Source: Eubacterium sp. (GTDB lineage Bacteria; Bacillota; Clostridia; Oscillospirales; Acutalibacteraceae). Taken from it: 64,000 nucleotides of DNA. The position numbers and the translations under genes are program-made. This document shows positions 1 through 64,000 of this stretch, one piece after another; within the stretch, counting starts at the first letter, position 1; every line of letters starts with the position of its first letter. The stretch spans positions 1 to 64,000 of the forward strand of contig JAFSRN010000016.1 in NCBI GenBank assembly GCA_017446095.1, in the 5' to 3' direction. The notes under the pieces were generated by a model. That model searched no databases, was not told where the DNA came from, and was given only the letters and a program-made list of their open reading frames with translations.

Positions 1-1
1 C

Positions 2-220
2 AATGTGCTGATAGTTGTGCCGGAGGACTTAAAGCCTGCGGTCAGCGAAATGAAGAAGATGGGTAACAACATCAATCAGATAGCCAGGAAGATAAACAGC
101 GGCGCTGTCAGGTCATATAACTTTGACGAAGTGCTTGAAAAACAAAATGAAATTATCGTTTTGCTTCAGGAGATTGCAGATGCCAATAGTGAAATTTGTA
201 AAAAACTCTCACCAAAGTAA
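2..220 (+). CDS. mobC: MobC-like relaxosome accessory protein, C-terminal part (cut by window start)
   Basis: The frame is open to the left edge, so the true start is outside the window and only about 72 residues are visible. The residues NINQIARKINSG match the C-terminal signature of MobC/ribbon-helix-helix relaxosome proteins, which bind oriT DNA beside the relaxase. The rest is a short helical, probably coiled-coil tail. Its last 41 bp overlap the start of the relaxase gene, the usual mobC-relaxase arrangement, so the two are probably co-translated. The family call rests on this motif plus context; the ribbon-helix-helix part itself is not visible. Confidence 0.75.
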   Translation, partial: NVLIVVPEDLKPAVSEMKKMGNNINQIARKINSGAVRSYNFDEVLEKQNEIIVLLQEIADANSEICKKLSPK

Positions 221-1526
221 AACGGCGTTGCAGAAGTCGATTGAATATGTTAGTCAGGAGAAGAAAACGCTCGCCGAAAACAGGATGCGTTACGTGTCAG
301 GCATCAACTGCAACGGGCTCAACGCTTACAATGAAATGATGCTGACGCGCAGCGCTTATCCCTTCAAGGGTACAAACAGCAGCGAGCGTTTCTTCTATCA
401 ATATATTCAGGCGTTCGATTCGAAGGATGATATAACCGCCGATGAGGTTCACGCTATCGGTCTGGAGTTTGCCGAACGGGCTTGGACTAATCATCAGGTG
501 TTAGTGGCAACGCATGTTGACAGAGGACATATGCACAATCACTTCATCATCAGCCCGATAAATCTTGAAACGGGAAATCGGCTCCGACAGTCTCCGCAGA
601 CGCTCAAACATCTGCGAAAACTGAGCGATGATATCTGTCAGCAACGCGGCGCAAAAGTTCTGAAACCGTATGATTACAATACGCCTTCGGGACTTGCGCA
701 AGGCGAACTGCGAGCCGCCGAAAAAGGTGCGAGCTGGAAATTTGAGCTGATGTTTGTAATTGACGCGGCGATGAAGCAGTGCAAAAACAAACACGACTTC
801 TTTGAATTTATGAAGAAGTACGGCTACCAGGTCAAGTGGACAAGCGAGAGAAAATATATAACTTACACTTGTCCAAACGGTATGCGGTGCAGGTGTGTAA
901 AACTGCACGAAGAAAAATACAGGAAGGAGGAAATGGAGTATGAGTTCAAAATTCGACAGCTTGAAGCAGAAGAACGCCGCCAACATTCAGAAAATGGAGC
1001 AGGCGACAAATCTGACAATCGTCGATTCGGAACAGTGGGCGGCGCTGATAAATACGGTCAAGAATCTCAACGAGCAGATGAATATGAATCGGCAGGAAGT
1101 ACAGATAACGGCAACGGAGCAAAATCTGAACCAAACCAAGCAGGCGGTGCAGGACCAGACGAAAAATCTCAAAACCGTGCTGGATACAGCGTCGAAATCC
1201 ATGACGGACAGTATTGCCGAACAGACGGAAGTGTTATCACAACAGGCTGGGAATCAGAACGAGCAGTTTGGCTTGCAAATGAACAATCTGGCGGAAGCGA
1301 CTTCGGATATCAAAAAGAAACTGATTCCGCTTCTGATTGGCATCACTTCAGCCGTCCAGGTGTTATTTCTGACAGCCTATATTTTGCTGGAAATCTTTTT
1401 GAAATGATAGATAACCAGCGGCAGAAACCGCACAGAAAACACGCACGGCTCTCCCAAAAGGAGAAAGAAAAGAAACTCGCTCACGGTCAGAAAATCGATG
1501 ACGACGGCTGGGAGCAAACGATGTAA
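180..1526 (+). CDS. MOBP-like relaxase (HUH mobilization nuclease)
   Basis: Relaxase that would nick oriT and pilot single-stranded DNA into a recipient. I chose the ATG at 180 (MPIVKFVKNSHQSK), giving 448 residues, because the N-terminus then matches the family pattern of a start followed by K-x-x-I-x-Y-V; upstream ATGs lie deep in mobC. The HUH metal site is seen as His112, Asp114, His117, His119 and His121 (HVDRGHMHNHF). A candidate catalytic tyrosine is Tyr25 or one close to it in KSIEYV. After about residue 280 the protein becomes Gly/Ser/Asn/Glu-rich and low in complexity, exactly where a second gene is nested in another frame. The C-terminus is basic. Mobilization would need a conjugation machine from elsewhere; none is seen here. 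Confidence 0.88.
   Translation: MPIVKFVKNSHQSKTALQKSIEYVSQEKKTLAENRMRYVSGINCNGLNAYNEMMLTRSAYPFKGTNSSERFFYQYIQAFDSKDDITADEVHAIGLEFAERAWTNHQVLVATHVDRGHMHNHFIISPINLETGNRLRQSPQTLKHLRKLSDDICQQRGAKVLKPYDYNTPSGLAQGELRAAEKGASWKFELMFVIDAAMKQCKNKHDFFEFMKKYGYQVKWTSERKYITYTCPNGMRCRCVKLHEEKYRKEEMEYEFKIRQLEAEERRQHSENGAGDKSDNRRFGTVGGADKYGQESQRADEYESAGSTDNGNGAKSEPNQAGGAGPDEKSQNRAGYSVEIHDGQYCRTDGSVITTGWESERAVWLANEQSGGSDFGYQKETDSASDWHHFSRPGVISDSLYFAGNLFEMIDNQRQKPHRKHARLSQKEKEKKLAHGQKIDDDGWEQTM
940..1407 (+). CDS. MobB-like membrane protein nested within the relaxase gene
   Basis: This 155-residue frame lies wholly inside the relaxase gene in the +1 frame. It looks genuine: a strong AGGAGG at 925-930 sits 9 bases before the ATG. 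The product has an organised layout: a Gln/Asn-rich, heptad-like coiled coil from about residue 10 to 125, then one hydrophobic segment at about 127-150 ending in ILLEIFLK. The relaxase frame over the same bases is low complexity, as expected when it is constrained by a second frame. In ColE1-type plasmids mobB and mobD are likewise encoded inside mobA, and MobB proteins of some plasmids associate with membrane to help relaxase delivery. I infer the same role from architecture only; I recognise no sequence family. Confidence 0.72.
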   Translation: MSSKFDSLKQKNAANIQKMEQATNLTIVDSEQWAALINTVKNLNEQMNMNRQEVQITATEQNLNQTKQAVQDQTKNLKTVLDTASKSMTDSIAEQTEVLSQQAGNQNEQFGLQMNNLAEATSDIKKKLIPLLIGITSAVQVLFLTAYILLEIFLK

Positions 1527-1573
1527 AATTAAAAAGTCCTGCCTTGTTGAGATACAGGGCAGGCGGAAAGGAA

Positions 1574-1747
1574 ATGTATTTAAAATTGAATAAAGAATAC
1601 GATTATGAAGCAGAACCGTTGGAAGAATTGTTCATTCCGTTTCTGAATGATGAGGAAGATGAAGAATTCAGAAATCTTCAGCAACTTTGGCAAAATGACG
1701 AGGACATTCTTGAACAGTTCAAAACGGCTATTAAAAACCAAGAATAG
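1574..1747 (+). CDS. Small acidic hypothetical protein
   Basis: A 57-residue protein starting at the ATG at 1574, which has GGAAAGG just upstream; an earlier in-frame ATG at 1544 lacks such a site. It is strongly acidic (runs such as NDEEDEEF) with a Leu/Gln-rich second half predicted helical. It follows the relaxase by 47 bp and is probably in the same transcript. No family recognised. Acidic small proteins in mobile elements are sometimes DNA mimics or antirestriction factors, but nothing here proves that. Confidence 0.5.
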   Translation: MYLKLNKEYDYEAEPLEELFIPFLNDEEDEEFRNLQQLWQNDEDILEQFKTAIKNQE

Positions 1748-1785
1748 GATGGTGATATATGATTAAATAAAGTTTGTGTTGCCTT

Positions 1786-1944
1786 ATGGCAAAGTATTAT
1801 GAGCAACCCGAAATGGAAATGATTTCAGAAGATAATTCGGATTTCTATATTACAGAGGTTCCGGATGACATAATGAAATCGTTTGCTCAGGTGATGTTTC
1901 CGACGATTGAAGAATTCTTTAATCGCACGGAAGCGACAGAATAA
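1786..1944 (+). CDS. Small acidic hypothetical protein
   Basis: A 52-residue frame (MAKYYEQPEMEM...) just after the preceding small gene and before a strong hairpin. It is acidic, with a hydrophobic-aromatic C-terminal part (SFAQVMFPTIEEFF). The ribosome site is weak, so expression is uncertain. Composition and position resemble the gene before it; it may be the last gene of the mobilization operon or a remnant. Function unknown. Confidence 0.4.
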   Translation: MAKYYEQPEMEMISEDNSDFYITEVPDDIMKSFAQVMFPTIEEFFNRTEATE

Positions 1945-1948
1945 AAAC

Positions 1949-1976
1949 AGGGCAGAGGGATGAGAACCTCTGCCCT
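1949..1976 (+). terminator. Hairpin closing the mobilization operon
   Basis: A perfect 10-bp stem, AGGGCAGAGG at 1949-1958 and CCTCTGCCCT at 1967-1976, starts 4 bp after the last small gene. There is only a weak T tract, so termination is likely but not certain. Confidence 0.6.
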
Positions 1977-2048
1977 AATTGTATTGACCTAAAAAGTAAA
2001 GGAACCCGATTGTCTCATTACTGATGACAAATTTCGGATTCCTCAACT

Positions 2049-2104
2049 CTGGTGGAAGAGGGTGGATTCGAACCACCGAAGTCGTTGACGTCAGATTTAC
2101 AGTC
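2049..2104. repeat. Left att repeat: 3' fragment of tRNA-Tyr
   Basis: These 56 bases are identical to 23119-23174, which lie inside the intact tRNA-Tyr gene on the minus strand. The fragment runs from the encoded CCA end through the T arm and variable arm to the anticodon loop, then diverges. This is the usual footprint left by a tyrosine integrase that inserts into a tRNA gene while the intact copy is restored at the other end. It marks the left end of the 21-kb element and the boundary with the relaxase block. Confidence 0.92.
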
Positions 2105-2162
2105 GACGAATTTAGAACTTAAACCGTTGATATACTTGCGTTTTTGGGGCTTTTTAAGAATT

Positions 2163-2180
2163 TGCCACGCAAAATGCCAC
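2163..2180. promoter_or_regulatory. Candidate integrase arm-site pair, left end
   Basis: TGCCAC occurs at 2163-2168 and 2175-2180, about 60 bp inside the left att. The same hexamer occurs four times near the right att. A 14-bp sequence TTATAATAATGCTT near 2230 also recurs near 23030. Paired short repeats flanking both att sites fit arm-type binding sites of a tyrosine integrase; this is inference from position and repetition. The rest of the 1977-2279 gap holds only an imperfect inverted repeat at about 1994-2042 and the att fragment. Confidence 0.55.
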
Positions 2181-2279
2181 ATATTTATGAATAACAATGA
2201 TTAGTTTTGAAGGGTGTTGAAGACTTGTTTTATAATAATGCTTTGAGATATATCGGGCCAATCTCAAAAGGAACGAGAG

Positions 2280-3503
2280 TTATTTAAGACTATCAGTCAA
2301 AATTATCTGTAATTCTGTCTCAACTTCGTTCATATATGAATCGTAATTACCTCTTAAATTCATTTCAAACTCTAATTCTGAATAATACTTGTTTTTTACT
2401 GATGTAGGTTTGTGTCCGATAAATTGCTCAGAAATTGCGTCATTATAGTTCATTGAATCAAACCGAGTTGCAACCCCGTGTCTAAAGGCGTAAGGAGTAA
2501 AATGTCTAACATTTGTGTATTCAATTATCTTGTTGTTGAAAACAGTTGCCCCATTTGCAATTTCCATAGTTCTATTAAGGGTATGGAAGTATTTATCAAG
2601 TGTGGTAGTATTTAATGGTTTTCTACTGTTTTTCGTTAAGAATATATACTGATTTTCGCTATCTGGATCATCTGTTTCCTTTAGTTGCAAAAGAAGGTTT
2701 TTTACTAAAGGTGACAAAGGTAGATAACGCGAAACAGTTTCGTTATCAATAGTTGTAATAGCATCCGTGTATTTCGATTTTTCAACATATATATAATCCT
2801 TTTCAAAGTTAATGTTGTTCCATTTAAGGTTCACTAATTCTATAGTGCGCAAGCCGTAAATATAAAGCATAATAAGGATAAGCATCATTTGAAAATCATT
2901 TTTGGTTGCTTTTAGAGCTAAAGTGAGCTCTTCTTTTGACACAGGGTTTTTAGACTCTTTGTTAAAACTCTGACACTTGGGCATCTTTAAACTTAATGCT
3001 GGATTAAAATCAATTAGTCTGTTTACATATGCATATGTAAATATACCTTCTAAACAGTGTTTAAGCTTGTTAACTTGAGAAAAGCTGTATTGCTCTCCTT
3101 TGGCGTTAAGAAAGTTTTGCAGGTCTTGATTTTTGATATCATAAATCCTGCAATGACCAAATTCTTCAATAATGTGTTTATTTATAAGAACTTTATGGTT
3201 AATTATGTTTCTTTCGCCAAGTTTACGACCCTTAATCATAGTGTCATACCATCCAACAGCAACTGAATCAAATCTTGAATCAAGTAAAATGTTTGTTTTT
3301 TCTCTATTCAATCTTTTATCCTTTGCCTTTAGTAAGTTGTTGGCAAGTTCTTCTGCATTGTGCCCACGGGCATAGATCCTGGAGTTGCAGTCATAAAAGA
3401 TTTTGCTTGTTTTGTATTCTCCTTTTTCATTTTTAGTTAGTATTCCAGAATCAATTTTAATCTGAAGCTCTTTTATCAGGCTTGATATTATTGCTTTTTT
3501 CAT
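2280..3503 (-). CDS. int: Tyrosine site-specific integrase
   Basis: A 407-residue phage-type integrase that would insert and excise the element at tRNA-Tyr. The N-terminal part has an AP2-like arm-binding region and a SAM-like core-binding region (about 75-175). Catalytic residues are visible: Arg219 in GLRTIEL, Arg341 in YAFRH, His364 in FIGHK, and the nucleophile Tyr373 or Tyr374 in NKYYSE. The position usually held by His in HxxR is Tyr338, a tolerated variation in some families. The start overlaps the stop of the upstream small gene in TGATG, so translation is coupled. It lies about 170 bp inside the left att and is transcribed toward it. Confidence 0.95.
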   Translation of the reverse strand: MKKAIISSLIKELQIKIDSGILTKNEKGEYKTSKIFYDCNSRIYARGHNAEELANNLLKAKDKRLNREKTNILLDSRFDSVAVGWYDTMIKGRKLGERNIINHKVLINKHIIEEFGHCRIYDIKNQDLQNFLNAKGEQYSFSQVNKLKHCLEGIFTYAYVNRLIDFNPALSLKMPKCQSFNKESKNPVSKEELTLALKATKNDFQMMLILIMLYIYGLRTIELVNLKWNNINFEKDYIYVEKSKYTDAITTIDNETVSRYLPLSPLVKNLLLQLKETDDPDSENQYIFLTKNSRKPLNTTTLDKYFHTLNRTMEIANGATVFNNKIIEYTNVRHFTPYAFRHGVATRFDSMNYNDAISEQFIGHKPTSVKNKYYSELEFEMNLRGNYDSYMNEVETELQIILTDSLK

Positions 3504-3796
3504 CAGCTTGCCCTCCTTAATGGTCCGTTTTTACAGACGGCTTTTTCTCTGAATAGTTCTTCTGTGATGGCATAAGCTACATCACTAATCATATATAGGT
3601 GCCTTCTTCCTTCTATATATGGATAACCGATCAGAATTTCCTTTGTTTTTTCAGGAGTCCAATTAATAAATTCAGCTACACTTTTAATATGTATAAAGTA
3701 TCTGCCGTCGTTATATTTTAGTAGTTCTTCCTTTAATTCAGCAAGTTTGTCCTCCTTTGATATTTTGAGATTGTTAGTGTGATTATAATTATTCAT
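3503..3796 (-). CDS. Small DNA-binding protein, candidate excisionase
   Basis: A 97-residue protein starting at the ATG whose first base is 3796; GGGAGGGAG sits 6-7 bases upstream, while the more distal in-frame ATG at 3814 lies before that site. The middle (about 45-85) reads as a winged-helix/MerR-like fold: IKSVAEFINW followed by a helix and a YIEGRRHLYMISDVAYAI wing. Its stop overlaps the integrase start (TGATG). Position and size fit a recombination directionality factor, but no signature proves it; a repressor is an alternative. Confidence 0.6.
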   Translation of the reverse strand: MNNYNHTNNLKISKEDKLAELKEELLKYNDGRYFIHIKSVAEFINWTPEKTKEILIGYPYIEGRRHLYMISDVAYAITEELFREKAVCKNGPLRRAS

Positions 3797-3932
3797 TATC
3801 ACTCCCTCCCGCATTGTAATTAATATAATTGATTTTTGTTAATTTGTTGCGCACAAATTGCGCCGAAAATGTAAATAATTAATTAGGCAGTTATGTGAAC
3901 TTCATATCATTCACCCCCCTTTTTTTATCGGT

Positions 3933-4187
3933 TTACTTGTATTTTTCTAATAATTCAATTAAAGCTTTTATTGCTTTTTTGCTTTCAAATTCTTCATCAT
4001 TAAAGATCAATTTATTGAGATCGTAATCTAGTGATGAGAGATTTCTTGCATAATGAGAGAAATCTGCTATACGGTCGTAATTTGCTGCTATTTCATTTAG
4101 CAATACTTCAATTAGTTCGCTTTCTTCTTCGCTCACATTTAGATCTTCAAGATAATTTTCTATCAATTTTAGAATTTCACTAAACAT
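3933..4187 (-). CDS. Small acidic helical protein, unknown
   Basis: 84 residues with AGGAG six bases before the ATG, so likely translated. Rich in Glu, Leu and Ile, predicted almost all helical with heptad spacing (LIENYLEDLN..., IEVLLNEIA...). It precedes the xis-int pair by about 130 bp in the same direction and may be the first gene of that operon. No family recognised; a small regulator or antirepressor is possible. Confidence 0.55.
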   Translation of the reverse strand: MFSEILKLIENYLEDLNVSEEESELIEVLLNEIAANYDRIADFSHYARNLSSLDYDLNKLIFNDEEFESKKAIKALIELLEKYK

Positions 4188-4299
4188 TTTTAGTCTCCTT
4201 GGTTTACTACGTTTAAGATTAATATAATCTTTCTGACCGACTGCAACACTTTATGCAGCTAAACGTTAACAATGATTAATTTGTTTCATTATGTATATA

Positions 4300-4540
4300 A
4301 GCTACTCTTACCTATATTTTTTAGGAAAAATACGATTCCAAAAACGCTGTTTCTCTTAAAGACTCATAAAGATGAATTACTAACAAACAGTGAGGTAAAA
4401 ATAAGCATTTGTACATTAAAACCGTTAAAACGCAAAGAAAAACCGATATTTCAGTTAATCTATCGTTATGTTGGCGAATTACAACACTTTTTTATACGCC
4501 TGATATTTTTCGCTCAAATCAGCGTTTGTAGTAAGGTTTA
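4300..4540. repeat. Diverged noncoding repeat, copy A
   Basis: About 230 bp that match 6620-6850 in several blocks, for example CTCTTAAAGA, then CATAAA, GATTACTAA/GAATTACTAA, TATCGTTAT, TTACAACACTTTTT and CGCTCAAATCAG. An 89-codon frame at 4272-4541 is not conserved in copy B, so I treat the segment as noncoding. The blocks keep order and approximate spacing, suggesting a functional DNA or RNA element such as a replication or control region. Confidence 0.55.
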
Positions 4541-4572
4541 GTCACAAAATCTTCAAGTTTTCACAAAGATAA

Positions 4573-4655
4573 TCACAATTTCCTGTGACTCGTTGCCAAA
4601 ACTATTGATATGGTTCTCTTTATACGCTACAATAAATATATCTCGTTGAAACGAG
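4573..4655 (+). promoter_or_regulatory. Sigma-A promoter with upstream palindrome and +1 hairpin, copy A
   Basis: Palindrome TCACA-ATTTCC-TGTGA at 4573-4588, then TTGATA at 4605-4610, 17-bp spacer, TACAAT at 4628-4633, then a hairpin CTCG-TTGAAA-CGAG at 4642-4655. The same parts, in the same order and spacing, are found at 16198-16290 before a paralogous small gene. The palindrome is a plausible operator. Confidence 0.7.
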
Positions 4656-4684
4656 GTGTATTATGATTAACTGGAGAACAGCAA

Positions 4685-4810
4685 ATGAGAAAAATTCCAA
4701 AAGCAAGCGTAAAACTCACGGAACAAGAGTTTAATGAACTTCTGCAGAAAACGTTTTTAACAGTTAAGGAGGGTCAGCCCCTTTTGGATGAATGCGAAAT
4801 TGAGAATTAA
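4685..4810 (+). CDS. Short paralogue of the 77-residue protein at 16308 (internally deleted)
   Basis: A 41-residue frame (MRKIPKASVKLTEQEFNELL...) with GGAG nine bases upstream. It aligns with residues 7-47 of the 16308 protein (RRIPKARVRLTEQEFNELLQ) and then jumps to the same C-terminal EIEN/GIEN ending, so about 30 acidic residues are missing. The promoter and leader hairpin are retained. It overlaps the 3' end of the convergent Rep gene by 54 bp. Either a degenerate copy or a deliberate short form. Confidence 0.55.
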   Translation: MRKIPKASVKLTEQEFNELLQKTFLTVKEGQPLLDECEIEN

Positions 4811-5875
4811 GTGTATAGGGATTGGAATCGTGAAAGTCAATAAACACGGAGAGCGTATCCTGATTTGATGCTTTTTATGTTTGTTTAAAAGCTTTTTGAA
4901 ACCAAAAGTTACATAATCATTGAGATGTAAATGACAGCGTTTTGAATTATCTAAAATAGTTTTAATTTCGCCCACTTCGTCAGGTGAACAGGTATCACAC
5001 CGTAATTTGGGTTTCTTATTTCTCTTGGCTTTCTCGCCCGATATTTTGCTTAATAGCGCGTTTAACTCCTTCTCGCTCAGTTTGTATTCTTTGTAACTGC
5101 GATAGTACGATGAGTCCTTTTCGGCTTGATAGCAGTAATTAGGCGAAAGGTCTTCACACGGATTGGTTGAAGATTTGAACCGTATTGGTTTCTCAATTCC
5201 CCTGGATTTTGAAGCAGGGTCAAAATGTATCGGAATCGCTTTTAGCGTGACCTTCTTCTTTCTTGCAGTGGGTCGATTGCTGGCATAATCCGTAAGGTAA
5301 GTGACGATGTAGTGTAAGTCCTTGCTATCATTAACAATAGATATTCTATTCTCCTGGATGCTGGTTCTTGGGTCAACATTGTTCCATTTTCCCAATATGG
5401 CCTGTTTTACAGAATCAAACGATTGAAGTGGAGGTCTATCGCCAATCAAAATATAATGTACATGCGGCTGACATACACCTCTGTTATATTGCTTGATTCC
5501 CATTTCGATAAACTGAGCATACTGGAAATTGCACTCATTAAATAACTTCGAGCGCGACAATGATAGTTGAAAATCTCTGCAGATATTACGCATTTCAGTA
5601 ATGTCGTTAAGTGGTGCCTTTAATGTCAGCGTAACGAAGTATACGAATCCATTGTTTAACCGTGTATATGCATGGTTATATACACAATCGTAATAATTTC
5701 GCATAGTTTTTTGGAAACTTTTAATGCACTCCCATTTCGTTTTTCGGCGGCTGTTCCACCTGTTATGTCCGCTTGGATTGTAAGGCGAATCAACTTTTTC
5801 ACGCTTGACAACTCTAACGATCCCGTCGGAAAAAACCTTCCCCGAGTGTTCAGTTTTATTATTGGTATCGTGCAT
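4757..5875 (-). CDS. HUH rolling-circle replication initiator-like protein
   Basis: A 372-residue protein with the three Rep motifs: FVTLTL at 80-85 (motif I), PHVHYIL with His138 and His140 (metal-binding HUH, motif II), and HYIVTYLTDYAS with tyrosines 189, 193 and 197 (motif III, YxxxY spacing). It would nick a double-strand origin and start rolling-circle replication. In integrated elements such Reps can copy the excised circle or act as the transfer nickase. The lysine-rich C-terminal half has paired cysteines (CDTC). The last 18 residues run antisense into the small gene at 4685-4810 and may be a recent extension. Confidence 0.8.
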   Translation of the reverse strand: MHDTNNKTEHSGKVFSDGIVRVVKREKVDSPYNPSGHNRWNSRRKTKWECIKSFQKTMRNYYDCVYNHAYTRLNNGFVYFVTLTLKAPLNDITEMRNICRDFQLSLSRSKLFNECNFQYAQFIEMGIKQYNRGVCQPHVHYILIGDRPPLQSFDSVKQAILGKWNNVDPRTSIQENRISIVNDSKDLHYIVTYLTDYASNRPTARKKKVTLKAIPIHFDPASKSRGIEKPIRFKSSTNPCEDLSPNYCYQAEKDSSYYRSYKEYKLSEKELNALLSKISGEKAKRNKKPKLRCDTCSPDEVGEIKTILDNSKRCHLHLNDYVTFGFKKLLNKHKKHQIRIRSPCLLTFTIPIPIHLILNFAFIQKGLTLLNC

Positions 5876-6217
5876 TCAGCATCACTCCAGTATGTACCCT
5901 CTCCTTTCTTATGGGCGTAGTTCATTATTTGTTATTGATCTAAATAGTTCATAGTCTATCAAGAGAACCTGTGAACTTTTGATAGTTAATATGTTTTTTC
6001 ACCCTGTATCTATGCGTCTTCGCCATCTTCGTTAAGAGATGTGTATGCTATATGTGTTTTTGAAATCCAAAAGTCAAGAAAAAGTGTCAAAACAGCTTTT
6101 TTAACTCCAAATTCCTGTACGACAATCACCGTGTCGGTATCTATATGTAAAACTGCTTTCGAAAAGTCAAGAAAAAACAGACAGATTGAGCATCCGCCTG
6201 TTTTGAGTGATAATAAT
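5876..6217. other. Intergenic region upstream of Rep with a hairpin
   Basis: The gap holds a 10-bp, one-mismatch stem at 5956-5965/5976-5985 (CTATCAAGAG / CTTTTGATAG) and two copies of AAAAGTCAAGAAAAA near 6076 and 6164. Short frames here lack ribosome sites. A Rep nick site or the Rep promoter could lie here, but I cannot point to it. Confidence 0.4.
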
Positions 6218-6478
6218 TCAATTGTTAAAGCACTCTTCAAAAAATCTCAGATTATCTGATGCATTGCTTTTTAAGTTCGGGTTTAGCCTAACTTTGATAT
6301 AATCCTTCCACATTTCTGAAAAGCTTATACACAATTCGCCTGTCAGTAATTCTGTTGTTGTTTGCTTTTCAATTGCTTTTGCTCGCTTTGCAAGCCTTGG
6401 ATGCATCATTGCGATAATCTGAATTTCGTTTAGTATATCTTGATAAGCATCAAGTTCTGGATTGTATAGTATGTTCAT
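6218..6478 (-). CDS. Hypothetical small protein
   Basis: 86 residues beginning MNILYNPELDAYQDIL; I use the ATG at 6478 because GAGGTGAT sits just upstream, while the longer GTG start overlaps that site. Mostly helical and mixed charge. It is transcribed in the same direction as Rep and lies upstream of it, separated by about 340 bp. No family recognised. Confidence 0.5.
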   Translation of the reverse strand: MNILYNPELDAYQDILNEIQIIAMMHPRLAKRAKAIEKQTTTELLTGELCISFSEMWKDYIKVRLNPNLKSNASDNLRFFEECFNN

Positions 6479-6619
6479 ACATATCACCTCGGTTTTATTT
6501 TTCTAAATACTATATGTAAAAATTGATATTTAAAAGCAAGAAAAACAGCGTAGTATTAACAACTTTGCCAAGAAAAAAATAATCCCCTTCCGTTAAGGAG
6601 GGGGATATGTTATGTAAGA

Positions 6620-6850
6620 TACCCTTACATATACTTTCTAAAAAAATGCGTTTTCGGAAACGCTTTTCCTCTTAAAGATGCATAAAAGCAGATTACTAAT
6701 AAGCAGTGCACCAAAAACAAGTATTTATGTAGTTTTCTTATCTAAACACAAAGGGAAAATCGCTATTTTCTTTGTTGTATCGTTATATTGGCTGATTTAC
6801 AACACTTTTTATATACCCGCTCAAATCAGTAGCAAGAGTGAAGGGTTTTC
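6620..6850. repeat. Diverged noncoding repeat, copy B
   Basis: Counterpart of 4300-4540, with a hairpin GCGTTT-TCGG-AAACGC near its left end. A 67-codon frame at 6678-6881 is not conserved with copy A. It directly precedes the ECF-sigma operon. The rest of the 6479-6922 gap has a C-rich/G-rich hairpin near 6585-6604 and no supportable gene. Confidence 0.5.
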
Positions 6851-6925
6851 CTATTTGATTAAAAAGGTTTGCTTTTATTGATTAAGGATTTTTGCTGTGT
6901 TATAATGTAAAATACAAATTAATTT

Positions 6926-6963
6926 GGCATATTTTAATTTTTGAGCCACTAATAAGTGAAAGG
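6926..6963 (+). promoter_or_regulatory. Putative ECF-sigma promoter, copy 1 (sigma operon)
   Basis: GGCATA at 6926-6931, 15 bp, then CACTAATAAGTGAAAGG from 6947. It is one of four copies with identical 15-bp spacing in the element, so autoregulation of the sigma gene is likely. The downstream half contains a small inverted repeat CACT-AATA-AGTG. Confidence 0.75.
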
Positions 6964-6993
6964 CAAAAGTTGTTATGTGGGGAGGTGATGCTG

Positions 6994-7548
6994 TTGAGTC
7001 AGGTTAAGCAGAAAGCGGATACACTGCTAACTGAAGCGTACGAAAAGTATAATACATTACTTATTAAGTTTTGTTATACAAAGCTGCTTGAGGATAAAAC
7101 CGTGGCAGATGATATTGCGCAGGAAGCGCTACTTGTGTATTATAAGCGAATGCTTAAAGGCGAAGAATTTGAAAAGCCGTTAGCGTTTCTGTATCAGACT
7201 GCTGCAAATCTTTGCAAGAACGCAAATAAGAAAGCAACCAAACACGCTATGCGTACCGTTTCGCTTGAAGATGCAACCGACGTAGCAGCACAAGAGGAGA
7301 ATTCACGGGCAAGCGAACTCGACTACGATGAAATCAAAGAAAGGCTGTTAGAAAAACTAACAGAAGAGGAATTACGGCTATATCAACTTAAATATGTGGA
7401 AGATAAATCACTAAAAGAAATAGCCGAAATGATGGACATTACGCCAAATGCAGTAGCCAAACGAACGCAGCGGCTCAGGTCAGTAATTAAAGAATTAGTT
7501 GAGCCGACATTATCAATCTACGAAAGGGGGGGTTACATATGGACGTAA
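6994..7548 (+). CDS. ECF-family RNA polymerase sigma factor
   Basis: 184 residues. I favour the TTG at 6994 (8 bases after GGAGG at 6981-6985) over the ATG at 6988, which is too close to that site. Region 2 (core binding and -10 recognition) is about residues 10-70, with ADDIAQEALLVYYKRM; region 4 is about 130-180, with the helix-turn-helix KSLKEIAEMMDITPNAVAKR that reads -35 DNA. No region 3, as usual for ECF factors. The stop overlaps the next gene by 10 bp, a classic sigma/anti-sigma coupling. Its probable targets are the four GGCATA-N15-CACTAA sites in this element. Confidence 0.92.
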   Translation: MSQVKQKADTLLTEAYEKYNTLLIKFCYTKLLEDKTVADDIAQEALLVYYKRMLKGEEFEKPLAFLYQTAANLCKNANKKATKHAMRTVSLEDATDVAAQEENSRASELDYDEIKERLLEKLTEEELRLYQLKYVEDKSLKEIAEMMDITPNAVAKRTQRLRSVIKELVEPTLSIYERGGYIWT

Positions 7549-8264
7549 GAGTTAATGAAAGAACAATATCAAAAGCGTTAAACGATGAAAAGTTTAAGGC
7601 TGAATTAATTGAATATCTTAACAGCGTAGTTGATGAAGAGCTCGAAAAAGGCGAACATATGGACACCGACCTTATCACGGATTGTACCGAGATGATTTTT
7701 GAGCTTGATGAAGGCGATATTGACAGCATCATTGCAGACGAAAAAAGCAGCGAAAACATAATTAATTTTGAGCAGGCGAAGCGCAGTGCTGAAAAGGCAA
7801 AGCCAAAACACACGGTTATCAGAATGCGCCGCATAATAGTAGTTGCCGCAATCCTGATGATTTTAGGCACAGTAACAACCGCGTTTGCAGATGATATAAT
7901 TGATTATTTCACATATATCAGTCAGCTGCTTTTCAGCGCAGCCGATGAAAGCGGAGAAGAAAGCAATGTAAGAATGATTTGGTACTTTGAAAAAGACGGC
8001 ACAAATGTTAATTACAACATTCATAGTGAAGATGAAATTGACTTATCTCAATTTGAAATCGGCGTGTGGTATGAGCAAGAACTTAATACAGAAATCGATT
8101 TGTCAAAACCTGATGAGGTTGTTCCCATCAGCGAATGTACGGTAAAGGAGCCTCGTAAAACAGTTGACGATGAAGGCAATCCAATTTTGGTTGTGGTGAT
8201 AGTATATCGCGATACTTCAACGGAAATAGAATACAGACTGATTGATGAACAAAAGAAGGAGTAG
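7539..8264 (+). CDS. Single-pass membrane anti-sigma factor
   Basis: 241 residues; ATG at 7539 after a long G-rich ribosome site. Residues 1-95 are cytoplasmic, acidic and helical; about 99-116 (IIVVAAILMILGTVTTAF) is the one membrane span; the remaining 125 residues are outside and beta-rich. This is the layout of anti-sigma factors that hold an ECF sigma factor at the membrane until an outside signal arrives. I do not see a classical zinc-binding ZAS motif, so the sigma-binding part may be of a different class. It overlaps the sigma gene and is 2 bp from the LRR gene, so all three should be co-expressed. Confidence 0.8.
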   Translation: MDVRVNERTISKALNDEKFKAELIEYLNSVVDEELEKGEHMDTDLITDCTEMIFELDEGDIDSIIADEKSSENIINFEQAKRSAEKAKPKHTVIRMRRIIVVAAILMILGTVTTAFADDIIDYFTYISQLLFSAADESGEESNVRMIWYFEKDGTNVNYNIHSEDEIDLSQFEIGVWYEQELNTEIDLSKPDEVVPISECTVKEPRKTVDDEGNPILVVVIVYRDTSTEIEYRLIDEQKKE

Positions 8265-8266
8265 TT

Positions 8267-11110
8267 ATGAAAAACACAGTATTAAGTACAAAAAAGGCAA
8301 TCTCATTATTACTGGCACTGATTATGGCAGTGTCAATGATACCGAGCTTTGAGATGGCGGCATACGCCGAGGAATTATCCTCAGGAAGCTGCGGCGAAAA
8401 TGTGACATATAGCTTTGATTCAAAAAGTGGAACGCTTACAATTAGCGGAACGGGAGATATGTATAATTATATTTCTCCAAACCCAGTCTCTCCGTTTAGA
8501 AGAAATCAAAAATTAACAAATATAATAGTTCAAAGCGGCGTAACGAGTATTGGTGGATGGGCTTTTGAAGGCTGTTCAAACTTGACAAGCATAACGATTC
8601 CAAACACTGTAACGAGTATAGGCGAATATGCGTTTTTTATGTGCAAACGATTAACAGATGTAACTATACCAAACAGTGTAATGAGCATAGGTTTAGCTGC
8701 GTTTAATGAATGTTTATCCTTAACAAGTATAACAATACCAAGCGGCGTAACGCGCATCAACAATTATACGTTTAGCAATTGTAGCCGTTTAACAAGTGTA
8801 ACAATACCAAGCAGTGTGACAAGTATTGGTGATTATGCATTTAGCTATTGTTCAGGTTTGAGAAGTATAACAATACCAAACAGCGTAACAAGTATAGATG
8901 GTTATGCATTTTACGATTGTTCGGGCTTGACAAGTATAACAATACCAAACGGCGTAACGAGTATTGGTAATTTTGCATTTGACGGCTGTTCGGGTTTGAC
9001 AAGTGTAACAATACCAAGCGGTGTAACGAGTATTGGTATTTATACATTTTCCCTTTGTTCAAGCTTAACAAGTGTAACGATACCAATCAGTGTAACAAGT
9101 ATAGGCGCTCATGCATTTTATTCTTGTTCAAGCTTAACAAGTGTAACGATACCAAGCAGTGTAACAAGTATAGGCGCTTATGCATTTTATTCTTGTTCAA
9201 GCATGACAAGAATAGATGTTGACAGCAATAATGGAGCATATTGTTCAGTGGACGGTGTTTTGTATAATAAAAGCAAAACAGAGATTATTAAGTTTCCTGC
9301 AAATAACGGTATTACAAACTACGAGTTACCAAATACTGTTGAAAACATAGGAAATGAGGCATTTGATAGTTGTAAAAAATTAACAAGTATAACAATACCC
9401 AGCAGTGTAACGAGTGTCGGTGATTCTGCATTTGCTCGTTGTTTAGGTTTGGCAAGAATAAATGTTGACAGCGATAATGAGAAATACTGTTCAGTAGACG
9501 GTGTTTTGTATAATAAAAGCAAAACAAAGATTATTAAGTTCCCTGCAAATAACGGTATTACAAACTACGAGTTACCAGATACTGTTGAGAACATAGGAAA
9601 TGCAACATTTGCAGATTGTTCAAGTTTGACAAATATAACAATACCAAGCAGTGTAACGAGTATTGGTGATTATGCATTTGTCGATTGTTCAGGTTTAACA
9701 AGTGTAACGATACCAAGTAGCGTAACAAGTATGGGTTATTTTGTTTTTGATGTTTGCAGTTCATTAAATATTGTTAACTTTGGCGGTTCAAAACAACAGT
9801 GGAACAGTTTAGACGCCTCAATCGCTCCTGCACAGACAACAAGCGGCTTGGTATATGTAAAATGCAGTGACGGAACGATTGTTTATTATGATCATTCAAG
9901 GTATATTGTAAAAGATGATGTTGTTTACAGTGAAGACGGAAAGACGCTTGTTAAGTACCCTGAAGAAAAGACCGACGCTTCTTTCACTATCCCAGACACT
10001 GTTGTGACTATTACCGATGATGCTTTTGAAAACACCTATCTTAAAGAAGTTATCATTTCAGAAAATGTTATGAAAATCGGCAAAAACGCTTTTAGTAAAT
10101 GTCCTAATCTTGCAACTGTTAAATTCGCAGATGGCTCACAGCTTACAACGATTAACGAGGGTGCATTTAAGGACACAAGTATTGAATCTGTTACTTTGCC
10201 TGCAAACCTTACTTATATTGGCACCGAAGCGTTTAATACAAAAAATCTCACTTATGTAGACGCCCTAGGAGCAGAAAACATAAAGTTTGAAAGCAATTGT
10301 TTTGGAAACAACAACCCCTATTTGCTTTTTAAGGAGAACAGCGCAACCAGTAGTAGTGCCAAAGGTGTAAGTACCAAAAAAATTTGCTTTACAGTTGTTG
10401 ACCAGGTGTACACAGGTGATCCTGCCAAACCAACCGTTGTTATTGTAATTGACGGAAAAACTCTGCAAGAAGGCACGGATTATGTGGTTACATATGATAA
10501 TAAGACAGACATAGGCGCGGGGAAAATCGTCGTTACAGGCAAGGGCAAATACAAGGATGTTATTAAAAGTTCAACGGTTAAATACCATATATTTAAAATT
10601 ACTGCTGTTAAATTGAGCAAATATAGTTTTACATATAACGGCAAAGTTCGCAAGCCGACCGTAACAAATGTAATCATTAACGACGGCAAAGGAAACAAAA
10701 CGCTGACCAAAAAATACTATAAAGTAACATTCACAAAGGGCTGCAAAAAAGTCGGCACTTATAATGCCAAGGTTACACTACGCAATGGTTACAGCGGCAA
10801 CAAAACCGTGAAGTTTAAGATTAATCCTGATAACGCAACAAAAATGTCGCTGTCGTCTGGTAAAAAGAAATTAACTGTAAAATGGAAAACGGCAAAGCAG
10901 GCAAGCGGCTATCAGCTTCAGTATTCAACCAGCAAGAACTTTAAGAATGCAAAAAAAGTTAATGTTAAAGGTGCAAAGAAAACGGGCAAAACAATTAAGA
11001 AGCTCAAGAAGGGTACGAAGTATTATGTTCGTATTCGAACATACAAGATTGTAAAAGGTAAAACGTATTATTCGAGTTGGTCAAAAGCCAAGACCGTAAA
11101 AACTAAATAA
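8267..11110 (+). CDS. Secreted BspA-type leucine-rich-repeat protein with C-terminal Fn3-like domain
   Basis: 947 residues. Signal peptide 1-34 ending AYA; then a short beta cap (CGENVTYSFDSKSGTLTISGTG) and a run of 23-residue LRR_5/BspA repeats of the form LTSITIPNSVTSIGDYAFYDCSG from about 80 to 500. Two near-identical non-LRR inserts (CSVDGVLYNKSKTEIIKFP) break the array. Residues about 700-860 hold beta-sandwich repeats (YTGDPAKPTVVIVIDGKTL and a related copy), and the last 95 residues are a lysine-rich Fn3-like domain ending SSWSKAKTVKTK. BspA-type proteins often bind host proteins or other bacteria. Third gene of the sigma operon, so its expression is presumably tied to the same signal. 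Confidence 0.9.
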   Translation: MKNTVLSTKKAISLLLALIMAVSMIPSFEMAAYAEELSSGSCGENVTYSFDSKSGTLTISGTGDMYNYISPNPVSPFRRNQKLTNIIVQSGVTSIGGWAFEGCSNLTSITIPNTVTSIGEYAFFMCKRLTDVTIPNSVMSIGLAAFNECLSLTSITIPSGVTRINNYTFSNCSRLTSVTIPSSVTSIGDYAFSYCSGLRSITIPNSVTSIDGYAFYDCSGLTSITIPNGVTSIGNFAFDGCSGLTSVTIPSGVTSIGIYTFSLCSSLTSVTIPISVTSIGAHAFYSCSSLTSVTIPSSVTSIGAYAFYSCSSMTRIDVDSNNGAYCSVDGVLYNKSKTEIIKFPANNGITNYELPNTVENIGNEAFDSCKKLTSITIPSSVTSVGDSAFARCLGLARINVDSDNEKYCSVDGVLYNKSKTKIIKFPANNGITNYELPDTVENIGNATFADCSSLTNITIPSSVTSIGDYAFVDCSGLTSVTIPSSVTSMGYFVFDVCSSLNIVNFGGSKQQWNSLDASIAPAQTTSGLVYVKCSDGTIVYYDHSRYIVKDDVVYSEDGKTLVKYPEEKTDASFTIPDTVVTITDDAFENTYLKEVIISENVMKIGKNAFSKCPNLATVKFADGSQLTTINEGAFKDTSIESVTLPANLTYIGTEAFNTKNLTYVDALGAENIKFESNCFGNNNPYLLFKENSATSSSAKGVSTKKICFTVVDQVYTGDPAKPTVVIVIDGKTLQEGTDYVVTYDNKTDIGAGKIVVTGKGKYKDVIKSSTVKYHIFKITAVKLSKYSFTYNGKVRKPTVTNVIINDGKGNKTLTKKYYKVTFTKGCKKVGTYNAKVTLRNGYSGNKTVKFKINPDNATKMSLSSGKKKLTVKWKTAKQASGYQLQYSTSKNFKNAKKVNVKGAKKTGKTIKKLKKGTKYYVRIRTYKIVKGKTYYSSWSKAKTVKTK

Positions 11111-11122
11111 TACCTTCCCACT

Positions 11123-11156
11123 GACTCGTCGGGCTACGGCTCGGCGGGTCTTTTTT
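11123..11156 (+). terminator. Terminator of the sigma-LRR operon
   Basis: 12-bp stem with three wobble pairs (11123-11134 with 11139-11150) followed by six T. The same hairpin recurs at 12380-12407 and, shortened, at 22842-22866. Confidence 0.85.
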
Positions 11157-11186
11157 CTGTATAAAAAATTATTTGAAAAAAGTTTT

Positions 11187-11224
11187 GGCATATTTCTATT
11201 TTTGTGCCACTAATAAGTGAAAGG
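11187..11224 (+). promoter_or_regulatory. Putative ECF-sigma promoter, copy 2
   Basis: GGCATA at 11187-11192, 15 bp, then CACTAATAAGTGAAAGGG from 11208. It is nearly identical to copy 1 and lies 37 bp before the ribosome site of the next gene. Confidence 0.75.
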
Positions 11225-11262
11225 GTTAAAAACCTAAATAATCAACACTTGGAGGGGTAAAA

Positions 11263-11496
11263 ATGAGAACACTTTATCAGCAGCATATGAGAAAGGTGAT
11301 AATCTCGCTTGTATTAATCGTGGCAACTTTTTTCGGCGCGTTTCAGCTGTTCTTTAATGAAGAGATTTCAAAAAAGTACGTTCCGCAGAACACGGCGATT
11401 TCGTCAGCTATTGAAACGGTTCAAAAAGAGAAAAATGATTTTATAAATCAGATAAATTCTATTGAAAACGGCATAAACAATTCATTTAATTTTTAA
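11263..11496 (+). CDS. Small membrane protein, unknown
   Basis: 77 residues with a strong GGAGG eight bases upstream (11251-11255). Basic N-terminus, one membrane span at about 11-31 (VIISLVLIVATFFGAFQLFF), then an outside helical coiled-coil tail. First gene after ECF promoter copy 2. No family recognised; the position suggests a signalling or envelope-stress role in the sigma regulon. Confidence 0.65.
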   Translation: MRTLYQQHMRKVIISLVLIVATFFGAFQLFFNEEISKKYVPQNTAISSAIETVQKEKNDFINQINSIENGINNSFNF

Positions 11497-11510
11497 CGGA
11501 GAAAAATAAA

Positions 11511-11615
11511 ATGTTAAGAAGAATTTATACAGTACATAAGAGCAATCAGCTCGACAGAGAAATCACTCGTCATAGAGTAAATATGCTATTTATCAGTTAC
11601 AGTGTAGCTGCTTAA
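11511..11615 (+). CDS. 34-residue basic peptide
   Basis: Frame MLRRIYTVHKSNQLDREITR... with ACGGAG upstream, 14 bp after the preceding gene and 35 bp before the next. Arg/His-rich N-terminal two thirds, hydrophobic end. A similar-sized basic peptide (MLNKIFKTRQEKREE...) follows ECF promoter copy 4. Short enough that chance is possible, but ribosome site and repeated placement favour translation. Confidence 0.45.
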   Translation: MLRRIYTVHKSNQLDREITRHRVNMLFISYSVAA

Positions 11616-11650
11616 ATATAAATAACAATTCATTTTAAAGGAGAAAGAAA

Positions 11651-12361
11651 ATGACGACAAACACAATTAAAGCAAAAACAACAAAAATCACAAGCTTATT
11701 TTTGGCACTCGTTATGATGATGAGTGCATTCGCGGGCTTCAGCATTACCGCCGAAGCGAAGGAATGGAAGAAGAGTAACGTTCTTCTTGCGCAATACTCA
11801 GGACAGTTAGTTAGCTATGAGAATGACGATGAATACACAATCACAATAAGCTCATTAGATTACGTGGAAATGGTTATTACAAGCAATATTCCGATGGACG
11901 TGGATATTGATCCTGATCTTTACGCATATCCGTTTAAATCATTCTTTGCACGTGATGTAACTAAATACACATTTAGATTTTTTGAAAGCAGAGGAACTTT
12001 TACAATCAGAATTTCAAAGGGAATGGCAGCAGGCTTTAATTCAACTGGCAATTACAAAATCAAATTTTACAACAGAACACCGAAGCCGAGCGTAAAGAAG
12101 CTCACAGCGCAGAAAAAGGCATTTGCAGTAGAGTGGGGCAAAAAGTCAGGCGTAACAGGCTATCAGATTCAATACTCAACAGATGCTAACTTCAGGAACG
12201 CTAAAAAGGTAACAGTTAAGGGCGCAGATAACACTTCAAAGAAAATCTTAAAGCTTAACAAGGGTAAAAACTACTATGTTCGTGTTCGCACCTTCAAGAC
12301 CTATGACGGAAAGAGATATTACAGCTCGTGGTCTGCAAAGAAAACAGTAATAACTAAATAA
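11651..12361 (+). CDS. Secreted protein with C-terminal Fn3-like domain
   Basis: 236 residues, AAAGGAGAAAG ribosome site. Signal peptide about 1-36 (hydrophobic core ITSLFLALVMMMSAFAGFSI, end AEA). Residues about 40-135 form a beta-rich domain similar in pattern to pre-peptidase C-terminal/bacterial sugar-binding sandwiches (not firmly identified). Residues about 140-236 are the lysine-rich Fn3-like module (GYQIQYSTDANFRNAKKVTV ... YYSSWSAKKTV). Part of the ECF copy-2 transcript. Likely a surface-attached adhesin or binding protein. Confidence 0.8.
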   Translation: MTTNTIKAKTTKITSLFLALVMMMSAFAGFSITAEAKEWKKSNVLLAQYSGQLVSYENDDEYTITISSLDYVEMVITSNIPMDVDIDPDLYAYPFKSFFARDVTKYTFRFFESRGTFTIRISKGMAAGFNSTGNYKIKFYNRTPKPSVKKLTAQKKAFAVEWGKKSGVTGYQIQYSTDANFRNAKKVTVKGADNTSKKILKLNKGKNYYVRVRTFKTYDGKRYYSSWSAKKTVITK

Positions 12362-12379
12362 TAATTATGCCTTCCCACT

Positions 12380-12407
12380 GACTCGTCGGGCTGCGGCTCG
12401 GCGGGTC
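12380..12407 (+). terminator. Terminator-like hairpin, second copy
   Basis: Same 12-bp imperfect stem as at 11123, including the preceding CCTTCCCACT, but the T tract has decayed to TTATAAA. Probably duplicated together with the promoter that follows it, since both copies sit about 22-37 bp before an ECF promoter. Confidence 0.65.
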
Positions 12408-12428
12408 TTATAAATATTGAAAAAATAT

Positions 12429-12466
12429 GGCATATTTCTATTTTAGTGCCACTAATAAGTGAAGGG
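12429..12466 (+). promoter_or_regulatory. Putative ECF-sigma promoter, copy 3
   Basis: GGCATA at 12429-12434, 15 bp, CACTAATAAGTGAAGGG from 12450. It precedes the zinc-ribbon and CAP-protein block. Confidence 0.72.
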
Positions 12467-12480
12467 TTAAGAAAAACAGA

Positions 12481-12512
12481 AGCGTTTAAGCCGCAACAAG
12501 TGGCTAAACGCT
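12481..12512 (+). promoter_or_regulatory. Leader hairpin after ECF promoter copy 3
   Basis: AGCGTTTAAGCC at 12481-12492 pairs with GGCTAAACGCT at 12502-12512 (one bulged A). It lies within the untranslated leader and lacks a T tract, so it is more likely an mRNA-stability or regulatory hairpin than a terminator. Confidence 0.5.
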
Positions 12513-12581
12513 AAACAATCAATTAATAAAACACAGTAAGTTGGTCAAAAACAAATTGAGTTTATACAGGAGGATATTAAC

Positions 12582-13301
12582 ATGGATGTAAACTATATTT
12601 TTTTACCGTTTTTAGGAATAGTGCTTTTGGCAATGCTTTTCTGCCTTTCAGTTGCCATAAAACAAATAAACGCAATAAAAGATTCAATGAACGGAAAGAT
12701 TATTGTGCCCGAATGTCCTCCTCAGATAATAAACGATTATTCTGATTGTGACATTGTTATGCCGAGTTATTCGTGTCCAGAGTGTGGAGGAGTCATTGAG
12801 CAGGGCGCATATTCATGCTCATTTTGCGGACACAAACGTCCTGAAAGCGTGATTAGATATCAAAAGACCTTTCATAACCGCTTTAATATCGGCTTGACAA
12901 GTCAGTATTACAAGGCTAATGCCGACATTTCAAAAGAGGTCAATGCGTGGTTCCTGTCGCATAGCAATCTCGAGAATGTGAACATCAATATGGAATACAA
13001 TACAAATTTGACTAATCGTTTACTTAAAAAGGTTACCGTATCCTTTACAATAGGCGAAAAGGAAAACAATACTCTATACGGAGTTACACCAATTTATAAT
13101 GGTTTTGGGCTTTTTTGGCAAAAATCTGCTCAAGATGTTTTTAACTCGTGGAAAAGTCACAACCCAAACTGCCTTGTACTTAATATAACGGGTGGCACAA
13201 CAAACCAGACGTTAGTTTCTGTTTCATCAGGTGGATTGCCTCTGGTATTTGCAAATAACAATGGAGCTCATTTTATTGCATTTAAGACAAATAGAAACTA
13301 A
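12582..13301 (+). CDS. Membrane-anchored zinc-ribbon protein
   Basis: 239 residues; AGGAGG seven bases before the ATG. One N-terminal span at about 6-27 (IFLPFLGIVLLAMLFCLSVAI) without a cleavage site. Residues about 65-88 hold a zinc ribbon, CPECGG ... CSFCGH. The rest (about 95-239) is a beta-rich domain of unknown family. Orientation is uncertain: a zinc ribbon fits the cytoplasm best. First gene behind ECF promoter copy 3; it could be a regulon component that senses or assembles surface proteins, but that is inference. Confidence 0.65.
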   Translation: MDVNYIFLPFLGIVLLAMLFCLSVAIKQINAIKDSMNGKIIVPECPPQIINDYSDCDIVMPSYSCPECGGVIEQGAYSCSFCGHKRPESVIRYQKTFHNRFNIGLTSQYYKANADISKEVNAWFLSHSNLENVNINMEYNTNLTNRLLKKVTVSFTIGEKENNTLYGVTPIYNGFGLFWQKSAQDVFNSWKSHNPNCLVLNITGGTTNQTLVSVSSGGLPLVFANNNGAHFIAFKTNRN

Positions 13302-13370
13302 AGCAAAAAACGCTAAAACCTTCGTAAAAAGTTTTGTTGATACTAAAAGAAAAAACAGTGAGGTTTTTAT

Positions 13371-14729
13371 ATGAAAAAGATTATAAGTTTATTACTCTCG
13401 TTTACACTGGTGTTTTCAGCGCTCGGCGGCACATTGCAGAGTTATGCTGCCGAAAACGATTATGAGTACATTACGGTTAAGGCAAAATTCAACCAAACAG
13501 AAGCGAGAAAGATGCTTGGTTATGTCAATAGCTTCAGAACGGGCGACGAGGCTTGGTTTTGGCGAAACTACAAAAAAGTTTACGCTAAAAACGCATTCGG
13601 TGACAAAGAGCATGTAGGAACTAAGCTCGTGTACGATTACAGGCTCGAACAATACGCAATGCAAAGAGCTATAGAGCTATACTTCAATTTGGAAGAGCAT
13701 ATTAGACCTAACGGAACGTATTGCCTTGAGGTTGTCGAAGAAGAAAACCGCAACAACGGAAAGAGCTTTTGTGTAGAAAATATTGTCGAAGTACCTGCAT
13801 CTTATAAGTACGGGGCTAAAGATATTTTCAACATATTCAAGCAGGATGTAAGCAAGCCGATTGCTGGTGGCTTAGCTTCACAGGGAAACAGAATTAATAT
13901 GCTGTCTCCTTACACCACCTTTGCCTGTGCGTATTGTGAATATGACGGTATGGCTTATTGGGTTCAGGCATTCGGTTATATACCTTTCGATGACGCTTTT
14001 GAGAAAACCGATCCCGTAGATACAACTAAAAAGATGACGATTGAGCTTTTGTGCGAAATGGGCTATTCTTTCAGACGCAAGGACGAAGATATTTCCAAAA
14101 TATCAATCTACGAAAAGGACTCGATTGCAGTTCCGTCAGTATATTCCAACAAGCACTATGGATATCTCTATAACAAGAGGAAAAAGCTCGAGGTTAAATT
14201 AACAACTAACAACAATAATGCTGTCATTAAAAACGGAAAAATCGTCGGCAAAACTGCGGGTACCACTGTGTTCACTGCGTCTGGCGGTGACTTGCCCGAG
14301 GGAAGAACTGTAGAACTGAAAGTAACTGTTAAGCACAAATACAAGCTCATTAAACACATAAAGGCTACTTCTAAAAAGGAAGGCAAAAAGGTATATAAGT
14401 GCGAGTGCTGCGGTCATAAAAAGACTGTAAAGCTTCCAAAGCTTCCCCCTGTACCGAAAAACATCAAGGTTAAAGGCGGAAAAGGCTGTTTTATCCTCAC
14501 ATGGGACAAAGTAAAGGGAGCCGCTGGATACGGGATCCACTATCTTCAAGTGGAAAACCCGCAAAGAGGTGGCTCTTCTGGTTGCGATGGAGATAAAACA
14601 AAATACAAAGGAAAATATGGTTTAGACAGTGGAAAAACCTATAATGTTCAGATACGTTCTTATAAAATAGTTAATGGCAAAAAAGTGTTTTCCAACTGGT
14701 CTAAAAAGTACAAGGTAAAAATCAAGTAG
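13371..14729 (+). CDS. Secreted CAP/SCP-domain protein with Fn3-like end, paralogue 1
   Basis: 452 residues. Signal peptide about 1-27 ending SYAA. CAP (cysteine-rich secretory/SCP-like) domain at about 38-215, with LVYDYRLEQYAMQRA, EEHIRPNGTYC and a GNRINMLSPY block. Then an Ig-like part (NNNAVIKNGKIVGKTAG), a CECCGHKKT cysteine knuckle at about 345, and the C-terminal Fn3-like module. Compared with its neighbour the conserved GHRINM His is Asn here. CAP proteins of bacteria have roles in binding or surface hydrolysis that are mostly unproven. About 11 bp separate it from its tandem copy; both should follow ECF promoter copy 3. Confidence 0.85.
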   Translation: MKKIISLLLSFTLVFSALGGTLQSYAAENDYEYITVKAKFNQTEARKMLGYVNSFRTGDEAWFWRNYKKVYAKNAFGDKEHVGTKLVYDYRLEQYAMQRAIELYFNLEEHIRPNGTYCLEVVEEENRNNGKSFCVENIVEVPASYKYGAKDIFNIFKQDVSKPIAGGLASQGNRINMLSPYTTFACAYCEYDGMAYWVQAFGYIPFDDAFEKTDPVDTTKKMTIELLCEMGYSFRRKDEDISKISIYEKDSIAVPSVYSNKHYGYLYNKRKKLEVKLTTNNNNAVIKNGKIVGKTAGTTVFTASGGDLPEGRTVELKVTVKHKYKLIKHIKATSKKEGKKVYKCECCGHKKTVKLPKLPPVPKNIKVKGGKGCFILTWDKVKGAAGYGIHYLQVENPQRGGSSGCDGDKTKYKGKYGLDSGKTYNVQIRSYKIVNGKKVFSNWSKKYKVKIK

Positions 14730-14740
14730 TGAGGTCTTAA

Positions 14741-16102
14741 ATGAAAAGAATTATAAGTTTATTGCTTTCGTTTGTGCTGATGTTTTCGGTTCTCTGTGGT
14801 ACGTTACAGAGTTATGCAGTAGAAAGCGATTATGAGTATCTCGCAATCAAGGTGAAATTTAACCAAACAGAAGCGAGAAAAATGCTTGATTTAGTTAATG
14901 AATTTCGTGCCAGTGATGAAACATGGTTCTGGCGTGATTATGAGAAAGTATACGCTGAAGATTTATTTAGCTATGACAAAGAACATGTATCTTCTCCGCT
15001 TGTGTATGATTACAGGCTCGAAAAATACGCAATGCAGAGAGCTGCTGAAATAGCAACAAGCGATATTGATCATTTCCGACCTAACGGAACATATTGCTTT
15101 TATGTTGTCGAAGAAGAGAATCGTAATGGTGGACGAAGCTTTGATGGCGAAAATGTTTCTGGTGTTCCAACAAAATGGGGATACGGTGCTAAAGAAGTTT
15201 TTCTTCAGTTCAAAGAGGATATTTCTAAACCAACAACGGGTGCTAACAACGAGCAGGGACATAGAATTAATATGATGTTCCCCCATCGCACCTTTGCTTG
15301 TGCTTGTTGCGAATACAAAGGAGTTACCTATTGGGTACAAGCCTTCGGAACAGATCCTTTTGAAGACGCTTTCGTGGAAACAGAGGCAGTCAATACAACA
15401 AAACAAATGACTGTTGAGTTCTTGTGCGATACTCAGTACACTTTCAGACGCAAAGATGAAGATATATCATCATTATCAGTCTACGAAAACTCTTCAGTCG
15501 CTGTTCCATCGCTTTATGTCAACAAAACATACGGTAATATTATTAATAAAAGAAAGAAATTAAATTCTACATTAACTACAAACAATAATAATGCTGTGAT
15601 TAAAGACGGAAAAATTGTAGGCAAAACTGCAGGAAAGACAGTGATTACCGCGTCATCTGGTGATTTGCCAGAAGGAAAAACTGTTAAGTTAAAAGTAACT
15701 GTTAAGCACAAATACAAGCTCATTAAGCACATAAAAGCCACCTCGAAAAAGGAAGGTAAAAAAGTGTTTAAGTGCGAATGCTGCGGTCATAAAAAGACTA
15801 CAAAGCTCCCAAAGCTTACACAAACGCCTACCAACATTAAAGTAAAAGGCGGCAAAGGATATTATATCTTAACTTGGAAAAAGGTTAAGGGTGCCGCTGG
15901 ATACGGCATTAAACACCGCGAGGTCGGCAATCCACAAAAAGGATGTAATGGTGGTTGTAAGGGCGACAAAACAAAATATAAAGAAACATATTGTTTAGAA
16001 AGTGGAAAAACCTACAAGGTTCAAATTCGAGCATATCGAATAGTAAATGGCAAAAAGGTGTTTTCTGAGTGGTCAAAACCCTACAAAGTTAAAATTAAGT
16101 AA
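14741..16102 (+). CDS. Secreted CAP/SCP-domain protein with Fn3-like end, paralogue 2
   Basis: 453 residues, collinear with the preceding gene and clearly a tandem duplicate (shared KVKFNQTEARKML, DYRLEKYAMQRA, KHKYKLIKHIKATSKKEGKK). Signal peptide about 1-27. The CAP domain keeps DHFRPNGTYC and GHRINMMFPH, so the family His is intact here. CECCGHKKT knuckle and Fn3-like C-terminus as in copy 1. Divergence is greatest in the CAP domain (for example the region after RPNGTYC) and least in the linker and knuckle, suggesting different binding partners with a common surface-attachment tail. Confidence 0.87.
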   Translation: MKRIISLLLSFVLMFSVLCGTLQSYAVESDYEYLAIKVKFNQTEARKMLDLVNEFRASDETWFWRDYEKVYAEDLFSYDKEHVSSPLVYDYRLEKYAMQRAAEIATSDIDHFRPNGTYCFYVVEEENRNGGRSFDGENVSGVPTKWGYGAKEVFLQFKEDISKPTTGANNEQGHRINMMFPHRTFACACCEYKGVTYWVQAFGTDPFEDAFVETEAVNTTKQMTVEFLCDTQYTFRRKDEDISSLSVYENSSVAVPSLYVNKTYGNIINKRKKLNSTLTTNNNNAVIKDGKIVGKTAGKTVITASSGDLPEGKTVKLKVTVKHKYKLIKHIKATSKKEGKKVFKCECCGHKKTTKLPKLTQTPTNIKVKGGKGYYILTWKKVKGAAGYGIKHREVGNPQKGCNGGCKGDKTKYKETYCLESGKTYKVQIRAYRIVNGKKVFSEWSKPYKVKIK

Positions 16103-16109
16103 CATTTTA

Positions 16110-16136
16110 CAAGCTCTCATTCGAGGGCTTGTTTTT
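16110..16136 (+). terminator. Terminator after the CAP genes
   Basis: CAAGCTCTC at 16110-16118 pairs with GAGGGCTTG at 16123-16131, followed by TTTTTCTTG; 8 bp after the CAP gene. Confidence 0.85.
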
Positions 16137-16197
16137 CTTGACTTATGTTTTAAACATAAGCAACATTATTAGCTAAACAACGAATATGAAAAAATAA

Positions 16198-16290
16198 TCA
16201 CAATTTCTTGTGATTGGTCATCAAAAACGTTGATACGATGTAGCGTATGCGCTACAATAAATATATCTCGTATTGACGAGATATATTTAT
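16198..16290 (+). promoter_or_regulatory. Sigma-A promoter with upstream palindrome and perfect +1 hairpin, copy B
   Basis: Palindrome TCACA-ATTTCT-TGTGA at 16198-16213; TTGATA at 16230-16235, 17-bp spacer, TACAAT at 16253-16258. It is followed at once by a perfect 14-bp hairpin: ATAAATATATCTCG at 16257-16270, loop TATTGA, complementary arm at 16277-16290. The hairpin begins within the -10 box, so the transcript would start inside it. It could protect mRNA or form a protein-binding cruciform. The same layout occurs at 4573-4655. Confidence 0.75.
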
Positions 16291-16307
16291 TTTTTGGAGG
16301 ATAGCGC

Positions 16308-16541
16308 ATGAGCAAACGAATAAAAATGAGAAGAATACCAAAAGCAAGAGTCAGGCTTACTGAACAGGAATTTAACGAGCTTCTGCAGAAACCGTATTTG
16401 ACAGTTGAGGATGTGCAGCCCTTTTTGGAAGAGAGTAACCCTGACTACGATGAGGATTTTGAGTGGAAATTGCACGAGGATCTCGCAAAGGGAATGATAA
16501 GCGATGAAGTATTTGACATAATCTCAGGTATTGAAAATTAA
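16308..16541 (+). CDS. Small acidic protein, full-length paralogue of 4685-4810
   Basis: 77 residues with GGAGG seven bases upstream. Basic N-terminus (MSKRIKMRRIPKARVRLTEQ) then a strongly acidic helical part (EESNPDYDEDFEWKLHEDL). Conserved LTEQEFNELLQK in both copies. No family recognised. Charge split and the autonomous promoter with operator-like palindrome suggest a DNA-associated regulator of the element, possibly acting on the TCACA...TGTGA sites; unproven. Confidence 0.6.
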   Translation: MSKRIKMRRIPKARVRLTEQEFNELLQKPYLTVEDVQPFLEESNPDYDEDFEWKLHEDLAKGMISDEVFDIISGIEN

Positions 16542-16672
16542 GGGCGGGTCACCGTCTTTAATTTTACTTTTTTGAGTATTAATATTAGGGTTTTGAAAAT
16601 GCATTAAACTTGGCTGAAAAAGGTTCAAAAAATACAGTATAAATTACAACGAAGGGTTAAAGAGGTAGACAA

Positions 16673-17359
16673 ATGATTTATGGTTATACAAGAATATCAA
16701 CGAATAAACAAAACATTGAACGCCAGATTAGAAATATAAGAAAAATATATCCTTCTTCTGAAATAATTAAAGAAGTTTACACGGGGACTAAAACATTCGG
16801 AAGAACCAAGTGGAACGCATTGATGAAACGGGTTGAAAGTGGCGATACTATTGTTTTTGATTCGGTCAGCCGTATGAGCAGGAATGCTGAAGAGGGATTT
16901 GCAATTTATAAAAAGCTATTCAACAACGGTGTTGAGTTGGTCTTTCTTAAAGAGCCTATGATTAATACTGATACTTTTAGAAAAGCGTTGGAAAGTAAAA
17001 TAGAACTAATAAATGATGATGTAGATATCATTCTAAAAGCCGTTAATGATTATCTTATGAAGCTCGCTGAAAATCAAATCTATATCGCATTTGAACAAGC
17101 TCAAAAGGAAGTAGATGATTTACATCAGAGAACCGTTGAGGGAATGATGACTGCGAAGCTTAACGGAAAACAAATAGGCAGAAAGGCGGGCACAAAAATA
17201 GTAACAAGAAAAAGCATAGTCGCAAAAGAAGGAATAAAAAAGTATTCCATAGATTTTAACGGTTCGCTGAATGATATAGAGTGTATGAAAATGGTTGGAA
17301 TTTCAAAAAACACATTTTATAAGTATAAACGAGAGCTCAAATCAGAAAGTTGTTTGTGA
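16673..17359 (+). CDS. Serine recombinase (resolvase/invertase family)
   Basis: 228 residues. Resolvase N-terminal domain with IYGYTRISTNKQNIERQIR: the nucleophile is Ser9, with Arg7 beside it; SGDTIVFDSVSRMSRNAEEG carries the further catalytic Arg/Ser cluster. A long helix (about 130-160) leads to a small C-terminal DNA-binding part with KMVGISKNTFYKYKREL helix-turn-helix. Size and layout are those of resolvases/invertases rather than large integrases. It may resolve multimers of the element or invert a segment nearby; no clear paired res sites were seen. Confidence 0.88.
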   Translation: MIYGYTRISTNKQNIERQIRNIRKIYPSSEIIKEVYTGTKTFGRTKWNALMKRVESGDTIVFDSVSRMSRNAEEGFAIYKKLFNNGVELVFLKEPMINTDTFRKALESKIELINDDVDIILKAVNDYLMKLAENQIYIAFEQAQKEVDDLHQRTVEGMMTAKLNGKQIGRKAGTKIVTRKSIVAKEGIKKYSIDFNGSLNDIECMKMVGISKNTFYKYKRELKSESCL

Positions 17360-17378
17360 AAAAAACAAAAAAAGTTTT

Positions 17379-17416
17379 GGCATATTTTTAATTTGTGACC
17401 ACTAATTAATGAAAGG
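17379..17416 (+). promoter_or_regulatory. Putative ECF-sigma promoter, copy 4
   Basis: GGCATA at 17379-17384, 15 bp, CACTAATTAATGAAAGG from 17400. The downstream half differs from copies 1-3 (TTAATG for TAAGTG), so strength may differ. It lies 20 bp after the recombinase stop. Confidence 0.68.
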
Positions 17417-17436
17417 ACAATTTGGAGGTAAAAAAT

Positions 17437-17535
17437 ATGTTAAACAAAATCTTTAAAACGCGTCAGGAAAAAAGAGAAGAAATTGATAATACAAGACGCA
17501 GAGTAGATGAACTAATTGAAAAGTATTCAAAGTAA
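17437..17535 (+). CDS. 32-residue highly charged peptide
   Basis: Frame MLNKIFKTRQEKREEIDNTR... with GGAGG at 17424-17428, eight bases upstream, directly after ECF promoter copy 4. Nearly all charged, likely one amphipathic helix. Comparable to the 34-residue peptide at 11511; both start ML-(R/N)-(R/K)-I. Possibly a leader or small regulator of the regulon. Confidence 0.5.
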   Translation: MLNKIFKTRQEKREEIDNTRRRVDELIEKYSK

Positions 17536-17547
17536 TGGAGGCAGATT

Positions 17548-17910
17548 ATGAAAAGGTTTGTAATAGCTTTCTTATCGGTAATTATTGCTGTTTCATTTGC
17601 TGCCTGTGCAAATAAATCCACACAAAACGAACCGACTGAACAAACGACAGCATTGAGTACAACAGAGGCATCTAATATTGAAAAGAGCGAAGCTGAGACA
17701 GCAGCAACAGTAATTGATACCGAAACTGAAAAATCAATATACGATAACTCGTTAGACGAGCCTTCTTATGAACCTCAGTATCACACTTGTCCTGCTTGCG
17801 GAGGAAGCATGGGGCAGTTTGTTGTTACATCTGTTGATGCAAACGGAATTCCGTTTCAGGAGTGGATCCCTTGCGGGACCTGCGGCGGTTCAGGCGTTAT
17901 ATACTATTAA
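17548..17910 (+). CDS. Lipoprotein with DnaJ-like cysteine pairs
   Basis: 120 residues; GGAGG upstream. Lipoprotein signal with lipobox VSFAAC (Cys20). A Thr/Glu-rich linker (about 22-75) leads to a C-terminal zinc-binding-like segment CPACGGS ... CGTCGGSG, the CxxCxGxG pattern of DnaJ zinc fingers. Outside the membrane such a segment might bind metal or unfolded protein, or be a disulphide pair. No overall family recognised. Behind ECF promoter copy 4. Confidence 0.7.
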   Translation: MKRFVIAFLSVIIAVSFAACANKSTQNEPTEQTTALSTTEASNIEKSEAETAATVIDTETEKSIYDNSLDEPSYEPQYHTCPACGGSMGQFVVTSVDANGIPFQEWIPCGTCGGSGVIYY

Positions 17911-17941
17911 TTTATATCACTAATAAAAAGGAGTAAAAGAT

Positions 17942-19804
17942 ATGAAAAAAACTATTAGCTTATTATTAGCAATTATTATGATTGTCAGCGTATTCGGTAG
18001 TGTTAACCTTACCGCGTATGCGGCTACCGTAAAAAGTTCAGATATCCTGAATTTTTCGCAGCATGTTAAGACGGTGTATAATGCAGCGTTGAATCGTAAA
18101 GACGTTACAATAACCGTGTATTCTAAATCAAGCGCGGGGACAGACGTTGACTATGTTATTTATAGCGCGGCAACAAGCGATGATTACAGCACATCAAGCA
18201 AATCGGGTTATCATATGCATCCAGGAGGCTGGTCTTCTGGTATCGGTACTCTCAAAAGCGATAAGAGCGGCTACAAAAAATTCCGTATCACTTATAATCT
18301 TAAAGGTGGCTACGTTACTACAATCGATATGGAAAAAGAATTGTTTGCAGCAGTTTCAAAAATTGTAAGCAATCTTGACTTAAAGAGCAGCAAGGTATCT
18401 GATTACACTAAGATTTACAGAATATACAATTTCCTTTGCAGCTCTGTAAAATATGATTACGATAATTATAATAGCAGTAATTACGGATTAAGGTGCAATG
18501 CTTACGCAGCGCTTGTAAACGGCACCGCTGCGTGCGGAGGCTATGCAGACGCATTCAACATCCTTGCAAAAGAAGCAGGACTCAAATCATGTGTTATTAT
18601 AGGCCCCGATCACGCATACAACATTGTAAAGCTCGGTGGCAAGTGGTACAACCTTGATGCCACCTGGGATTCCGAATACTTCAGCAGCGGCACATATCAT
18701 TTTTTCCTTCAGAGCAATGCTGACTTTACTAACTGCAAACAGTCAAAATATCACCAGCGTAGTGGAAAGTTTAACAGTGTAGAGTTTAACAAAGCACACC
18801 CGATGGCTACTAAATCATACAAGGGCAAAACCGTAAAAATTAGCGCCTGCAGTCACTCTTCTAAAGTTGATTTAAAAGGCAGAAAGTCAACTTGCAAAGC
18901 AAGGTCGTTCGGCGGCGGAAAGTATTGCAAATCCTGTGGCGCACTGGCAGGTGGCAAAAGGGGTAAATTTGCGTCTTGTAAAAAGGAGTGGAAAACGGAC
19001 AGAGATGCTACCTGCACAAAAAATGGCAGCAAGGAAAACTACTGCGTTTACTGTAAAAAGGTTTATTCCACTGCGGCAATTGCAAAGAAGGCTCATAATT
19101 ATAAGAGCACAACTGTTAAGGCAACCTGCTGGTCAGACGGTTACACTGCACAGGTTTGCACGATGTGCGACGCAATTAAAAGCGGCACAAAGAAAACTCT
19201 GCCGAAACTTAACCATGTTGCAGATAAGGTTTATTCCGTAGAGAGTGAACCGACCTGCACGCAGACAGGTGTTCGCATTATCCACTGCAAACTGTGCGAC
19301 GCTAAAGTTTACGATTACCCTGCAATCGACAAAAACAATCACAGGTGGGATAGCGGCAAGGTTACCGTTAATCCTACTGCAACTAAAGATGGAACAAAGA
19401 TTTATACCTGCATAAGATGCAAGAAAACCAAGACTGAAACCCTGCCCGCAACGGGTATAGCAACTAAAACTGAAACTGTTTCTGATCAAGTAGAGTTTAC
19501 TTCAAGCAAGTACAATCCAACCACTAACAAGCGAACACTCACTTGGAACATGGTTGAAGATTGCGACGGTTACATTTTGCGCATATCAAAAGTGGCTGAT
19601 TTCACCGAAAAAACTGGTTTGATTCTTCTTGAGGGTAATGACCGTAACACTTATGTTACAGAAACCTTCCCCGATGAAGTGTATTATGCAAGGGTTGAAG
19701 CTTACAAAGTTATTGACGGCAAAAAGACAGGAATATCCAGAAGCAAAACACGCAAGCTTTATGTTAAAGACGGTAAAGGCTATTATCAGACATTATCTAA
19801 ATAG
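17942..19804 (+). CDS. Secreted transglutaminase-like protein with Cys-pair repeats and Fn3-like end
   Basis: 620 residues. Signal peptide about 1-26 ending AYA. Transglutaminase-like papain-fold domain at about 130-260 with a full triad: Cys198 (TAACGGYADAFN), His224 (GPDHAYNIV) and Asp239 (NLDATWD). Residues about 300-510 contain five CxxC knuckles (CKSCG, CVYCKK, CTMCD, CKLCD, CIRCKK), each followed by a similar beta stretch, a repeat pattern common in clostridial surface proteins. Residues about 520-620 are an Fn3-like domain. The enzyme could crosslink or cleave peptide bonds at the cell surface. Part of the ECF copy-4 operon. Confidence 0.87.
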   Translation: MKKTISLLLAIIMIVSVFGSVNLTAYAATVKSSDILNFSQHVKTVYNAALNRKDVTITVYSKSSAGTDVDYVIYSAATSDDYSTSSKSGYHMHPGGWSSGIGTLKSDKSGYKKFRITYNLKGGYVTTIDMEKELFAAVSKIVSNLDLKSSKVSDYTKIYRIYNFLCSSVKYDYDNYNSSNYGLRCNAYAALVNGTAACGGYADAFNILAKEAGLKSCVIIGPDHAYNIVKLGGKWYNLDATWDSEYFSSGTYHFFLQSNADFTNCKQSKYHQRSGKFNSVEFNKAHPMATKSYKGKTVKISACSHSSKVDLKGRKSTCKARSFGGGKYCKSCGALAGGKRGKFASCKKEWKTDRDATCTKNGSKENYCVYCKKVYSTAAIAKKAHNYKSTTVKATCWSDGYTAQVCTMCDAIKSGTKKTLPKLNHVADKVYSVESEPTCTQTGVRIIHCKLCDAKVYDYPAIDKNNHRWDSGKVTVNPTATKDGTKIYTCIRCKKTKTETLPATGIATKTETVSDQVEFTSSKYNPTTNKRTLTWNMVEDCDGYILRISKVADFTEKTGLILLEGNDRNTYVTETFPDEVYYARVEAYKVIDGKKTGISRSKTRKLYVKDGKGYYQTLSK

Positions 19805-19863
19805 GATTTGTTTGAGCGAAAACACACATAGTGATATTATAAAGCTTATGGAAAGGGTTTAAG

Positions 19864-21453
19864 ATGAAAAAGATTATCAGTGCTGTATTAGCAATTATTA
19901 TAGCCGTAAGCAGCTTCAGCGCAGGGCTCACAGCATTTGCGGCTGACACGGTTTACGACATCACAGGCTTTCGCCTGTATGAGAAAGAGGACGAATACGG
20001 AACTCCTTATCTTCATATTGAATGGGATAAGAACAAAGGTCTGAGCAAAGACAATTACGATTTAATATGTAAAATCGGTAAAAAAACAGGTGATATAAAA
20101 GATGTTGATGAGCACGCTGAAACAATAAAGGAAAAAAAGGGGAAGCTATATGTGGAATTTGAACTTTTAGGAAACCTTGATTACAGCTTTTGGCTGCAAT
20201 ACTGGGGTGAAGATGATAACGCCAAATTCAATTCGCCAACGCTTACCCATTCAACTTCAGGCGATGTGCCGAGAGTAAGCTATATCTCTCACCCTAAAAA
20301 GTACACAATAAATGTTTATTCCAAATACAAGATGAGTTACACTCACATCTATAAGTACAATTCCAAAAAGAAAAAATACGAATTTTTCAAAAAAGGAAGT
20401 ATGTACGGCAACGACTATAAATTCACTAAAAAAGAAAAGTACAAAATCAAAGCAGTTTCGTGTTTCAAAGGCCAGAAATTTGAATCGAAGTTTTCAAATT
20501 TTATCGTTCCGAGAAACGACTGCAATAAGCAAATAAAAATCAATTCTGCAAAATCCAATAAGAACGGCAAGATAACCGTTAAGTGGAAAAAGGTAAAGGG
20601 TGCAAGCGGATATGTTATAAATACGATTTCCTGCAGCGATAAGTTTATTCCCTATCATGTTGACATGGATAATGAGGATAATTTCGGTACCAAACAGGGT
20701 GAAGAATCGATTTACAGCAGCGAATATGTTAAAGTACCAAACGGGAAGACGACATCAAAAACCATCAGCGAATTTGAGGGCGTTACCTATTGGGTGTGCG
20801 TAACACCTTATTTCATTAAGGGTAACGGTTATTGCTTCGGAAAAACTTCATCGTTGATTAAAGTGTGCGTGAAATCCAAGCTCAAGGGAAAAATCAATAC
20901 AAATAAGGTATTAAATTCTGCAAAGCTTAAGCCCCAGAAAGCAGATAATAAGCAGCTTGACAAGATACTTGATATAATACTTAAAAAATATACCAATAAG
21001 GATATGACTACGGCTCAGAAGGTATACGCCTGTTATAAGTATGTAAGCAATGAACGCTTCAGCACATACGGTGTTAAGGTTAAAGCAAACGATTGCCCCT
21101 TTACTACTGAAGAAGATGCGTTAGAACTGCTGAGAACTAAAAAGGGCGATTGCGTCAGCTATAACTCTCTAATTATAATGCTGATGAAAAAGATCGGATT
21201 TACAAAGCTCTATTTAGCAGGTGGCACAACAACGAAAAGCGGCGGTGGATGGACACAGCATTTCTGGTGCGTTGCAAAAATTAACGGCAAGTTCTATATA
21301 TTCGATCCAAGACTTGCAATCTATAGCAGCGACAAAAACACAAAAATGTATTTCTGCGTCCCTGTTTCTGACAAGAATTCTGTTGCACAGAAATACAGAT
21401 ATTATTTGCCATATTTTGTATTTGGAAAGAATAATGACTTTGCTTTAGCTTAA
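19864..21453 (+). CDS. Secreted Fn3/transglutaminase-like protein
   Basis: 529 residues. Signal peptide about 1-28 ending AFAA. Two Fn3-like segments (about 30-120 and 215-335, the latter with ITVKWKKVKGASGYVIN) and, at the C-terminus, a transglutaminase-like domain with Cys430 (KKGDCVSYNSL), His466 (TQHFWCVAKINGKFY) and Asp481 (FDPRL). The domain order is the reverse of the preceding gene. Lies 59 bp downstream of it and is last in the ECF copy-4 block. Confidence 0.83.
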   Translation: MKKIISAVLAIIIAVSSFSAGLTAFAADTVYDITGFRLYEKEDEYGTPYLHIEWDKNKGLSKDNYDLICKIGKKTGDIKDVDEHAETIKEKKGKLYVEFELLGNLDYSFWLQYWGEDDNAKFNSPTLTHSTSGDVPRVSYISHPKKYTINVYSKYKMSYTHIYKYNSKKKKYEFFKKGSMYGNDYKFTKKEKYKIKAVSCFKGQKFESKFSNFIVPRNDCNKQIKINSAKSNKNGKITVKWKKVKGASGYVINTISCSDKFIPYHVDMDNEDNFGTKQGEESIYSSEYVKVPNGKTTSKTISEFEGVTYWVCVTPYFIKGNGYCFGKTSSLIKVCVKSKLKGKINTNKVLNSAKLKPQKADNKQLDKILDIILKKYTNKDMTTAQKVYACYKYVSNERFSTYGVKVKANDCPFTTEEDALELLRTKKGDCVSYNSLIIMLMKKIGFTKLYLAGGTTTKSGGGWTQHFWCVAKINGKFYIFDPRLAIYSSDKNTKMYFCVPVSDKNSVAQKYRYYLPYFVFGKNNDFALA

Positions 21454-21566
21454 AAAGAAGGACAATTGTAATCTTTTTACTATGGCTTAGTGCGATGAGC
21501 TATACAACAAACTTGTTCATGCGATTTTACTTCCTTTCAGAAGTGCCGTATGGACACAATGGTTAA

Positions 21567-21595
21567 GGGGACTGTAAAAAACAGTCCCCTTTTTC
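21567..21595 (+). terminator. Terminator of the ECF copy-4 operon
   Basis: Perfect 9-bp stem GGGGACTGT (21567-21575) / ACAGTCCCC (21581-21589) followed by TTTTTCTT. Confidence 0.9.
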
Positions 21596-21624
21596 TTGAC
21601 AATTTGAAAATGCCGATATATAAT
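21596..21624 (+). promoter_or_regulatory. Consensus sigma-A promoter for the Fic gene
   Basis: TTGACA at 21596-21601, 17-bp spacer, TATAAT at 21619-21624. Both boxes are perfect. Two direct copies of AGTATCA follow at about 21625-21645 and might be an operator. Fic is therefore independent of the ECF regulon. Confidence 0.85.
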
Positions 21625-21663
21625 AGTATCAATTAGTATCAGTTGTTTTAGCAGGTGAGAAAA

Positions 21664-22821
21664 ATGGATGCAATACTATTTTCAAAAATGCTTAGTGATA
21701 AGCATTCAGTTGATTTAAAGAAGTTAAAGCATAAATATCCTGACGAGTTTAACAACTATATCAAAACTCTCAAAGAAGGGTATTACAAGGGTTTACCGCT
21801 GTTGGATTTTAACGGAAATCAAACGGTGTTTCTTTCGTCGTGCACAAATATAAATCTCGACGCAGTAAAGCTACTCTACACCGCTCAAAATGATTCTTAC
21901 GGCATCAGCAGCGTAGAAGATGAAATAATTTCAACTTCATCTATTGAAAGCATTGATTTCAGCAGGGACAGTGTGCGTAGCATTATGAAAGGCTATGCAC
22001 CAAAGGACGAGGCGGAAAACCGCATTTTCGGTCTGAAAAAAGGCTTTGAATTTATCAGCGATAAAACCAATAGGATTACGGAAGAAAACCTTTACACATT
22101 ATATATGATGGCCGTGGGTGATTTCCTCGATGATGAAAGCAAGTTAGCCCTTGGTCATTACTACCGCCACGATGAGGTTTTTGTAGTCGGTTCGGAAATT
22201 GAACACGCAGGAATCGACCACAGGAAGCTTGGCAAATATATGAAATCGCTTATTGCCTTTGCAAATGCAAAGGATGACATCAACGATTTGGTTAAAGCTT
22301 CAATGCTTCACTTCTATATAGCATACCTGCATCCGTATTTTGACGGCAACGGACGAATGGCAAGACTTGTTCATATGTGGTTCCTTGTTCAATGTGGATA
22401 TGAAACCACGCTGTTCGTTCCGCTTTCAAGCTATATTGAACGCAGCAGAAAGAAGTATTACAACGCCTTTACGCTTGTTGAGGACAACTACAAATTTTCA
22501 GGTGTGATTGATTTAACACCTTTCCTTGTGTATTACAATGAAAACGTGTATAACAGAATAACTGATCAGCAAGTCGCTGTCGATGTTCTTGAAAAGTATA
22601 AAGAGTTGTTGGACAGCGGTAAAATCACCGCAAAGGAAGCGGAGCTCTGGCAGTTCGTCTTATCGTTTTATGCAGGCAATCCGTTCACTACCAAACAGCT
22701 TGAAAAGGATTTTGGCAATGCGGCTTACGCTACGATTCGTTCATTTGTGCTGAAGTTCACGGATTACGGTTTGCTCACGGCAACTCAAATGAAGAATAAG
22801 GTGTTCTACAGAATTGGCTAA
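21664..22821 (+). CDS. Fic-domain protein (probable AMPylase) with N-terminal inhibitory motif
   Basis: 385 residues from the ATG at 21664 (AGGTGAG upstream overlaps the alternative GTG at 21655). The Fic core motif HPYFDGNGRMAR begins at His223, matching HPFx(D/E)GNGRxxR. An inhibitory-helix-like motif TSSIES at 91-96 resembles (S/T)xxxE(G/N), with Glu95 as the residue that would block ATP. The last 80 residues look like a winged helix (FTTKQLEKDFGNAAYATIRSFV), common in class II Fic regulators. Such proteins transfer AMP to hydroxyl side chains; some act as toxins or self-regulators. No antitoxin gene nearby; inhibition appears internal. Confidence 0.9.
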   Translation: MDAILFSKMLSDKHSVDLKKLKHKYPDEFNNYIKTLKEGYYKGLPLLDFNGNQTVFLSSCTNINLDAVKLLYTAQNDSYGISSVEDEIISTSSIESIDFSRDSVRSIMKGYAPKDEAENRIFGLKKGFEFISDKTNRITEENLYTLYMMAVGDFLDDESKLALGHYYRHDEVFVVGSEIEHAGIDHRKLGKYMKSLIAFANAKDDINDLVKASMLHFYIAYLHPYFDGNGRMARLVHMWFLVQCGYETTLFVPLSSYIERSRKKYYNAFTLVEDNYKFSGVIDLTPFLVYYNENVYNRITDQQVAVDVLEKYKELLDSGKITAKEAELWQFVLSFYAGNPFTTKQLEKDFGNAAYATIRSFVLKFTDYGLLTATQMKNKVFYRIG

Positions 22822-22841
22822 AAACCACTTCTCTCTAAAAT

Positions 22842-22866
22842 CGTCGGGCTTCGGCTCGGCGTTTTT
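22842..22866 (+). terminator. Terminator of the Fic gene
   Basis: CGTCGGGC-TTCG-GCTCGGCG stem with two wobble pairs, followed by six T. Related in sequence to the hairpins at 11123 and 12380. Confidence 0.85.
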
Positions 22867-22959
22867 TCTTGCTTGCTCCAATTAATTATTATATATAGTA
22901 TATAATAATTAATTAACAAGAAGGTAGCGGGGAATTTGCCGATTTGAGTTATCGTAAAA

Positions 22960-23016
22960 TGCCACGCATTTGCCACGGTATTGGGGTGAAAATGGCGTTT
23001 GCCACGCCAATGCCAC
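22960..23016. promoter_or_regulatory. Candidate integrase arm sites, right end
   Basis: TGCCAC at 22960-22965, 22971-22976, 23000-23005 and 23011-23016: two pairs with 11-bp spacing each, one helical turn. They match the TGCCAC pair beside the left att. A 93-codon minus-strand frame over this area has no ribosome site and is rejected. Confidence 0.6.
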
Positions 23017-23118
23017 ACCAATAACGCGTTATAATAATGCTTAACAAGGGGTGAATATTTTTGCTGTAAAATCCCTGAAAAAGCAAGTAACCAAGCCATT
23101 TTTGGCTTGGTTACTAAC

Positions 23119-23174
23119 CTGGTGGAAGAGGGTGGATTCGAACCACCGAAGTCGTTGACGTCAGATTTACAGTC
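23119..23174. repeat. Right att repeat, inside tRNA-Tyr
   Basis: 56 bases identical to 2049-2104; here they form the 3' two thirds of the intact tRNA-Tyr gene. Element length between the repeats is about 21.07 kb. Crossover probably lies in the anticodon-stem region as for many tRNA-targeting integrases. Confidence 0.92.
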
Positions 23175-23204
23175 TGATCCCTTTGGCCACTCGGGAACTC
23201 TTCC
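23120..23204 (-). tRNA. tRNA-Tyr (GTA)
   Basis: 85-nt class II tRNA with long variable arm; anticodon loop CTGTAAA gives anticodon GTA; acceptor GGAAGAG pairs with CTCTTCC; discriminator A and CCA are encoded. Integration target of the element. Confidence 0.97.
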
Positions 23205-23210
23205 AAATAT

Positions 23211-23286
23211 TGGAGCTGGTGAACGGACTTGAACCCCTGACCTGCTGATTACAAATCAGCTGCTCTACCAACTGAGCTACACCAGC
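23211..23286 (-). tRNA. tRNA-Thr (TGT)
   Basis: 76 nt. Acceptor GCTGGTG with CACCAGC, D loop AGCTCAGTTGGTAGAGC, anticodon loop TTTGTAA (anticodon TGT), T loop GGTTCAAGTCC, encoded CCA. Six bases separate it from tRNA-Tyr; probably one transcript. Confidence 0.96.
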
Positions 23287-23407
23287 GCATCTCCAATGCC
23301 TTAATACTATATCACAACATATGGGATTAGTCAATACTTTTTTGAAAAAGCGAATAAATTTTTACATTTTTTCTCGTTCTGCATATGATAATCTTGAGGT
23401 GATTACC

Positions 23408-25231
23408 ATGTGCGGAATAGCAGGAATTTTAAGCGATTCAATTGATTTGCGTAATGAAAAAGAGTGTATTTTTAAAATCAGCCGCTCGTTGCGTATGCGC
23501 GGTCCCGATGCTAAAGGCGAGTACATTCTGCCAAATGCGGCGCTGATTCACAGGCGGCTTGCGGTAATTGATGTTGACCGCGGCGCGCAGCCTATGCACT
23601 TTGGCAAGTACACCATTGTGTACAACGGCGAACTCTACAACACAGACGAAGTGCGGCGCGAGCTTGAAGCGCTTGGCTATGAGTTTGAAACCGATTGCGA
23701 CACAGAGGTTGTGCTTAAGGCGTTTCATATGTGGCGCGAGCGCAGCGCGGAAAAATTTAACGGCATTTTTGCCTACGGCGTGTACGACGAAAAAGAACGC
23801 GAGCTGTTTTTGTGCCGCGACAGAATCGGCGTAAAGCCGCTGTACTGGGCGCAGGTAGGGGACACGTTTGCGTTTTCGTCACGGATGGAGAGCCTGCTCT
23901 ATGTCAAGGGCGTTGAGCCCGTCTGCTCGCGCGAAGGACTGTGCGAAATCTTTATGCTCGGCCCCGCAAAAACCATCGGCAAAACGGTATTCAAGCAGAT
24001 ACGCGAACTGCCGCCTGCGTCGTATATGTACTACAAGCGCGGCAGGGCGGAGGTGCGCCCGTACTGGCAGCTGACCGCGCAGCCGTTTGGCGACAGTGAA
24101 GTCGAAGCGCAGGAACATACGCACTATCTTGTGAGCGACGCAATCCGCCGCCAGCTTGTAAGCGACGTGCCGCTTTGCACATTCCTCAGCGGCGGACTCG
24201 ACTCGTCTATAATATCCGAAGTCGCCGCCGACCACTACCGCGACAGCGGCAGGGAGCTGTCCACCTACTCGGTTGACTACGTTGATAACGACAGATACTT
24301 TGAGGCAAGCCGTTTTCAGCCGAACAAGGATTCGGATTACATCAACCTGATTTCTGACTACATCGGCAGCGAGCATCACAACGTTGTGCTTGACAACGCC
24401 GCGGTTGCGGAAGCGCTGATTGACGCCACGCTTGCACGTTCCTGCCCCGGTTTTACCGACGTTGATTCAAGCCTGCTGCTGTTTTGCAAAGAGGTCAAAA
24501 AGGACTATACAGTCTGCCTGTCGGGCGAGTGCGCGGACGAGATTTTCGGCGGTTATCCGTGGTACCACAGAAGCGAAATCCTGTTTGAAAACGCGTTCCC
24601 GTGGGCGCGCAGCACCGCCGCACGCCGCGGCATAATGCGCGACGGTTTTTTGCCCGAGGGCGAGGAATACGTCAGCCAGGCGTACAGCGACACGGTTAAA
24701 AACGTCAGCAAGCTCGCGGACGACACCGCGCTTGAAAAGCGTATGCGCGAGATGTTTGTGCTGAATATGAACTGGTTTATGCAGACTTTGCTTGTGCGCA
24801 AGGACGTGATGAGTATGGAGTCGTCACTCGAGGTGCGCGTGCCGTTTTGCGACTGGCGGATAGTTGAGTACGCGTACAATATGCCGTGGAACATCAAGGC
24901 TTACGACGGCAGGGAAAAGGGGATTCTGCGCAAAGCGTTTGAATACGAGCTGCCCGAAATCATCACATGGCGCAAAAAGAGCCCGTACCCCAAAACGTTC
25001 AACCCCGTGTACCTGCGCGAGGTCTGCAAAATGCTTGACGGCGTGCTTGACGACAAATCCTCATCGCTGTTTGATATGGTTGACGCGGATAAAATCCGCA
25101 CGCTTATGCGCGAGCCCGAGTCGATGACAGAACCGTGGTACGGTCAACTTATGCGCACGCCGCAGGTGCTGGCGTATGTGCTGCAAATTTATGTGTGGAT
25201 GCGCAAGTATAATGTTGAGTTTGAGTACTGA
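23408..25231 (+). CDS. asnB: Asparagine synthase (glutamine-hydrolysing)
   Basis: 607 residues from the ATG at 23408 (MCGIAGIL), with GAGGTGAT upstream; Cys2 becomes the glutaminase nucleophile after Met removal, so this start is firm. N-terminal Ntn amidotransferase domain (about 1-190, with RGPDAKG and YNGELYN), then the synthetase domain with the pyrophosphate loop LSGGLDSS at about 265. Uses Asp, Gln and ATP to make Asn in the cytoplasm. GC-rich with strong third-position G/C, unlike the island before it. Confidence 0.95.
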   Translation: MCGIAGILSDSIDLRNEKECIFKISRSLRMRGPDAKGEYILPNAALIHRRLAVIDVDRGAQPMHFGKYTIVYNGELYNTDEVRRELEALGYEFETDCDTEVVLKAFHMWRERSAEKFNGIFAYGVYDEKERELFLCRDRIGVKPLYWAQVGDTFAFSSRMESLLYVKGVEPVCSREGLCEIFMLGPAKTIGKTVFKQIRELPPASYMYYKRGRAEVRPYWQLTAQPFGDSEVEAQEHTHYLVSDAIRRQLVSDVPLCTFLSGGLDSSIISEVAADHYRDSGRELSTYSVDYVDNDRYFEASRFQPNKDSDYINLISDYIGSEHHNVVLDNAAVAEALIDATLARSCPGFTDVDSSLLLFCKEVKKDYTVCLSGECADEIFGGYPWYHRSEILFENAFPWARSTAARRGIMRDGFLPEGEEYVSQAYSDTVKNVSKLADDTALEKRMREMFVLNMNWFMQTLLVRKDVMSMESSLEVRVPFCDWRIVEYAYNMPWNIKAYDGREKGILRKAFEYELPEIITWRKKSPYPKTFNPVYLREVCKMLDGVLDDKSSSLFDMVDADKIRTLMREPESMTEPWYGQLMRTPQVLAYVLQIYVWMRKYNVEFEY

Positions 25232-25278
25232 TTATGCTATAATAACTTTACGATGCGGAGCGATGTGGTCATCGCTCC
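25215..25278 (+). promoter_or_regulatory. Promoter and leader hairpin of the nitroreductase gene
   Basis: TTGAGT (25215-25220), 17-bp spacer, TATAAT (25238-25243); the -35 box lies in the end of asnB. A perfect hairpin GGAGCGATG / CATCGCTCC at 25257-25265/25270-25278 follows. Related GGAGCG...CGCTCC hairpins recur elsewhere in the window, so it may be a dispersed repeat. Confidence 0.65.
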
Positions 25279-25306
25279 CTACATAGCAATAAAAAAGGAC
25301 AGGCTT

Positions 25307-26071
25307 ATGACAAACGAAGAATATATTAAAGCAATAGAGATGCGCCGCTCGCGCAGGGCATACGCGTCAAAGCCGCTCGACGCGGACACGATGAACGTGG
25401 TTAAGGAAATGGTCGACGCGGTTAACAAAACGGCAGGGCTGCACTTCATTTTTGTGGAGGACGCCACGCCGTATTTCAGGATTTTTCAGGGCAAGTTTTC
25501 GATGATTATCGTCTGCGGCAGCGACAACCAGAAGTCGCTTGAGGATGCCGGCTACTACGGCGAAAGTATTGTGCTGCAGTGCGTGTATCACGGGCTTGGC
25601 ACCTGTTGGGTTTCCGGCACTTATAACGAAAATAAGGTGTACGAAACTATCACCATTCCGCGAAACGAGCGCATTTACGCCGTTATCACCATCGGCAGAC
25701 CGAAAAGCAGCCTCAACGTGGTGGAAAAAACTATGTACAACGCCACCCACAAAAAGAACAAGCTGTATCCCGATATGTTCGACGTGCTTGACGACAAGCT
25801 GCCCGAGGCGTATATTTACGGGCTCAAGCTTGTGGAAAAAGCGCCGTCTGCCGTCAATCGCCGCCCTGTAAGATTCAGGTACGAAAACGGTGTGCTGTCC
25901 GCAAGCGTGGACGAGCCGTATTCGGACAAAAGCGTCGACTTCGGCATCGCAAAGTTGCACTTTATTCTCGGCTGCCGCGCAAAGGGCGTAAACGGCAAGT
26001 GGACTAAAGAAAATGTGTTTGAGGAAATCGAGCCAAGACGCATCAAGTTTGAAGCTAAAAAGGACGAATAA
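25307..26071 (+). CDS. Nitroreductase-family flavoprotein
   Basis: 254 residues from the ATG at 25307 (MTNEEYIKAIEMRRSRRAY); the longer frame to 25253 runs through the leader hairpin. The N-terminal RRSRRAY and ESIVLQCVYHGLGTCWVSGTYN, with AVITIGRPK, fit the nitroreductase fold that binds FMN and reduces substrates with NAD(P)H. The region around FIFVEDATPYF is shorter than in typical family members, and the C-terminal half carries a second TM-nitroreductase-like segment (KAPSAVNRRPVRF ... DFGIAKLHF). Substrate unknown. Convergent with a TetR regulator across a shared terminator. Confidence 0.82.
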   Translation: MTNEEYIKAIEMRRSRRAYASKPLDADTMNVVKEMVDAVNKTAGLHFIFVEDATPYFRIFQGKFSMIIVCGSDNQKSLEDAGYYGESIVLQCVYHGLGTCWVSGTYNENKVYETITIPRNERIYAVITIGRPKSSLNVVEKTMYNATHKKNKLYPDMFDVLDDKLPEAYIYGLKLVEKAPSAVNRRPVRFRYENGVLSASVDEPYSDKSVDFGIAKLHFILGCRAKGVNGKWTKENVFEEIEPRRIKFEAKKDE

Positions 26072-26080
26072 CAGCAAAAA

Positions 26081-26104
26081 ACTGAGTCACTTTTGTGACT
26101 CAGT
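26081..26104. terminator. Bidirectional terminator
   Basis: Perfect 10-bp stem ACTGAGTCAC / GTGACTCAGT with TTTT loop; T-rich on the plus side and A-rich before it, so it can serve both convergent genes. It overlaps the last codons of the TetR gene. Confidence 0.85.
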
Positions 26105-26630
26105 CATTTTTTATATATCCGTTCAGTGCGGTTGACAGCCTGTTAAATATTTCGGCATAGTCGCGCTTTTCCTTTTGTATTGTGTTAATTATCATTGAAG
26201 AAAACGCGCCCGATAACAGCTCAATCAAAAACTCTGTTGATTTTGCCGTTGCAAACTGTTCGCCCCTTTTGTCGCAAAAATAAGTGAACAGACAGTCGGA
26301 AAAGCTTTTTGTAATCAGATTGTACACAAGTACAAATGAGGTTGAACTCAGCGATTTACACATAAGCGTATCGTACTTTTCAAAAAACTTTACATACTCT
26401 TCGGCATAGACTGTCCAGTTCTCAGTTTCATGTGCCGAGTAAATCTTTTTTGTCTCAAGTTCAAATGCATAGCATAACATTTGGTCGATGTCGTCAAAGT
26501 GATAATAAAAGGTTTGCCTGCTGATGTCGCACATCTCAACCAAATCAGTTACGGTAATCTTGTCAAACTCTTCGCGCTCGATAAGAGTCAGAAAAGCAGC
26601 AACGATTGCGTCCTTAGTTTTGGAAGACAT
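26100..26630 (-). CDS. TetR/AcrR-family transcription regulator
   Basis: 176 residues. N-terminal TetR helix-turn-helix: KDAIVAAFLTLIEREEFDKI then TVTDLVEMCDISRQTFYYHF at about 27-46. The C-terminal ligand-binding half is helical and short, like the DhaS-type subgroup. Ribosome site GGAGA about 4-8 bases upstream. Its targets are not visible; the neighbouring nitroreductase is a candidate because such pairs are common, but the genes are convergent rather than divergent. Confidence 0.9.
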   Translation of the reverse strand: MSSKTKDAIVAAFLTLIEREEFDKITVTDLVEMCDISRQTFYYHFDDIDQMLCYAFELETKKIYSAHETENWTVYAEEYVKFFEKYDTLMCKSLSSTSFVLVYNLITKSFSDCLFTYFCDKRGEQFATAKSTEFLIELLSGAFSSMIINTIQKEKRDYAEIFNRLSTALNGYIKND

Positions 26631-26729
26631 AACGGTTCTCCTATCACAGATTTAGTTTTTTGTAAAAAAAAGTATACCACATTGTTAATAAAAAATCAAG
26701 TAGAAAAAATCCGCGCTGCAAAAAGCAGA

Positions 26730-26749
26730 GGACGGTCACATAACCGTCC
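26730..26749 (-). terminator. Terminator-like hairpin after the deacetylase gene
   Basis: GGACGGT / ACCGTCC stem with a 6-base loop, read on the minus strand 18 bp after the deacetylase stop and followed by TCTGCTTTTT. Confidence 0.65.
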
Positions 26750-26767
26750 CCTTAATACCATATTATA

Positions 26768-28126
26768 TTAATATCCGCGTTCGTTTGAACGTTCGCCGTC
26801 GATATACAGCACACCCGGCACAGGCGCTTTGCCCGTTTTTGCAAGTATCAGTTCCTCGCAGGTAACAAGCTGGTAGCCCTCTTTGATGAGCTTGGGCACT
26901 ACTATGGAAACTGCAACCGCCGTTTCGTCATAGATTTCGTGCATAAGAATTATGTCGCCGTCGTCAACGTGCTTCATAATATATTTAGCCAGCTTTTTGC
27001 CGTCTGCAACAACCTCTTTGCGTGTTTTGTCATTCGAGCGCGGGATGTCCCAGTCCTCTGTGTCCATTGACCAGTAGTACATCGCCATCTTCTCTTTTTT
27101 GCACTCGTCGGCAATGCGTTTGTTTGTAAAGCCTCCCGGCGGACGGAACGCCGTAGGACGCTTGCCGCACGCCTTGTAGATAGCGTCAGAGCATTTTTTG
27201 ATGTCGCTCTTTTTCATCTGCTTGCCGTAGCGTGTGTGTGTCATTGTATGGTTGCCGAGCTCGCAGCCAAGCTTAACCTTGCGCTTAAGGTTGTCGGGCA
27301 TATCCTTTGCGTTTTTACCTACCATAAAGAAGGTTGCACGCGCGTTATGCTTTTCAAGCACGTCAAGGATTTTATCCGATGATTGGTTATAGCCCGGTCC
27401 GTCGTCAAAGGTGAGCGCGACCATCTTTTTCTTTTTATCAACATTGTCGGGCAGAGTCGGTTCTTTTTCGGTTGTGACGGAGGAATCATCACTCCACTCG
27501 CCGTAAACCTTTTTGTCGCCGTCTTTAACGAAGGTGCGCACGCGCACGCTGTACTGCGTTGCAGCGGCAAGCCCTTCAATCACCTTCACGGTGTTTTGCG
27601 CGCCGTCAATGTCAACAGTTTTATCGCTGTTGCTTTTGCCCTTGCCGTAAGATAGCTGGTAGCCGTCAGCCGATTTGTTTTCTTTCCATATAACGGTGAC
27701 GGTAGAGTAATCGTCAGCCGTGATTTTGGTAATTTTACCGCCCTCGGGAACAGTGCAGGTTTTAATTTCGGTGTGGTTTGAGCTTTCAATAACCTTGCCG
27801 AAATTCTTTTTTACAGCGTTTACATAAATGCTGTAATGCGTTGCCTGTTTGAGGTTCGGGATTTTAATTTTTGTATTTTCCGTTTCCGCAGAAATGTAGT
27901 CCTCACCGTCGGCAGCGTAGTACACGCGGTACATCTTCGCCTTTTTGACGGTATCCCACTTTACGGTGATTGTGTTGTCAGTTGTTTCGGTTACACTGGT
28001 AGATACAACATCGTCAATTGTATTAAAACTTTCGCTTGATGTGACTATGAACGCAAGAATAGCCGCTGCAACTGCAGCACAAAGTACCATGATAACTGCT
28101 TTTTTCAACCTCGCAGTCCTCCTCAT
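26768..28126 (-). CDS. Membrane-anchored polysaccharide deacetylase with two Fn3 domains
   Basis: 452 residues. Single N-terminal span at about 9-28 (AVIMVLCAAVAAAILAFIV). Two Fn3 domains at about 40-125 and 130-220 (TVTVIWKENKSADGYQLSY). NodB deacetylase at about 235-440: TFDDGPGY (Asp pair), NHTMTH (metal His pair), RPPGGFT, and DIILMHEIYDE near the end. Family members remove N-acetyl groups from peptidoglycan or other GlcNAc polymers; the anchored position favours a wall substrate. Fn3 domains here are not the lysine-rich type found at other C-termini. Confidence 0.92.
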   Translation of the reverse strand: MRRTARLKKAVIMVLCAAVAAAILAFIVTSSESFNTIDDVVSTSVTETTDNTITVKWDTVKKAKMYRVYYAADGEDYISAETENTKIKIPNLKQATHYSIYVNAVKKNFGKVIESSNHTEIKTCTVPEGGKITKITADDYSTVTVIWKENKSADGYQLSYGKGKSNSDKTVDIDGAQNTVKVIEGLAAATQYSVRVRTFVKDGDKKVYGEWSDDSSVTTEKEPTLPDNVDKKKKMVALTFDDGPGYNQSSDKILDVLEKHNARATFFMVGKNAKDMPDNLKRKVKLGCELGNHTMTHTRYGKQMKKSDIKKCSDAIYKACGKRPTAFRPPGGFTNKRIADECKKEKMAMYYWSMDTEDWDIPRSNDKTRKEVVADGKKLAKYIMKHVDDGDIILMHEIYDETAVAVSIVVPKLIKEGYQLVTCEELILAKTGKAPVPGVLYIDGERSNERGY

Positions 28127-28226
28127 ATACTCACTATTAGATTCTATTAGTTAACCTTGTAAAAAATGCGTTATAAAATAATATCACAAAAATCTGCCGT
28201 TTAGCGAAAATTGTTTTTATGTACAG

Positions 28227-28256
28227 CCGCGCCCTCAACCCCACCGGAAGGCGCGG
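28227..28256 (-). terminator. Hairpin downstream of pnp
   Basis: CCGCGCC (28227-28233) pairs with GGCGCGG (28250-28256). It lies 25 bp past the pnp stop. There is no T run, so it may only block RNA decay. Confidence 0.4.
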
Positions 28257-28280
28257 CGGTATAAGTAATGTTATTCGCTT

Positions 28281-30473
28281 TTAGTCACGGCGCGGTTTGC
28301 GGTGATGATTGTCGCGGCGCGGCTTGCGCGGTGCGTCGTCAATCTCATTTTCCGGCTTAAGACCTTCAATCTCAATCAGCGCGTCGCGTCTTGAAAGGTC
28401 AATCTTGCCCTCGTCTGTGATGCCGATGCACTTAACCATAATTGAGTCTCCGATGTTAACAACGTCCTCAACCTTTTCCGTTCTCTTAATGTCAAGTCTT
28501 GAGATGTGAACAAGTCCCTCAACGCCGGGTGCAATCTTTGCAAATGCGCCAAAGCCCATAAGGCGTGTGACCTCGCCGTTGTAGAACGCGCCAACCTCAG
28601 GTCCGTTAACAATAAGACCGATTACGTCAGCCGCAGCGTTGCACTTGTCAAGGTCTGTGCCGCAAACGGTGATTCTGCCGTCGTCCTCTGTGATGATTTC
28701 AACCTCAAATGTGGACTGCAGTTCCTTAACTACGCTGCCGCCCTTACCGATAACTGCGCCGATTTTGTCGGGGTCGATGTTAAAGGTAACCATCTTCGGA
28801 ACATACTTGGAAAGCTCTGCTCTCGGCTCGCTGATAACGGGCAGCATAATTTCGTCAAGGATGTAGTTTCTTGCTTTGTGAGTTTTAGCAAACGCCTCTT
28901 TGATGATTTCAGGTGTAAGGCCGTGCACCTTAAGGTCCATCTGGATTGCAGTAATGCCGTCCTTTGTACCTGCAACCTTAAAGTCCATATCGCCGTAAAA
29001 GTCCTCAAGTCCCTGAATATCAACCATAGTCATAAAGTCGCCGTAAACGCCTTCGTCGCCGGTGATAAGACCGCAGGAAATACCTGCAACAGGTGCTTTA
29101 ATCGGAACGCCTGCAGCCATAAGCGCAAGTGTTGAACCGCAGATTGAGCCCTGTGAGGTAGAGCCGTTTGAGGAAAGAACTTCCGATACTACGCGGATTG
29201 CGTACGGGAAATCGTCAATGCTCGGGATAACTGGCAGCAGCGCCTTTTCAGCAAGCGCGCCGTGACCGATTTCACGTCTGCCGGGACCTCTTGAAGGTCT
29301 TGTTTCGCCAACGGAGTATGACGGGAAGTTGTAGTGGTGGATATATCTCTTTTCAGTCTGCTCGTCAAGACCGTCAAGCCTCTGAGCGTCTGAAAGTGTG
29401 CCGAGTGTCGCGATGGAAAGCACCTGAGTCTGACCTCTGGTGAACAGACCTGAGCCGTGTGTTCTTGCAAGCAGGTCAACCTCTGCGTTAAGCGGACGGA
29501 TATCGTCGATGCCTCTGCCGTCAACACGCTTGTGCTCGTCCTTGAGCCATGCGCGTACAACGTGCTTCTGAACAAGGTACATAATCTCGTCAATTTTTTC
29601 CGTGTTATCCTCAAAACGCTCGTCAAACTTCTCGTGAACTGCCTCGTAAATCGGAAGCAGCGCAGCGTCGCGAACAGTCTTGTCGTCTGTGTCAAGAGCC
29701 TTCTTAACATCTTCAATGCAGAAGTCCTCGATCTCTGCCATAATCTCCGGATCCGGGTCTGATGACTCGTATTCAAACTTCTCTTTGCCGACCTCGTCAA
29801 CAATGCCCTGGATGAACTTAACAAGCTTCTTGTTTTCCTCATGACCAGCCATGATAGCGTTGAACATTGTGTCGTCGTCAATCTCGTTTGCGCCTGCTTC
29901 AATCATAGCAACAAGGTCTGCAGTTGAAGCAACCGTAAGCACAAGGTCGGAAACCTCGCGCTGCTCAAGAGTCGGGTTGATAACGATTTCGCCGTCAACA
30001 AGACCAACGTTAACGCCTGCAATCGGGCCGTCCCACGGAATGTCGGAAATAGCGATTGCAGCGGATACGCCGATCATTGCAGTGATTTCGGGCGAGCAGT
30101 CGGGGTCAACCGACATAACTGTTGCAACTACAGAGCAGTCGTTGCGCAGATCTTTCGGGAACAGCGGGCGAATCGGGCGGTCGATGCAACGTGATGTAAG
30201 GATTGCCTTTTCGCTCGGTCTTGCCTCACGTCTCTGGAATGAGCCCGGGATTTTGCCTACTGAATAAAGCTTCTCTTCATAGTCAACGCTGAGCGGGAAG
30301 AAGTCAACGCCTTCTCTCGGCTTAGCGGATGCGGTTACGTTACAAAGAACCTCTGTTTCGCCGTAACGTGCCATAATGGATGCGTTTGCAAGGCCAGCCA
30401 TCTTACCTGTTTCAAGTGTGAGCTTTCTGCCTGCAAGTTCTGTTTCCCATACTTTAAAATTCTTGAAAAACAT
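28281..30473 (-). CDS. pnp: Polyribonucleotide nucleotidyltransferase (PNPase)
   Basis: 730 residues, full family length. Two RNase PH-like domains (about 10-230 and 320-555, with the conserved FNFPSYSVGE-like patch as YNFPSYSVGETRPSRGPGRREIGHG), a helical linker, KH domain (IGAVIGKGGSVVKELQ at about 568) and S1 domain (GAFAKIAPGVEGLVHISRL at about 640), then a basic tail rich in Arg/His. Degrades RNA 3' to 5' with phosphate. Lies downstream of rpsO, the order found in most bacteria. Confidence 0.97.
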   Translation of the reverse strand: MFFKNFKVWETELAGRKLTLETGKMAGLANASIMARYGETEVLCNVTASAKPREGVDFFPLSVDYEEKLYSVGKIPGSFQRREARPSEKAILTSRCIDRPIRPLFPKDLRNDCSVVATVMSVDPDCSPEITAMIGVSAAIAISDIPWDGPIAGVNVGLVDGEIVINPTLEQREVSDLVLTVASTADLVAMIEAGANEIDDDTMFNAIMAGHEENKKLVKFIQGIVDEVGKEKFEYESSDPDPEIMAEIEDFCIEDVKKALDTDDKTVRDAALLPIYEAVHEKFDERFEDNTEKIDEIMYLVQKHVVRAWLKDEHKRVDGRGIDDIRPLNAEVDLLARTHGSGLFTRGQTQVLSIATLGTLSDAQRLDGLDEQTEKRYIHHYNFPSYSVGETRPSRGPGRREIGHGALAEKALLPVIPSIDDFPYAIRVVSEVLSSNGSTSQGSICGSTLALMAAGVPIKAPVAGISCGLITGDEGVYGDFMTMVDIQGLEDFYGDMDFKVAGTKDGITAIQMDLKVHGLTPEIIKEAFAKTHKARNYILDEIMLPVISEPRAELSKYVPKMVTFNIDPDKIGAVIGKGGSVVKELQSTFEVEIITEDDGRITVCGTDLDKCNAAADVIGLIVNGPEVGAFYNGEVTRLMGFGAFAKIAPGVEGLVHISRLDIKRTEKVEDVVNIGDSIMVKCIGITDEGKIDLSRRDALIEIEGLKPENEIDDAPRKPRRDNHHRKPRRD

Positions 30474-30539
30474 GATTTTACCTCTCTTTCGTTTAAAACT
30501 TCGGAGGATTTTCGGGGGAATAATAGTAATAAATTCAAC

Positions 30540-30680
30540 CTGTAAAAATTGAGAATTGATAGTTGAGAATTGAGAATTATGGATACTCGTTTCACTCGAA
30601 CAATTATAATATGGGTGAGGGCAACGCCCTCCTGAAATTCTCCATTCTCCATTCTACATTTTCAATTCTTATAGCCTCAA
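30540..30680. repeat. Imperfect inverted repeat between rpsO and pnp
   Basis: GAGAATTGA-type units at about 30549-30581 are roughly complementary to the ATTCTCCATTCTCC-type units at 30638-30672. The centre holds GAGGGC-AAC-GCCCTC. It looks like a MITE-type insertion in the 297-bp rpsO-pnp space. No gene is supported here. Confidence 0.5.
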
Positions 30681-30770
30681 TTTATTACTACTACTTAATT
30701 TCCGCCCAAAATCTTCCTTTACAAAAATTATTTAGCAGACGATACCGAAGTACCGTCTGCCTGTTTTTGA

Positions 30771-31100
30771 TTATTCTTCAGCCTCTGCTTCTTCTGCCTT
30801 AACTTCGATTTCAGCGTCAGCCATGTTGCGCTCGATAGTGTTACGGATACCGAGCTTTGCGATAAGGTCACGATATTCCTGTACATCGTTTTTGTAGATG
30901 TAAGCAAGCAGGTTTCTTCTGTGACCAACCATCTTCAAAAGACCGCGGCGTGAGTGATGGTCCTTCTTGTGAACCTTAAGGTGCTCGGTCAGTTCGTTAA
31001 TTCTTGCAGTAAGAACAGCAACCTGAACCTGTGCAGAGCCTGTGTCACCCTCGTGAATAGCGTATTCCTTGATGATAGCTTGCTTTTCTGCCTGTGTCAT
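30771..31100 (-). CDS. rpsO: 30S ribosomal protein S15 with acidic C-terminal extension
   Basis: 109 residues from the ATG at 31100 ([10 protein letters not shown]), with AAAGGTGG upstream; earlier in-frame ATGs lack sites. Typical S15 of about 88 residues ([23 protein letters not shown] conserved rRNA-binding core) followed by about 20 extra residues, mostly Glu and Ala ([13 protein letters not shown]). Small-subunit assembly protein. The acidic tail is unusual and may be lineage-specific. Confidence 0.96.
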
Positions 31101-31248
31101 AAAGCCAATTCCACCTTTCGTAATATTTGCCATTGCGAACAACACAGAAACGGGAAGGTGAACCCCGAAACCGAGTAATTCGTTTACAGCGTGATGTATT
31201 ATAGCATATTACTTTTTATTTGTAAAGAACTTTTTTAATTTATTTTAT

Positions 31249-31278
31249 TTGACTTTAAACGCCCGCGTATTGTATAAT
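31249..31278 (+). promoter_or_regulatory. Sigma-A promoter upstream of the MITE-like insertion
   Basis: TTGACT (31249-31254), 18-bp spacer, TATAAT (31273-31278), pointing to the CAP gene at 31591. The insertion at 31298 lies between this promoter and the gene. Confidence 0.7.
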
Positions 31279-31297
31279 AAATGTGCAGACTAAAACT

Positions 31298-31575
31298 TAG
31301 CCGAGCGGTACAAATCCAAACCTGCTCAAAAAACTGCATTTTCCGCACTGTCGCATATTTTTCTCCTTGAAATACGCCAGTATTCCTGCGTCAAAAAAAT
31401 GCGCGACCGTACGAAAACTTCAGCCTTTTGAGTGCGAAGCAGTTTAAAAAGAGCAGATTTGTGATAGAGCAAGGCAAAAAGCGCAGTAATACTTTCGTAT
31501 TGCGAGCATTTTTAACGCAGATATAGTGCAAATCTGCCATTTTAAGCCACGGTTCGGATTTGCACCGCTCGGCTA
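31298..31575. mobile_element. MITE-like element with 25-bp imperfect terminal inverted repeats
   Basis: The ends 31299-31323 and 31551-31574 are inverted repeats with about two mismatches (AGCCGAGCGG ... CCGCTCGGCT outermost) and are flanked by TA on both sides, as in Tc1/mariner-type MITEs. Inside are further inverted stretches (GCAGATTTG / CAAATCTGC) and no gene. Length about 278 bp. Confidence 0.75.
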
Positions 31576-31590
31576 TAAGGAGAGATGAGT

Positions 31591-32703
31591 ATGAAAAAAC
31601 TAATTTCAATCACGCTTGCGCTCGTAATGTGCGTGTGCAGTATGAGCTTTTGCATCAGCGCAAACGCAGCGCAGGCAAAAACAGTGGCAATAACGCTTAA
31701 GGGTACTATGTACGGCGGAATTGTTGACGCTGCCGTAAACAGCGTAAACGAATCGCGCGAGTATTACGGACTCCAGACGCTCACCGTGGATAAAAACCTC
31801 ACCGCTATTGCGGAAAAAAGAGCGGCGGAAATTATGCTTTATGCAGACACAACAAACGATTCCAGACCCGACGGCAGCGATATTACATCGCTTATCAGCG
31901 ACTACGGCGTTTATTCGGACACAATTTTCGGCACTATGTACGACACGGATTCCTCGTCGCTCGAGTACAAAATCAGCGATTTTAAGTATAACTACAACTC
32001 GCTGCAGAGCATCGGCGTGGGCGTTTTCGGCTACAAAGGCTCGTATGCATATTACGTTGTTGTTTCAACAAAAGCACCCACAGCAAAGGCAACCTGCACC
32101 ACAAGAAGCCAGAGCTATACAGTAAACGTTGCAACGTCCAAGTTCACGAAAAAGTACATTGAGTACACGGCTAAAAACGGCGGCAGATACTCTGCGCTTT
32201 CCACAAAGTTCTATGCAGGCGGCGTTTACAGCGATTACACCACAATCCCTAACGCACAGTTGGCTTACGCAAGCTCAAACAGCAAGGTGTTTAAGATTAA
32301 GGGCTATAACGGCTATGCAAAGAAGAACGGCAAGTTCACCGTAACCTCAAAGCTCAAGGACGGCACCGTAATCTGCAAGGATTCGCGCAACTACACGGGC
32401 TACAACACGGTTAAGCCTGTTATCAAAAGCATTTCCACACCTAAAAAGGGCAAGCTTAAAATCACTTGGACCACAAACATCACCGATGTTGAAGGCTACC
32501 AGATTCAGTATTCCACAAACAAGCAGTTCAAAAAAGGCAACAAAACCGTTATCGTAAAGGGCAAAAAGTCGTCTGCAAAAACTATCGCAAAGCTTAAATC
32601 AAAAAAGATTTACTACGTGCGTATCCGCGGCTTTATCAACCAGGGCAACGGCGAAAAGGCTTATACCAACTGGTCAAAAGCAAAAAATATTAAAGTAAAA
32701 TAA
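31591..32703 (+). CDS. Secreted CAP/SCP-domain protein with Fn3-like end
   Basis: 370 residues from the ATG at 31591 (AAGGAG eight bases upstream; the ATG at 31585 is too close). Signal peptide about 1-26 ending ANA. A divergent, short CAP domain at about 35-165 (VNSVNESREYYGLQTLTVDKNL, KRAAEIML, SRPDGSD, IGVGVFGY). The usual first CAP His is replaced by the SRPDG turn. Middle beta-rich linker, then the lysine-rich Fn3-like module (GYQIQYSTNKQFKKGNKTV). It is a chromosomal relative of the two CAP proteins on the element. Confidence 0.85.
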   Translation: MKKLISITLALVMCVCSMSFCISANAAQAKTVAITLKGTMYGGIVDAAVNSVNESREYYGLQTLTVDKNLTAIAEKRAAEIMLYADTTNDSRPDGSDITSLISDYGVYSDTIFGTMYDTDSSSLEYKISDFKYNYNSLQSIGVGVFGYKGSYAYYVVVSTKAPTAKATCTTRSQSYTVNVATSKFTKKYIEYTAKNGGRYSALSTKFYAGGVYSDYTTIPNAQLAYASSNSKVFKIKGYNGYAKKNGKFTVTSKLKDGTVICKDSRNYTGYNTVKPVIKSISTPKKGKLKITWTTNITDVEGYQIQYSTNKQFKKGNKTVIVKGKKSSAKTIAKLKSKKIYYVRIRGFINQGNGEKAYTNWSKAKNIKVK

Positions 32704-32737
32704 TAACTCAAAATCCATTGTTTTACACACTATGTGG

Positions 32738-32759
32738 GGGATGGCTTGCGCGCCATCCC
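32738..32759 (+). terminator. Hairpin after the CAP gene
   Basis: GGGATGGC / GCCATCCC with a 6-base loop, 35 bp after the stop; no T run. Weak terminator or repeat. Confidence 0.45.
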
Positions 32760-32834
32760 TCAATATAATGGACAAAAGCGAATCAAGCCCTTCAACCGCG
32801 CCCTGCGCGCCGCCGCAAGCCTGCCAAAAAGTGC

Positions 32835-32862
32835 TTGACAAACTTATATTTTATGCTATAAT
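32835..32862 (+). promoter_or_regulatory. Promoter of the rplU operon
   Basis: TTGACA (32835-32840), 16-bp spacer, TATAAT (32857-32862). Confidence 0.8.
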
Positions 32863-32871
32863 TTATAAGCC

Positions 32872-32949
32872 GCATATTATAGGGTGGCAAGTAACACACG
32901 CCGTGTGTTCTCCTATTGTAGCGAGTCTTATGAAAGGGAACAATTTACT
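32872..32949 (+). promoter_or_regulatory. Candidate L21 leader
   Basis: The roughly 78-nt leader upstream of rplU contains ACACACGCCGTGTGT, a hairpin, and then TAGCGAGTCTTATGAAAGGG. Clostridia and Bacilli commonly carry an autoregulatory RNA (L21_leader) at this place. I match it by position and general layout only; a covariance search would settle it. Confidence 0.5.
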
Positions 32950-33258
32950 ATGTACGCAGTTATTGAAACAGGCGGCAAGCAGTACAAAGTTGCTCAGGGC
33001 GACGTGCTCTACATCGAAAAGCTTGGTGTAGAAGCAGACGCAGAGGTTACTTTTGACAAGGTTCTTGCAGTAAGCGATGAACTTGGTTTTAAGTTCGGCA
33101 ACGATGTTGCAAAGGCTTCCGTTACAGCAAAGGTTCTCAAAAACGGCAAGGGCAAGAAGATCACCGTTTTCACCTATAAGCCGAAGAAGAACGAAAAGCG
33201 CAAGATGGGTCACCGTCAGCCTTACACAAAGGTTGAGATCACCGCAATTAACGCATAA
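32950..33258 (+). CDS. rplU: 50S ribosomal protein L21
   Basis: 102 residues from the ATG at 32950 ([18 protein letters not shown]), GAAAGGG upstream. Full-length L21 with the conserved [11 protein letters not shown] end. Binds 23S rRNA. First gene of rplU-prp-rpmA; its stop overlaps the prp start (TAATG). Confidence 0.97.
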
Positions 33259-33572
33259 TGATTATTATCAGTTTTATCAAAAGCGGCGATGCGATTACGG
33301 GCTTTGAGTGCAAAGGTCACTCAATGTCAGCCCCGAGCGGTCAGGATATTGTCTGCGCGGCAGTGTCAAGCGCCTGCCTTATGGCGGCAAACACGGTTAC
33401 GGAGGTAATCGGTCTTGACGCAGACGCAGCGGCAACGGACGGCTACTTAAGGCTAAACATAAAATCGTCACCGCAACCGGCACAGGATATATTAAACGGG
33501 CTTCACCTGCACCTTGCAGAGCTTGAAGCGCAGTATCCTGAAAATATTAAAGTGAAATTTACGGAGGAATAA
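33258..33572 (+). CDS. prp: Ribosomal-processing cysteine protease Prp
   Basis: 104 residues, formerly DUF464/YsxB. Catalytic His20-like residue in [18 protein letters not shown] and Cys in the same block (IVCAAVSS). In Firmicutes Prp removes the N-terminal extension of L27, and the target is encoded next door. Start overlaps rplU stop, so translation is coupled. Confidence 0.93.
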
Positions 33573-33574
33573 CT

Positions 33575-33859
33575 ATGCTTAAACTTGACATACAACTTTT
33601 TGCTCATAAAAAAGGTATGGGTTCCACCAAAAACGGCAGAGATTCCGAATCCAAAAGACTCGGCGCTAAGAGAGCAGACGGTCAGTTCGTTCTCGCAGGC
33701 AACATTCTCTATCGCCAGAGAGGAACACACATCCATCCCGGTAACAACGTAGGTATCGGCAGAGATGACACACTCTTTGCTCTTATCGACGGCACCGTTA
33801 GATTTGAGAAGATGGGCAAAGGCAGAAAGAAAGTTTCTGTTTACCCTGTAGAGCAGTAA
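33575..33859 (+). CDS. rpmA: 50S ribosomal protein L27 with Prp-cleaved N-terminal extension
   Basis: 94 residues. Begins [14 protein letters not shown]; the mature form would begin at AHKKG after Prp cuts behind the Phe. The rest is typical L27 ([29 protein letters not shown]). L27 reaches the peptidyl-transferase centre, so the extension must be removed for function. Confidence 0.97.
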
Positions 33860-33867
33860 TAAACAAG

Positions 33868-33894
33868 CCCCGATGCTTAGCATCGGGGTTTTTT
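33868..33894 (+). terminator. Terminator of rplU-prp-rpmA
   Basis: Perfect 9-bp stem CCCCGATGC / GCATCGGGG with loop TTA and six T. Confidence 0.95.
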
Positions 33895-33957
33895 ATGTCA
33901 ATAAATGTCCACAAAAAATCCCCGATTGGGGCGCCCGACATAAATAGTGTGTTAATA

Positions 33958-34075
33958 AATACGGCTCCCCTGTGTAAGGGGAGCTGTCGCATTTATGCGA
34001 CTGAGGGGTTGTCACAATCCCTCCGCTTCGCATTTGCTCAGCACCTCCCTTTACACAAGGGAGGCTTTTTCTTTT
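33958..34075. repeat. Dispersed palindromic repeat, family I
   Basis: Nested hairpins (GGCTCCCCT ... AGGGGAGC; GTCGCAT ... ATGCGAC) ending in CTCCCTTTACACAAGGGAG. The same architecture, with different bases in the arms, occurs at 40320-40452 and 49554-49670. Confidence 0.7.
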
Positions 34076-34127
34076 TTGGGATTTGGCAGTACAAAACCTA
34101 TGCTCGCTGTAGTATGTTACATATTTC

Positions 34128-34156
34128 TTGACTATCAAATAAATAAATGATAGAAT
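34128..34156 (+). promoter_or_regulatory. Sigma-A promoter of the LRR-lipase gene
   Basis: TTGACT (34128-34133), 17-bp spacer, TAGAAT (34151-34156). Transcription would start about at the first base of the structured leader. Confidence 0.7.
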
Positions 34157-34161
34157 AATTA

Positions 34162-34320
34162 TTGCGACACAAGTTAATATGGCAATTTGTATAAGTCTGC
34201 ATTTTTATTTTGGTAAAAATGCAAGCTCTTTTTCGCATTCTTATATGAATTGTCGAAACTTGTGTCGCAGCAATCGAGCTATGCGTTTTTCGTGCGTAGC
34301 TTATTGCTACGCATTTTTTT
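34162..34320 (+). ncRNA. Structured leader RNA with attenuator-like terminator
   Basis: A three-tier nested stem: GCGACACAAGTT (34164-34175) with AACTTGTGTCGC (34257-34268); CAATTTGTATAAG (34183-34195) with CTTATATGAATTG (34240-34252); and TGCATTTTTA (34198-34207) with TAAAAATGCA (34214-34223). Then comes a terminator TGCGTAGC-TTATT-GCTACGCA with seven T (34293-34320). The same TGCGTAGC can instead pair with upstream GCTATGCG (34278-34285), giving a competing hairpin. The gene starts 25 bp later. This is the layout of a riboswitch or attenuator, though I do not recognise the class; an inserted MITE is the alternative. Confidence 0.65.
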
Positions 34321-34344
34321 ATTTAATGAAAGGAAGCAAATTCT

Positions 34345-36849
34345 ATGAAAAGATTTTTAAGTGTGTTTTTATCAATTATTATGCTGTTTAGCATAACTGT
34401 GGGTATGGACATTTCCGCATTTGCTGATGAGTTAACAACAGGCAAATGCGGTGATAATGTTACATACACCTTTGATTCAACTACAGGAAAACTGGTGATT
34501 AGCGGTACGGGGAGGATGTATGATTATAAAGATCCTGTTTATTATAGTAATCATTCTCCATTTTATGATATAGAGGGAATAGATGAAATCATAATAGAAG
34601 ACGGTATATCATACATTGGTAAATATGCATTTTCTTATTGCGAGGCTAATAACATTGTAGTTCCCGAAAGTGTAGTAGATGTTGGCGAATATGTCTTTTC
34701 TAATAGTTATGTAAAAAAAGTAACGATAGAAAATGGTCTTTCTTATATTGGCGAGTATATGTTTTATGAATGTAAGGAATTAAAATCTTTAATATTACCC
34801 GACAGCATTGAATCAATAGGCTCTAGAGCATTTTGTGGTTCAAGCATAAAATTAATTAGCATTCCAGCAGGAATAAAAAGCATTGCTTCATATGCGTTTT
34901 GCCATTCAAATTATCGCAATTCAAATTTAGAAGATGTTTTTTTTAAAGGAACTAAAGAAGATTGGAATAAAGTGAGTATTGGTGATGAAAATGGGAAACT
35001 TACCTCCGCCACCTTCCATTATGAAACTGCTAATGAAGAAATCATTTATAGTGGCAATGACAAGATTAATGTTGCAAATGTAATTGACGGCAAAATGTTC
35101 CGCAAACACTTTGATTCTGTAAATTCTACCGTTTACAACCCAAAACTTGCATATATGCTCGCGGGGCTGTCAAGAGCTGCATACAGTAAGGACAATATAA
35201 AAAAGAGCCTTTTGGCACTTGGCTTTGGAGATTATGTAATTAAGGAGTATGGTAAGGACAAGTTCAACGCAGGTTATAGTATTGGCAAACAAAAGTTAAG
35301 TGACGGCTCAACGCTTGTATTGATAACAGTTCGCGGTTCGTCAAATACAGGCAATTGGATTTCTGATATTAACTGTATTACCACAAACGGAACAAGCGGA
35401 AATCATGTAGGATTTGACACTTCTGCTAATAATGTTTATAACAACTTAAAGAGTTTTATGGGTGACGAAATCCCAACATCGAACGTAAAATATGTTATTA
35501 CAGGACATAGTTTGGGAGCCGCAACAGCTAACCTTTTATCAATGAAGTTGTCAAATGCCGGAGTTCCAAAATCTAAAGTATATAATTATAATTTTGCTTG
35601 TCCCGATGTTGCACGAGGTAACGATCTCTATTGGAATCCAAATGGTATTCACGACAATATGTTCAACATAGGTTATTGTAAAGACTATGTTAGTTTGCTT
35701 CCCGGCGTTACTTTGAACTTAGGTAATGCAAACACTTGGGGAAAGTACGGTAGAAGTTATTGGTTTTCAAAGGATTGGTCTAAGTCGTCAGAGATTGATA
35801 TAGACTTGTCGTTTAAGGCACATGATGCAAAGAATTATGTTGATTATTTGGAAAAGCTTAATGTGTTGTCAAAGTTTAAAAATTGGAGTGAAATGACTGC
35901 TGCAAGAGCAAAGTCAAAAGTAAAATCTATTATTCATTGTTTCCATTGCCCTGTAGATGTTGACGTATATGATAGCAATGGCAAACTCGTTGCAAGTGTT
36001 AAAAACAATGAGGTAGTGTACCAAAATTCTGAAAACGGCGAAGTTCTTGTATTCGTTGAAGGAGACGAAAAATATGTAAGCGTACCCGAGAACAAAAAAT
36101 ACGATATTCGATTGACTGGTACTGATAACGGTAAAATGACCTACAATGTTGTAAAGACTGATTTAACTACTCAGGAGGTAGAAGACGAAAAAACATTTTC
36201 TAATGTTTCATTAACTGAAGGAAAAGAAATGCAGACTTCGTCAATAGCTAACAGTGATGTTGACCTTTATGTTGTTGACAATAACCATAATGTTGTTGCA
36301 GTTGTAAAAGAAAACGGTAGCGAAACTCCAATTGTATCTATAACGAAAGCGGCTGTAAGCGGAATAAAAACAAAAGTTTATTGCGGAAAGAATATAACGC
36401 AAGCCTTAACCGTTAAAGTCAACGGAAAAGCTCTTAAAAACGGAACAGATTTTACAATTTCTTATACAAACAATAAGAATGTGGGTAAAGCAACCTTAAC
36501 GATTACCGGCAAGGGCGTATACAAAGGCACGATTACAAAGACCTTTAAGATTATACCAAAAGGTACTACTGTATTAAAGGTAACTATCCCGAAGAAAAAG
36601 CAGCTTAAGGTTACTTGGAAAAAACAGGTAACGCAGACAACGGGTTATCAGATACAGTACTCCACCGACAAGAACTTCAAAAAAGGAAACAAGACGGTGA
36701 CTGTATCGAAAAACAAGACCACGAGCACGACAATCAAAAAACTCAAAAGCAAGAAAAAGTACTATGTAAGAATCCGCACCTACAAAACGGTAGGTAAGAG
36801 CAAGTACTATTCTTCTTGGGGCAAATCAAAAGCAATTACAATAAAATAG
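34345..36849 (+). CDS. Secreted LRR protein fused to a class 3 lipase domain, Fn3-like end
   Basis: 834 residues. Signal peptide about 1-27 ending AFA. BspA-type LRR repeats at about 75-215 (YIGKYAFSYCEA, IESIGSRAFCGS), fewer than in the 8267 protein. Alpha/beta-hydrolase lipase domain at about 260-520 with Ser389 in ITGHSLGAATANLLS, a probable Asp in CKDYVSLLPG and His in FKAHDAKNYV. Then beta-sandwich segments and the lysine-rich Fn3-like module (GYQIQYSTDKNFKKGNKTV). A repeat array that likely binds a target is thus joined to an esterase or lipase. Sits behind the structured leader. Confidence 0.88.
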   Translation: MKRFLSVFLSIIMLFSITVGMDISAFADELTTGKCGDNVTYTFDSTTGKLVISGTGRMYDYKDPVYYSNHSPFYDIEGIDEIIIEDGISYIGKYAFSYCEANNIVVPESVVDVGEYVFSNSYVKKVTIENGLSYIGEYMFYECKELKSLILPDSIESIGSRAFCGSSIKLISIPAGIKSIASYAFCHSNYRNSNLEDVFFKGTKEDWNKVSIGDENGKLTSATFHYETANEEIIYSGNDKINVANVIDGKMFRKHFDSVNSTVYNPKLAYMLAGLSRAAYSKDNIKKSLLALGFGDYVIKEYGKDKFNAGYSIGKQKLSDGSTLVLITVRGSSNTGNWISDINCITTNGTSGNHVGFDTSANNVYNNLKSFMGDEIPTSNVKYVITGHSLGAATANLLSMKLSNAGVPKSKVYNYNFACPDVARGNDLYWNPNGIHDNMFNIGYCKDYVSLLPGVTLNLGNANTWGKYGRSYWFSKDWSKSSEIDIDLSFKAHDAKNYVDYLEKLNVLSKFKNWSEMTAARAKSKVKSIIHCFHCPVDVDVYDSNGKLVASVKNNEVVYQNSENGEVLVFVEGDEKYVSVPENKKYDIRLTGTDNGKMTYNVVKTDLTTQEVEDEKTFSNVSLTEGKEMQTSSIANSDVDLYVVDNNHNVVAVVKENGSETPIVSITKAAVSGIKTKVYCGKNITQALTVKVNGKALKNGTDFTISYTNNKNVGKATLTITGKGVYKGTITKTFKIIPKGTTVLKVTIPKKKQLKVTWKKQVTQTTGYQIQYSTDKNFKKGNKTVTVSKNKTTSTTIKKLKSKKKYYVRIRTYKTVGKSKYYSSWGKSKAITIK

Positions 36850-36857
36850 CATTAAAA

Positions 36858-36888
36858 CGAGCACGACGATTTGCCGTGCTCGTTTTTT
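36858..36888. terminator. Terminator after the LRR-lipase gene
   Basis: ACGAGCACG / CGTGCTCGT stem followed by six T; AAAA before it also allows use by the convergent lipoprotein gene. Confidence 0.9.
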
Positions 36889-36939
36889 ATAACACCTTAT
36901 TTATGTCGGATGCCGCATTGGGGATTTTTTTAATTCAAT

Positions 36940-38463
36940 CTATTCAGCCGTAATTCTGTAAACGTCCCAATTGTCAGAGTCAGCCTGCTTAGCGGCAACA
37001 ATAATACCCTCTGTGGTTTCGTTGTTGTCCTCGTAAGAGGTGTAACCTTCAAGCAGAACGTTGCCTGAAAATGCGTCAATAAGCTTCTTATTGCCGTTGT
37101 CGTCAGAGCTTGTCTGCACTGCGCACTCTGCAACGGAAGATGTGCCGTCGATTGTAAAGTCTTTGTCCTTATAGGAGAAGTACATATACTTATCGTCGGT
37201 GTGCTTGTATGGCAAAAAGCTCATGCTGATGCTCTCGTCGTTCTTTGTCTGCGTGCAAAGAATTGCGCCGGTTGCGTCGATAAGGTACTCGTTTTCGTCG
37301 TTATCGGTAATGCGGTAAACCTGACCGAACTGGTCAATGTTTACGTACTTAACGCTCTTGTCAAACAGCGAATTGCCGTCAAAGTCGTAAAGCTTTTCGT
37401 TCGAGTAAATAATGTCGCCCGTTACGTTAACGGAATCCTTGAAATCCTTGGAAACAACCTTGCCGTCGTAATCCATTACAGAGTAAGTGCCGTCGTCCGT
37501 GCCGTTGTATTTGTAGGTGGTGTAGCAGTCGCCCGTGCTGTCGTACGAGATGGACTCGTAATCGTCAAGCGAATAGCTGAACAGCTTTTTGTAGTTGTTG
37601 TCGTAAACGGTTGCGTCCTTTTCGCCGTCAACGCGGTAGGTGCCGTTTTCAAATATTGTTGCGTCCTCGGGCAGCGCCTTGCCGTCTGCGTCAATTTCAA
37701 CTCTGTTGTCGTTGTCGTCGTAGTAGGAAATAAACTGACCGTAGCAGCTTACGGAATACGCCTTTGTACCTGTTGCGCCCTCAACAAATCTCTTGTTCTT
37801 AACATCGTAAATCGACCACTTGCCCACAAACAGCAAATCCTCTTCGTCAGGCTCAAAGGAAATAAAGGAATCGGTGATGTACATCAGCGCACTGTCCTTA
37901 TCCGTTGTAAAGTCGGTAGCCTCGTAAACCTGAATATACTGCTCGTTAAGGCTCTTAAAGTTAAAGTATTTTGCCTCAAGCAGCGCGTTGCCCTGCGCGT
38001 CATAAAGTCCTGCGCGGTTGTAGGATGTTGCGTCATCCTTTGAAGTGGATGCGTTTGGCATAACGGTAAAGTAATCGCCGCAACTCTTAACATAATCGTA
38101 TGTAGCGCCGCTGTTGAACTTGCCGTCAAACGATACAAAGCCGTACTTCTTGTTGTCGTTATCATTCTTGCTGTAAATAATACCGCCGTCGCAAACGTCA
38201 AGGTAAAAATCATCGTGCGCAAAAGAGCCAATCTTTTCCGCGCTGAGCTTTGTAGGAATACCCTTAAGCTTGTTTTTGTCCTTGTCGTCCTTGTCCTTGC
38301 CCGTGTTTGTGCTGTTGCCGCCGGATACCTTGTCCTTAAAGAATACGGAAGCAATCAGCTGTGTAAGTGCGTCCTCGCCCTCTTTGATTTTTGCACAGCC
38401 GCTTAAAGCCGTCACAAGCATCACAACACAAAGCAGTAAAGCAAATAATTTACGCGTTTTCAT
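36940..38463 (-). CDS. Lipoprotein with WG-type beta repeats
   Basis: 507 residues. Lipoprotein signal with lipobox ALSGC (Cys22). A charged Asp/Lys linker (about 50-65) then a long all-beta region of repeating units with YGFVSFDGKFNSG, YDAQGNALLEAKYF, YDNNYKKLFSY, YDFDGNSLFD and a conserved Y-D-x-x-G. These are WG/KWG-like repeats that may form a propeller outside the membrane. Binding partner unknown. Transcribed toward the LRR-lipase gene. Confidence 0.75.
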   Translation of the reverse strand: MKTRKLFALLLCVVMLVTALSGCAKIKEGEDALTQLIASVFFKDKVSGGNSTNTGKDKDDKDKNKLKGIPTKLSAEKIGSFAHDDFYLDVCDGGIIYSKNDNDNKKYGFVSFDGKFNSGATYDYVKSCGDYFTVMPNASTSKDDATSYNRAGLYDAQGNALLEAKYFNFKSLNEQYIQVYEATDFTTDKDSALMYITDSFISFEPDEEDLLFVGKWSIYDVKNKRFVEGATGTKAYSVSCYGQFISYYDDNDNRVEIDADGKALPEDATIFENGTYRVDGEKDATVYDNNYKKLFSYSLDDYESISYDSTGDCYTTYKYNGTDDGTYSVMDYDGKVVSKDFKDSVNVTGDIIYSNEKLYDFDGNSLFDKSVKYVNIDQFGQVYRITDNDENEYLIDATGAILCTQTKNDESISMSFLPYKHTDDKYMYFSYKDKDFTIDGTSSVAECAVQTSSDDNGNKKLIDAFSGNVLLEGYTSYEDNNETTEGIIVAAKQADSDNWDVYRITAE

Positions 38464-38587
38464 ACTAACCTCTCCTTAAAATTAATATAACATAATTATA
38501 TTAACACAAACAGCCCGTATCTGTCAATAAACAGCTATCACTGTCCACTGCCTACTGTCCACCGTCCACCGTCCCCTGTCCACTAAA

Positions 38588-38613
38588 AAAGAGGTCACCC
38601 GAGTGACCTCTTT
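38588..38613 (-). terminator. Terminator of putP
   Basis: AAAGAGGTCAC / GTGACCTCTTT, 11-bp perfect stem; on the minus strand it is followed by TTTTTT. It lies just after the putP stop. Confidence 0.9.
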
Positions 38614-38619
38614 AATCAG

Positions 38620-40146
38620 TTACTTTATTTCTTTTACCTTTTCAAACGTATCAACAACGTCCTTGTCAGGTGCAGGTGTGATGAGCGAAACAACGATGTT
38701 TACCACAAGACCGATGATGAACGCCGGAAGCAGCTCGTAAATTGCGAACGCGCCGCCGAGCTTTGCAATACCGAACTTCCATGCAAAAATCATAACACCG
38801 CCTGCAAGCATACCTGCAATTGCGCCGTACTTGTTGCTGCGCTTCCAGAACAGCGACAGCAGCATAACGGGACCGAACGCAGCGCCGAAGCCTGCCCATG
38901 CAAACGATACGATTTTGAATACGGACGAATCCTTGTTCCACGCGATAACCACGCCTATAATCGAAATGGCGATAAGCGTTACACGCGCAACAACCATCTG
39001 CGAGGTTTCGCTGAGCTTAACCTTGAACAGACCGCCGATGATGTTCTCACTCGCCGATGAAGAAGCAGCGAGAAGCTGGCTGTCCGCCGTTGACATTGTA
39101 CTTGCAAGGATACCTGCAAGGATAACGCCTGCGATAAGTGCCGGCAGAATACCGTGGCTTGCAAGCAGGTTAGCAATCTGCACAATAATAGTTTCGCTGT
39201 CCTCAAGTGCCCCAAGGCTGTTTGCCTTAACCATGCCAAGACCTACGATGCCGATAAGCACTGCAACCGCCATTGAGATAACAACCCAGACTGTAGCAAC
39301 ACGGCGCGAAAGCTTGATTTTGTCAGGATTTTCAATCGCCATAAAGCGCAGCAGGATGTGCGGCATACCGAAGTAGCCAAGACCCCACGCCATTGTCGAA
39401 AAGATTGTCAGCGCGCTGTGGTCAACCGCCTTGCCTGTTTCGGGGTCGTATGTGTTGAACATACCGAGGTAGCCGGGAAGCGCCTTTGAATTTTCAATAA
39501 CCGCGCCCATGCCGCCTGCTTTTGAAACGCCGTAGCCAAGCACGATTACAAGCGCAATGCTCATAATGATTGACTGAATAAAGTCGGTTGTGGAAGCAGC
39601 GTTAAAGCCGCCGAGTGAGGTGTAGCCCACGATGATAATTGCCGAAATTACCATTGCAACGTGGTAGTCTACGCCGAACAGTGTGCCGAACAGCTTGCCG
39701 CAAGCAGCGAAGCCCGAAGCCGTGTAAGGCACGAAGAACACGATAATAACTACAGCTGCGAGCGCCATAAGAACATTCTTTTCGTCCTTATACCTGCGCG
39801 AAAAGTAGTCAGGTACCGTGATTGCGCCGATGTTTGCCGAATAGTGGCGCAGCTTTTTAGCGACGATAAGCCAGTTGAAGTATGTGCCCACAGCAAGACC
39901 GATTGCAGTCCAGCCTGCGTCCGCAACACCTGTGAGGTATGCAACGCCCGGCAAGCCCATAAGCAGCCAGCTCGACATATCCGAAGCCTCTGCGCTCATT
40001 GCAGTAACGAGCGGTCCGAGCTTACGTCCGCCGAGGTAGAAATCGCCGACATTCTTTGTCCTCTTTGAGTAGATAACACCGATTATGACAACGACTGCAA
40101 GGTAAACTACAATCGAAATCATAATGCCGATTTGTGCCTGTGACAT
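38620..40146 (-). CDS. putP: Sodium/proline symporter (SSS family)
   Basis: 508 residues, 12-13 membrane helices. SSS-family marks: NVGDFYLGGRKLGPLVTAMSAEASDMSSWLLMGLPG in helix 1-2, and GILASTMSTADSQLLAASS in the sodium-binding region. High similarity in pattern to PutP proline carriers. Imports proline (or a related substrate) with Na+. GGAGGA ribosome site upstream. No proline catabolic gene adjacent, so uptake may serve nutrition or osmoprotection. Confidence 0.92.
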   Translation of the reverse strand: MSQAQIGIMISIVVYLAVVVIIGVIYSKRTKNVGDFYLGGRKLGPLVTAMSAEASDMSSWLLMGLPGVAYLTGVADAGWTAIGLAVGTYFNWLIVAKKLRHYSANIGAITVPDYFSRRYKDEKNVLMALAAVVIIVFFVPYTASGFAACGKLFGTLFGVDYHVAMVISAIIIVGYTSLGGFNAASTTDFIQSIIMSIALVIVLGYGVSKAGGMGAVIENSKALPGYLGMFNTYDPETGKAVDHSALTIFSTMAWGLGYFGMPHILLRFMAIENPDKIKLSRRVATVWVVISMAVAVLIGIVGLGMVKANSLGALEDSETIIVQIANLLASHGILPALIAGVILAGILASTMSTADSQLLAASSSASENIIGGLFKVKLSETSQMVVARVTLIAISIIGVVIAWNKDSSVFKIVSFAWAGFGAAFGPVMLLSLFWKRSNKYGAIAGMLAGGVMIFAWKFGIAKLGGAFAIYELLPAFIIGLVVNIVVSLITPAPDKDVVDTFEKVKEIK

Positions 40147-40319
40147 AAGAATCCTCCTCTAATTTAATAATATAGTGCGTCTATCATACCACAAGTGAGT
40201 AATTTATGCAATGTTTTTTTGTGGTACAAGGATGTACAAGCATAAAAATGGTATTTTTCTAAAAAACATTTTATATAGGAAAATACTAAAAAAGTCATTG
40301 TACCTGCTTGTACCATATA

Positions 40320-40452
40320 AAGCCTTCCCCTTGAGGGGAAGGTGCTGAGCGTAAGCGAAGCGGATGAGGTGCAGCAACGAAGTTGCGTTAAAAAACTTCC
40401 ACCTCATCAGTCAGCCTAACGGCTGCCAGCTTCCCCTCAAGGGGAAGCCATA
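40320..40452. repeat. Dispersed palindromic repeat, family I
   Basis: Outer arms GCCTTCCCCTTGAGGGGAAG and its near-mirror at 40430-40451 enclose two smaller hairpins (CAACGAAGTTG; CAGCCTAACGGCTG). It fills much of the 320-bp gap between putP and the oxidoreductase. Confidence 0.72.
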
Positions 40453-40458
40453 AAATTA

Positions 40459-40484
40459 AAAAGGCGGATTACTCCGCCTTTTTT
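40459..40484 (-). terminator. Terminator overlapping the oxidoreductase stop codon
   Basis: AAGGCGGA / TCCGCCTT stem (40461-40468 with 40473-40480), T-rich on the minus strand; the stem includes the last codons of the gene. Confidence 0.8.
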
Positions 40485-42028
40485 TCGTGATACGCCTGTT
40501 CCGTGTTAACGTTCCAGATTGCCGTTTTGTCTGTTTTGCCGCTCTCAATTGCCTCAACCGCCTCAAACGCGGTAGCCATAGAGTGGTCCATATTGTTGTA
40601 GCGGTGCTGACCGTTCCTGCCTATGCAGTACAGGTTGTCAAAGGTGTTCAGGTAGTCAACAACCTTGTCCATCTCGTCGTAGGTGTCAAAGTAAGCGGGG
40701 TACGCCTTCTTAACCTTTTCGCGGTGATGGTCAAGCACGTTCGCCTTCGATTCAATCACGCCCATTGTAACAAGCTCGTCAACCGCCTGCTCAAAGCACG
40801 CCTCATCGCTCATATTCCAGAACCCGTCGCCCTCGTTGCAAAAGTACTCAAGACCAATCCATACTGTGTTTTCTGGGTCCTTAACAAGGTACGGCGACCA
40901 GTTGTTGAACACCTGAATCCTGCCGAGCTTCACGCCCGTGTCCTGCACGTAAATCCAGCAGTCGGGCACGATGTTACCAAGCGTTTTAATATCGGTTTCG
41001 TTCTTTACCTTGAGCCTGTCAACAAGCAGACCTACCGTCACAAAATCGCGGTAGGGAAGTCCGCCGGCAATGCGCTGAATATCATCAGGCACGTCAAAAT
41101 CCATAGCCTCAACAAGGTCCTTAACCGGCATTGTGGACATAATTATGTCCGCTTCTTCGGTGATTTTTTCGCCGTCCTTTTCGTATGTAACAGCCGTCAG
41201 CGCGCCGTCGCCGCCGCTGATACCAACGGCTTTCGCGTTCATAATAATTTCCGCGCCGCCGCTCTTAACGTCGTTCGCAACCTTTTCCCAAAGCTGACCG
41301 GGGCCGTATTTCGGGTAGTTAAACTCTTCAATCAGCGAGGTTTCGTCGGACTTTTTGTCCTTGCCGAGCACCTTTGCCATCGCGTTTTTCACAACCTCGG
41401 TTACGGAAATGCCCTTAACGCGCTGCCTGCCCCAGCTCGGGTCAATCTGGCTCGGGTGCCTGCCCCACAGTTTTTCGGTATAACCCTCAAAAAACAGCGA
41501 ATACAGCTCTCTGCCGAAGTGGTTGATGTACAAATCCTCAAGGCTTTTTTCCTCGCGCTTGTGAACAAGCGAGCCTGCGTAGGTGAAGCCCGATTTTACC
41601 GTGCGCACAAAGCCCATATTGATGAAGGTCTGCGGCTTGAGCGAAATCGGGTAGTCAAAAAACTTGCCCAAAAAGTATATGCGCGAAAGGCGGTTTCTCA
41701 CAAGAAAAACCTCGTCCTCTTTTTCGGGGTCGGGGCCGCCGGGGGAAAGATTTTTCTCCCTGCCGAGCCTTTTGTCGTCAAACGACGGCTCGCCCTGCAC
41801 GGGCAGCTTGTCGCGCCACCACTGCATAACGCGCTCATCTTTGGAGAAAAAGCGGTGGCCGCCAATGTCCATGCGGTGACCGTTGTACTTAACGGTTTTT
41901 GAAATGCCGCCTATGTCGCCGTTCTCCTCAAGAATCGTAATGTCGTATTCGTTTTTGCCGCTTTTAAGCAGGGTATCCGCCGCGGTAAGTCCCGCAGGTC
42001 CTGCACCGATAATAATTACTTTTTTCAT
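40469..42028 (-). CDS. FAD-dependent amine-oxidase/UDP-galactopyranose-mutase-like oxidoreductase
   Basis: 519 residues from the ATG at 42028. N-terminal Rossmann dinucleotide motif [14 protein letters not shown], then [19 protein letters not shown], typical of the NAD(P)-binding protoporphyrinogen-oxidase/UGM-like group used in cell-envelope sugar or lipid pathways. Residues [22 protein letters not shown] and the end [20 protein letters not shown] are also of this group. Exact reaction unknown. No ribosome site is visible; a TATAAT lies only 3 bases before the ATG. Confidence 0.82.
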
Positions 42029-42094
42029 AACATTATAATAATAACACAACAAGTTGCGTATTTCAATATTAAAGTAGGGTGCTGACTGTATAAA

Positions 42095-42300
42095 TATGAA
42101 TGATGAGTTATGAATGATGAGTAGTTTTAAGTGTTAAGTGTTAAGTGTTAAGCCTTATGGTGGGCTTTGCCCACACCCATTTTATTGCAGGTCGTCGGGG
42201 ACGCCGACCCCTACAATTGTAGGGAGCGGCCACTGGACGCTCCGCATTATTGTTGCCCGAGCGCAGATAGTAACCACAATTCATCATTTATAATTCAACT
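42095..42300. repeat. Intergenic palindromic repeats
   Basis: Contains AAGTGTTAAGTGTTAAG tandem units, GTGGGC-TTT-GCCCAC, GTCGGGGACGCCGACCCC and GGAGCGGCC...GACGCTCC hairpins. ATGATGAGT at the left and AATTCATCATT at the right may be outer inverted ends. No gene in this 300-bp gap. Confidence 0.6.
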
Positions 42301-42306
42301 AAAAAA

Positions 42307-42324
42307 CCGCCTCGGTTGAGGCGG
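42307..42324 (-). terminator. Terminator of the CdaR-like gene
   Basis: CCGCCTC / GAGGCGG with 4-base loop and TTTTTT on the minus strand. Confidence 0.88.
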
Positions 42325-42330
42325 TCAATT

Positions 42331-43416
42331 TTAATATTTAACAGGTGTAGAGTTCAGGTACTTGTTAACCATCAGCGCTACTTTAAATACGATAGCGTCG
42401 TCAAATTCGCGCAGGTCAAGACCGGTGAGCTTCTTAATCTTCTCAAGTCTGTAAACAAGCGTGTTACGGTGAACAAACAGCTTGCGCGAGGTTTCGCTGA
42501 CGTTGAGGTTGTTTTCAAAGAACTTCTGGATGGTGAACAGTGTTTCCTGGTCGAGAGAATCAATCGAGCCTTTCTTGAAAACTTCCTTTAGGAACATATC
42601 GCACAGCGTGGTCGGCAGCTGATAAATCAGCCTTGCAATACCAAGGTTTTCGTAGCTGATGATTGTGCGCTCTGTGTCAAACACCTTGCCAACCTCAAGC
42701 GCAACCTGTGCTTCCTTAAACGAAGCGGCGAGTTCCTTGATACCCGTCACGCAAGAGCCGATACCCACAACCGCGCTGCAGTAAAATTCTGTTGAAAGTG
42801 TGTCGCAAATCGACTGCGCAAGCTTTTCAAGGTCCTTGCTCTCAACATTCGGGCGGACTTCCTTAATCAGCGCAATGTCGTGCTCGTTGATGTTAATAAT
42901 GTAGTCCTTCGACTTGTCGGGGAAGAAGTTCTGCAGCACGTCGAATACGGAAATATCCGTGTTGTTTGTAACCCTGATGAGGAAAACAACCCTCGACGCG
43001 TCGTTGTTAAAGTGCAGCTCCCTCGACTTAATGTAAATATCGCCGGGAAGAATGTTATCAAGAATTACGTTCTTAACAAAGTTGGAACGGTCAAACTTTT
43101 CGTCATTATTATTCTTAATCTGCTCAAGTGCGATAGCAATAATGCCCGCGTAATTTCTGCTGAGCTCGTCCGTGCCGTCAACAAAAACCGCGTATTCGGG
43201 ATGAACGCTGTCGCCAAACGCCTTGTAGGTGCAGGAATCAACGCAAATCGGCTGGCCGCCAAACACGCCTGCGGCAATAACGCCCTTGCGAACCTCGCCT
43301 ATAAGCGGCAGCTCGCTGCAGGAAATAATCGTTCCGCTTTCGTCAACAACGCCGATTACCCGTTCCGTTGTTTCGCGCATCTGATTAATAACGCCCTGGA
43401 ATAATCTGTTAGGCAT
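42331..43416 (-). CDS. CdaR/PucR-family transcription regulator
   Basis: 361 residues from the ATG at 43416 (GGAGG six bases upstream). N-terminal sugar-diacid-recognition-like region (about 5-125: NRLFQGVINQMRETTERVIGVVDESGTIISCS), a central GGDEF-like fold, and the C-terminal PucR helix-turn-helix (LNVSETSRKLFVHRNTLVYRLEKI). CdaR proteins activate glycerate or glucarate uptake genes in other bacteria; none adjoin here, so the ligand and targets are open. Upstream AT-rich spacer of 200 bp up to 43617. Confidence 0.88.
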   Translation of the reverse strand: MPNRLFQGVINQMRETTERVIGVVDESGTIISCSELPLIGEVRKGVIAAGVFGGQPICVDSCTYKAFGDSVHPEYAVFVDGTDELSRNYAGIIAIALEQIKNNNDEKFDRSNFVKNVILDNILPGDIYIKSRELHFNNDASRVVFLIRVTNNTDISVFDVLQNFFPDKSKDYIININEHDIALIKEVRPNVESKDLEKLAQSICDTLSTEFYCSAVVGIGSCVTGIKELAASFKEAQVALEVGKVFDTERTIISYENLGIARLIYQLPTTLCDMFLKEVFKKGSIDSLDQETLFTIQKFFENNLNVSETSRKLFVHRNTLVYRLEKIKKLTGLDLREFDDAIVFKVALMVNKYLNSTPVKY

Positions 43417-43616
43417 AACATACCTCCAATAGTAACATTTGCAATAAACTTGCACAAAAAAATATCAAACCAATTGTTAATATTATACAATCGATTTGAT
43501 GTTTTTGCAACCTTTTTCACAAAAAAACTTTAAAAAAGTTGTAATATTTGCATAAAGTGTCTAATGAACACAATATGTTGTGTGGATTTATGCCCCGTAA
43601 AGATTATATAGTTTGA

Positions 43617-44315
43617 CTATTTTTGACAGATTCGGTTTATTTCCGCACTGTCAAGGTATCTGCACTCGCCCTCGCCAAGATTTTCGTCAAGTTCAAGCGC
43701 GCCCATTTTTACCCTTTTAAGTTCCAGAACTTCGATTTTGTGCTTTTTGAACATCCGCTTAATCTGGTGGTAAATGCCCTGCGCAATCTCCACCTGCACC
43801 GTGCAGCCGTCAAGCGGAGTGAGCTTTGCAGGCAGCAGCTTTTCCTCACCAAGAGTCATACCTGCTTCAAAATCGCTTATTACTTCGTCTGTCACAGGCT
43901 TGTCCAAAACTGCAATGTACGTTTTTACAATGTGCTTTGTCGGCGCAAGTATGCGGTGCGCAAAGTCGCCGTCGTCGGTTATCAGCACAAAGCCCGTTGT
44001 GTCCTTGTCCAGCCGCCCTGCAGGGAACAATCCCTTGCGGCGCATATCCTCGGGCAGCAGGTCAAGCACCGTTTTGTCGCCCTTGCCGTCAGTCGCGCAG
44101 ATAACGCCCTTTGGCTTGTTCATCATAATGTAAACGAACTTACGCGCGTCAAGCGTTCTGCCCTCTGCCGTAATGCTGTCGCCGTCGCCGCACTTGAAAT
44201 CGGGTGATTTCTGCACCTCGCCGTTTACGCATACCGCGCCGCTTTTAATCATTGACTTTGCCTGCGAGCGCGTGATATTCAGTTTGTCGGATACAAATTT
44301 ATCAAGTCGTGTCAT
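43617..44315 (-). CDS. 16S rRNA pseudouridine synthase, RsuA family
   Basis: 232 residues. S4 RNA-binding domain at 1-60 (MTRLDKFVSDKLNITRSQAKSMI), then catalytic domain with GRLDKDTTGFVLITDDGDF (catalytic Asp in RLD), and HQIKRMFKKHKIEVLELKRV motif III. Isomerises a uridine in small-subunit rRNA. Its first 14 bp overlap the 3' end of the DUF4830 gene, so the two form an operon. Confidence 0.92.
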   Translation of the reverse strand: MTRLDKFVSDKLNITRSQAKSMIKSGAVCVNGEVQKSPDFKCGDGDSITAEGRTLDARKFVYIMMNKPKGVICATDGKGDKTVLDLLPEDMRRKGLFPAGRLDKDTTGFVLITDDGDFAHRILAPTKHIVKTYIAVLDKPVTDEVISDFEAGMTLGEEKLLPAKLTPLDGCTVQVEIAQGIYHQIKRMFKKHKIEVLELKRVKMGALELDENLGEGECRYLDSAEINRICQK

Positions 44316-44772
44316 TGGCAGTAAGTCCCGTTAAAAAGCCGTCCTTTGCCGACGGGTCGCACAAGTCGGCGGCAATCAGCTTGCCGTCGCAAACAATAAG
44401 GTTTGCAATAACCTTTTCGTTACCCTTGTAGTTGGTAATATTATATGTATATATAGTGGCGGCTTTGCCCTTGTAGGGCGTAAGGTCAAACCCGTTTTCC
44501 TTTTGCAGGGCGTTATAGTTTTCGTACACCTGATTAAAGGAGGAGGGGATGGTAATGTCCTTTTCCGCTGAAGAATTGAACTCCCAGCCGAGCGAGGCAA
44601 GGTACGCGCTGCGTTCCTTTTCCGTCGCGCAGCTCACCGCGTCTGCCGAAGTCTGCTGCGCCTTGCCGCCGTGCCCCGATACAAAGGTCAACAGTATAAC
44701 CGCAACCCCAACCAGAGCCAGAAGTACACCAATAATAGTCCGCGGTCTTGCTTTGAACGTTATAACCTGCAT
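44302..44772 (-). CDS. DUF4830-domain membrane-anchored protein
   Basis: 156 residues. One N-terminal span at about 13-31 (IIGVLLALVGVAVILLTFV), then an extracytoplasmic DUF4830-type domain: LASLGWEFNSSAEKDITIPSSFNQVYENYNALQKENGFDLTPYKG is the recognisable core. Family function unknown. CAGGTGAT ribosome site. Co-transcribed with the RsuA-family gene. Confidence 0.8.
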   Translation of the reverse strand: MQVITFKARPRTIIGVLLALVGVAVILLTFVSGHGGKAQQTSADAVSCATEKERSAYLASLGWEFNSSAEKDITIPSSFNQVYENYNALQKENGFDLTPYKGKAATIYTYNITNYKGNEKVIANLIVCDGKLIAADLCDPSAKDGFLTGLTANDTT

Positions 44773-44799
44773 AATATCACCTGAGTAATAGTATGCAAA

Positions 44800-44822
44800 A
44801 AGCAGGCAGTATATGCCTGCTT
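44800..44822 (-). terminator. Terminator of the FHA-FtsW-PBP operon
   Basis: AAGCAGGCA / TGCCTGCTT with 5-base loop, followed on the minus strand by TTTTT. It lies about 105 bp beyond the PBP stop. The space 44830-44920 also carries a GTGTGGGC / GCCCGCCC hairpin. Confidence 0.85.
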
Positions 44823-44927
44823 TATGTTAGCAGTTTATAGTTTCCGGACTCCTCCAGCCTGTCGGGTGCTGCGCACAGCATTATAATTGGGTGTGGGCGA
44901 AGCCCGCCCATTGCTGAAAACCGGATA

Positions 44928-46307
44928 CTAAATCAACTGCTGAAGCAGTTGATTCGCAATCGGTCCTGCCGTCTGGCTGCCCGAGCCGCCGTTTTCCACT
45001 ACCACCACAAAGGCGTACGGGTGGCTGTCGTCTGCCATAAAGCCCGTAAACCACGCAATGTTGTGGCTGTCGTTTGAGTCAATCTGCGCCGTGCCGCTCT
45101 TTGCGCACAGGTTAAGGTTCGGGTAGTTGCCGTCGCCGTACCAGCTTTCCACGTTGTAGCGCATCATGTTTTTCATCTTCGTGGCGGTGTCCGCGCTCAT
45201 CAGTTCAACCTTGTTTGTGGGCAGAGTAATGTCAAGCGCCTTGCCCGCCTGGTTTGCAAAGTCGTCAATTATGTTAAACGATACAGCCTTGCCGCCGTTT
45301 GCGATAGCGCTGCTGATTCGCAGCATTGTAATCGGTGCAATTCGCGTGTCGCCCTGACCGATGCCTGTCCAGCCGAGCAGGTCGTCTGCCGCGCCGTCAA
45401 CGTTAAAGTCGCCGCCAAAGCCCTCAATTTCACCACTGATTGTAATCTTTGAGCCAATGCCAAGTTCTTTAGCCGTAGCAGTCAGCTTTTCGCTGCCAAG
45501 CTCAATTGCAAGCTGTGCAAAAACAGAGTTGCAGCTCTTCGCCAGCGCGTCGTTAAAGTTAATGCTGTCGCCGTGGTTTGCGTTACACTCAATCGTAACA
45601 CCCTTTTTAGGCGTGTAGCCGCCGTTGCACACCCACGTTCTGCTGTAGATGTCGGGGATATTCTCAATCGCGCAAATCGCCGTTACAAGCTTGAAGGTCG
45701 AGCCCGGCACATAGTGAGCGGAAAGCAGGCGGTTGATGTAAACGCCTTCGTAGTAATCGCTCGTTTCAAGATTGTCGGGCGCGTTTTCAACGTCGTAGGA
45801 CGGCGCGCTTACCGCGCAAATAACCTCGCCGGTCTTGTAGTTAACAATGCCGATTGTGCCTTTTCTGCCGTTTAGCGCCCTGTATGCGCTGTTGCACAAA
45901 TCGCTGTTTATAGTCAGCTTCAGGTCGTTACCCTTGCCGTAGCGCTCAATGTTGTAAACGCCGAGCATAAGGTTGTAGCCCGTGAGCTTGGAATCAAATG
46001 TGTTCTGCACGCCTGTGGAAATAAAGTTCTTCGGGTCGCCGACTGTGTGCAGAGTCGATTTTCTCGTAGTTTCGTCCTCTGCGTACACGCGCTTGCCTTC
46101 AACGGTCTGCGCAAGGATTTTGTCGTTGCAGTCGTAAATAGTACCTGCGCCTATAAGCTCGCCGTTGCGGTAAAGGTGCGGATTGTAGTTCTTCATCGCC
46201 CACTCGGAACCGTGCATGGTAAACGAAACAACAAGGAATATAATACCTGCAACGAATAAGATAGCAAGAATCCAAAGGAAAATTCCGCGTTTAGCAATCA
46301 TTCTCAT
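44928..46307 (-). CDS. Penicillin-binding protein (class B-like transpeptidase)
   Basis: 459 residues from the ATG at 46307 (GGGAGG upstream). One N-terminal span (IFLWILAILFVAGIIFLVVSF). Transpeptidase motifs: Ser203-x-x-Lys in PGSTFK, SCN in AKSCNSVF, and KSG in LCAKSGTAQ. Crosslinks peptidoglycan. The N-terminal non-catalytic region is shorter than in FtsI/PBP2, resembling actinobacterial PbpA. It starts 1 bp from the FtsW/RodA stop, so the polymerase-transpeptidase pair is translationally linked. Confidence 0.93.
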   Translation of the reverse strand: MRMIAKRGIFLWILAILFVAGIIFLVVSFTMHGSEWAMKNYNPHLYRNGELIGAGTIYDCNDKILAQTVEGKRVYAEDETTRKSTLHTVGDPKNFISTGVQNTFDSKLTGYNLMLGVYNIERYGKGNDLKLTINSDLCNSAYRALNGRKGTIGIVNYKTGEVICAVSAPSYDVENAPDNLETSDYYEGVYINRLLSAHYVPGSTFKLVTAICAIENIPDIYSRTWVCNGGYTPKKGVTIECNANHGDSINFNDALAKSCNSVFAQLAIELGSEKLTATAKELGIGSKITISGEIEGFGGDFNVDGAADDLLGWTGIGQGDTRIAPITMLRISSAIANGGKAVSFNIIDDFANQAGKALDITLPTNKVELMSADTATKMKNMMRYNVESWYGDGNYPNLNLCAKSGTAQIDSNDSHNIAWFTGFMADDSHPYAFVVVVENGGSGSQTAGPIANQLLQQLI

Positions 46308-46308
46308 A

Positions 46309-47574
46309 CTACTTTGCACCTCCCTTACGTCTGCCTGTAAGATAGTTGTAAGTGCGTACGTCCGAAGCCTTGATGAACGCCAGAATCGCCCAGCAGCTCA
46401 TCATCGAGGAACCGCCGAGGCTTACAAACGGAATCGTAACGCCCGTAAGCGGAAGAATATCTGTTATGCCGAAAACGTTCAGCGCGCATTGGAACAGCAG
46501 CATACCTGCGCTTGCCACAGCGGCAATTGCATATGCGCTTGAGCGCGCCGCGATGGAATTCATCAGCGCGGAAATTGCTATTGCAACAAAGGACATCACA
46601 AGCATTACGCCGAAGATGAAGCCCCATTCTTCACATATTACGCCGAAAATACTGTCCGACACAGGCGCAAACACGTTGCGCACGTATCCGCGGCCTATAC
46701 CAACGCCGAACAGACCGCCGCTTGCAATACCCACAAGCACGCGCGTCTGCTGCATACCCTGGTCGTAAGGGTATTCCCAAACGTGGCGGTAAACCGCAAA
46801 TCGGCGCGTAACGTACGATTTATACTTAAGCACGATTGTGCCGCCCATCACTGCGGAGGCGATTGCAAGACCGATAGTCTTGATGTCGCCCGAATTCATA
46901 AACGCAATAATCAGAAACGTCATAAAGAATATCAGCGCAGTACCGAGGTCTTTAATAATAACAAGCGAGCCTACGCAGATAAGCGAATATACAATGTAGG
47001 CAATTATGTTTTTAGAAGTCTGTATTTTTTCCAGCGTTGCCGCGCCTACAAATATAAACGCGATTTTTACAAATTCCGACGGCTGGAAAGTTACACCTGC
47101 AATGGTTATCCAGTTGCGCGCGCCGTTGGTCACCTTCGCAATTGCAATGTTAACAAGCAGCAGCAGTATTGACGCGCCTGCCACGTACCAGCGTATTTTC
47201 ATACAGAAGTCCACGTGCCCCATCAGGAACACGATGAATATGAACGCCGCGATACCTGCAAGCACCATAAAGTACTGCTTGAACGCCGAGTCGGGGTACA
47301 CGCTGCCGATTGTTACAAGCCCCACGCCGGACAGGAAAAACGCAATGAGCTCAAGCTCAAAATTCCTGCGGTGGAACACAACGAAAAAGAATATAAGGTA
47401 AACCCATTCCGTTGCAACAAGGCAGAGCAGCGCAAGCATTGCCTTCATTTCAAACTGTTCGCCGCACGCCGCAGCGATGTAGCCTGTAATCATCTGGAAA
47501 AGCGATAATATAAATAGCACAAGGAAGTTGTTTACAGGCTTGATTTTAGGTGATTTTTTGTATTTTGAAGCCAT
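46309..47574 (-). CDS. SEDS glycosyltransferase (FtsW/RodA/SpoVE family)
   Basis: 421 residues from the ATG at 47574 (GGGGGTG upstream). About ten to twelve membrane helices; SEDS marks GARNWITIAGVTFQPSEFVKIA, IKDLGTALIFF and PLTGVTIPFVSLGGSSMMSCW. Polymerises lipid II into glycan strands together with its partner PBP. Which of elongation, division or sporulation it serves cannot be told from sequence alone. Confidence 0.94.
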   Translation of the reverse strand: MASKYKKSPKIKPVNNFLVLFILSLFQMITGYIAAACGEQFEMKAMLALLCLVATEWVYLIFFFVVFHRRNFELELIAFFLSGVGLVTIGSVYPDSAFKQYFMVLAGIAAFIFIVFLMGHVDFCMKIRWYVAGASILLLLVNIAIAKVTNGARNWITIAGVTFQPSEFVKIAFIFVGAATLEKIQTSKNIIAYIVYSLICVGSLVIIKDLGTALIFFMTFLIIAFMNSGDIKTIGLAIASAVMGGTIVLKYKSYVTRRFAVYRHVWEYPYDQGMQQTRVLVGIASGGLFGVGIGRGYVRNVFAPVSDSIFGVICEEWGFIFGVMLVMSFVAIAISALMNSIAARSSAYAIAAVASAGMLLFQCALNVFGITDILPLTGVTIPFVSLGGSSMMSCWAILAFIKASDVRTYNYLTGRRKGGAK

Positions 47575-47586
47575 ACTCACACCCCC

Positions 47587-48327
47587 TTATCTTTCGTAGA
47601 ATATGAACACCTTGTCGCCGAAGGTGAGCATATCTTCGTCAAAAATGAGTTGCGGCTGATTTATGTATCTGCCGTTGAGCTTTGTGCCGTTGTGGCTGTC
47701 AAGGTCGCTCATTGCCCAGCCGCGCGATGTGCGGTGTATGCGCGCGTGGTGCTGGCTTACGGTCTGCGACATAATCTGAATATCACAGTCGTTGCCTCTG
47801 CCCACAAGCACGTCCTCACTCTTGAGGTATATCGGGCGCTTTGTGTGAATATCCACAAGCACGCCGTATGCCACGGTAGCAGGCTGTTTTGCAACTGCGG
47901 TGCGCATCTGCTGCCTGCTCTCTGCCGAAAGGGCTTCATCGCACTCAAAGCGCAGCTGAATAGAGCCTATTGTAATAATATCGCCGTTTTCAATTACGGT
48001 GCTGCCCTCAATCGCTTCGCCGTTAACAAGCACGCTGCCTGCGCGCTCTGAAGTGTCGGTAATCATCCAGTCGCGGCGCTTTTTTGCAATAACTGCGTGA
48101 AAACGCGCAACCGCAGGGAACGGCAGCACAATGTCGTTTGATCGGCTTTTGCCTATAGATGTTTCCCAATGCGTGATTTCCGTAATAGCGGAATCGTTAA
48201 GGTCAACAAGCCGTGCCAGGCAGTGCAGGCGCGGTCTGTTGCGAAACAGCGACGCAATGCATGTTACAAGTATAAACACTGCAACAATCGGCGCAACATA
48301 TCGCATTATAGAAATGATGTATTCCAT
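47587..48327 (-). CDS. Membrane protein with two FHA domains
   Basis: 246 residues from the ATG at 48327 (GGAGATGAGG upstream; the longer frame has no site). One N-terminal span at about 7-27. Two forkhead-associated domains: about 55-130 (IGKSRSNDIVLPFPAVARFHAVI) and about 165-240 (VGRGNDCDIQIMSQTVSQHHARI ... HNGTKLNGRYI), each with the conserved GR/GK, S and H. FHA domains bind phosphothreonine, so this may link a Ser/Thr kinase to the cell-wall synthases 10 bp downstream. Confidence 0.9.
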   Translation of the reverse strand: MEYIISIMRYVAPIVAVFILVTCIASLFRNRPRLHCLARLVDLNDSAITEITHWETSIGKSRSNDIVLPFPAVARFHAVIAKKRRDWMITDTSERAGSVLVNGEAIEGSTVIENGDIITIGSIQLRFECDEALSAESRQQMRTAVAKQPATVAYGVLVDIHTKRPIYLKSEDVLVGRGNDCDIQIMSQTVSQHHARIHRTSRGWAMSDLDSHNGTKLNGRYINQPQLIFDEDMLTFGDKVFIFYER

Positions 48328-48502
48328 AGCCTCATCTCCGTAAACTTTTTTAATATAGTAATATTTACAATAAAAAAAGTCAAGAGTATTGAAATTATTT
48401 AAGATTTTATATATAATTGTTAAGTGAACAGTGGACGGTGGACAGTGGTCAGTTTCGGTCACTCGCTGCGCTCAAACAATAATTATAACAAGAGGAACAG
48501 TT

Positions 48503-49552
48503 ATGGCAGTAACAAAAAGAGTTTTCGGTAAACTCAATAACGAGGATGTTTACCTTTACACCATCACAAACAGCAGCGGCGCTCACGTAACGCTGCAAAC
48601 GCTCGGTGCAGGTATTCACGCAATCTGCGTGCCTGATAAAAACGGCAATCTTGCCGATGTTGCGCTTGGTTTTGACAACCCTGCGGATTACATCAATCCC
48701 GATTACGGCTATCAGGGACTCGCTGTCGGCAGGTGGGCAAACCGTATCCGCGACGGCAAATTCACCTTTGAGGGCGTGGAATACACCACGCCGCAAAATC
48801 AGGGAACATGGACTCTGCACGGCGGCGGACGCTTCAGCTTTTCCAACTGGGACGTTGACGAAACGGGCGACGATTTCGTCACCTTTTCGCGCTTTTCACC
48901 GGACGGCGAGGACGGCTTCCCCGGCAATTTTACAATGAAGATAAAATATACTTTTACCGAAAACAACACGCTGCGCATCGAATACACCGTGCTGTCGGAC
49001 AAAAACACCGTTGCAAACCCGACTAACCACACCTACTTCAACCTGTCGGGCGTTGACGGCGAAACGGTTGAGGAACACAAGCTGCAGATTCTTGCCGACT
49101 ATTTTACGGAAACCGATGAATCCCAGCTTGCAACAGGCGAACTCGGCGAGGTTAAGGGCACTATGATGGACTTCACCACCCTGCACAAAATCGGCGACCG
49201 CATCAACGAGCCGTTCAGGGCGTGCCTCGGCGACGTTGGCTACGATAACAACTACTGCCTGCGCAACAAGGACGGCAGGTTTGAACTTGCGGCAGTTCTT
49301 GAACACGAGGGCAGCGGCAGACGAATGGAAGTTTACACCGACCTTCCGGGTATTCAGCTTTACTGCGGCGGCTGGCTCAGCCGCGATTACACAGCAGGCA
49401 AGGGCACAAGCCTTGTAACGTACCGCCGCGGCGTCGCGCTTGAAACACAGTTTTATCCCGACGCGCTGAATATCGACTCCTTCCCTCTGTGGACTGTAAA
49501 AGCAGGCGAGGAGTTTAAAACCGTAACAGAATTCAGATTTTTAAACATATAA
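48503..49552 (+). CDS. galM: Aldose 1-epimerase (mutarotase)
   Basis: 349 residues from the ATG at 48503 (AGAGGAA upstream). Beta-sandwich epimerase with LGAGIHAICVPDKNG, GRWANRIRDGKF, the catalytic His in NPTNHTYFNLSG, and the catalytic Glu late in RRGVALETQFYPD. Interconverts alpha and beta anomers of galactose/glucose. The divergent promoter space at 48328-48502 holds GTGGACGGTGGACAGTGG repeat units also seen near 38550. Confidence 0.94.
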   Translation: MAVTKRVFGKLNNEDVYLYTITNSSGAHVTLQTLGAGIHAICVPDKNGNLADVALGFDNPADYINPDYGYQGLAVGRWANRIRDGKFTFEGVEYTTPQNQGTWTLHGGGRFSFSNWDVDETGDDFVTFSRFSPDGEDGFPGNFTMKIKYTFTENNTLRIEYTVLSDKNTVANPTNHTYFNLSGVDGETVEEHKLQILADYFTETDESQLATGELGEVKGTMMDFTTLHKIGDRINEPFRACLGDVGYDNNYCLRNKDGRFELAAVLEHEGSGRRMEVYTDLPGIQLYCGGWLSRDYTAGKGTSLVTYRRGVALETQFYPDALNIDSFPLWTVKAGEEFKTVTEFRFLNI

Positions 49553-49553
49553 G

Positions 49554-49675
49554 CCTTCCCCCTCGGGTACTCCCCGATTAACGGGGAGATGTCACGAAGT
49601 GACAGAGGGGAGCGTCTACGCTAGTAAAAGGTGGCTGCGCGCAGCGCAGACGGATGAGGGGCAAACAATCAATCA
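49554..49675. repeat. Dispersed palindromic repeat, family I
   Basis: CTCCCCGATTAACGGGGAG and GTCACGAAGTGAC hairpins, then GCGCGCAGCGC, flanked by CCTTCCCCCTC. Same layout as the elements at 33958 and 40320. Confidence 0.68.
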
Positions 49676-49707
49676 CACCGCAACAAATAAACAATGGGGT
49701 ATAAATT

Positions 49708-50790
49708 ATGAAAAGTAAAAGAATCGGCGAAATGGAATTAATGCGCTTTGTATTTTGCGTTTATGTAATCCTGTTTCATTGCTGCCAAAAAATCTTCAAT
49801 CTTACAACTGTCGACAAACTAATATTCACCTGGGCGCCGCGCGGCTACATCGGCGTTGAGTTCTTTTTCATCCTGTCGGGTATGTTCTTTGCCGTCAGCC
49901 TCGCAAAAATAAAAAGCGAACCTGGCGACAGCAAACTTGCGGGCAGCTACCTGCGCCTGCTTTTGCAAAAGTACATTTCCGTTTTCCCGTACCACGTTGT
50001 GGCGTTTGTGATACTGTTTGCGTTTGACGCATACCGCCACCACGGCGTATCGGTAAGCGATATTCTCAACGTGATTCCCGGCTTCTTCCTCATTCAGCGC
50101 ACGGGTATCAGCTTTAATAACATCAACGGCGTTGAGTGGTATATTTCCGCAATGCTGGTGGCAATGGCAATTATTATGCCGCTTGCCGTTAAGTACAGGG
50201 ATCTGTACACCAAGTACATTGCGCCGGTAAGCGCAATACTGATTTACGGCTGGCTTATTCACGAATTTCAAACTGTGTCAGGCTCGTCGGAGTGGACTAT
50301 TATCGGCTACAGAAGCGTGTGGCGCGCAATCGCCGGCATCAACCTCGGTATGTTCGCAAACGAGTGCGTAATTGCGCTCAAAAAACGCGAATTCAGCAAA
50401 AAAACAGAGGTTATGGCTGTGCTTGCAAGGTACGCAATGTGGGGGCTTACAACCGTGTTTGTGTTCTGCACGTGCAACAAAAAGTACGAGGTTTACCCCA
50501 TATTTATGATGTTTGCAGCAATCGTGCTTACAATGCGCTTCCCGATTCAAAACGCGCTGTTCCAGAACAGGTTTGTAATCTTCCTGGGCAAAATGAGCCT
50601 GCCGCTGTATCTTAACCAGATACTTGCGATAATGCTCGTAAAGGCGTATATGCCAAACCACTCGCATCTTGAAATCTGCCTTGCCGTGTGCGCGGTAGAC
50701 TTCATCCTGTCCGTGCCGTGCCTCTACATCGGCAACGCCCTCAAAAAGCAGATTGTCAAAAAATGTAATCTTGAATATCGAAAAAAATGA
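49708..50790 (+). CDS. Acyltransferase-3 family membrane protein
   Basis: 360 residues, about ten membrane helices. Acyltransferase_3 marks: RIGEMELMRFVFCVYVILFHCC (catalytic His in the LFH position) and GYIGVEFFFILSGMF. Such enzymes acetylate surface polysaccharides or other envelope molecules. No signal of a glycan locus adjacent. Ribosome site weak (GGGG at 49694). Confidence 0.9.
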   Translation: MKSKRIGEMELMRFVFCVYVILFHCCQKIFNLTTVDKLIFTWAPRGYIGVEFFFILSGMFFAVSLAKIKSEPGDSKLAGSYLRLLLQKYISVFPYHVVAFVILFAFDAYRHHGVSVSDILNVIPGFFLIQRTGISFNNINGVEWYISAMLVAMAIIMPLAVKYRDLYTKYIAPVSAILIYGWLIHEFQTVSGSSEWTIIGYRSVWRAIAGINLGMFANECVIALKKREFSKKTEVMAVLARYAMWGLTTVFVFCTCNKKYEVYPIFMMFAAIVLTMRFPIQNALFQNRFVIFLGKMSLPLYLNQILAIMLVKAYMPNHSHLEICLAVCAVDFILSVPCLYIGNALKKQIVKKCNLEYRKK

Positions 50791-50814
50791 CCGCACATCG
50801 TGCGGTCGTTTTCT
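50789..50814 (+). terminator. Terminator between convergent acyltransferase and acyl-CoA ligase genes
   Basis: GACCGCAC / GTGCGGTC perfect stem with 3-base loop and GTTTTCTTTT; overlaps the acyltransferase stop. Confidence 0.88.
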
Positions 50815-50821
50815 TTTACTA

Positions 50822-52579
50822 TTATTCTGCCTCTGCGGCAGCTTTTGCTTTTGCTTCTTCTTCCTCTTCAAGCACACGGTAAGCAACCTTGCCAACCAGC
50901 GTCTTGGGAAGCTCTGTGCGAAATTCAATCTCACGCGGCATTGCGTAGCGCGAAATATTTTTTCTGCAGTGCGCAAGGATTTCTTCCTTGATTTTATCGC
51001 TCGGCTCAACGCCCGGGCGAAGCACTACAAACGCCTTAACCTTGTGCATCTTGTACGGGTCGGGAATACCGATTGCGCAGGAGAGCAGCACGTCCGGGTG
51101 CGCGTCGATTGTGTTTTCAACCTGCGACGGGTAAACGTTAACGCCCGATACAATAATGAGCCTCTTAAGCCTCTGCTTGTAGTAGATAAAGCCGTCCTCG
51201 TCCATCGTGCCGAGGTCGCCCGTGTGCAGCCATACGTTGCCGTCGTCGTGCGTGCGCAGGGTTGCAGCGGTTTCAGCCTTGTTGTCAAGGTAGCCCTTCA
51301 TAACAGTCGGGCTCATAATGCAGATTTCGCCCTCTGTGCCGTAAGGCAGTTCCTTGTCGGTGTTCGGGTCAACAATCTGGTAGTAGTTGTCGGGGAACGG
51401 GATGCCGATACTTCCCTCGCGGAAGAAGTCGTGCGGCGTAAGGCAGGACGCCGTTACGCACTCTGTTGTGCCGTAGCCCTCGCGAATCTGCACGCTTGCG
51501 TTATGCTCTTTAAGAAAGGCATCAACCTTCTTTTTAAGCTCGATTGAAAGTGAGTCGCCGCCGCAGAACACGCCCTTGAGGAACGAGAGGTCTGCGCCGT
51601 CAAAGCCGTCGCTGCGAAGCAGAGCCTCAAACAGCGTGGGCACGCCAACAATAACGTTTGGCTTGTATTTCAAAACGTCCTTTGCGTAAGTTTTGATTGT
51701 GAACTGCGGAATCAGCACGCAGGTTGCGCCGTTAACAAGCGCGGTGTGTATGCCAACGCCAAGACCGAAGCCGTGGAACAGCGGCATTACCGAGAACATA
51801 CGCAGCTCCTTCATCGGGAAGCCTGCGCCTGCCGCAACCTCGTAGCCGAGCGCGTTCATATTCAGGTTTGTAAGCTCAATACCCTTTGAAGTACCTGTTG
51901 TACCGCCGGAGAAAAGAATAACTGCCGTGTCGTTCTTCTTGGGGTATGTATTCGGGAGCTCTTTAACCGCCTTGCCGCCTGCAATAAAATCTTTCCAGTC
52001 AATTACGGTTTTGCTGTCCTTCGGAATCGGGGCAGGCTTATCCTTAACCGTAAGCGGATAAAGCATATTGAGCGGGAAGGGAAGCTCATCCTTGATGTGC
52101 GCAACGATGATTTTTATCTCGCAGTCAACATCCTCAAGCGCTTCAAGCACCTTTTCGTAAAACATATCGAGCACAAGCACAGCCTTGCTCTTTGAATGTG
52201 TAACGTAAAACTTGATTTCACCGGGTGCGGAAAGCGGGTGAATCATAGCAGGTACGGCGCTGATTCTGTTAAGCGCGTAAAAGCTGTCAATGCCCTGCGG
52301 TGCGTTGGGCATACAGATTGTTACCTTGTCGCCCTCGTCAATGCCGATAGCCTTAAACGCTTTTGCCACAGCGTCAATCTTCTTAAAGAATTCGGGGTAA
52401 AACGTCTTTTTACCCTGGAACATATAGGCGCAGTTTGTGTAGCAGTTGCCGTTGTAGTGTGTGTCGTACGCGAACTTAATTGCCTCGTACATCGAGCCTT
52501 CGGGGTAGTCAAGCGTTTTCGGCATATCGCCAAAATATTTGAACCACGGTGCTTTAGGTGTATTCTTCGGGGTCTCCAT
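50822..52579 (-). CDS. Acyl-CoA synthetase (AMP-dependent, FadD-like)
   Basis: 585 residues. ANL-superfamily motifs: P-loop LFSGGTTGTSKGIELTN at about 220, GYGTTECVTASC, the hinge TGDLGTMDEDGFIYYKQRLKRLI, and the C-terminal catalytic Lys in PKTLVGKVAYR. Activates a carboxylic acid, probably fatty acid, to acyl-CoA through acyl-AMP. An Ala/Glu tail (EEEEEAKAKAAAEAE) is extra. Ribosome site GGAGG upstream. Palindromic boxes before the gene suggest a repressor. Confidence 0.92.
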   Translation of the reverse strand: METPKNTPKAPWFKYFGDMPKTLDYPEGSMYEAIKFAYDTHYNGNCYTNCAYMFQGKKTFYPEFFKKIDAVAKAFKAIGIDEGDKVTICMPNAPQGIDSFYALNRISAVPAMIHPLSAPGEIKFYVTHSKSKAVLVLDMFYEKVLEALEDVDCEIKIIVAHIKDELPFPLNMLYPLTVKDKPAPIPKDSKTVIDWKDFIAGGKAVKELPNTYPKKNDTAVILFSGGTTGTSKGIELTNLNMNALGYEVAAGAGFPMKELRMFSVMPLFHGFGLGVGIHTALVNGATCVLIPQFTIKTYAKDVLKYKPNVIVGVPTLFEALLRSDGFDGADLSFLKGVFCGGDSLSIELKKKVDAFLKEHNASVQIREGYGTTECVTASCLTPHDFFREGSIGIPFPDNYYQIVDPNTDKELPYGTEGEICIMSPTVMKGYLDNKAETAATLRTHDDGNVWLHTGDLGTMDEDGFIYYKQRLKRLIIVSGVNVYPSQVENTIDAHPDVLLSCAIGIPDPYKMHKVKAFVVLRPGVEPSDKIKEEILAHCRKNISRYAMPREIEFRTELPKTLVGKVAYRVLEEEEEAKAKAAAEAE

Positions 52580-52630
52580 ATTCTTTCCTCCAAGTATTAT
52601 TCCAGTATATTATAGCGAATAATTTCAAAA

Positions 52631-52679
52631 AGACAAACCTTTGTCTAATTTGTTTAGAAATAGTTTAGAATTAGACAAA
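52631..52679. promoter_or_regulatory. Nested palindromes between divergent genes, candidate operator
   Basis: AGACAAA-CC-TTTGTCT at 52631-52646 is a 7-2-7 palindrome; TTTGTCTAATT (52640-52650) is also the inverse of AATTAGACAAA (52669-52679). Three TTTGTCT/AGACAAA half-sites thus lie about 40-100 bp upstream of the acyl-CoA ligase start, as an operator array would. Confidence 0.6.
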
Positions 52680-52726
52680 TTTAAAAAAACTGTTTAAAAC
52701 GCGCCCGTTTTATGTTATGATTGTAG

Positions 52727-52748
52727 GGAGCGGCGATCTCGACGCTCC
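52727..52748. repeat. Short GGAGCG...CGCTCC hairpin, family II
   Basis: GTAGGGAGCG followed by GACGCTCC, as at about 25257, 42220 and 63706. Probably a dispersed small repeat. Confidence 0.55.
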
Positions 52749-52772
52749 ATTTCAACAAAAACGGAGTATATT

Positions 52773-53453
52773 ATGACGTACAAAATCAAGAGAGACCCCA
52801 TTGAAAAAATACCAAAGTGGCAGCTCGTTTTCTGGATAATCGTGCGCATTTCAATGCTCGTTTGCGCGGGATATTCCTTCATCCACGGCAACAAGGTTAT
52901 GGGGTTTGAAAGTGTGTTTTGCTGGATTTTCACACACCTGTGGGATTTGTTCCAGATACTCGGCAACGGCTCGTTTATCGAGGATGTTCCGCCGCTTAAC
53001 CAAACAATGCTCAACCTGATTATTTTTATCGGCATAGTAATCGGCTCGTACCTCGGCGTGTTTGACAGGTACAAGTGGTTTGATGAATTTATGCACATTA
53101 TGGCAGGTATGTGCTGCGCTGTGTTCGGCTACGATTTTGCAGGCATTATTCAGCGCAAAAAGGGCGAGTGCGCTGCCACGCTTGCGGCGATTTTCAGTTT
53201 GATGTTCGCGCTGTCAATCGCTGTCGGCTGGGAGTTTTACGAGTTCCTTATGGACACCCTGCACGGCACAAATCTGCAGCTTGCAAAAGCAGGCGAGGAA
53301 ACCGTGATTTTCGATATCTCAAAGTTCCGCGGCGAGTACGGTTACCTCGGACTTTTCGACACCGTAACCGATATGATGATGAACACCATCGGCGGCATAA
53401 TCGGTATGATATTTATGATAATAATCCGCAACAGGAAAAAGGACAAGCAGTAA
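52773..53453 (+). CDS. YjdF-like (DUF2238) integral membrane protein
   Basis: 226 residues with about six membrane helices. The DUF2238/YjdF pattern is visible: KWFDEFMHIMAGMCCAVFGYDFA, AIAVGWEFYEF-like AVGWEFYEFLMD, and DTVTDMMMNTIGGIIGM. Function of the family unknown. ACGGAG before the ATG. It sits divergent from the acyl-CoA ligase. Confidence 0.82.
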   Translation: MTYKIKRDPIEKIPKWQLVFWIIVRISMLVCAGYSFIHGNKVMGFESVFCWIFTHLWDLFQILGNGSFIEDVPPLNQTMLNLIIFIGIVIGSYLGVFDRYKWFDEFMHIMAGMCCAVFGYDFAGIIQRKKGECAATLAAIFSLMFALSIAVGWEFYEFLMDTLHGTNLQLAKAGEETVIFDISKFRGEYGYLGLFDTVTDMMMNTIGGIIGMIFMIIIRNRKKDKQ

Positions 53454-53464
53454 TGTTTGTCCTT

Positions 53465-53605
53465 TTTGGTATTAAGTTTTAAGCTTATGGTTACTCACTT
53501 TGTTCAAACAATAAAAGGGTGTGGGCAGAGCCCACCCAAAGGCTCAAAACTCAAAGCTTAAAACCTAAAACCCAAAACCCAAAACCTAAAACCAAACAAT
53601 TGACT
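53465..53605. repeat. Intergenic inverted repeat, family III
   Basis: TTTTAAGCTTATGG-type left arm pairs with AAGCTTAAAACC on the right, followed by several CCTAAAACCC/CCCAAAACC tandem units; the centre is GGTGTGGGC-AGA-GCCCACCC. The GTGGGC hairpin recurs at 42160 and 44880. No gene in this space. Confidence 0.62.
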
Positions 53606-53660
53606 TATTTTGTAAAAAATCTTATAATAATACTATCAAATTGAAAAGGCGGAAACGGCT

Positions 53661-55031
53661 ATGAAAATTAATCTGTTAAACGGCAAGGCAATGCAGACCA
53701 CCAAGGGCTGGGGAACCTCGGCGTGCTGGTGGAGTCAGGCGTGTAAGGACAGCGACACGCAGGACAAAATTATCGATCTGCTTTACGGCAAGGACGGGCT
53801 CGGGCTGAACATCTACCGCTATAACATCGGCGGCGGCACCGACCCCGAAAATTTCCGCGTGCCCGACCCGTGGCGCAGAACGGAATCCATGATGCTTTTC
53901 GACAAGGAAAAAGAGGAGGAATCGTGGGACTTCACGCGCGACAGAACTGCCGTTGAGGTGATGAAAAAGGCGCTTGCCACCGGCAATGTCGACACGCTGA
54001 TTCTCTTTGCAAACTCGCCGCACTATTCGCAGACCTCAACAGGTCAGGCGTCGGGCGGCTTCCTCAAGCACACCTGCAACATCCCCAAGTCAAAGTACAA
54101 GGCGTTTGCCGATTACTTCCTCACGGTTACCGAGCATTTTATCAGGGAGGGGCTGCCCGTTACATACATCAGCCCGATTAACGAGCCGCAGTGGAAATGG
54201 GGCGGCAACATCGTATGGCAGGAGGGCTGCCACTATGAGCCCGAAGAGGTTGCCGAGGTGCTGCATATCTTTGCAACGGAAATCAGGCGCAGGAACATCC
54301 CCGTACGCCTTTGCATACCCGAAAGCGGCGAGCTTCTGCAGACCACGCCCAAGTACCTTTACACCCTGCTTGCGGACGACGACATTATGTCGCTTACCGA
54401 CATAATCGCCTACCATTCCTACCATGTTGACGACAGCCCTGAATCGCGCTACGAATTCCGCGATCAGATTGTAAGGGCGCATCCGCAGTACCGCTTTGAT
54501 ATGACAGAGTGGTGCGAGCTGCCCTGCAAACACCACACGCGCGACTTCAAGGGCGCGCTGATTACCGCGCGTATCATCGGTCAGGATATGTCGATTTGCC
54601 GCGCTGTCAGCTGGACTTCGTGGGTTGCGGTCAACGGCATTGCAACAAAAGAGGACGGTTACGACTATGCCGACAGCCTTATCTCTGCTTCCGCCGATTT
54701 CAGCAGGTGGAGTATAGCGGAAAGGTACTACGGCTTTGCGCATTTTTCAAAGTATATCCCCGTCGGCTCAACGGCGCTTGATATCGGGCTTCGCCCCACT
54801 GCTGACAACAACGATTTCAACGCCTTTGCGTTCAAAAGACCTGACGGCAAAACCGTGCTTGTAGCGGTTAACGAGGGCGGCGAAATGCCGCTTGAAATAG
54901 TCGGCGAGTACGCTCATATGCAGGTGATTAAGTCCGATAAGTCCGAAAAACTTGCCACCGTTTACGACGGCGAATTTAAACCGCAAATCACCGTGGACAG
55001 GGACACGATTATCACCGCATTATTTGATTAA
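53661..55031 (+). CDS. GH30-like glycoside hydrolase
   Basis: 456 residues without signal peptide. TIM-barrel hydrolase with acid/base Glu in YISPINEPQWKW and nucleophile Glu in FDMTEWCEL; GLNIYRYNIGGG and a C-terminal beta sandwich (FNAFAFKRPDGKTVLVAVN) also fit GH30. Likely acts in the cytoplasm on an imported oligosaccharide (beta-glucosidase, -xylosidase or fucosidase type). No transporter adjoins; the GPH transporter at 59396 is 4 kb away. Confidence 0.85.
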   Translation: MKINLLNGKAMQTTKGWGTSACWWSQACKDSDTQDKIIDLLYGKDGLGLNIYRYNIGGGTDPENFRVPDPWRRTESMMLFDKEKEEESWDFTRDRTAVEVMKKALATGNVDTLILFANSPHYSQTSTGQASGGFLKHTCNIPKSKYKAFADYFLTVTEHFIREGLPVTYISPINEPQWKWGGNIVWQEGCHYEPEEVAEVLHIFATEIRRRNIPVRLCIPESGELLQTTPKYLYTLLADDDIMSLTDIIAYHSYHVDDSPESRYEFRDQIVRAHPQYRFDMTEWCELPCKHHTRDFKGALITARIIGQDMSICRAVSWTSWVAVNGIATKEDGYDYADSLISASADFSRWSIAERYYGFAHFSKYIPVGSTALDIGLRPTADNNDFNAFAFKRPDGKTVLVAVNEGGEMPLEIVGEYAHMQVIKSDKSEKLATVYDGEFKPQITVDRDTIITALFD

Positions 55032-55051
55032 CGCGTTCACGCTAATACCTA

Positions 55052-55079
55052 TTGACAAAGTAGGAATAAGTGCTATAAT
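55052..55079 (+). promoter_or_regulatory. Promoter of the methionine operon
   Basis: TTGACA (55052-55057), 16-bp spacer, TATAAT (55074-55079). The short leader to the ATG at 55113 leaves no room for a SAM or B12 riboswitch. Confidence 0.85.
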
Positions 55080-55112
55080 CTATTTTATAAATTTATAAAT
55101 CAGGACAGAAAT

Positions 55113-55979
55113 ATGAAAATCAGTGAAATTTTACAGAGCAACAGAGTAACCGTTTCGTTTGAGGTTTTTCCGCCCAAGCAGTGGGATAAAATTGAAAATA
55201 CCAAGGCGCTTGTGCGTGAGATGAGCACCGCAGAGCCGTCGTTTATGAGCGTTACCTACGGCGCGGCAGGCACGCAGTCGGGCTTCACTACCGAGATTGC
55301 AAACGAGGTAAAAAACAGCGGTATAACGCCGCTTTCGCACCTCACCTGCCTCACCTCCACGCGCGACAAAATTCACCGCGTTGTGGATGAGCTTGCGCAA
55401 AACGGTATAGAAAATATACTCGCCCTGCGCGGCGATATCCCCGAAGGCTTTGTGTTCCCCGACAAGCAGTATTTTGAGTACGCCTACCAGCTTGTTAATG
55501 AGATTAAGTCGATGGGCGACTTCTGCATCGGCGGCGCGTGCTACCCCGAAATCCACCCCGAAAGCAAAAACAGGGTGGAGGACATTGAGCACCTTAAGTA
55601 CAAGGTGGACTGCGGCGTGGAATTCCTTACCTCGCAGATGTTTTTTGATAACGATAAGTTCCTTAATTTCTACGAAATGTGCCGCATCAAGGGCATCGAG
55701 GTGCCGATTATCGCAGGCATTATGCCTATTACAAACGCCAAGCAGATTATGCGCAGCATTGAGCTGTCAAACTGCTCTGTGCCAAAGAAGTTTTACCGTA
55801 TTATGGAACGCTTTGGCGACGACCCGAAGTCGATGAAGCAGGCAGGCATAATCTATGCTACAGAGCAGATTATCGACCTTATGGCAAACGGCGTAAACAA
55901 CATCCACATTTACACTATGAACAAGCCCGACGTGGCGGCTGCCATTATGAACGGGCTGTCGGATATCATCAATGGATAA
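55113..55979 (+). CDS. metF: 5,10-methylenetetrahydrofolate reductase
   Basis: 288 residues. MetF barrel with RVTVSFEVFPPK, FMSVTYGAAGT, LALRGDIPEG and FFDNDKF. Makes methyl-THF, the methyl donor for MetH encoded two genes later. Overlaps the next gene by 8 bp. Confidence 0.95.
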   Translation: MKISEILQSNRVTVSFEVFPPKQWDKIENTKALVREMSTAEPSFMSVTYGAAGTQSGFTTEIANEVKNSGITPLSHLTCLTSTRDKIHRVVDELAQNGIENILALRGDIPEGFVFPDKQYFEYAYQLVNEIKSMGDFCIGGACYPEIHPESKNRVEDIEHLKYKVDCGVEFLTSQMFFDNDKFLNFYEMCRIKGIEVPIIAGIMPITNAKQIMRSIELSNCSVPKKFYRIMERFGDDPKSMKQAGIIYATEQIIDLMANGVNNIHIYTMNKPDVAAAIMNGLSDIING

Positions 55980-56526
55980 GGCGGAGATTCTGCGCTATAT
56001 GCGCACAAACAGCCGCATAACCGATGAGCGCGTGCTCGCGCTTGCAGACAGAGCGGCAGACGCTGTGGAAAAAGAGGCTGTGCCAAAAACACTTTACCGC
56101 ATTTTTGACTGCACGGTAAGCGGCGACGCGGTTACAATCGGCGGCGAAACTTTTGTAAGTTCCCACCTTGCGGACAACCTGCGCGGCTGCGGCAGGGCAG
56201 TCCTGTTCGGCGCGACTCTCGGCACGCAGTGCGACAGGCTGATTACCGCGGCGGCGACTACCGACGTTGCGCTTGCAATGGCAATTCAGGCGGCTGCGGC
56301 GTGCAAAATCGAGGAGGTCTGCGACGAACTTGAACAGCAGATTATCGCAGCACACGGCGTTAAACTGCGCCCGCGCTATTCACCTGGTTATTTTGACCTT
56401 GATATATCTGAACAGCAAAAGATTTTTGCAATGATTGAACTCACAAAACGCATCGGCGTTACGCTTACGGAAACATACGAAATGCTGCCGACTAAAAGCG
56501 TAACGGCAATAATAGGAATAGATTAA
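55972..56526 (+). CDS. Stand-alone MetH activation-domain protein
   Basis: 184 residues. Contains the signature of the vitamin-B12-dependent methionine synthase activation domain: RPRYSPGYFDLDISEQQKIF and MLPTKSVTAIIG, which binds SAM to re-methylate oxidised cob(II)alamin. In E. coli this is the C-terminal domain of MetH; here it is a separate gene 2 bp before metH, whose product lacks it. An analogous split is known in Thermotoga. Confidence 0.88.
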   Translation: MDKAEILRYMRTNSRITDERVLALADRAADAVEKEAVPKTLYRIFDCTVSGDAVTIGGETFVSSHLADNLRGCGRAVLFGATLGTQCDRLITAAATTDVALAMAIQAAAACKIEEVCDELEQQIIAAHGVKLRPRYSPGYFDLDISEQQKIFAMIELTKRIGVTLTETYEMLPTKSVTAIIGID

Positions 56527-56528
56527 TT

Positions 56529-58832
56529 ATGATTAAGTATTTCGACGGCGGAATGGGCACCATGCTTAACCTTAAAGCAGGCGAACTTCCCGAACAACTG
56601 AATATCACCGACCCCGAGCGCGTGTTCGCCGTGCACAAGGCGTATGCAGAAGCAGGCGCAGACATCATCACAGCAAACACCTTCGGCGCAAATCCACTTA
56701 AGTACAATAATTGCGCGGAGGTTGTCGGCGCAGGCGTTGCGCTTGCAAAGCGTACGGGCAAAAAGGTTGCGCTCGACCTCGGTCCCACGGGCAAACTGCT
56801 AAAACCCATGGGCGACCTTGATTTTGAGGACTGCGTTGCGCTTTACGCAGAGGTTGTAAAAGCAGGGCGCAACGGCGCGGACATCGTTCTTATTGAAACC
56901 ATGGGCGACACTTACGAAATCAAGGCGGCTGTCCTTGCCGCAAAGGAAAACTGCGACCTGCCTGTTTTTGTGTCCATGATTTTTGACGAAAAGGGCAGGC
57001 TGCTCACTGGCGCGGACGTCAAAACGGCTGTCGCTATGTGCGAGGGGCTTGGCGTTGATGTTATCGGCTTTAACTGCGGGCTCGGTCCTGCGCAGATGAT
57101 TCCGCTTGTTGAAGCGCTTGCGGCTTGTTCGTCCACGCCGATTATGGTTATGCCCAACGCAGGGTTGCCCGAATCGGTCAACGGCAACACCGTTTACAAC
57201 GTTACACCCGATGAATTTGCAGGCTATATGCAGCAGATTGCGAATATCGGCGTGTCCTACCTCGGCGGTTGCTGCGGCACCACGCCCGACCATATCAAAG
57301 CGCTTATTGAGCGCACAAAGGATATTCCCGACCGCGTGCCGGATTACAAAAATACCACGCTCGTTTCAAGCTACAGCGAGTGCGTTGAGCTTGGCAAAAA
57401 AAGCGCGGTAATCGGCGAGCGCATTAACCCCACGGGCAAAAAGCTGCTTAAAGAGGCACTTCGCGCAGGCGATATGGACTACATTCTTAAAGAGGGTATC
57501 ACGCAGCGCGAATGCGGCGCGCACATCCTTGATGTAAACGTCGGTCTGCCCGAAATTGATGAGGTGCAGATGCTCACCGACGCTGTGTATCAGCTGCAGG
57601 CGGTACTTCCAACGCCGCTTCAGCTCGACTCGTCCGACCCCGTGGCTATGGAAAAGGCGCTTCGCATTTACAACGGCAAGCCCATGATTAACTCGGCAAA
57701 CGGCAAGGCAAAATCTATGGCGGAAATCTTTCCGCTTGCAAAAAAATACGGCGGCGTTGTAGTCTGCCTCTGCCTTGACGAAACGGGTATCCCCGAGAGC
57801 GCCGAGGGCAGAATCGCAATTGCCGAAAAAATGATTAATACTGCCGCGGAATACGGCATTGATAAGAAAAATCTTGTGGTCGACGCGCTGACCATGACCG
57901 TCAGCACAAACCAGCAGAACGCGGTTGAAACGCTTAAGGTCGTTGATTACTGCAAAAACACGCTCGGCGTTAACACTGTGCTCGGCGTGTCTAACATCAG
58001 CTTCGGTCTGCCGAACCGCGAGGTTGTTAACACCGCGTTTTACACGCAGGCGCTCGGCGCAGGACTGTCGGGCGGCATAATCAATCCCAAGTCGCAGAGT
58101 ATGATGAACGCCTACTACGCGTTCAACGCGCTTGCAGGGCTTGACGACAACTGCACGGAGTACATCAACTCCGCCGTTGCGGTTGAAACGGTTGCCGCTT
58201 CAACTGCCGAAACCACGCTCAAGGACGCGATTATCAAGGGCATGAAGGACGAAAGCGCCGCCTGCGCAAAGGAACTTCTTAAAACTGCCGAACCGCTTGA
58301 GGTTATCAACGCGCACATCATCCCTGCGCTTGATACCGTGGGCGATGGCTTTGAGAAAAACAAGTTATTCCTGCCGCAGCTTCTTATGGCGGCGGACGCG
58401 GCAAAGGCAGCGTTTGACGAAATTAAGGCAAACCTTGTCAACAAGGGCACGCCGCAGGTTAAGGGCGACAAAATTATTGTTGCCACCGTTGAGGGCGACA
58501 TCCACGATATCGGCAAAAACATCGTCAAGGTGCTTTTGCAGAACTACGGCTTTGACGTTATCGACCTCGGCAAGGACGTCAAGTGCGAAACCGTGCTTGA
58601 AAAAACTATCGAACACGGCGTAAAATTTGTCGGACTCTCCGCGCTTATGACAACGACCGTGCCGAATATGGAAAAAACCATCAGGCTGCTGCACGCCAAC
58701 ACGGACGCAAAGGTGTTCGTCGGCGGCGCAGTGCTTACTAAAGACTACGCAAAAATGATCAACGCCGATTACTACGCAAAGGACGCTATGGAAAGCGTGC
58801 GCATTGCACAGCAATTTTTCGGTAAGGGGTAA
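56529..58832 (+). CDS. metH: B12-dependent methionine synthase, short form
   Basis: 767 residues, against about 1,230 in E. coli. Homocysteine-binding domain (1-285) with zinc ligands in GFNCGLGP and GGCCGTTPDH; pterin-binding domain (about 300-560, IGERINPTGKK); helical B12 cap (about 570-650); and cobalamin domain with EGDIHDIGKNIV, where His is the lower ligand. No C-terminal activation domain; that is supplied by the preceding gene. Methyl-THF plus homocysteine gives methionine. Confidence 0.95.
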   Translation: MIKYFDGGMGTMLNLKAGELPEQLNITDPERVFAVHKAYAEAGADIITANTFGANPLKYNNCAEVVGAGVALAKRTGKKVALDLGPTGKLLKPMGDLDFEDCVALYAEVVKAGRNGADIVLIETMGDTYEIKAAVLAAKENCDLPVFVSMIFDEKGRLLTGADVKTAVAMCEGLGVDVIGFNCGLGPAQMIPLVEALAACSSTPIMVMPNAGLPESVNGNTVYNVTPDEFAGYMQQIANIGVSYLGGCCGTTPDHIKALIERTKDIPDRVPDYKNTTLVSSYSECVELGKKSAVIGERINPTGKKLLKEALRAGDMDYILKEGITQRECGAHILDVNVGLPEIDEVQMLTDAVYQLQAVLPTPLQLDSSDPVAMEKALRIYNGKPMINSANGKAKSMAEIFPLAKKYGGVVVCLCLDETGIPESAEGRIAIAEKMINTAAEYGIDKKNLVVDALTMTVSTNQQNAVETLKVVDYCKNTLGVNTVLGVSNISFGLPNREVVNTAFYTQALGAGLSGGIINPKSQSMMNAYYAFNALAGLDDNCTEYINSAVAVETVAASTAETTLKDAIIKGMKDESAACAKELLKTAEPLEVINAHIIPALDTVGDGFEKNKLFLPQLLMAADAAKAAFDEIKANLVNKGTPQVKGDKIIVATVEGDIHDIGKNIVKVLLQNYGFDVIDLGKDVKCETVLEKTIEHGVKFVGLSALMTTTVPNMEKTIRLLHANTDAKVFVGGAVLTKDYAKMINADYYAKDAMESVRIAQQFFGKG

Positions 58833-58838
58833 ACTACT

Positions 58839-59237
58839 ATGATGATATCAACCAAAGGCAGGTATGCGCTTAGCATAATGCTTGACCTCGTGCAGAACGG
58901 CGGCGAGGAAAACTATATTTCGCTCAAGGATATTGCAGAGCGCCAGCAAATCAGCATGAAGTATCTTGAAGCGATTATCGCCAAGCTCTCAAAGGGCGGA
59001 TTGGTGGACAGCGCGCGCGGCAAAAGCGGCGGCTACCGCCTCAACCGCAAGCCCGAGGAATACAAGGTTGGCGAAATCCTGATTTTAACCGAAAAATCGC
59101 TTGCACCCGTTGCGTGCATTGATTGCGAAAAAGAGTGCACAAAAGAGGGTTCGTGCCTTACGCGCCCTATGTGGAACGAACTCAACGAGGTGATTATGGA
59201 ATTCCTTAATTCCAAAACCCTGGCAGACTTATTATAG
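58839..59237 (+). CDS. Rrf2-family regulator with four-cysteine cluster
   Basis: 132 residues. Rrf2 winged helix: MMISTKGRYALSIMLDL at the start and LKDIAERQQISMKYLEAI recognition helix. A Cys-rich loop CIDCEKECTKEGSC (four Cys, about 86-99) could bind an Fe-S cluster, as in IscR. Seven bp after metH and so probably in its operon. It may couple methionine or iron-sulphur supply to redox state. CymR is an alternative, but CymR lacks the cluster. Confidence 0.9.
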   Translation: MMISTKGRYALSIMLDLVQNGGEENYISLKDIAERQQISMKYLEAIIAKLSKGGLVDSARGKSGGYRLNRKPEEYKVGEILILTEKSLAPVACIDCEKECTKEGSCLTRPMWNELNEVIMEFLNSKTLADLL

Positions 59238-59248
59238 TATTATTGTGT

Positions 59249-59279
59249 GGGCGGGTTTCCTAACCTGCCCGCTTTTTTT
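59249..59279 (+). terminator. Terminator of the metF-metH-rrf2 operon
   Basis: GGGCGGGTT / AACCTGCCC stem with one mismatch position, then GC and seven T. Confidence 0.9.
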
Positions 59280-59333
59280 GTGTATTCTGCTGTAAAAATG
59301 TATAAAATCTGTATAAAATATGTAAATTTTAAC

Positions 59334-59362
59334 TTGTATTATATTTTTTAATTTGATATAAT
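59334..59362 (+). promoter_or_regulatory. Promoter of the GPH transporter gene
   Basis: TTGTAT (59334-59339), 17-bp spacer, TATAAT (59357-59362). Confidence 0.75.
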
Positions 59363-59395
59363 AGAGTGAATATATTTAGAAAAGGGGTTTTCTTT

Positions 59396-60988
59396 ATGGC
59401 TAAAAAGAAAGCCGCCGTTGCAACTTCGGGAGCACCGGCGGAAAAGAAGTACATGAAGCCATCAGAGATTGTCACCTTCGGTGTGGGACTTTTCGGCGTT
59501 GCACTGCTTTCGGGCTGGATGCCGGACTACACTATGACATTCTTTGCTGACTTCGCGTTTAAGGGCAAGGGCTTTGACTCGGCACAGCTTGCAACAGTTG
59601 TATCCACCGTGTTCGGTGTTGCAGGTATTGTCGGTGCGATTATGGAGTTGATTATCGGCATCCTTGTTGACCGCACAAGAACAAGCCTCGGCAAGGTTAA
59701 GCCTTGGGTTGGCTTCGGCGCAATCCCGTTTGCCGTTATTGCAATGCTCGTGTTCGTTGCACCGGATACAAATTCATTCACCGTTGCAACAATCTGGATG
59801 TTTGTAATCTATTCGCTTTACATTGCAATTTCGTGCGCGGTTGAATCGCCTGCAAACTGCTTCGGCGCGCTTTGCTCACCTAATCCGAAGGAGAGGTCAA
59901 GCGCTATTTCAATCGCGTCGTTCTTAAAGAGCGTTGGTCAGTCGGGCGGTCAGGTAGTAATCATTGTTGTGCCTGCAATTATGAAGGCTATCATGGGCAA
60001 GCAGCAGTACAAAAATGCAGAGGGTCAGGGTCTTGACCTTATCATTTCCACCGCTGTGTGCGCACTCGGTATGATCCTGTTTGTAATGATTTTCTTCGCA
60101 AACAACGAGGAACGCGTTCCCTATAGTACCGACAAGGTTTCGCTTATCGAATCAATCAAGCTCGTATTCACAAACAAGAACCTGCTTATGGTTTCGCTCA
60201 CCAAACTTTTCGGCTTCGGTCGCGGCGTGTACGGCACGGTTTCGCTTTACATAGCAGTTTATCTTCTCGGCTCAAAGGGCTTAAAGCTCGCACTTATGCT
60301 TCCTATGGGTATAGGTACTGCTGTAGGTACTCTGCTTGTAAACTTTGTACTTAAAAAATTCTCAACCAAAAAGACGTTCATCCTGTTCTGCTGCTACGGC
60401 GCTTCGTCGCTTGCAATCCTGTACTTCGTTTCAAGAGGTATCGGCTTCAACAGCACACTTATTGTTCCGTTCCTTGTCCTCAACTTCTTCTGCGGTATTC
60501 AGCACGGTAACACAAACGTTACGCCGAATATCATGATTGCGGACTGCGTTGACGAAATGGAATACAAAACAGGCAAACGTCAGGAAGGTCTTGCTTACGC
60601 AGGCTACGGTCTGTTTTCAAAGATTGCGTCCGCGCTCACAAAATGGCTTGCACCCGTACTCGTTTACACATGGTCGGGCTACCAGTTCTCAAAGAGCGCA
60701 AACGTTGCATATGCAACGCAGACAGACGCAACGCTCAACAGATTCCTTGCAATATACACAATCATACCCGCAGTTTTCGTAGTGCTTCAGTTCCTGCCGA
60801 TTCTCTTCTACGATATGGTAGGCGAGAAGAAGGAAAGAATCACTGCTGCCCTTGCTGAAAAGAGAGCTGCCGAAGCAGGCGAAGCTGCTGACGAAGAGGC
60901 AACTGTTTTCGGCGAAGTAGCCGAGGCTATGGAAGCTCAGGCTGTTGAGGCAACCGAAGACGGCGAGCAAGTGGAAAAGGAGGGGTAA
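59396..60988 (+). CDS. GPH-family sugar:cation symporter
   Basis: 530 residues from the ATG at 59396 (AAAGGGG upstream). Twelve membrane helices; the GPH/MelB signature DRTRTSLGKVKPWVGFGA lies between helices 2 and 3, and IADCVDEMEYKTGKRQEGLAYAG matches the family's second conserved loop. Imports a glycoside or sugar with Na+ or H+. N-terminus and the last 40 residues (Ala/Glu-rich) are charged cytosolic tails. Followed 2 bp later by a membrane-anchored protein. Confidence 0.92.
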   Translation: MAKKKAAVATSGAPAEKKYMKPSEIVTFGVGLFGVALLSGWMPDYTMTFFADFAFKGKGFDSAQLATVVSTVFGVAGIVGAIMELIIGILVDRTRTSLGKVKPWVGFGAIPFAVIAMLVFVAPDTNSFTVATIWMFVIYSLYIAISCAVESPANCFGALCSPNPKERSSAISIASFLKSVGQSGGQVVIIVVPAIMKAIMGKQQYKNAEGQGLDLIISTAVCALGMILFVMIFFANNEERVPYSTDKVSLIESIKLVFTNKNLLMVSLTKLFGFGRGVYGTVSLYIAVYLLGSKGLKLALMLPMGIGTAVGTLLVNFVLKKFSTKKTFILFCCYGASSLAILYFVSRGIGFNSTLIVPFLVLNFFCGIQHGNTNVTPNIMIADCVDEMEYKTGKRQEGLAYAGYGLFSKIASALTKWLAPVLVYTWSGYQFSKSANVAYATQTDATLNRFLAIYTIIPAVFVVLQFLPILFYDMVGEKKERITAALAEKRAAEAGEAADEEATVFGEVAEAMEAQAVEATEDGEQVEKEG

Positions 60989-60990
60989 CA

Positions 60991-61977
60991 ATGGCTGATA
61001 AGAAAGAAAAGAAAAGCACTAGAACAGGTGCATATGCGGTTATCACATCTGTAGTTATGGCAGTTGTTCTTGTTGTTATTACCATCTTTGCTTACACCAC
61101 AAGGTACACGGCGTTCTCCCCTGAAAAAACTGTGCAGTCATACGTAGACGGCATTGTTCAGACAGGCGACGGCTACAATGCATACAAAACTACTCTTGTA
61201 AGCAAGAGCATGAAGTACGGCGACTTTATCATCAAGGGATATATGAACGCTTACGTTAACGACGGCGACGACGTTAAGCAGGCTGATTTCGTAGGCAGCG
61301 GTAACGATGCAGAGCAGAAGGCTATCGACAGCGTTTACTCGCAGATGTACGATTACTACATCGAGCTGCTTAACACCTACACCTGGGATGATTATGATTC
61401 CTTCTTCACCAAGTATTTTGAAAAGCTTGCTCAGGTAAGGCACGAGGTTTATAAGGACGAATATATGGACACCGAGTTTATGTTCGGCGCGCTTGAAGCA
61501 AACGTTCAGTCCTATGCAGATTCGCTCACAGGTACGGATGAAGTACTTGCAGCGGATAACAAAACCGTGCTTTCCGAGGCGACTAAAGGTAAGTATCAGG
61601 AAAAATTCGGCGACGATTACAAGCTCACAACCACTGTTAAAGAGGTTAAAGAGCTGTCAGCTGACGAAACAAAGGCTTACATCGAAGCGTACAAAACAAG
61701 CATTAAAGCCATTGCCGACAGCGGCGCTGCCAAAGCAGACGCACTCGGCGTAAAGGATGAGGACGACAACACTGCAAAAACCGATATGGTTGATACCTTC
61801 TCCTCCCTCGACCACAGCGAGGAAATCACTGCTGTTGCAGAGGTAACCTGCCAGGTTAAGGACGAAAAGGGCAAGGTTGATGTGGAAATTACCGTTCCTG
61901 CTGTTAAAATCGGCAAGAGCTGGTATATCGATAACACAAACCTCAGCACAAATCCGCTTTATATCGGACTCAAATAA
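60991..61977 (+). CDS. Membrane-anchored extracytoplasmic protein, unknown
   Basis: 328 residues. Short basic N-terminus, one span at about 14-35 (AVITSVVMAVVLVVITIFAY), then about 290 residues outside: acidic, helical and repetitive in Tyr/Asp (YDYYIELLNTYTWDDYDSFF), with a small beta end (VEITVPAVKIGKSWYID). AAGGAGGGG ribosome site. Two bp from the sugar transporter, so co-translated and perhaps a partner, though no known family. Confidence 0.7.
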   Translation: MADKKEKKSTRTGAYAVITSVVMAVVLVVITIFAYTTRYTAFSPEKTVQSYVDGIVQTGDGYNAYKTTLVSKSMKYGDFIIKGYMNAYVNDGDDVKQADFVGSGNDAEQKAIDSVYSQMYDYYIELLNTYTWDDYDSFFTKYFEKLAQVRHEVYKDEYMDTEFMFGALEANVQSYADSLTGTDEVLAADNKTVLSEATKGKYQEKFGDDYKLTTTVKEVKELSADETKAYIEAYKTSIKAIADSGAAKADALGVKDEDDNTAKTDMVDTFSSLDHSEEITAVAEVTCQVKDEKGKVDVEITVPAVKIGKSWYIDNTNLSTNPLYIGLK

Positions 61978-61992
61978 ATGTAAGTATTGTAG

Positions 61993-62020
61993 GGGAGGGT
62001 CTCCTGACCCTCCCGTTTTA
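61993..62020 (+). terminator. Terminator after the transporter operon
   Basis: GGGAGGGTC-TCCT-GACCCTCCC perfect 9-bp stem, then GTTTTATTT. Confidence 0.85.
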
Positions 62021-62040
62021 TTTGGTTATATAGTTTTGTT

Positions 62041-63519
62041 ATGAAAAAGATTACTAAAATTATTTGTATAATGCTTGCCGCGCTTATGGCGTTTTCCGGC
62101 ACAAGCGTTGCGTTTGCAAAGCAAAAGGTCACGCCCGTTATCGTTATGCACGGGCTCGGCGGCGCCGATTTGTACAACAACTACGGCACCAAAGAGCAGT
62201 CTATGATTCCGCAGTACGGTCTTGATACCGACGCTATGCTCAAAAACGAAGTCCTTATGCAGGAAGCAGTTAAGCTGCTTGATAACGACAGAAAGGTCAA
62301 CTATAACAAGCTGTTTAAGGAACTCGGCAAAATTGTGGGCAGCACGGGCTTTAACTGCACCAAAAACGGCAACCCGCAAAAGGGGCAGGGCATTGCAGAC
62401 GAGTGGTACGATTCCGTTGCAAACCACAAGGACTACCTCGACAGGCGCAATTTTTCCATTAACTCAATCGCCAAGCAGGTAGTGCGCGAGGTCGGCGCAA
62501 AGAACGTTTACGCCTTCAATTACGACTGGCGCCTTGATATGTACGAAACTGCGAAGAAGCTGCGCAAGCTCGTTGTTGCGGTTAAGAAAAAGACCGGCGC
62601 AAAAAAGGTTACGATTGTCGGTATGTCGCTCGGCGGCGCGGTTATCAGCGCGTATATGGACGCGTACAAAACCAAAAACGATGTTGAAAAATATGTTTTT
62701 GTAAACGGCGCGCAGCAGGGCACGGACGCAACAAGGCTGTTCCTGCTCGACTTCAAGATGGATAAAAAAGGCGTGCTGTCCTACCTCAAGCACCTTGAAA
62801 CTGCGTTTGAGGGCGGCGCACAGCTTGAAACGTTCAGGGCGGTCAACGCACTCGGCGACGTGAGAATCGGCATCGCGGTAAACAAGCTCAACAAGCAGAT
62901 TTGCCAGAATCCCAAGCGGCGCAGGCAGTTTTACGTTACGGTTATGAAGCCGTGGCTTGCAAACTGTCCGTCCCCGTGGGAGTGTATTCCGTACAAGGAT
63001 TTCAGCACCGCTGTTGAAAGGATGAGCAAGTACGGCATCCTCGATAAAAAGAGCGGGCTTTACAAAAAAATCGTGCGCTATCACAAGATTCAGGGCAGGT
63101 TCACAAAGAATGTTAAGTGGGCTAAAAAGCACGGCGCAGAGGTTATTGTTATTGCTAACTACGGCACAAAGGGGCTGCCGATTACGTCCAAAAAGAACAA
63201 TAACACCGATATGGTTATCGACACAAAGTATGCCTCAATCGGCGCAACCGTTGCGCAGTACGGCAAAAAGGTAAAGGGCAGCGGCAAGTATGTATCGCCC
63301 GACAGAGCGATAGACGCGTCCACCTGCGCAGTACCAAACAGCACATGGTTCTTCAAAAACGTAACGCACGGTATGTGGCGTTACAACACGCAGGGCACAA
63401 AGATGCTCGCGCGGATTATAACGTTCAAGGGCAAATGCACCGTGAGCACATACAAAAAGAAATACGGCAAAAAACAGTTTGTTGCTGCAGATAAAGAACA
63501 AAACATAAAAAATGTGTGA
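62041..63519 (+). CDS. Secreted lipase/LCAT-like alpha/beta hydrolase
   Basis: 492 residues. Signal peptide about 1-26 ending AFA. Oxyanion loop VIVMHGLGGADLYNN, NVYAFNYDWRLDMYETAKKL (typical of LCAT-type lipases) and nucleophile Ser196 in VGMSLGGAVISAY. The His of the triad is probably in KNVTHGMW near the C-terminus. No lysine-rich Fn3 module, unlike other exported proteins here. Weak ribosome site: the terminator lies only 20 bp upstream. Confidence 0.87.
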   Translation: MKKITKIICIMLAALMAFSGTSVAFAKQKVTPVIVMHGLGGADLYNNYGTKEQSMIPQYGLDTDAMLKNEVLMQEAVKLLDNDRKVNYNKLFKELGKIVGSTGFNCTKNGNPQKGQGIADEWYDSVANHKDYLDRRNFSINSIAKQVVREVGAKNVYAFNYDWRLDMYETAKKLRKLVVAVKKKTGAKKVTIVGMSLGGAVISAYMDAYKTKNDVEKYVFVNGAQQGTDATRLFLLDFKMDKKGVLSYLKHLETAFEGGAQLETFRAVNALGDVRIGIAVNKLNKQICQNPKRRRQFYVTVMKPWLANCPSPWECIPYKDFSTAVERMSKYGILDKKSGLYKKIVRYHKIQGRFTKNVKWAKKHGAEVIVIANYGTKGLPITSKKNNNTDMVIDTKYASIGATVAQYGKKVKGSGKYVSPDRAIDASTCAVPNSTWFFKNVTHGMWRYNTQGTKMLARIITFKGKCTVSTYKKKYGKKQFVAADKEQNIKNV

Positions 63520-63666
63520 GGCATTTGCCCACCTGTACTAAAGGAGAACAAGGCATAAATAATAACCAAGGCTGTCGCCTTGGTTATTTATTTTAACGAT
63601 GTTATTGTGCAAAAGAATAAGGATGAGGCTTATTATCCTTTAGCACAGGTGGGCTTTACCTCACAC
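63514..63666. repeat. 153-bp inverted-repeat element overlapping the lipase stop
   Basis: GTGTGAGGC...CCCACCTGTACTAAAGGA (63514-63545) is complementary, with a few mismatches, to 63636-63666 (TCCTTTAGCACAGGTGGGC ... CTCACAC). The left end includes the lipase stop codon. Inside is a perfect 12-bp hairpin AATAACCAAGGC / GCCTTGGTTATT (63561-63588) ahead of a T-rich stretch, a probable terminator for the lipase. Confidence 0.7.
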
Positions 63667-63669
63667 TTT

Positions 63670-63735
63670 TTTGTAGGGGGCGACGTCCTCGGCGCCCCGC
63701 ATAATGTAGGGAGCGCCGACACAGCGCTCCTTTTT
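63670..63735. repeat. Two short hairpins, family II
   Basis: GGGGCGACG...GGCGCCCC and GGGAGCGCC...GCGCTCC followed by five T. The second probably ends transcription after the lipase region. Confidence 0.55.
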
Positions 63736-64000
63736 CTAATCATAAGTCTTTATAAGTTCAAACTCCTGCGACTTCAGCAGCTCAACCAAGTCCTTGTTGT
63801 CCTTGATTTTACGCTCGGTGATTATTCCGCCGCGAGCAAGATTTTTCGCCTCGTGGAAGTCAGAGCCGGACACAACCAGCTTGCCCGTTTTCTCCGCCCA
63901 TTTTGCCGCCTTGTCGTTCGTCTTTTTATCGCATTTGCCGTTGTAAATCTCAATGCCGTCAATGTATTTGGGATTGCAACGCAGGATGTACGGCCTGAAC
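63736..64000 (-). CDS. PHP-domain metal-dependent phosphoesterase, C-terminal part (cut by window end)
   Basis: Open to the right edge; about 87 residues visible, stop at 63736-63738. NPKYIDGIEIYNG, then NDKAAKWAEKTGKL and VSGSDFHEAKNLARGGIIT are the C-terminal PHP motifs, where Asp and His bind a metal. Likely a nucleotide or phosphoester hydrolase. Start lies outside the window. Confidence 0.8.
   Translation of the reverse strand, partial: FRPYILRCNPKYIDGIEIYNGKCDKKTNDKAAKWAEKTGKLVVSGSDFHEAKNLARGGIITERKIKDNKDLVELLKSQEFELIKTYD

Follow-up and report, generated by a model that had tools for sequence, protein, structure and literature searches.

The window (the whole stretch of 64,000 nt that was analysed) contains, between two identical repeats, a sigma/anti-sigma gene pair, a large surface protein gene, four copies of a promoter-like element and a series of further genes. 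The features are the following.

2049..2104, no strand: left copy of a 56-bp direct repeat, att-like, at the island end (identical to 23119-23174)
2280..3503, minus: tyrosine integrase (PF00589, E 6.1e-17; phrog_1, E 1.8e-39)
4757..5875, minus: putative rolling-circle (HUH-type) replication protein (motifs FVTLTLK and QPHVHYILIG, by eye)
6878..6906, plus: sigma-A-like promoter TTGATT-N17-TATAAT with TG before the -10 box, just upstream of copy 1 (sequence match)
6926..6952, plus: putative ECF promoter copy 1, -35 GGCATA, N15, -10 CACTAA (pattern search, alignment, relatives)
6994..7548, plus: ECF sigma factor, 184 aa, regions 2 and 4 (TIGR02937, 65.9 bits, cut-off 42.9; PF08281, PF04542)
7539..8264, plus: putative membrane anti-sigma factor with helical N-domain, transmembrane (TM) helix, AxA and extracellular beta domain (alignment, low-confidence model, sub-threshold DUF4179)
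8267..11110, plus: BspA-type LRR surface protein, 947 aa, C-terminal Fn3 (PF13306, LRR_5, E 1e-136)
11123..11150, plus: terminator-like hairpin between the LRR gene of the sigma operon and copy 2 (hairpin search)
11187..11213, plus: putative ECF promoter copy 2 (pattern search and alignment)
11263..11496, plus: 77-aa membrane peptide, follows copy 2
11511..11615, plus: 34-aa member of the tiny-peptide family (E 1.1e-17 to the family alignment, of which it is itself a row)
11651..12361, plus: Fn3 protein, signal-peptide-like start (PF00041, E 2e-5)
12429..12455, plus: putative ECF promoter copy 3 (pattern search and alignment)
12582..13301, plus: membrane protein, N-terminal TM stretch by eye, weak zinc-ribbon match (E 0.004)
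13371..14729, plus: CAP-domain protein 1, signal-peptide-like start (PF00188, E 5.5e-4, just at cut-off)
14741..16102, plus: CAP-domain protein 2, signal-peptide-like start (PF00188, E 2.3e-8)
16673..17359, plus: serine recombinase of DNA-invertase type (PF00239, E 1.1e-20; phrog_125)
17379..17405, plus: putative ECF promoter copy 4 (pattern search and alignment)
17437..17535, plus: 32-aa peptide resembling the tiny-peptide family, unmatched in the family-alignment search (read by position after copy 4)
17548..17910, plus: lipoprotein-like protein with CxxC motifs (below NCBIfam cut-offs)
17942..19804, plus: transglutaminase-like protein 1 (PF01841, E 1.1e-9)
19864..21453, plus: transglutaminase-like protein 2 (PF01841, E 7.3e-9)
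23119..23174, no strand: right copy of the 56-bp direct repeat, within the 3' end of tRNA-Tyr (23120-23204, minus)

The sigma gene starts with TTG behind GGGGAGGTG and overlaps the putative anti-sigma gene (7539 versus an end at 7548); the LRR gene follows. Order and domains of these three genes agree with the initial annotation. Like ECF sigma factors, the sigma protein has sigma regions 2 and 4 only, with PF04542 and PF08281 above cut-off in addition to TIGR02937. A PDB search at E 1e-5 returned SigW (5wuq) only, with an E value of 6e-6. The sigma-I/RsgI family was found neither among the Pfam matches nor among the 25 of 65 NCBIfam matches listed. Judged by its domains the system is an ECF sigma system, to which we assign no ECF group number.

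By eye, the eight aligned anti-sigma homologs have a helical N-domain and one TM stretch, directly followed by a small-x-A site, which reads AxA in the window protein. A structural model of the latter (mean pLDDT 61.7) has helices within residues 7-86, a beta domain and, at 93-112, the helix that we took for the TM helix; Foldseek gave no match at E 0.001 with this low-confidence model. The DUF4179 match of the window protein spans the TM region and stays below the Pfam cut-off (17.5 versus 30.1 bits). Among seven homologs this domain was below cut-off in five and absent from the matches in two. We assigned the gene as a putative anti-sigma gene from its position and architecture.

The cargo labels given previously stood for LRR_5, Fn3, the CAP pair and the two transglutaminase-like proteins, whereas the zinc-ribbon match is weak. 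It had also been stated that each copy of the element precedes genes for exported or membrane proteins; this applies to copies 2-4, but copy 1 precedes the sigma gene itself. A homolog of the 77-aa membrane peptide lies behind the same promoter at the related locus L034 (56% over 72 aa), and by eye a 74-aa peptide at L071, behind a GACATA-type promoter, resembles it as well.

The region between the repeats is well supported as an integrated element of about 21 kb, holding all four putative promoters, because of the 56-bp repeats at tRNA-Tyr, the integrase and a shift in GC content. As in integrative elements of tRNA genes, an integrase gene, here adjoining the left repeat, is combined with direct repeats at the 3' end of the tRNA. 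The GC content (1-kb steps, first 40 kb) is 0.32-0.42 between the repeats versus 0.42-0.56 outside, the exceptions being 26-27 kb (0.40) and 34-37 kb (0.33-0.37). The Rep-like protein had no match in NCBIfam, PHROG or Pfam, and no relatives of it were found at the limits used in plasmids, phages, viral contigs and the 79 other genomes of the genus. No relaxase was recognised between the repeats. With E limits of 1e-60 for the integrase and 1e-20 for the Rep-like protein, the host was the sole genome among 80 of the genus in which either was found, and no homologs of either were seen in the fetched stretches of five loci with closely related sigma genes. Of the mobile island originally proposed, the integrated element with its integrase and tRNA-Tyr repeats is retained, but not mobility as a general trait of such systems. 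Outside the element, a relaxase-like ORF was noticed by eye at 123-1526. Phage relatives of the sigma factor were not confirmed in viral contigs, and plasmid relatives were not found at E 1e-8.

As initially reported, GGCATA-N15-CACTAA occurs in four exact copies at 6926, 11187, 12429 and 17379, all on the plus strand and with a gap of 15 bp each. It did not occur in 100 dinucleotide-preserving shuffles of the window. Aligning the copies revealed a longer element, GGCATATTT-N12-CCACTAA-TAAGTGAARGG. The part after the -10 box, TAAGTGAARGG, had been recognised as common to three copies and is indeed present in copies 1-3; copy 4 has TTAATGAAAGG there, a weaker extension. No further exact copy was found elsewhere in the 2.09-Mb host genome, all four being inside the island; the motif is thus not common across the host chromosome, which would have spoken against a link to the sigma factor. 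With one mismatch in the core, the host genome gave eight matches and the reversed control gave 20, which makes core matches with a mismatch meaningless; by eye, the four one-mismatch sites outside the four copies have spacers unlike theirs. The -35 box of ECF sigma factors is typically, though not obligatorily, of the AAC type. Here the box reads GGCATA in 19 of 19 sites of the sigma clade of the window (clade A), these sites having been selected by GGCATA.

For a promoter recognised by the sigma factor, a search near homologous sigma genes in other Clostridia had been suggested, and the motif was found at five close relatives. A scan of genome contigs gave five loci with a sigma protein 82-91% identical, one at 48% (L036) and ten at 30% or less. 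The five loci are in Clostridia-type assemblies, several from rumen or ruminant samples. The fetched stretch of each contains the exact motif twice and no more, directly ahead of the sigma gene and again 5.5-8.1 kb further on; that of L036 lacks it. The order sigma, anti-sigma, LRR is kept in the window and the five loci, the LRR region of L031 consisting of two ORFs, and the motif lies 32-42 nt before the sigma start in all six clade-A loci while the spacer varies. The neighbouring genes of the five relatives look chromosomal by eye.

This conservation bears on two other explanations of the element. It could represent remnants of a spreading short repeat or of a recent duplication and not promoters. 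Copies 2 and 3 do have an additional upstream block in common, including a terminator-like stretch, and are therefore perhaps one duplicated unit. However, copies 1, 2 and 4 share little outside the element, and the element is kept at 82-91% sigma identity at its distance from the sigma start though the spacer varies, and we regard this origin as very improbable. The motif could also act as a leader RNA element with the hairpin CACT-AATA-AGTG. The 4-bp stem can form in copies 1-3, but its pairing is disrupted in copy 4 and in the copies before the sigma genes of L032, L033 and L034, and Rfam at gathering scores matched two tRNAs only in 6500-23300; we rejected this reading, which is hardly credible.

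The link between promoter element and sigma factor was further assessed in 80 genomes of the genus. The exact core had 26 matches in ten genomes and the reversed pattern 24, so single core matches are at chance level. When the 26 matches were scored on 12 further consensus positions, 19 scored 8-12 and seven scored 1-5 (two in G415 and one each in G021, G431, G468, G435 and G457). The 19 full-form copies fall into six genomes (4, 3, 5, 2, 3 and 2 copies), exactly those with a sigma protein of at least 83% identity. The full form is thus found in 6/6 genus genomes with this sigma versus 0/74 others, in keeping with the sigma-linked regulon of exported proteins that had been proposed. Random placement would give this with a hand-computed probability of 1 in 300,500,200, a figure that overstates the evidence because the genomes are related and the 12 positions were derived from these sites, having been chosen after many of the same sequences had been seen. 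Among 398 genomes of the family, 23 contain the exact core; all but the host have a single match, and many match the reversed control too.

Six of the 19 clade-A sites precede the sigma gene and 13 lead other genes. Seven of the latter lead a tiny peptide (L032, L033, L035, L089, L095, L110 and, with the 32-aa peptide, window copy 4). Two precede a 76-77-aa membrane peptide (window copy 2 and L034), one a membrane protein (window copy 3), one a lipoprotein-like protein (L100), and two signal-peptide-like proteins (L031 and L093, the latter read by eye in the DNA). The block downstream in G402 contains Fn3-type and LRR proteins and one protein that looks transglutaminase-like by eye. In these draft assemblies, four of the 13 sites are located on a different contig from the sigma gene (G434 C20, C55 and C103; G439 C10), which suggests that the regulon may extend outside the cassette.

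According to the initial annotation the circuit was insulated from sigma-A. This is doubtful, since the sigma-A-like promoter precedes copy 1 and the sigma gene, although such matches are common by chance (43 found versus 33.2 in shuffles of that region). TATAAT is present within 70 nt upstream of five of the six clade-A sigma-gene copies versus one of the 13 others (Fisher p 0.003). Conversely, a terminator-like hairpin lies within 130 nt upstream of none of the six versus nine of the 13 (p 0.011). Family-wide the TATAAT contrast is weaker, 12/27 sigma sites versus 5/23 others; the groups were formed automatically, with at least three sigma sites (L076, L144, L145) in the wrong one and two false sites included. 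We take this layout to mean that sigma-A provides a basal level in addition to autoregulation, with separate modules of terminator, promoter and cargo coming after.

The sigma-A-like promoter before copy 1, together with a TGGC...GCCA dyad in copies 1-3, would also be compatible with sigma-A transcribing all modules and the repeat being the operator of a DNA-binding repressor or activator. Yet the dyad is lost in copy 4 and several relatives, TATAAT precedes just one of the 13 non-sigma clade-A copies, and besides sigma and anti-sigma no regulator gene common to the loci was seen. In addition, the boxes are always 15 bp apart, and the variable bases agree in part with the sigma tree. As the dyad is not conserved, the operator was dismissed as improbable.

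Several of the operons behind the putative ECF promoters open with a conserved peptide of 31-34 aa. Nine such peptides were aligned, giving the consensus MITRIYxxRxEERRITRRRVNMLFISYVVAA. Searching the genus with this alignment, we obtained two weak matches and ten strong ones (E at most 1.5e-14), the latter from five genomes; since nine of these ten were already rows of the query, the match at G439:C32 alone is new. Eight of the ten start 44-52 nt after the promoter, and two follow a 76-77-aa peptide in the same stretch. All five genomes have a clade-A sigma, and the sixth clade-A genome, G435, is without a match. Among five tiny peptides of equal length, a comparison that left out three of the ten, codon positions 1, 2 and 3 differ 77, 36 and 97 times, as expected for coding sequence. 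The peptides may be part of the circuit or export-related. We know of no description of a tiny-peptide family tied to these promoters.

Sigma homologs at E 1e-10 or better are present in 51 of the 80 genus genomes. Most homologs at 37-52% identity have a diverged form, GnYAYA-N15-nACTAn, before their own genes. We scored 160 nt upstream of 31 homolog rows on 11 positions; L071 has no upstream DNA, leaving 30. All 11 positions agreed in 25 homologs and ten in three; L064 scored 9 and L056 scored 8, the element being absent upstream of these two. A score of at least 10 was reached by 28/30 homologs versus 77/5000 random stretches, the 11 positions having been picked after many of these sequences had been viewed. 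Two further comparisons are less circular. Three homologs from other genera of the family (37-39%, 250 genomes searched) scored 11, 11 and 10, with the spelling GTTACA-N15-GA(C/T)TA(C/T). As a control, 20 ECF genes of the genus (32-39%, from a longer list) scored 7-10, one at 10 and none at 11; L136 scored 8. Many of these control genes have, by eye, GACTAC...ATATGAA in the start region and a different -35 region.

In a tree of 28 sigma proteins the promoter label GGC/C is confined to one side of a branch (100/100), and likewise GAT/T (100/96). The nine labels, that of L071 being taken from copies elsewhere on its contig since its own upstream region is cut off, require 10 changes on the tree versus a shuffled mean of 17.3, a value as low being reached in 0/200 shuffles. 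The labels GAC/G and GAT/G need five and four changes and are not single clades, so a private promoter code is not strict. Sigma clades thus appear to tend towards their own spelling of one promoter frame, the variable bases partly following the sigma tree. K156 in region 4.2 is found in nine of ten rows with G or T at the second -35 base and in no row with A (0/18). With 1-3 independent pairs the tree-aware test was not significant, and a pairing of K156 with this base is therefore suggestive.

The host itself carries a second system of this kind. With one mismatch allowed, the extended general pattern GNYAYATT-N14-ACTA-N5-TGARRGG matches the host genome seven times, at the four island copies and at three sites of G000:C19 with the spelling GTCACA-N15-TACTA(A/C); the reversed control gave no match. 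This second locus brings sigma, anti-sigma and LRR genes of its own, with a 31-aa peptide behind one promoter and, behind another, a 69-aa protein resembling the anti-sigma N-domain (49% over 57 residues, E 1e-13).

Taken at the level of sequence, the island very probably encodes a self-regulating ECF sigma/anti-sigma switch that governs a programme of surface and secreted proteins and belongs to a family whose promoter codes are nearly private. The sigma-A-like promoter would provide basal amounts of sigma and anti-sigma, and the membrane anti-sigma would hold the sigma factor until an outside cue leads to cleavage of the anti-sigma. Signal peptidase would probably cut first, at the AxA that directly follows the membrane helix on the outer side, and an intramembrane protease second; we propose this sequence from the sub-threshold DUF4179, a domain that holds the signal-peptidase site in RsiV. 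The freed sigma factor would then read GGCATA and CACTAA as -35 and -10 boxes at its own promoter and three more, turning on the LRR surface protein, the small peptides, the lipoprotein, and the CAP and transglutaminase-like proteins.

A more tentative proposal, which we hold to be somewhat doubtful, is that the genus carries many such homologous switches with one frame and diverging spellings so that separate surface programmes, one of them on a mobile element, coexist without cross-talk. The 31-34-aa peptide would act in the circuit, for example as signal or feedback, and the soluble copy of the anti-sigma N-domain at the second host locus may add feedback.

In its workings the system would resemble the sigma-I/RsgI sets and SigV/RsiV. 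The excerpted text on Clostridium thermocellum (PMC6056542) describes paralogous sigma-I factors with cognate membrane anti-sigmas and autoregulation, diverged -35 bases that separate the regulons, and extracellular proteins as outputs. The island shares the paralogous sigma with a putative membrane anti-sigma, the autoregulatory placement, the diverged -35 and the exported outputs. According to this excerpt, sigma-I carries a C-terminal domain of its own, and its -35 region contains an A-tract. In contrast, the island sigma matches ECF regions 2 and 4, a distinction made by domain matches. The mobile element and the tiny peptide are features of the island of which the excerpt holds no mention for sigma-I/RsgI. 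For SigV/RsiV and SigP/RsiP of Bacillus, the excerpts describe an ECF sigma factor with a membrane anti-sigma that is cut by signal peptidase and then RasP (PMC6066255, PMC8844934), with DUF4179 containing the cut site in RsiV (PMC6066255) and RsiP lacking DUF4179 (PMC8844934). The putative island anti-sigma is like RsiV in its sub-threshold DUF4179 over the TM region and an AxA-like site after the TM helix. A difference from SigV/SigP is the cargo of LRR, CAP and transglutaminase-like proteins, among which no gene related to lysozyme or beta-lactams was noticed. The -35 box differs as well, being not of the AAC type. In the excerpt on C. difficile (PMC7438776), sigma-like genes are annotated on clostridial conjugative transposons, with the promoter consensus still to be identified. 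By this description the island is similar in having a sigma gene on a mobile element, and unlike these cases a promoter consensus and targets can be proposed for it.

No description of this system was among the literature matches listed, and none of the papers searched combines GGCATA, CACTAA and a sigma factor. We regard as new the promoter code and its divergence among homologs in one genus, as well as the tiny peptides and the mobile example. The locus offers a concrete case of an integrated element with a complete predicted surface-protein switch, and the natural diverged sigma-promoter pairs are material on how paralogous sigma factors keep apart. The code itself is a sequence-level one for a little-studied sigma family of uncultured gut anaerobes. 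Without mismatch, the extended pattern had 27 matches in ten of the 80 genus genomes and none in the reversed control, so that regulons should be readable from assemblies; 24 of the 27 share their contig with a sigma gene of the family, and three are in genomes with a clade-A sigma.

Two stretches within the island, at window positions 4569-4646 and 16194-16271, were found to have common pieces at an identical spacing of 11,625 bp. Possibly they represent a duplicated control or origin region. Both are situated upstream of a 77-aa ORF and serine recombinase block. By eye we also recognized an inverted repeat, AGCGTTTAAGCC...GGCTAAACGCT, at 12481-12512, which may be a small inserted element. 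It is located after the third copy of the ECF promoter and before the gene belonging to that copy.

Past the cargo, on the near side of the right repeat, the island also encodes:

21655-22821, Fic-domain protein (PF02661, E 6.7e-14)

Directly outside the left repeat and close to the contig start, a relaxase-like ORF (123-1526) was found, in which the motif HVDRGHMHNHF was read by eye. This ORF is perhaps part of a second element adjoining the island. Proteins resembling the cargo by eye in their C-terminal Fn3-like end are encoded elsewhere in the window:

CAP-Fn3 and LRR-like proteins (31585-32703 and 34345-36849), not part of the island

Behind the promoter of the host genome's second sigma/anti-sigma/LRR system (L075) lies a possible soluble feedback inhibitor:

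L075 7375-7640 (G000:C19), 69-aa stand-alone anti-sigma N-domain

In another ECF subfamily of the genus (L123-L142, the negative control for the promoter motif), GACTAC...ATATGAA often precedes the start and the -35 region differs, both as read by eye.
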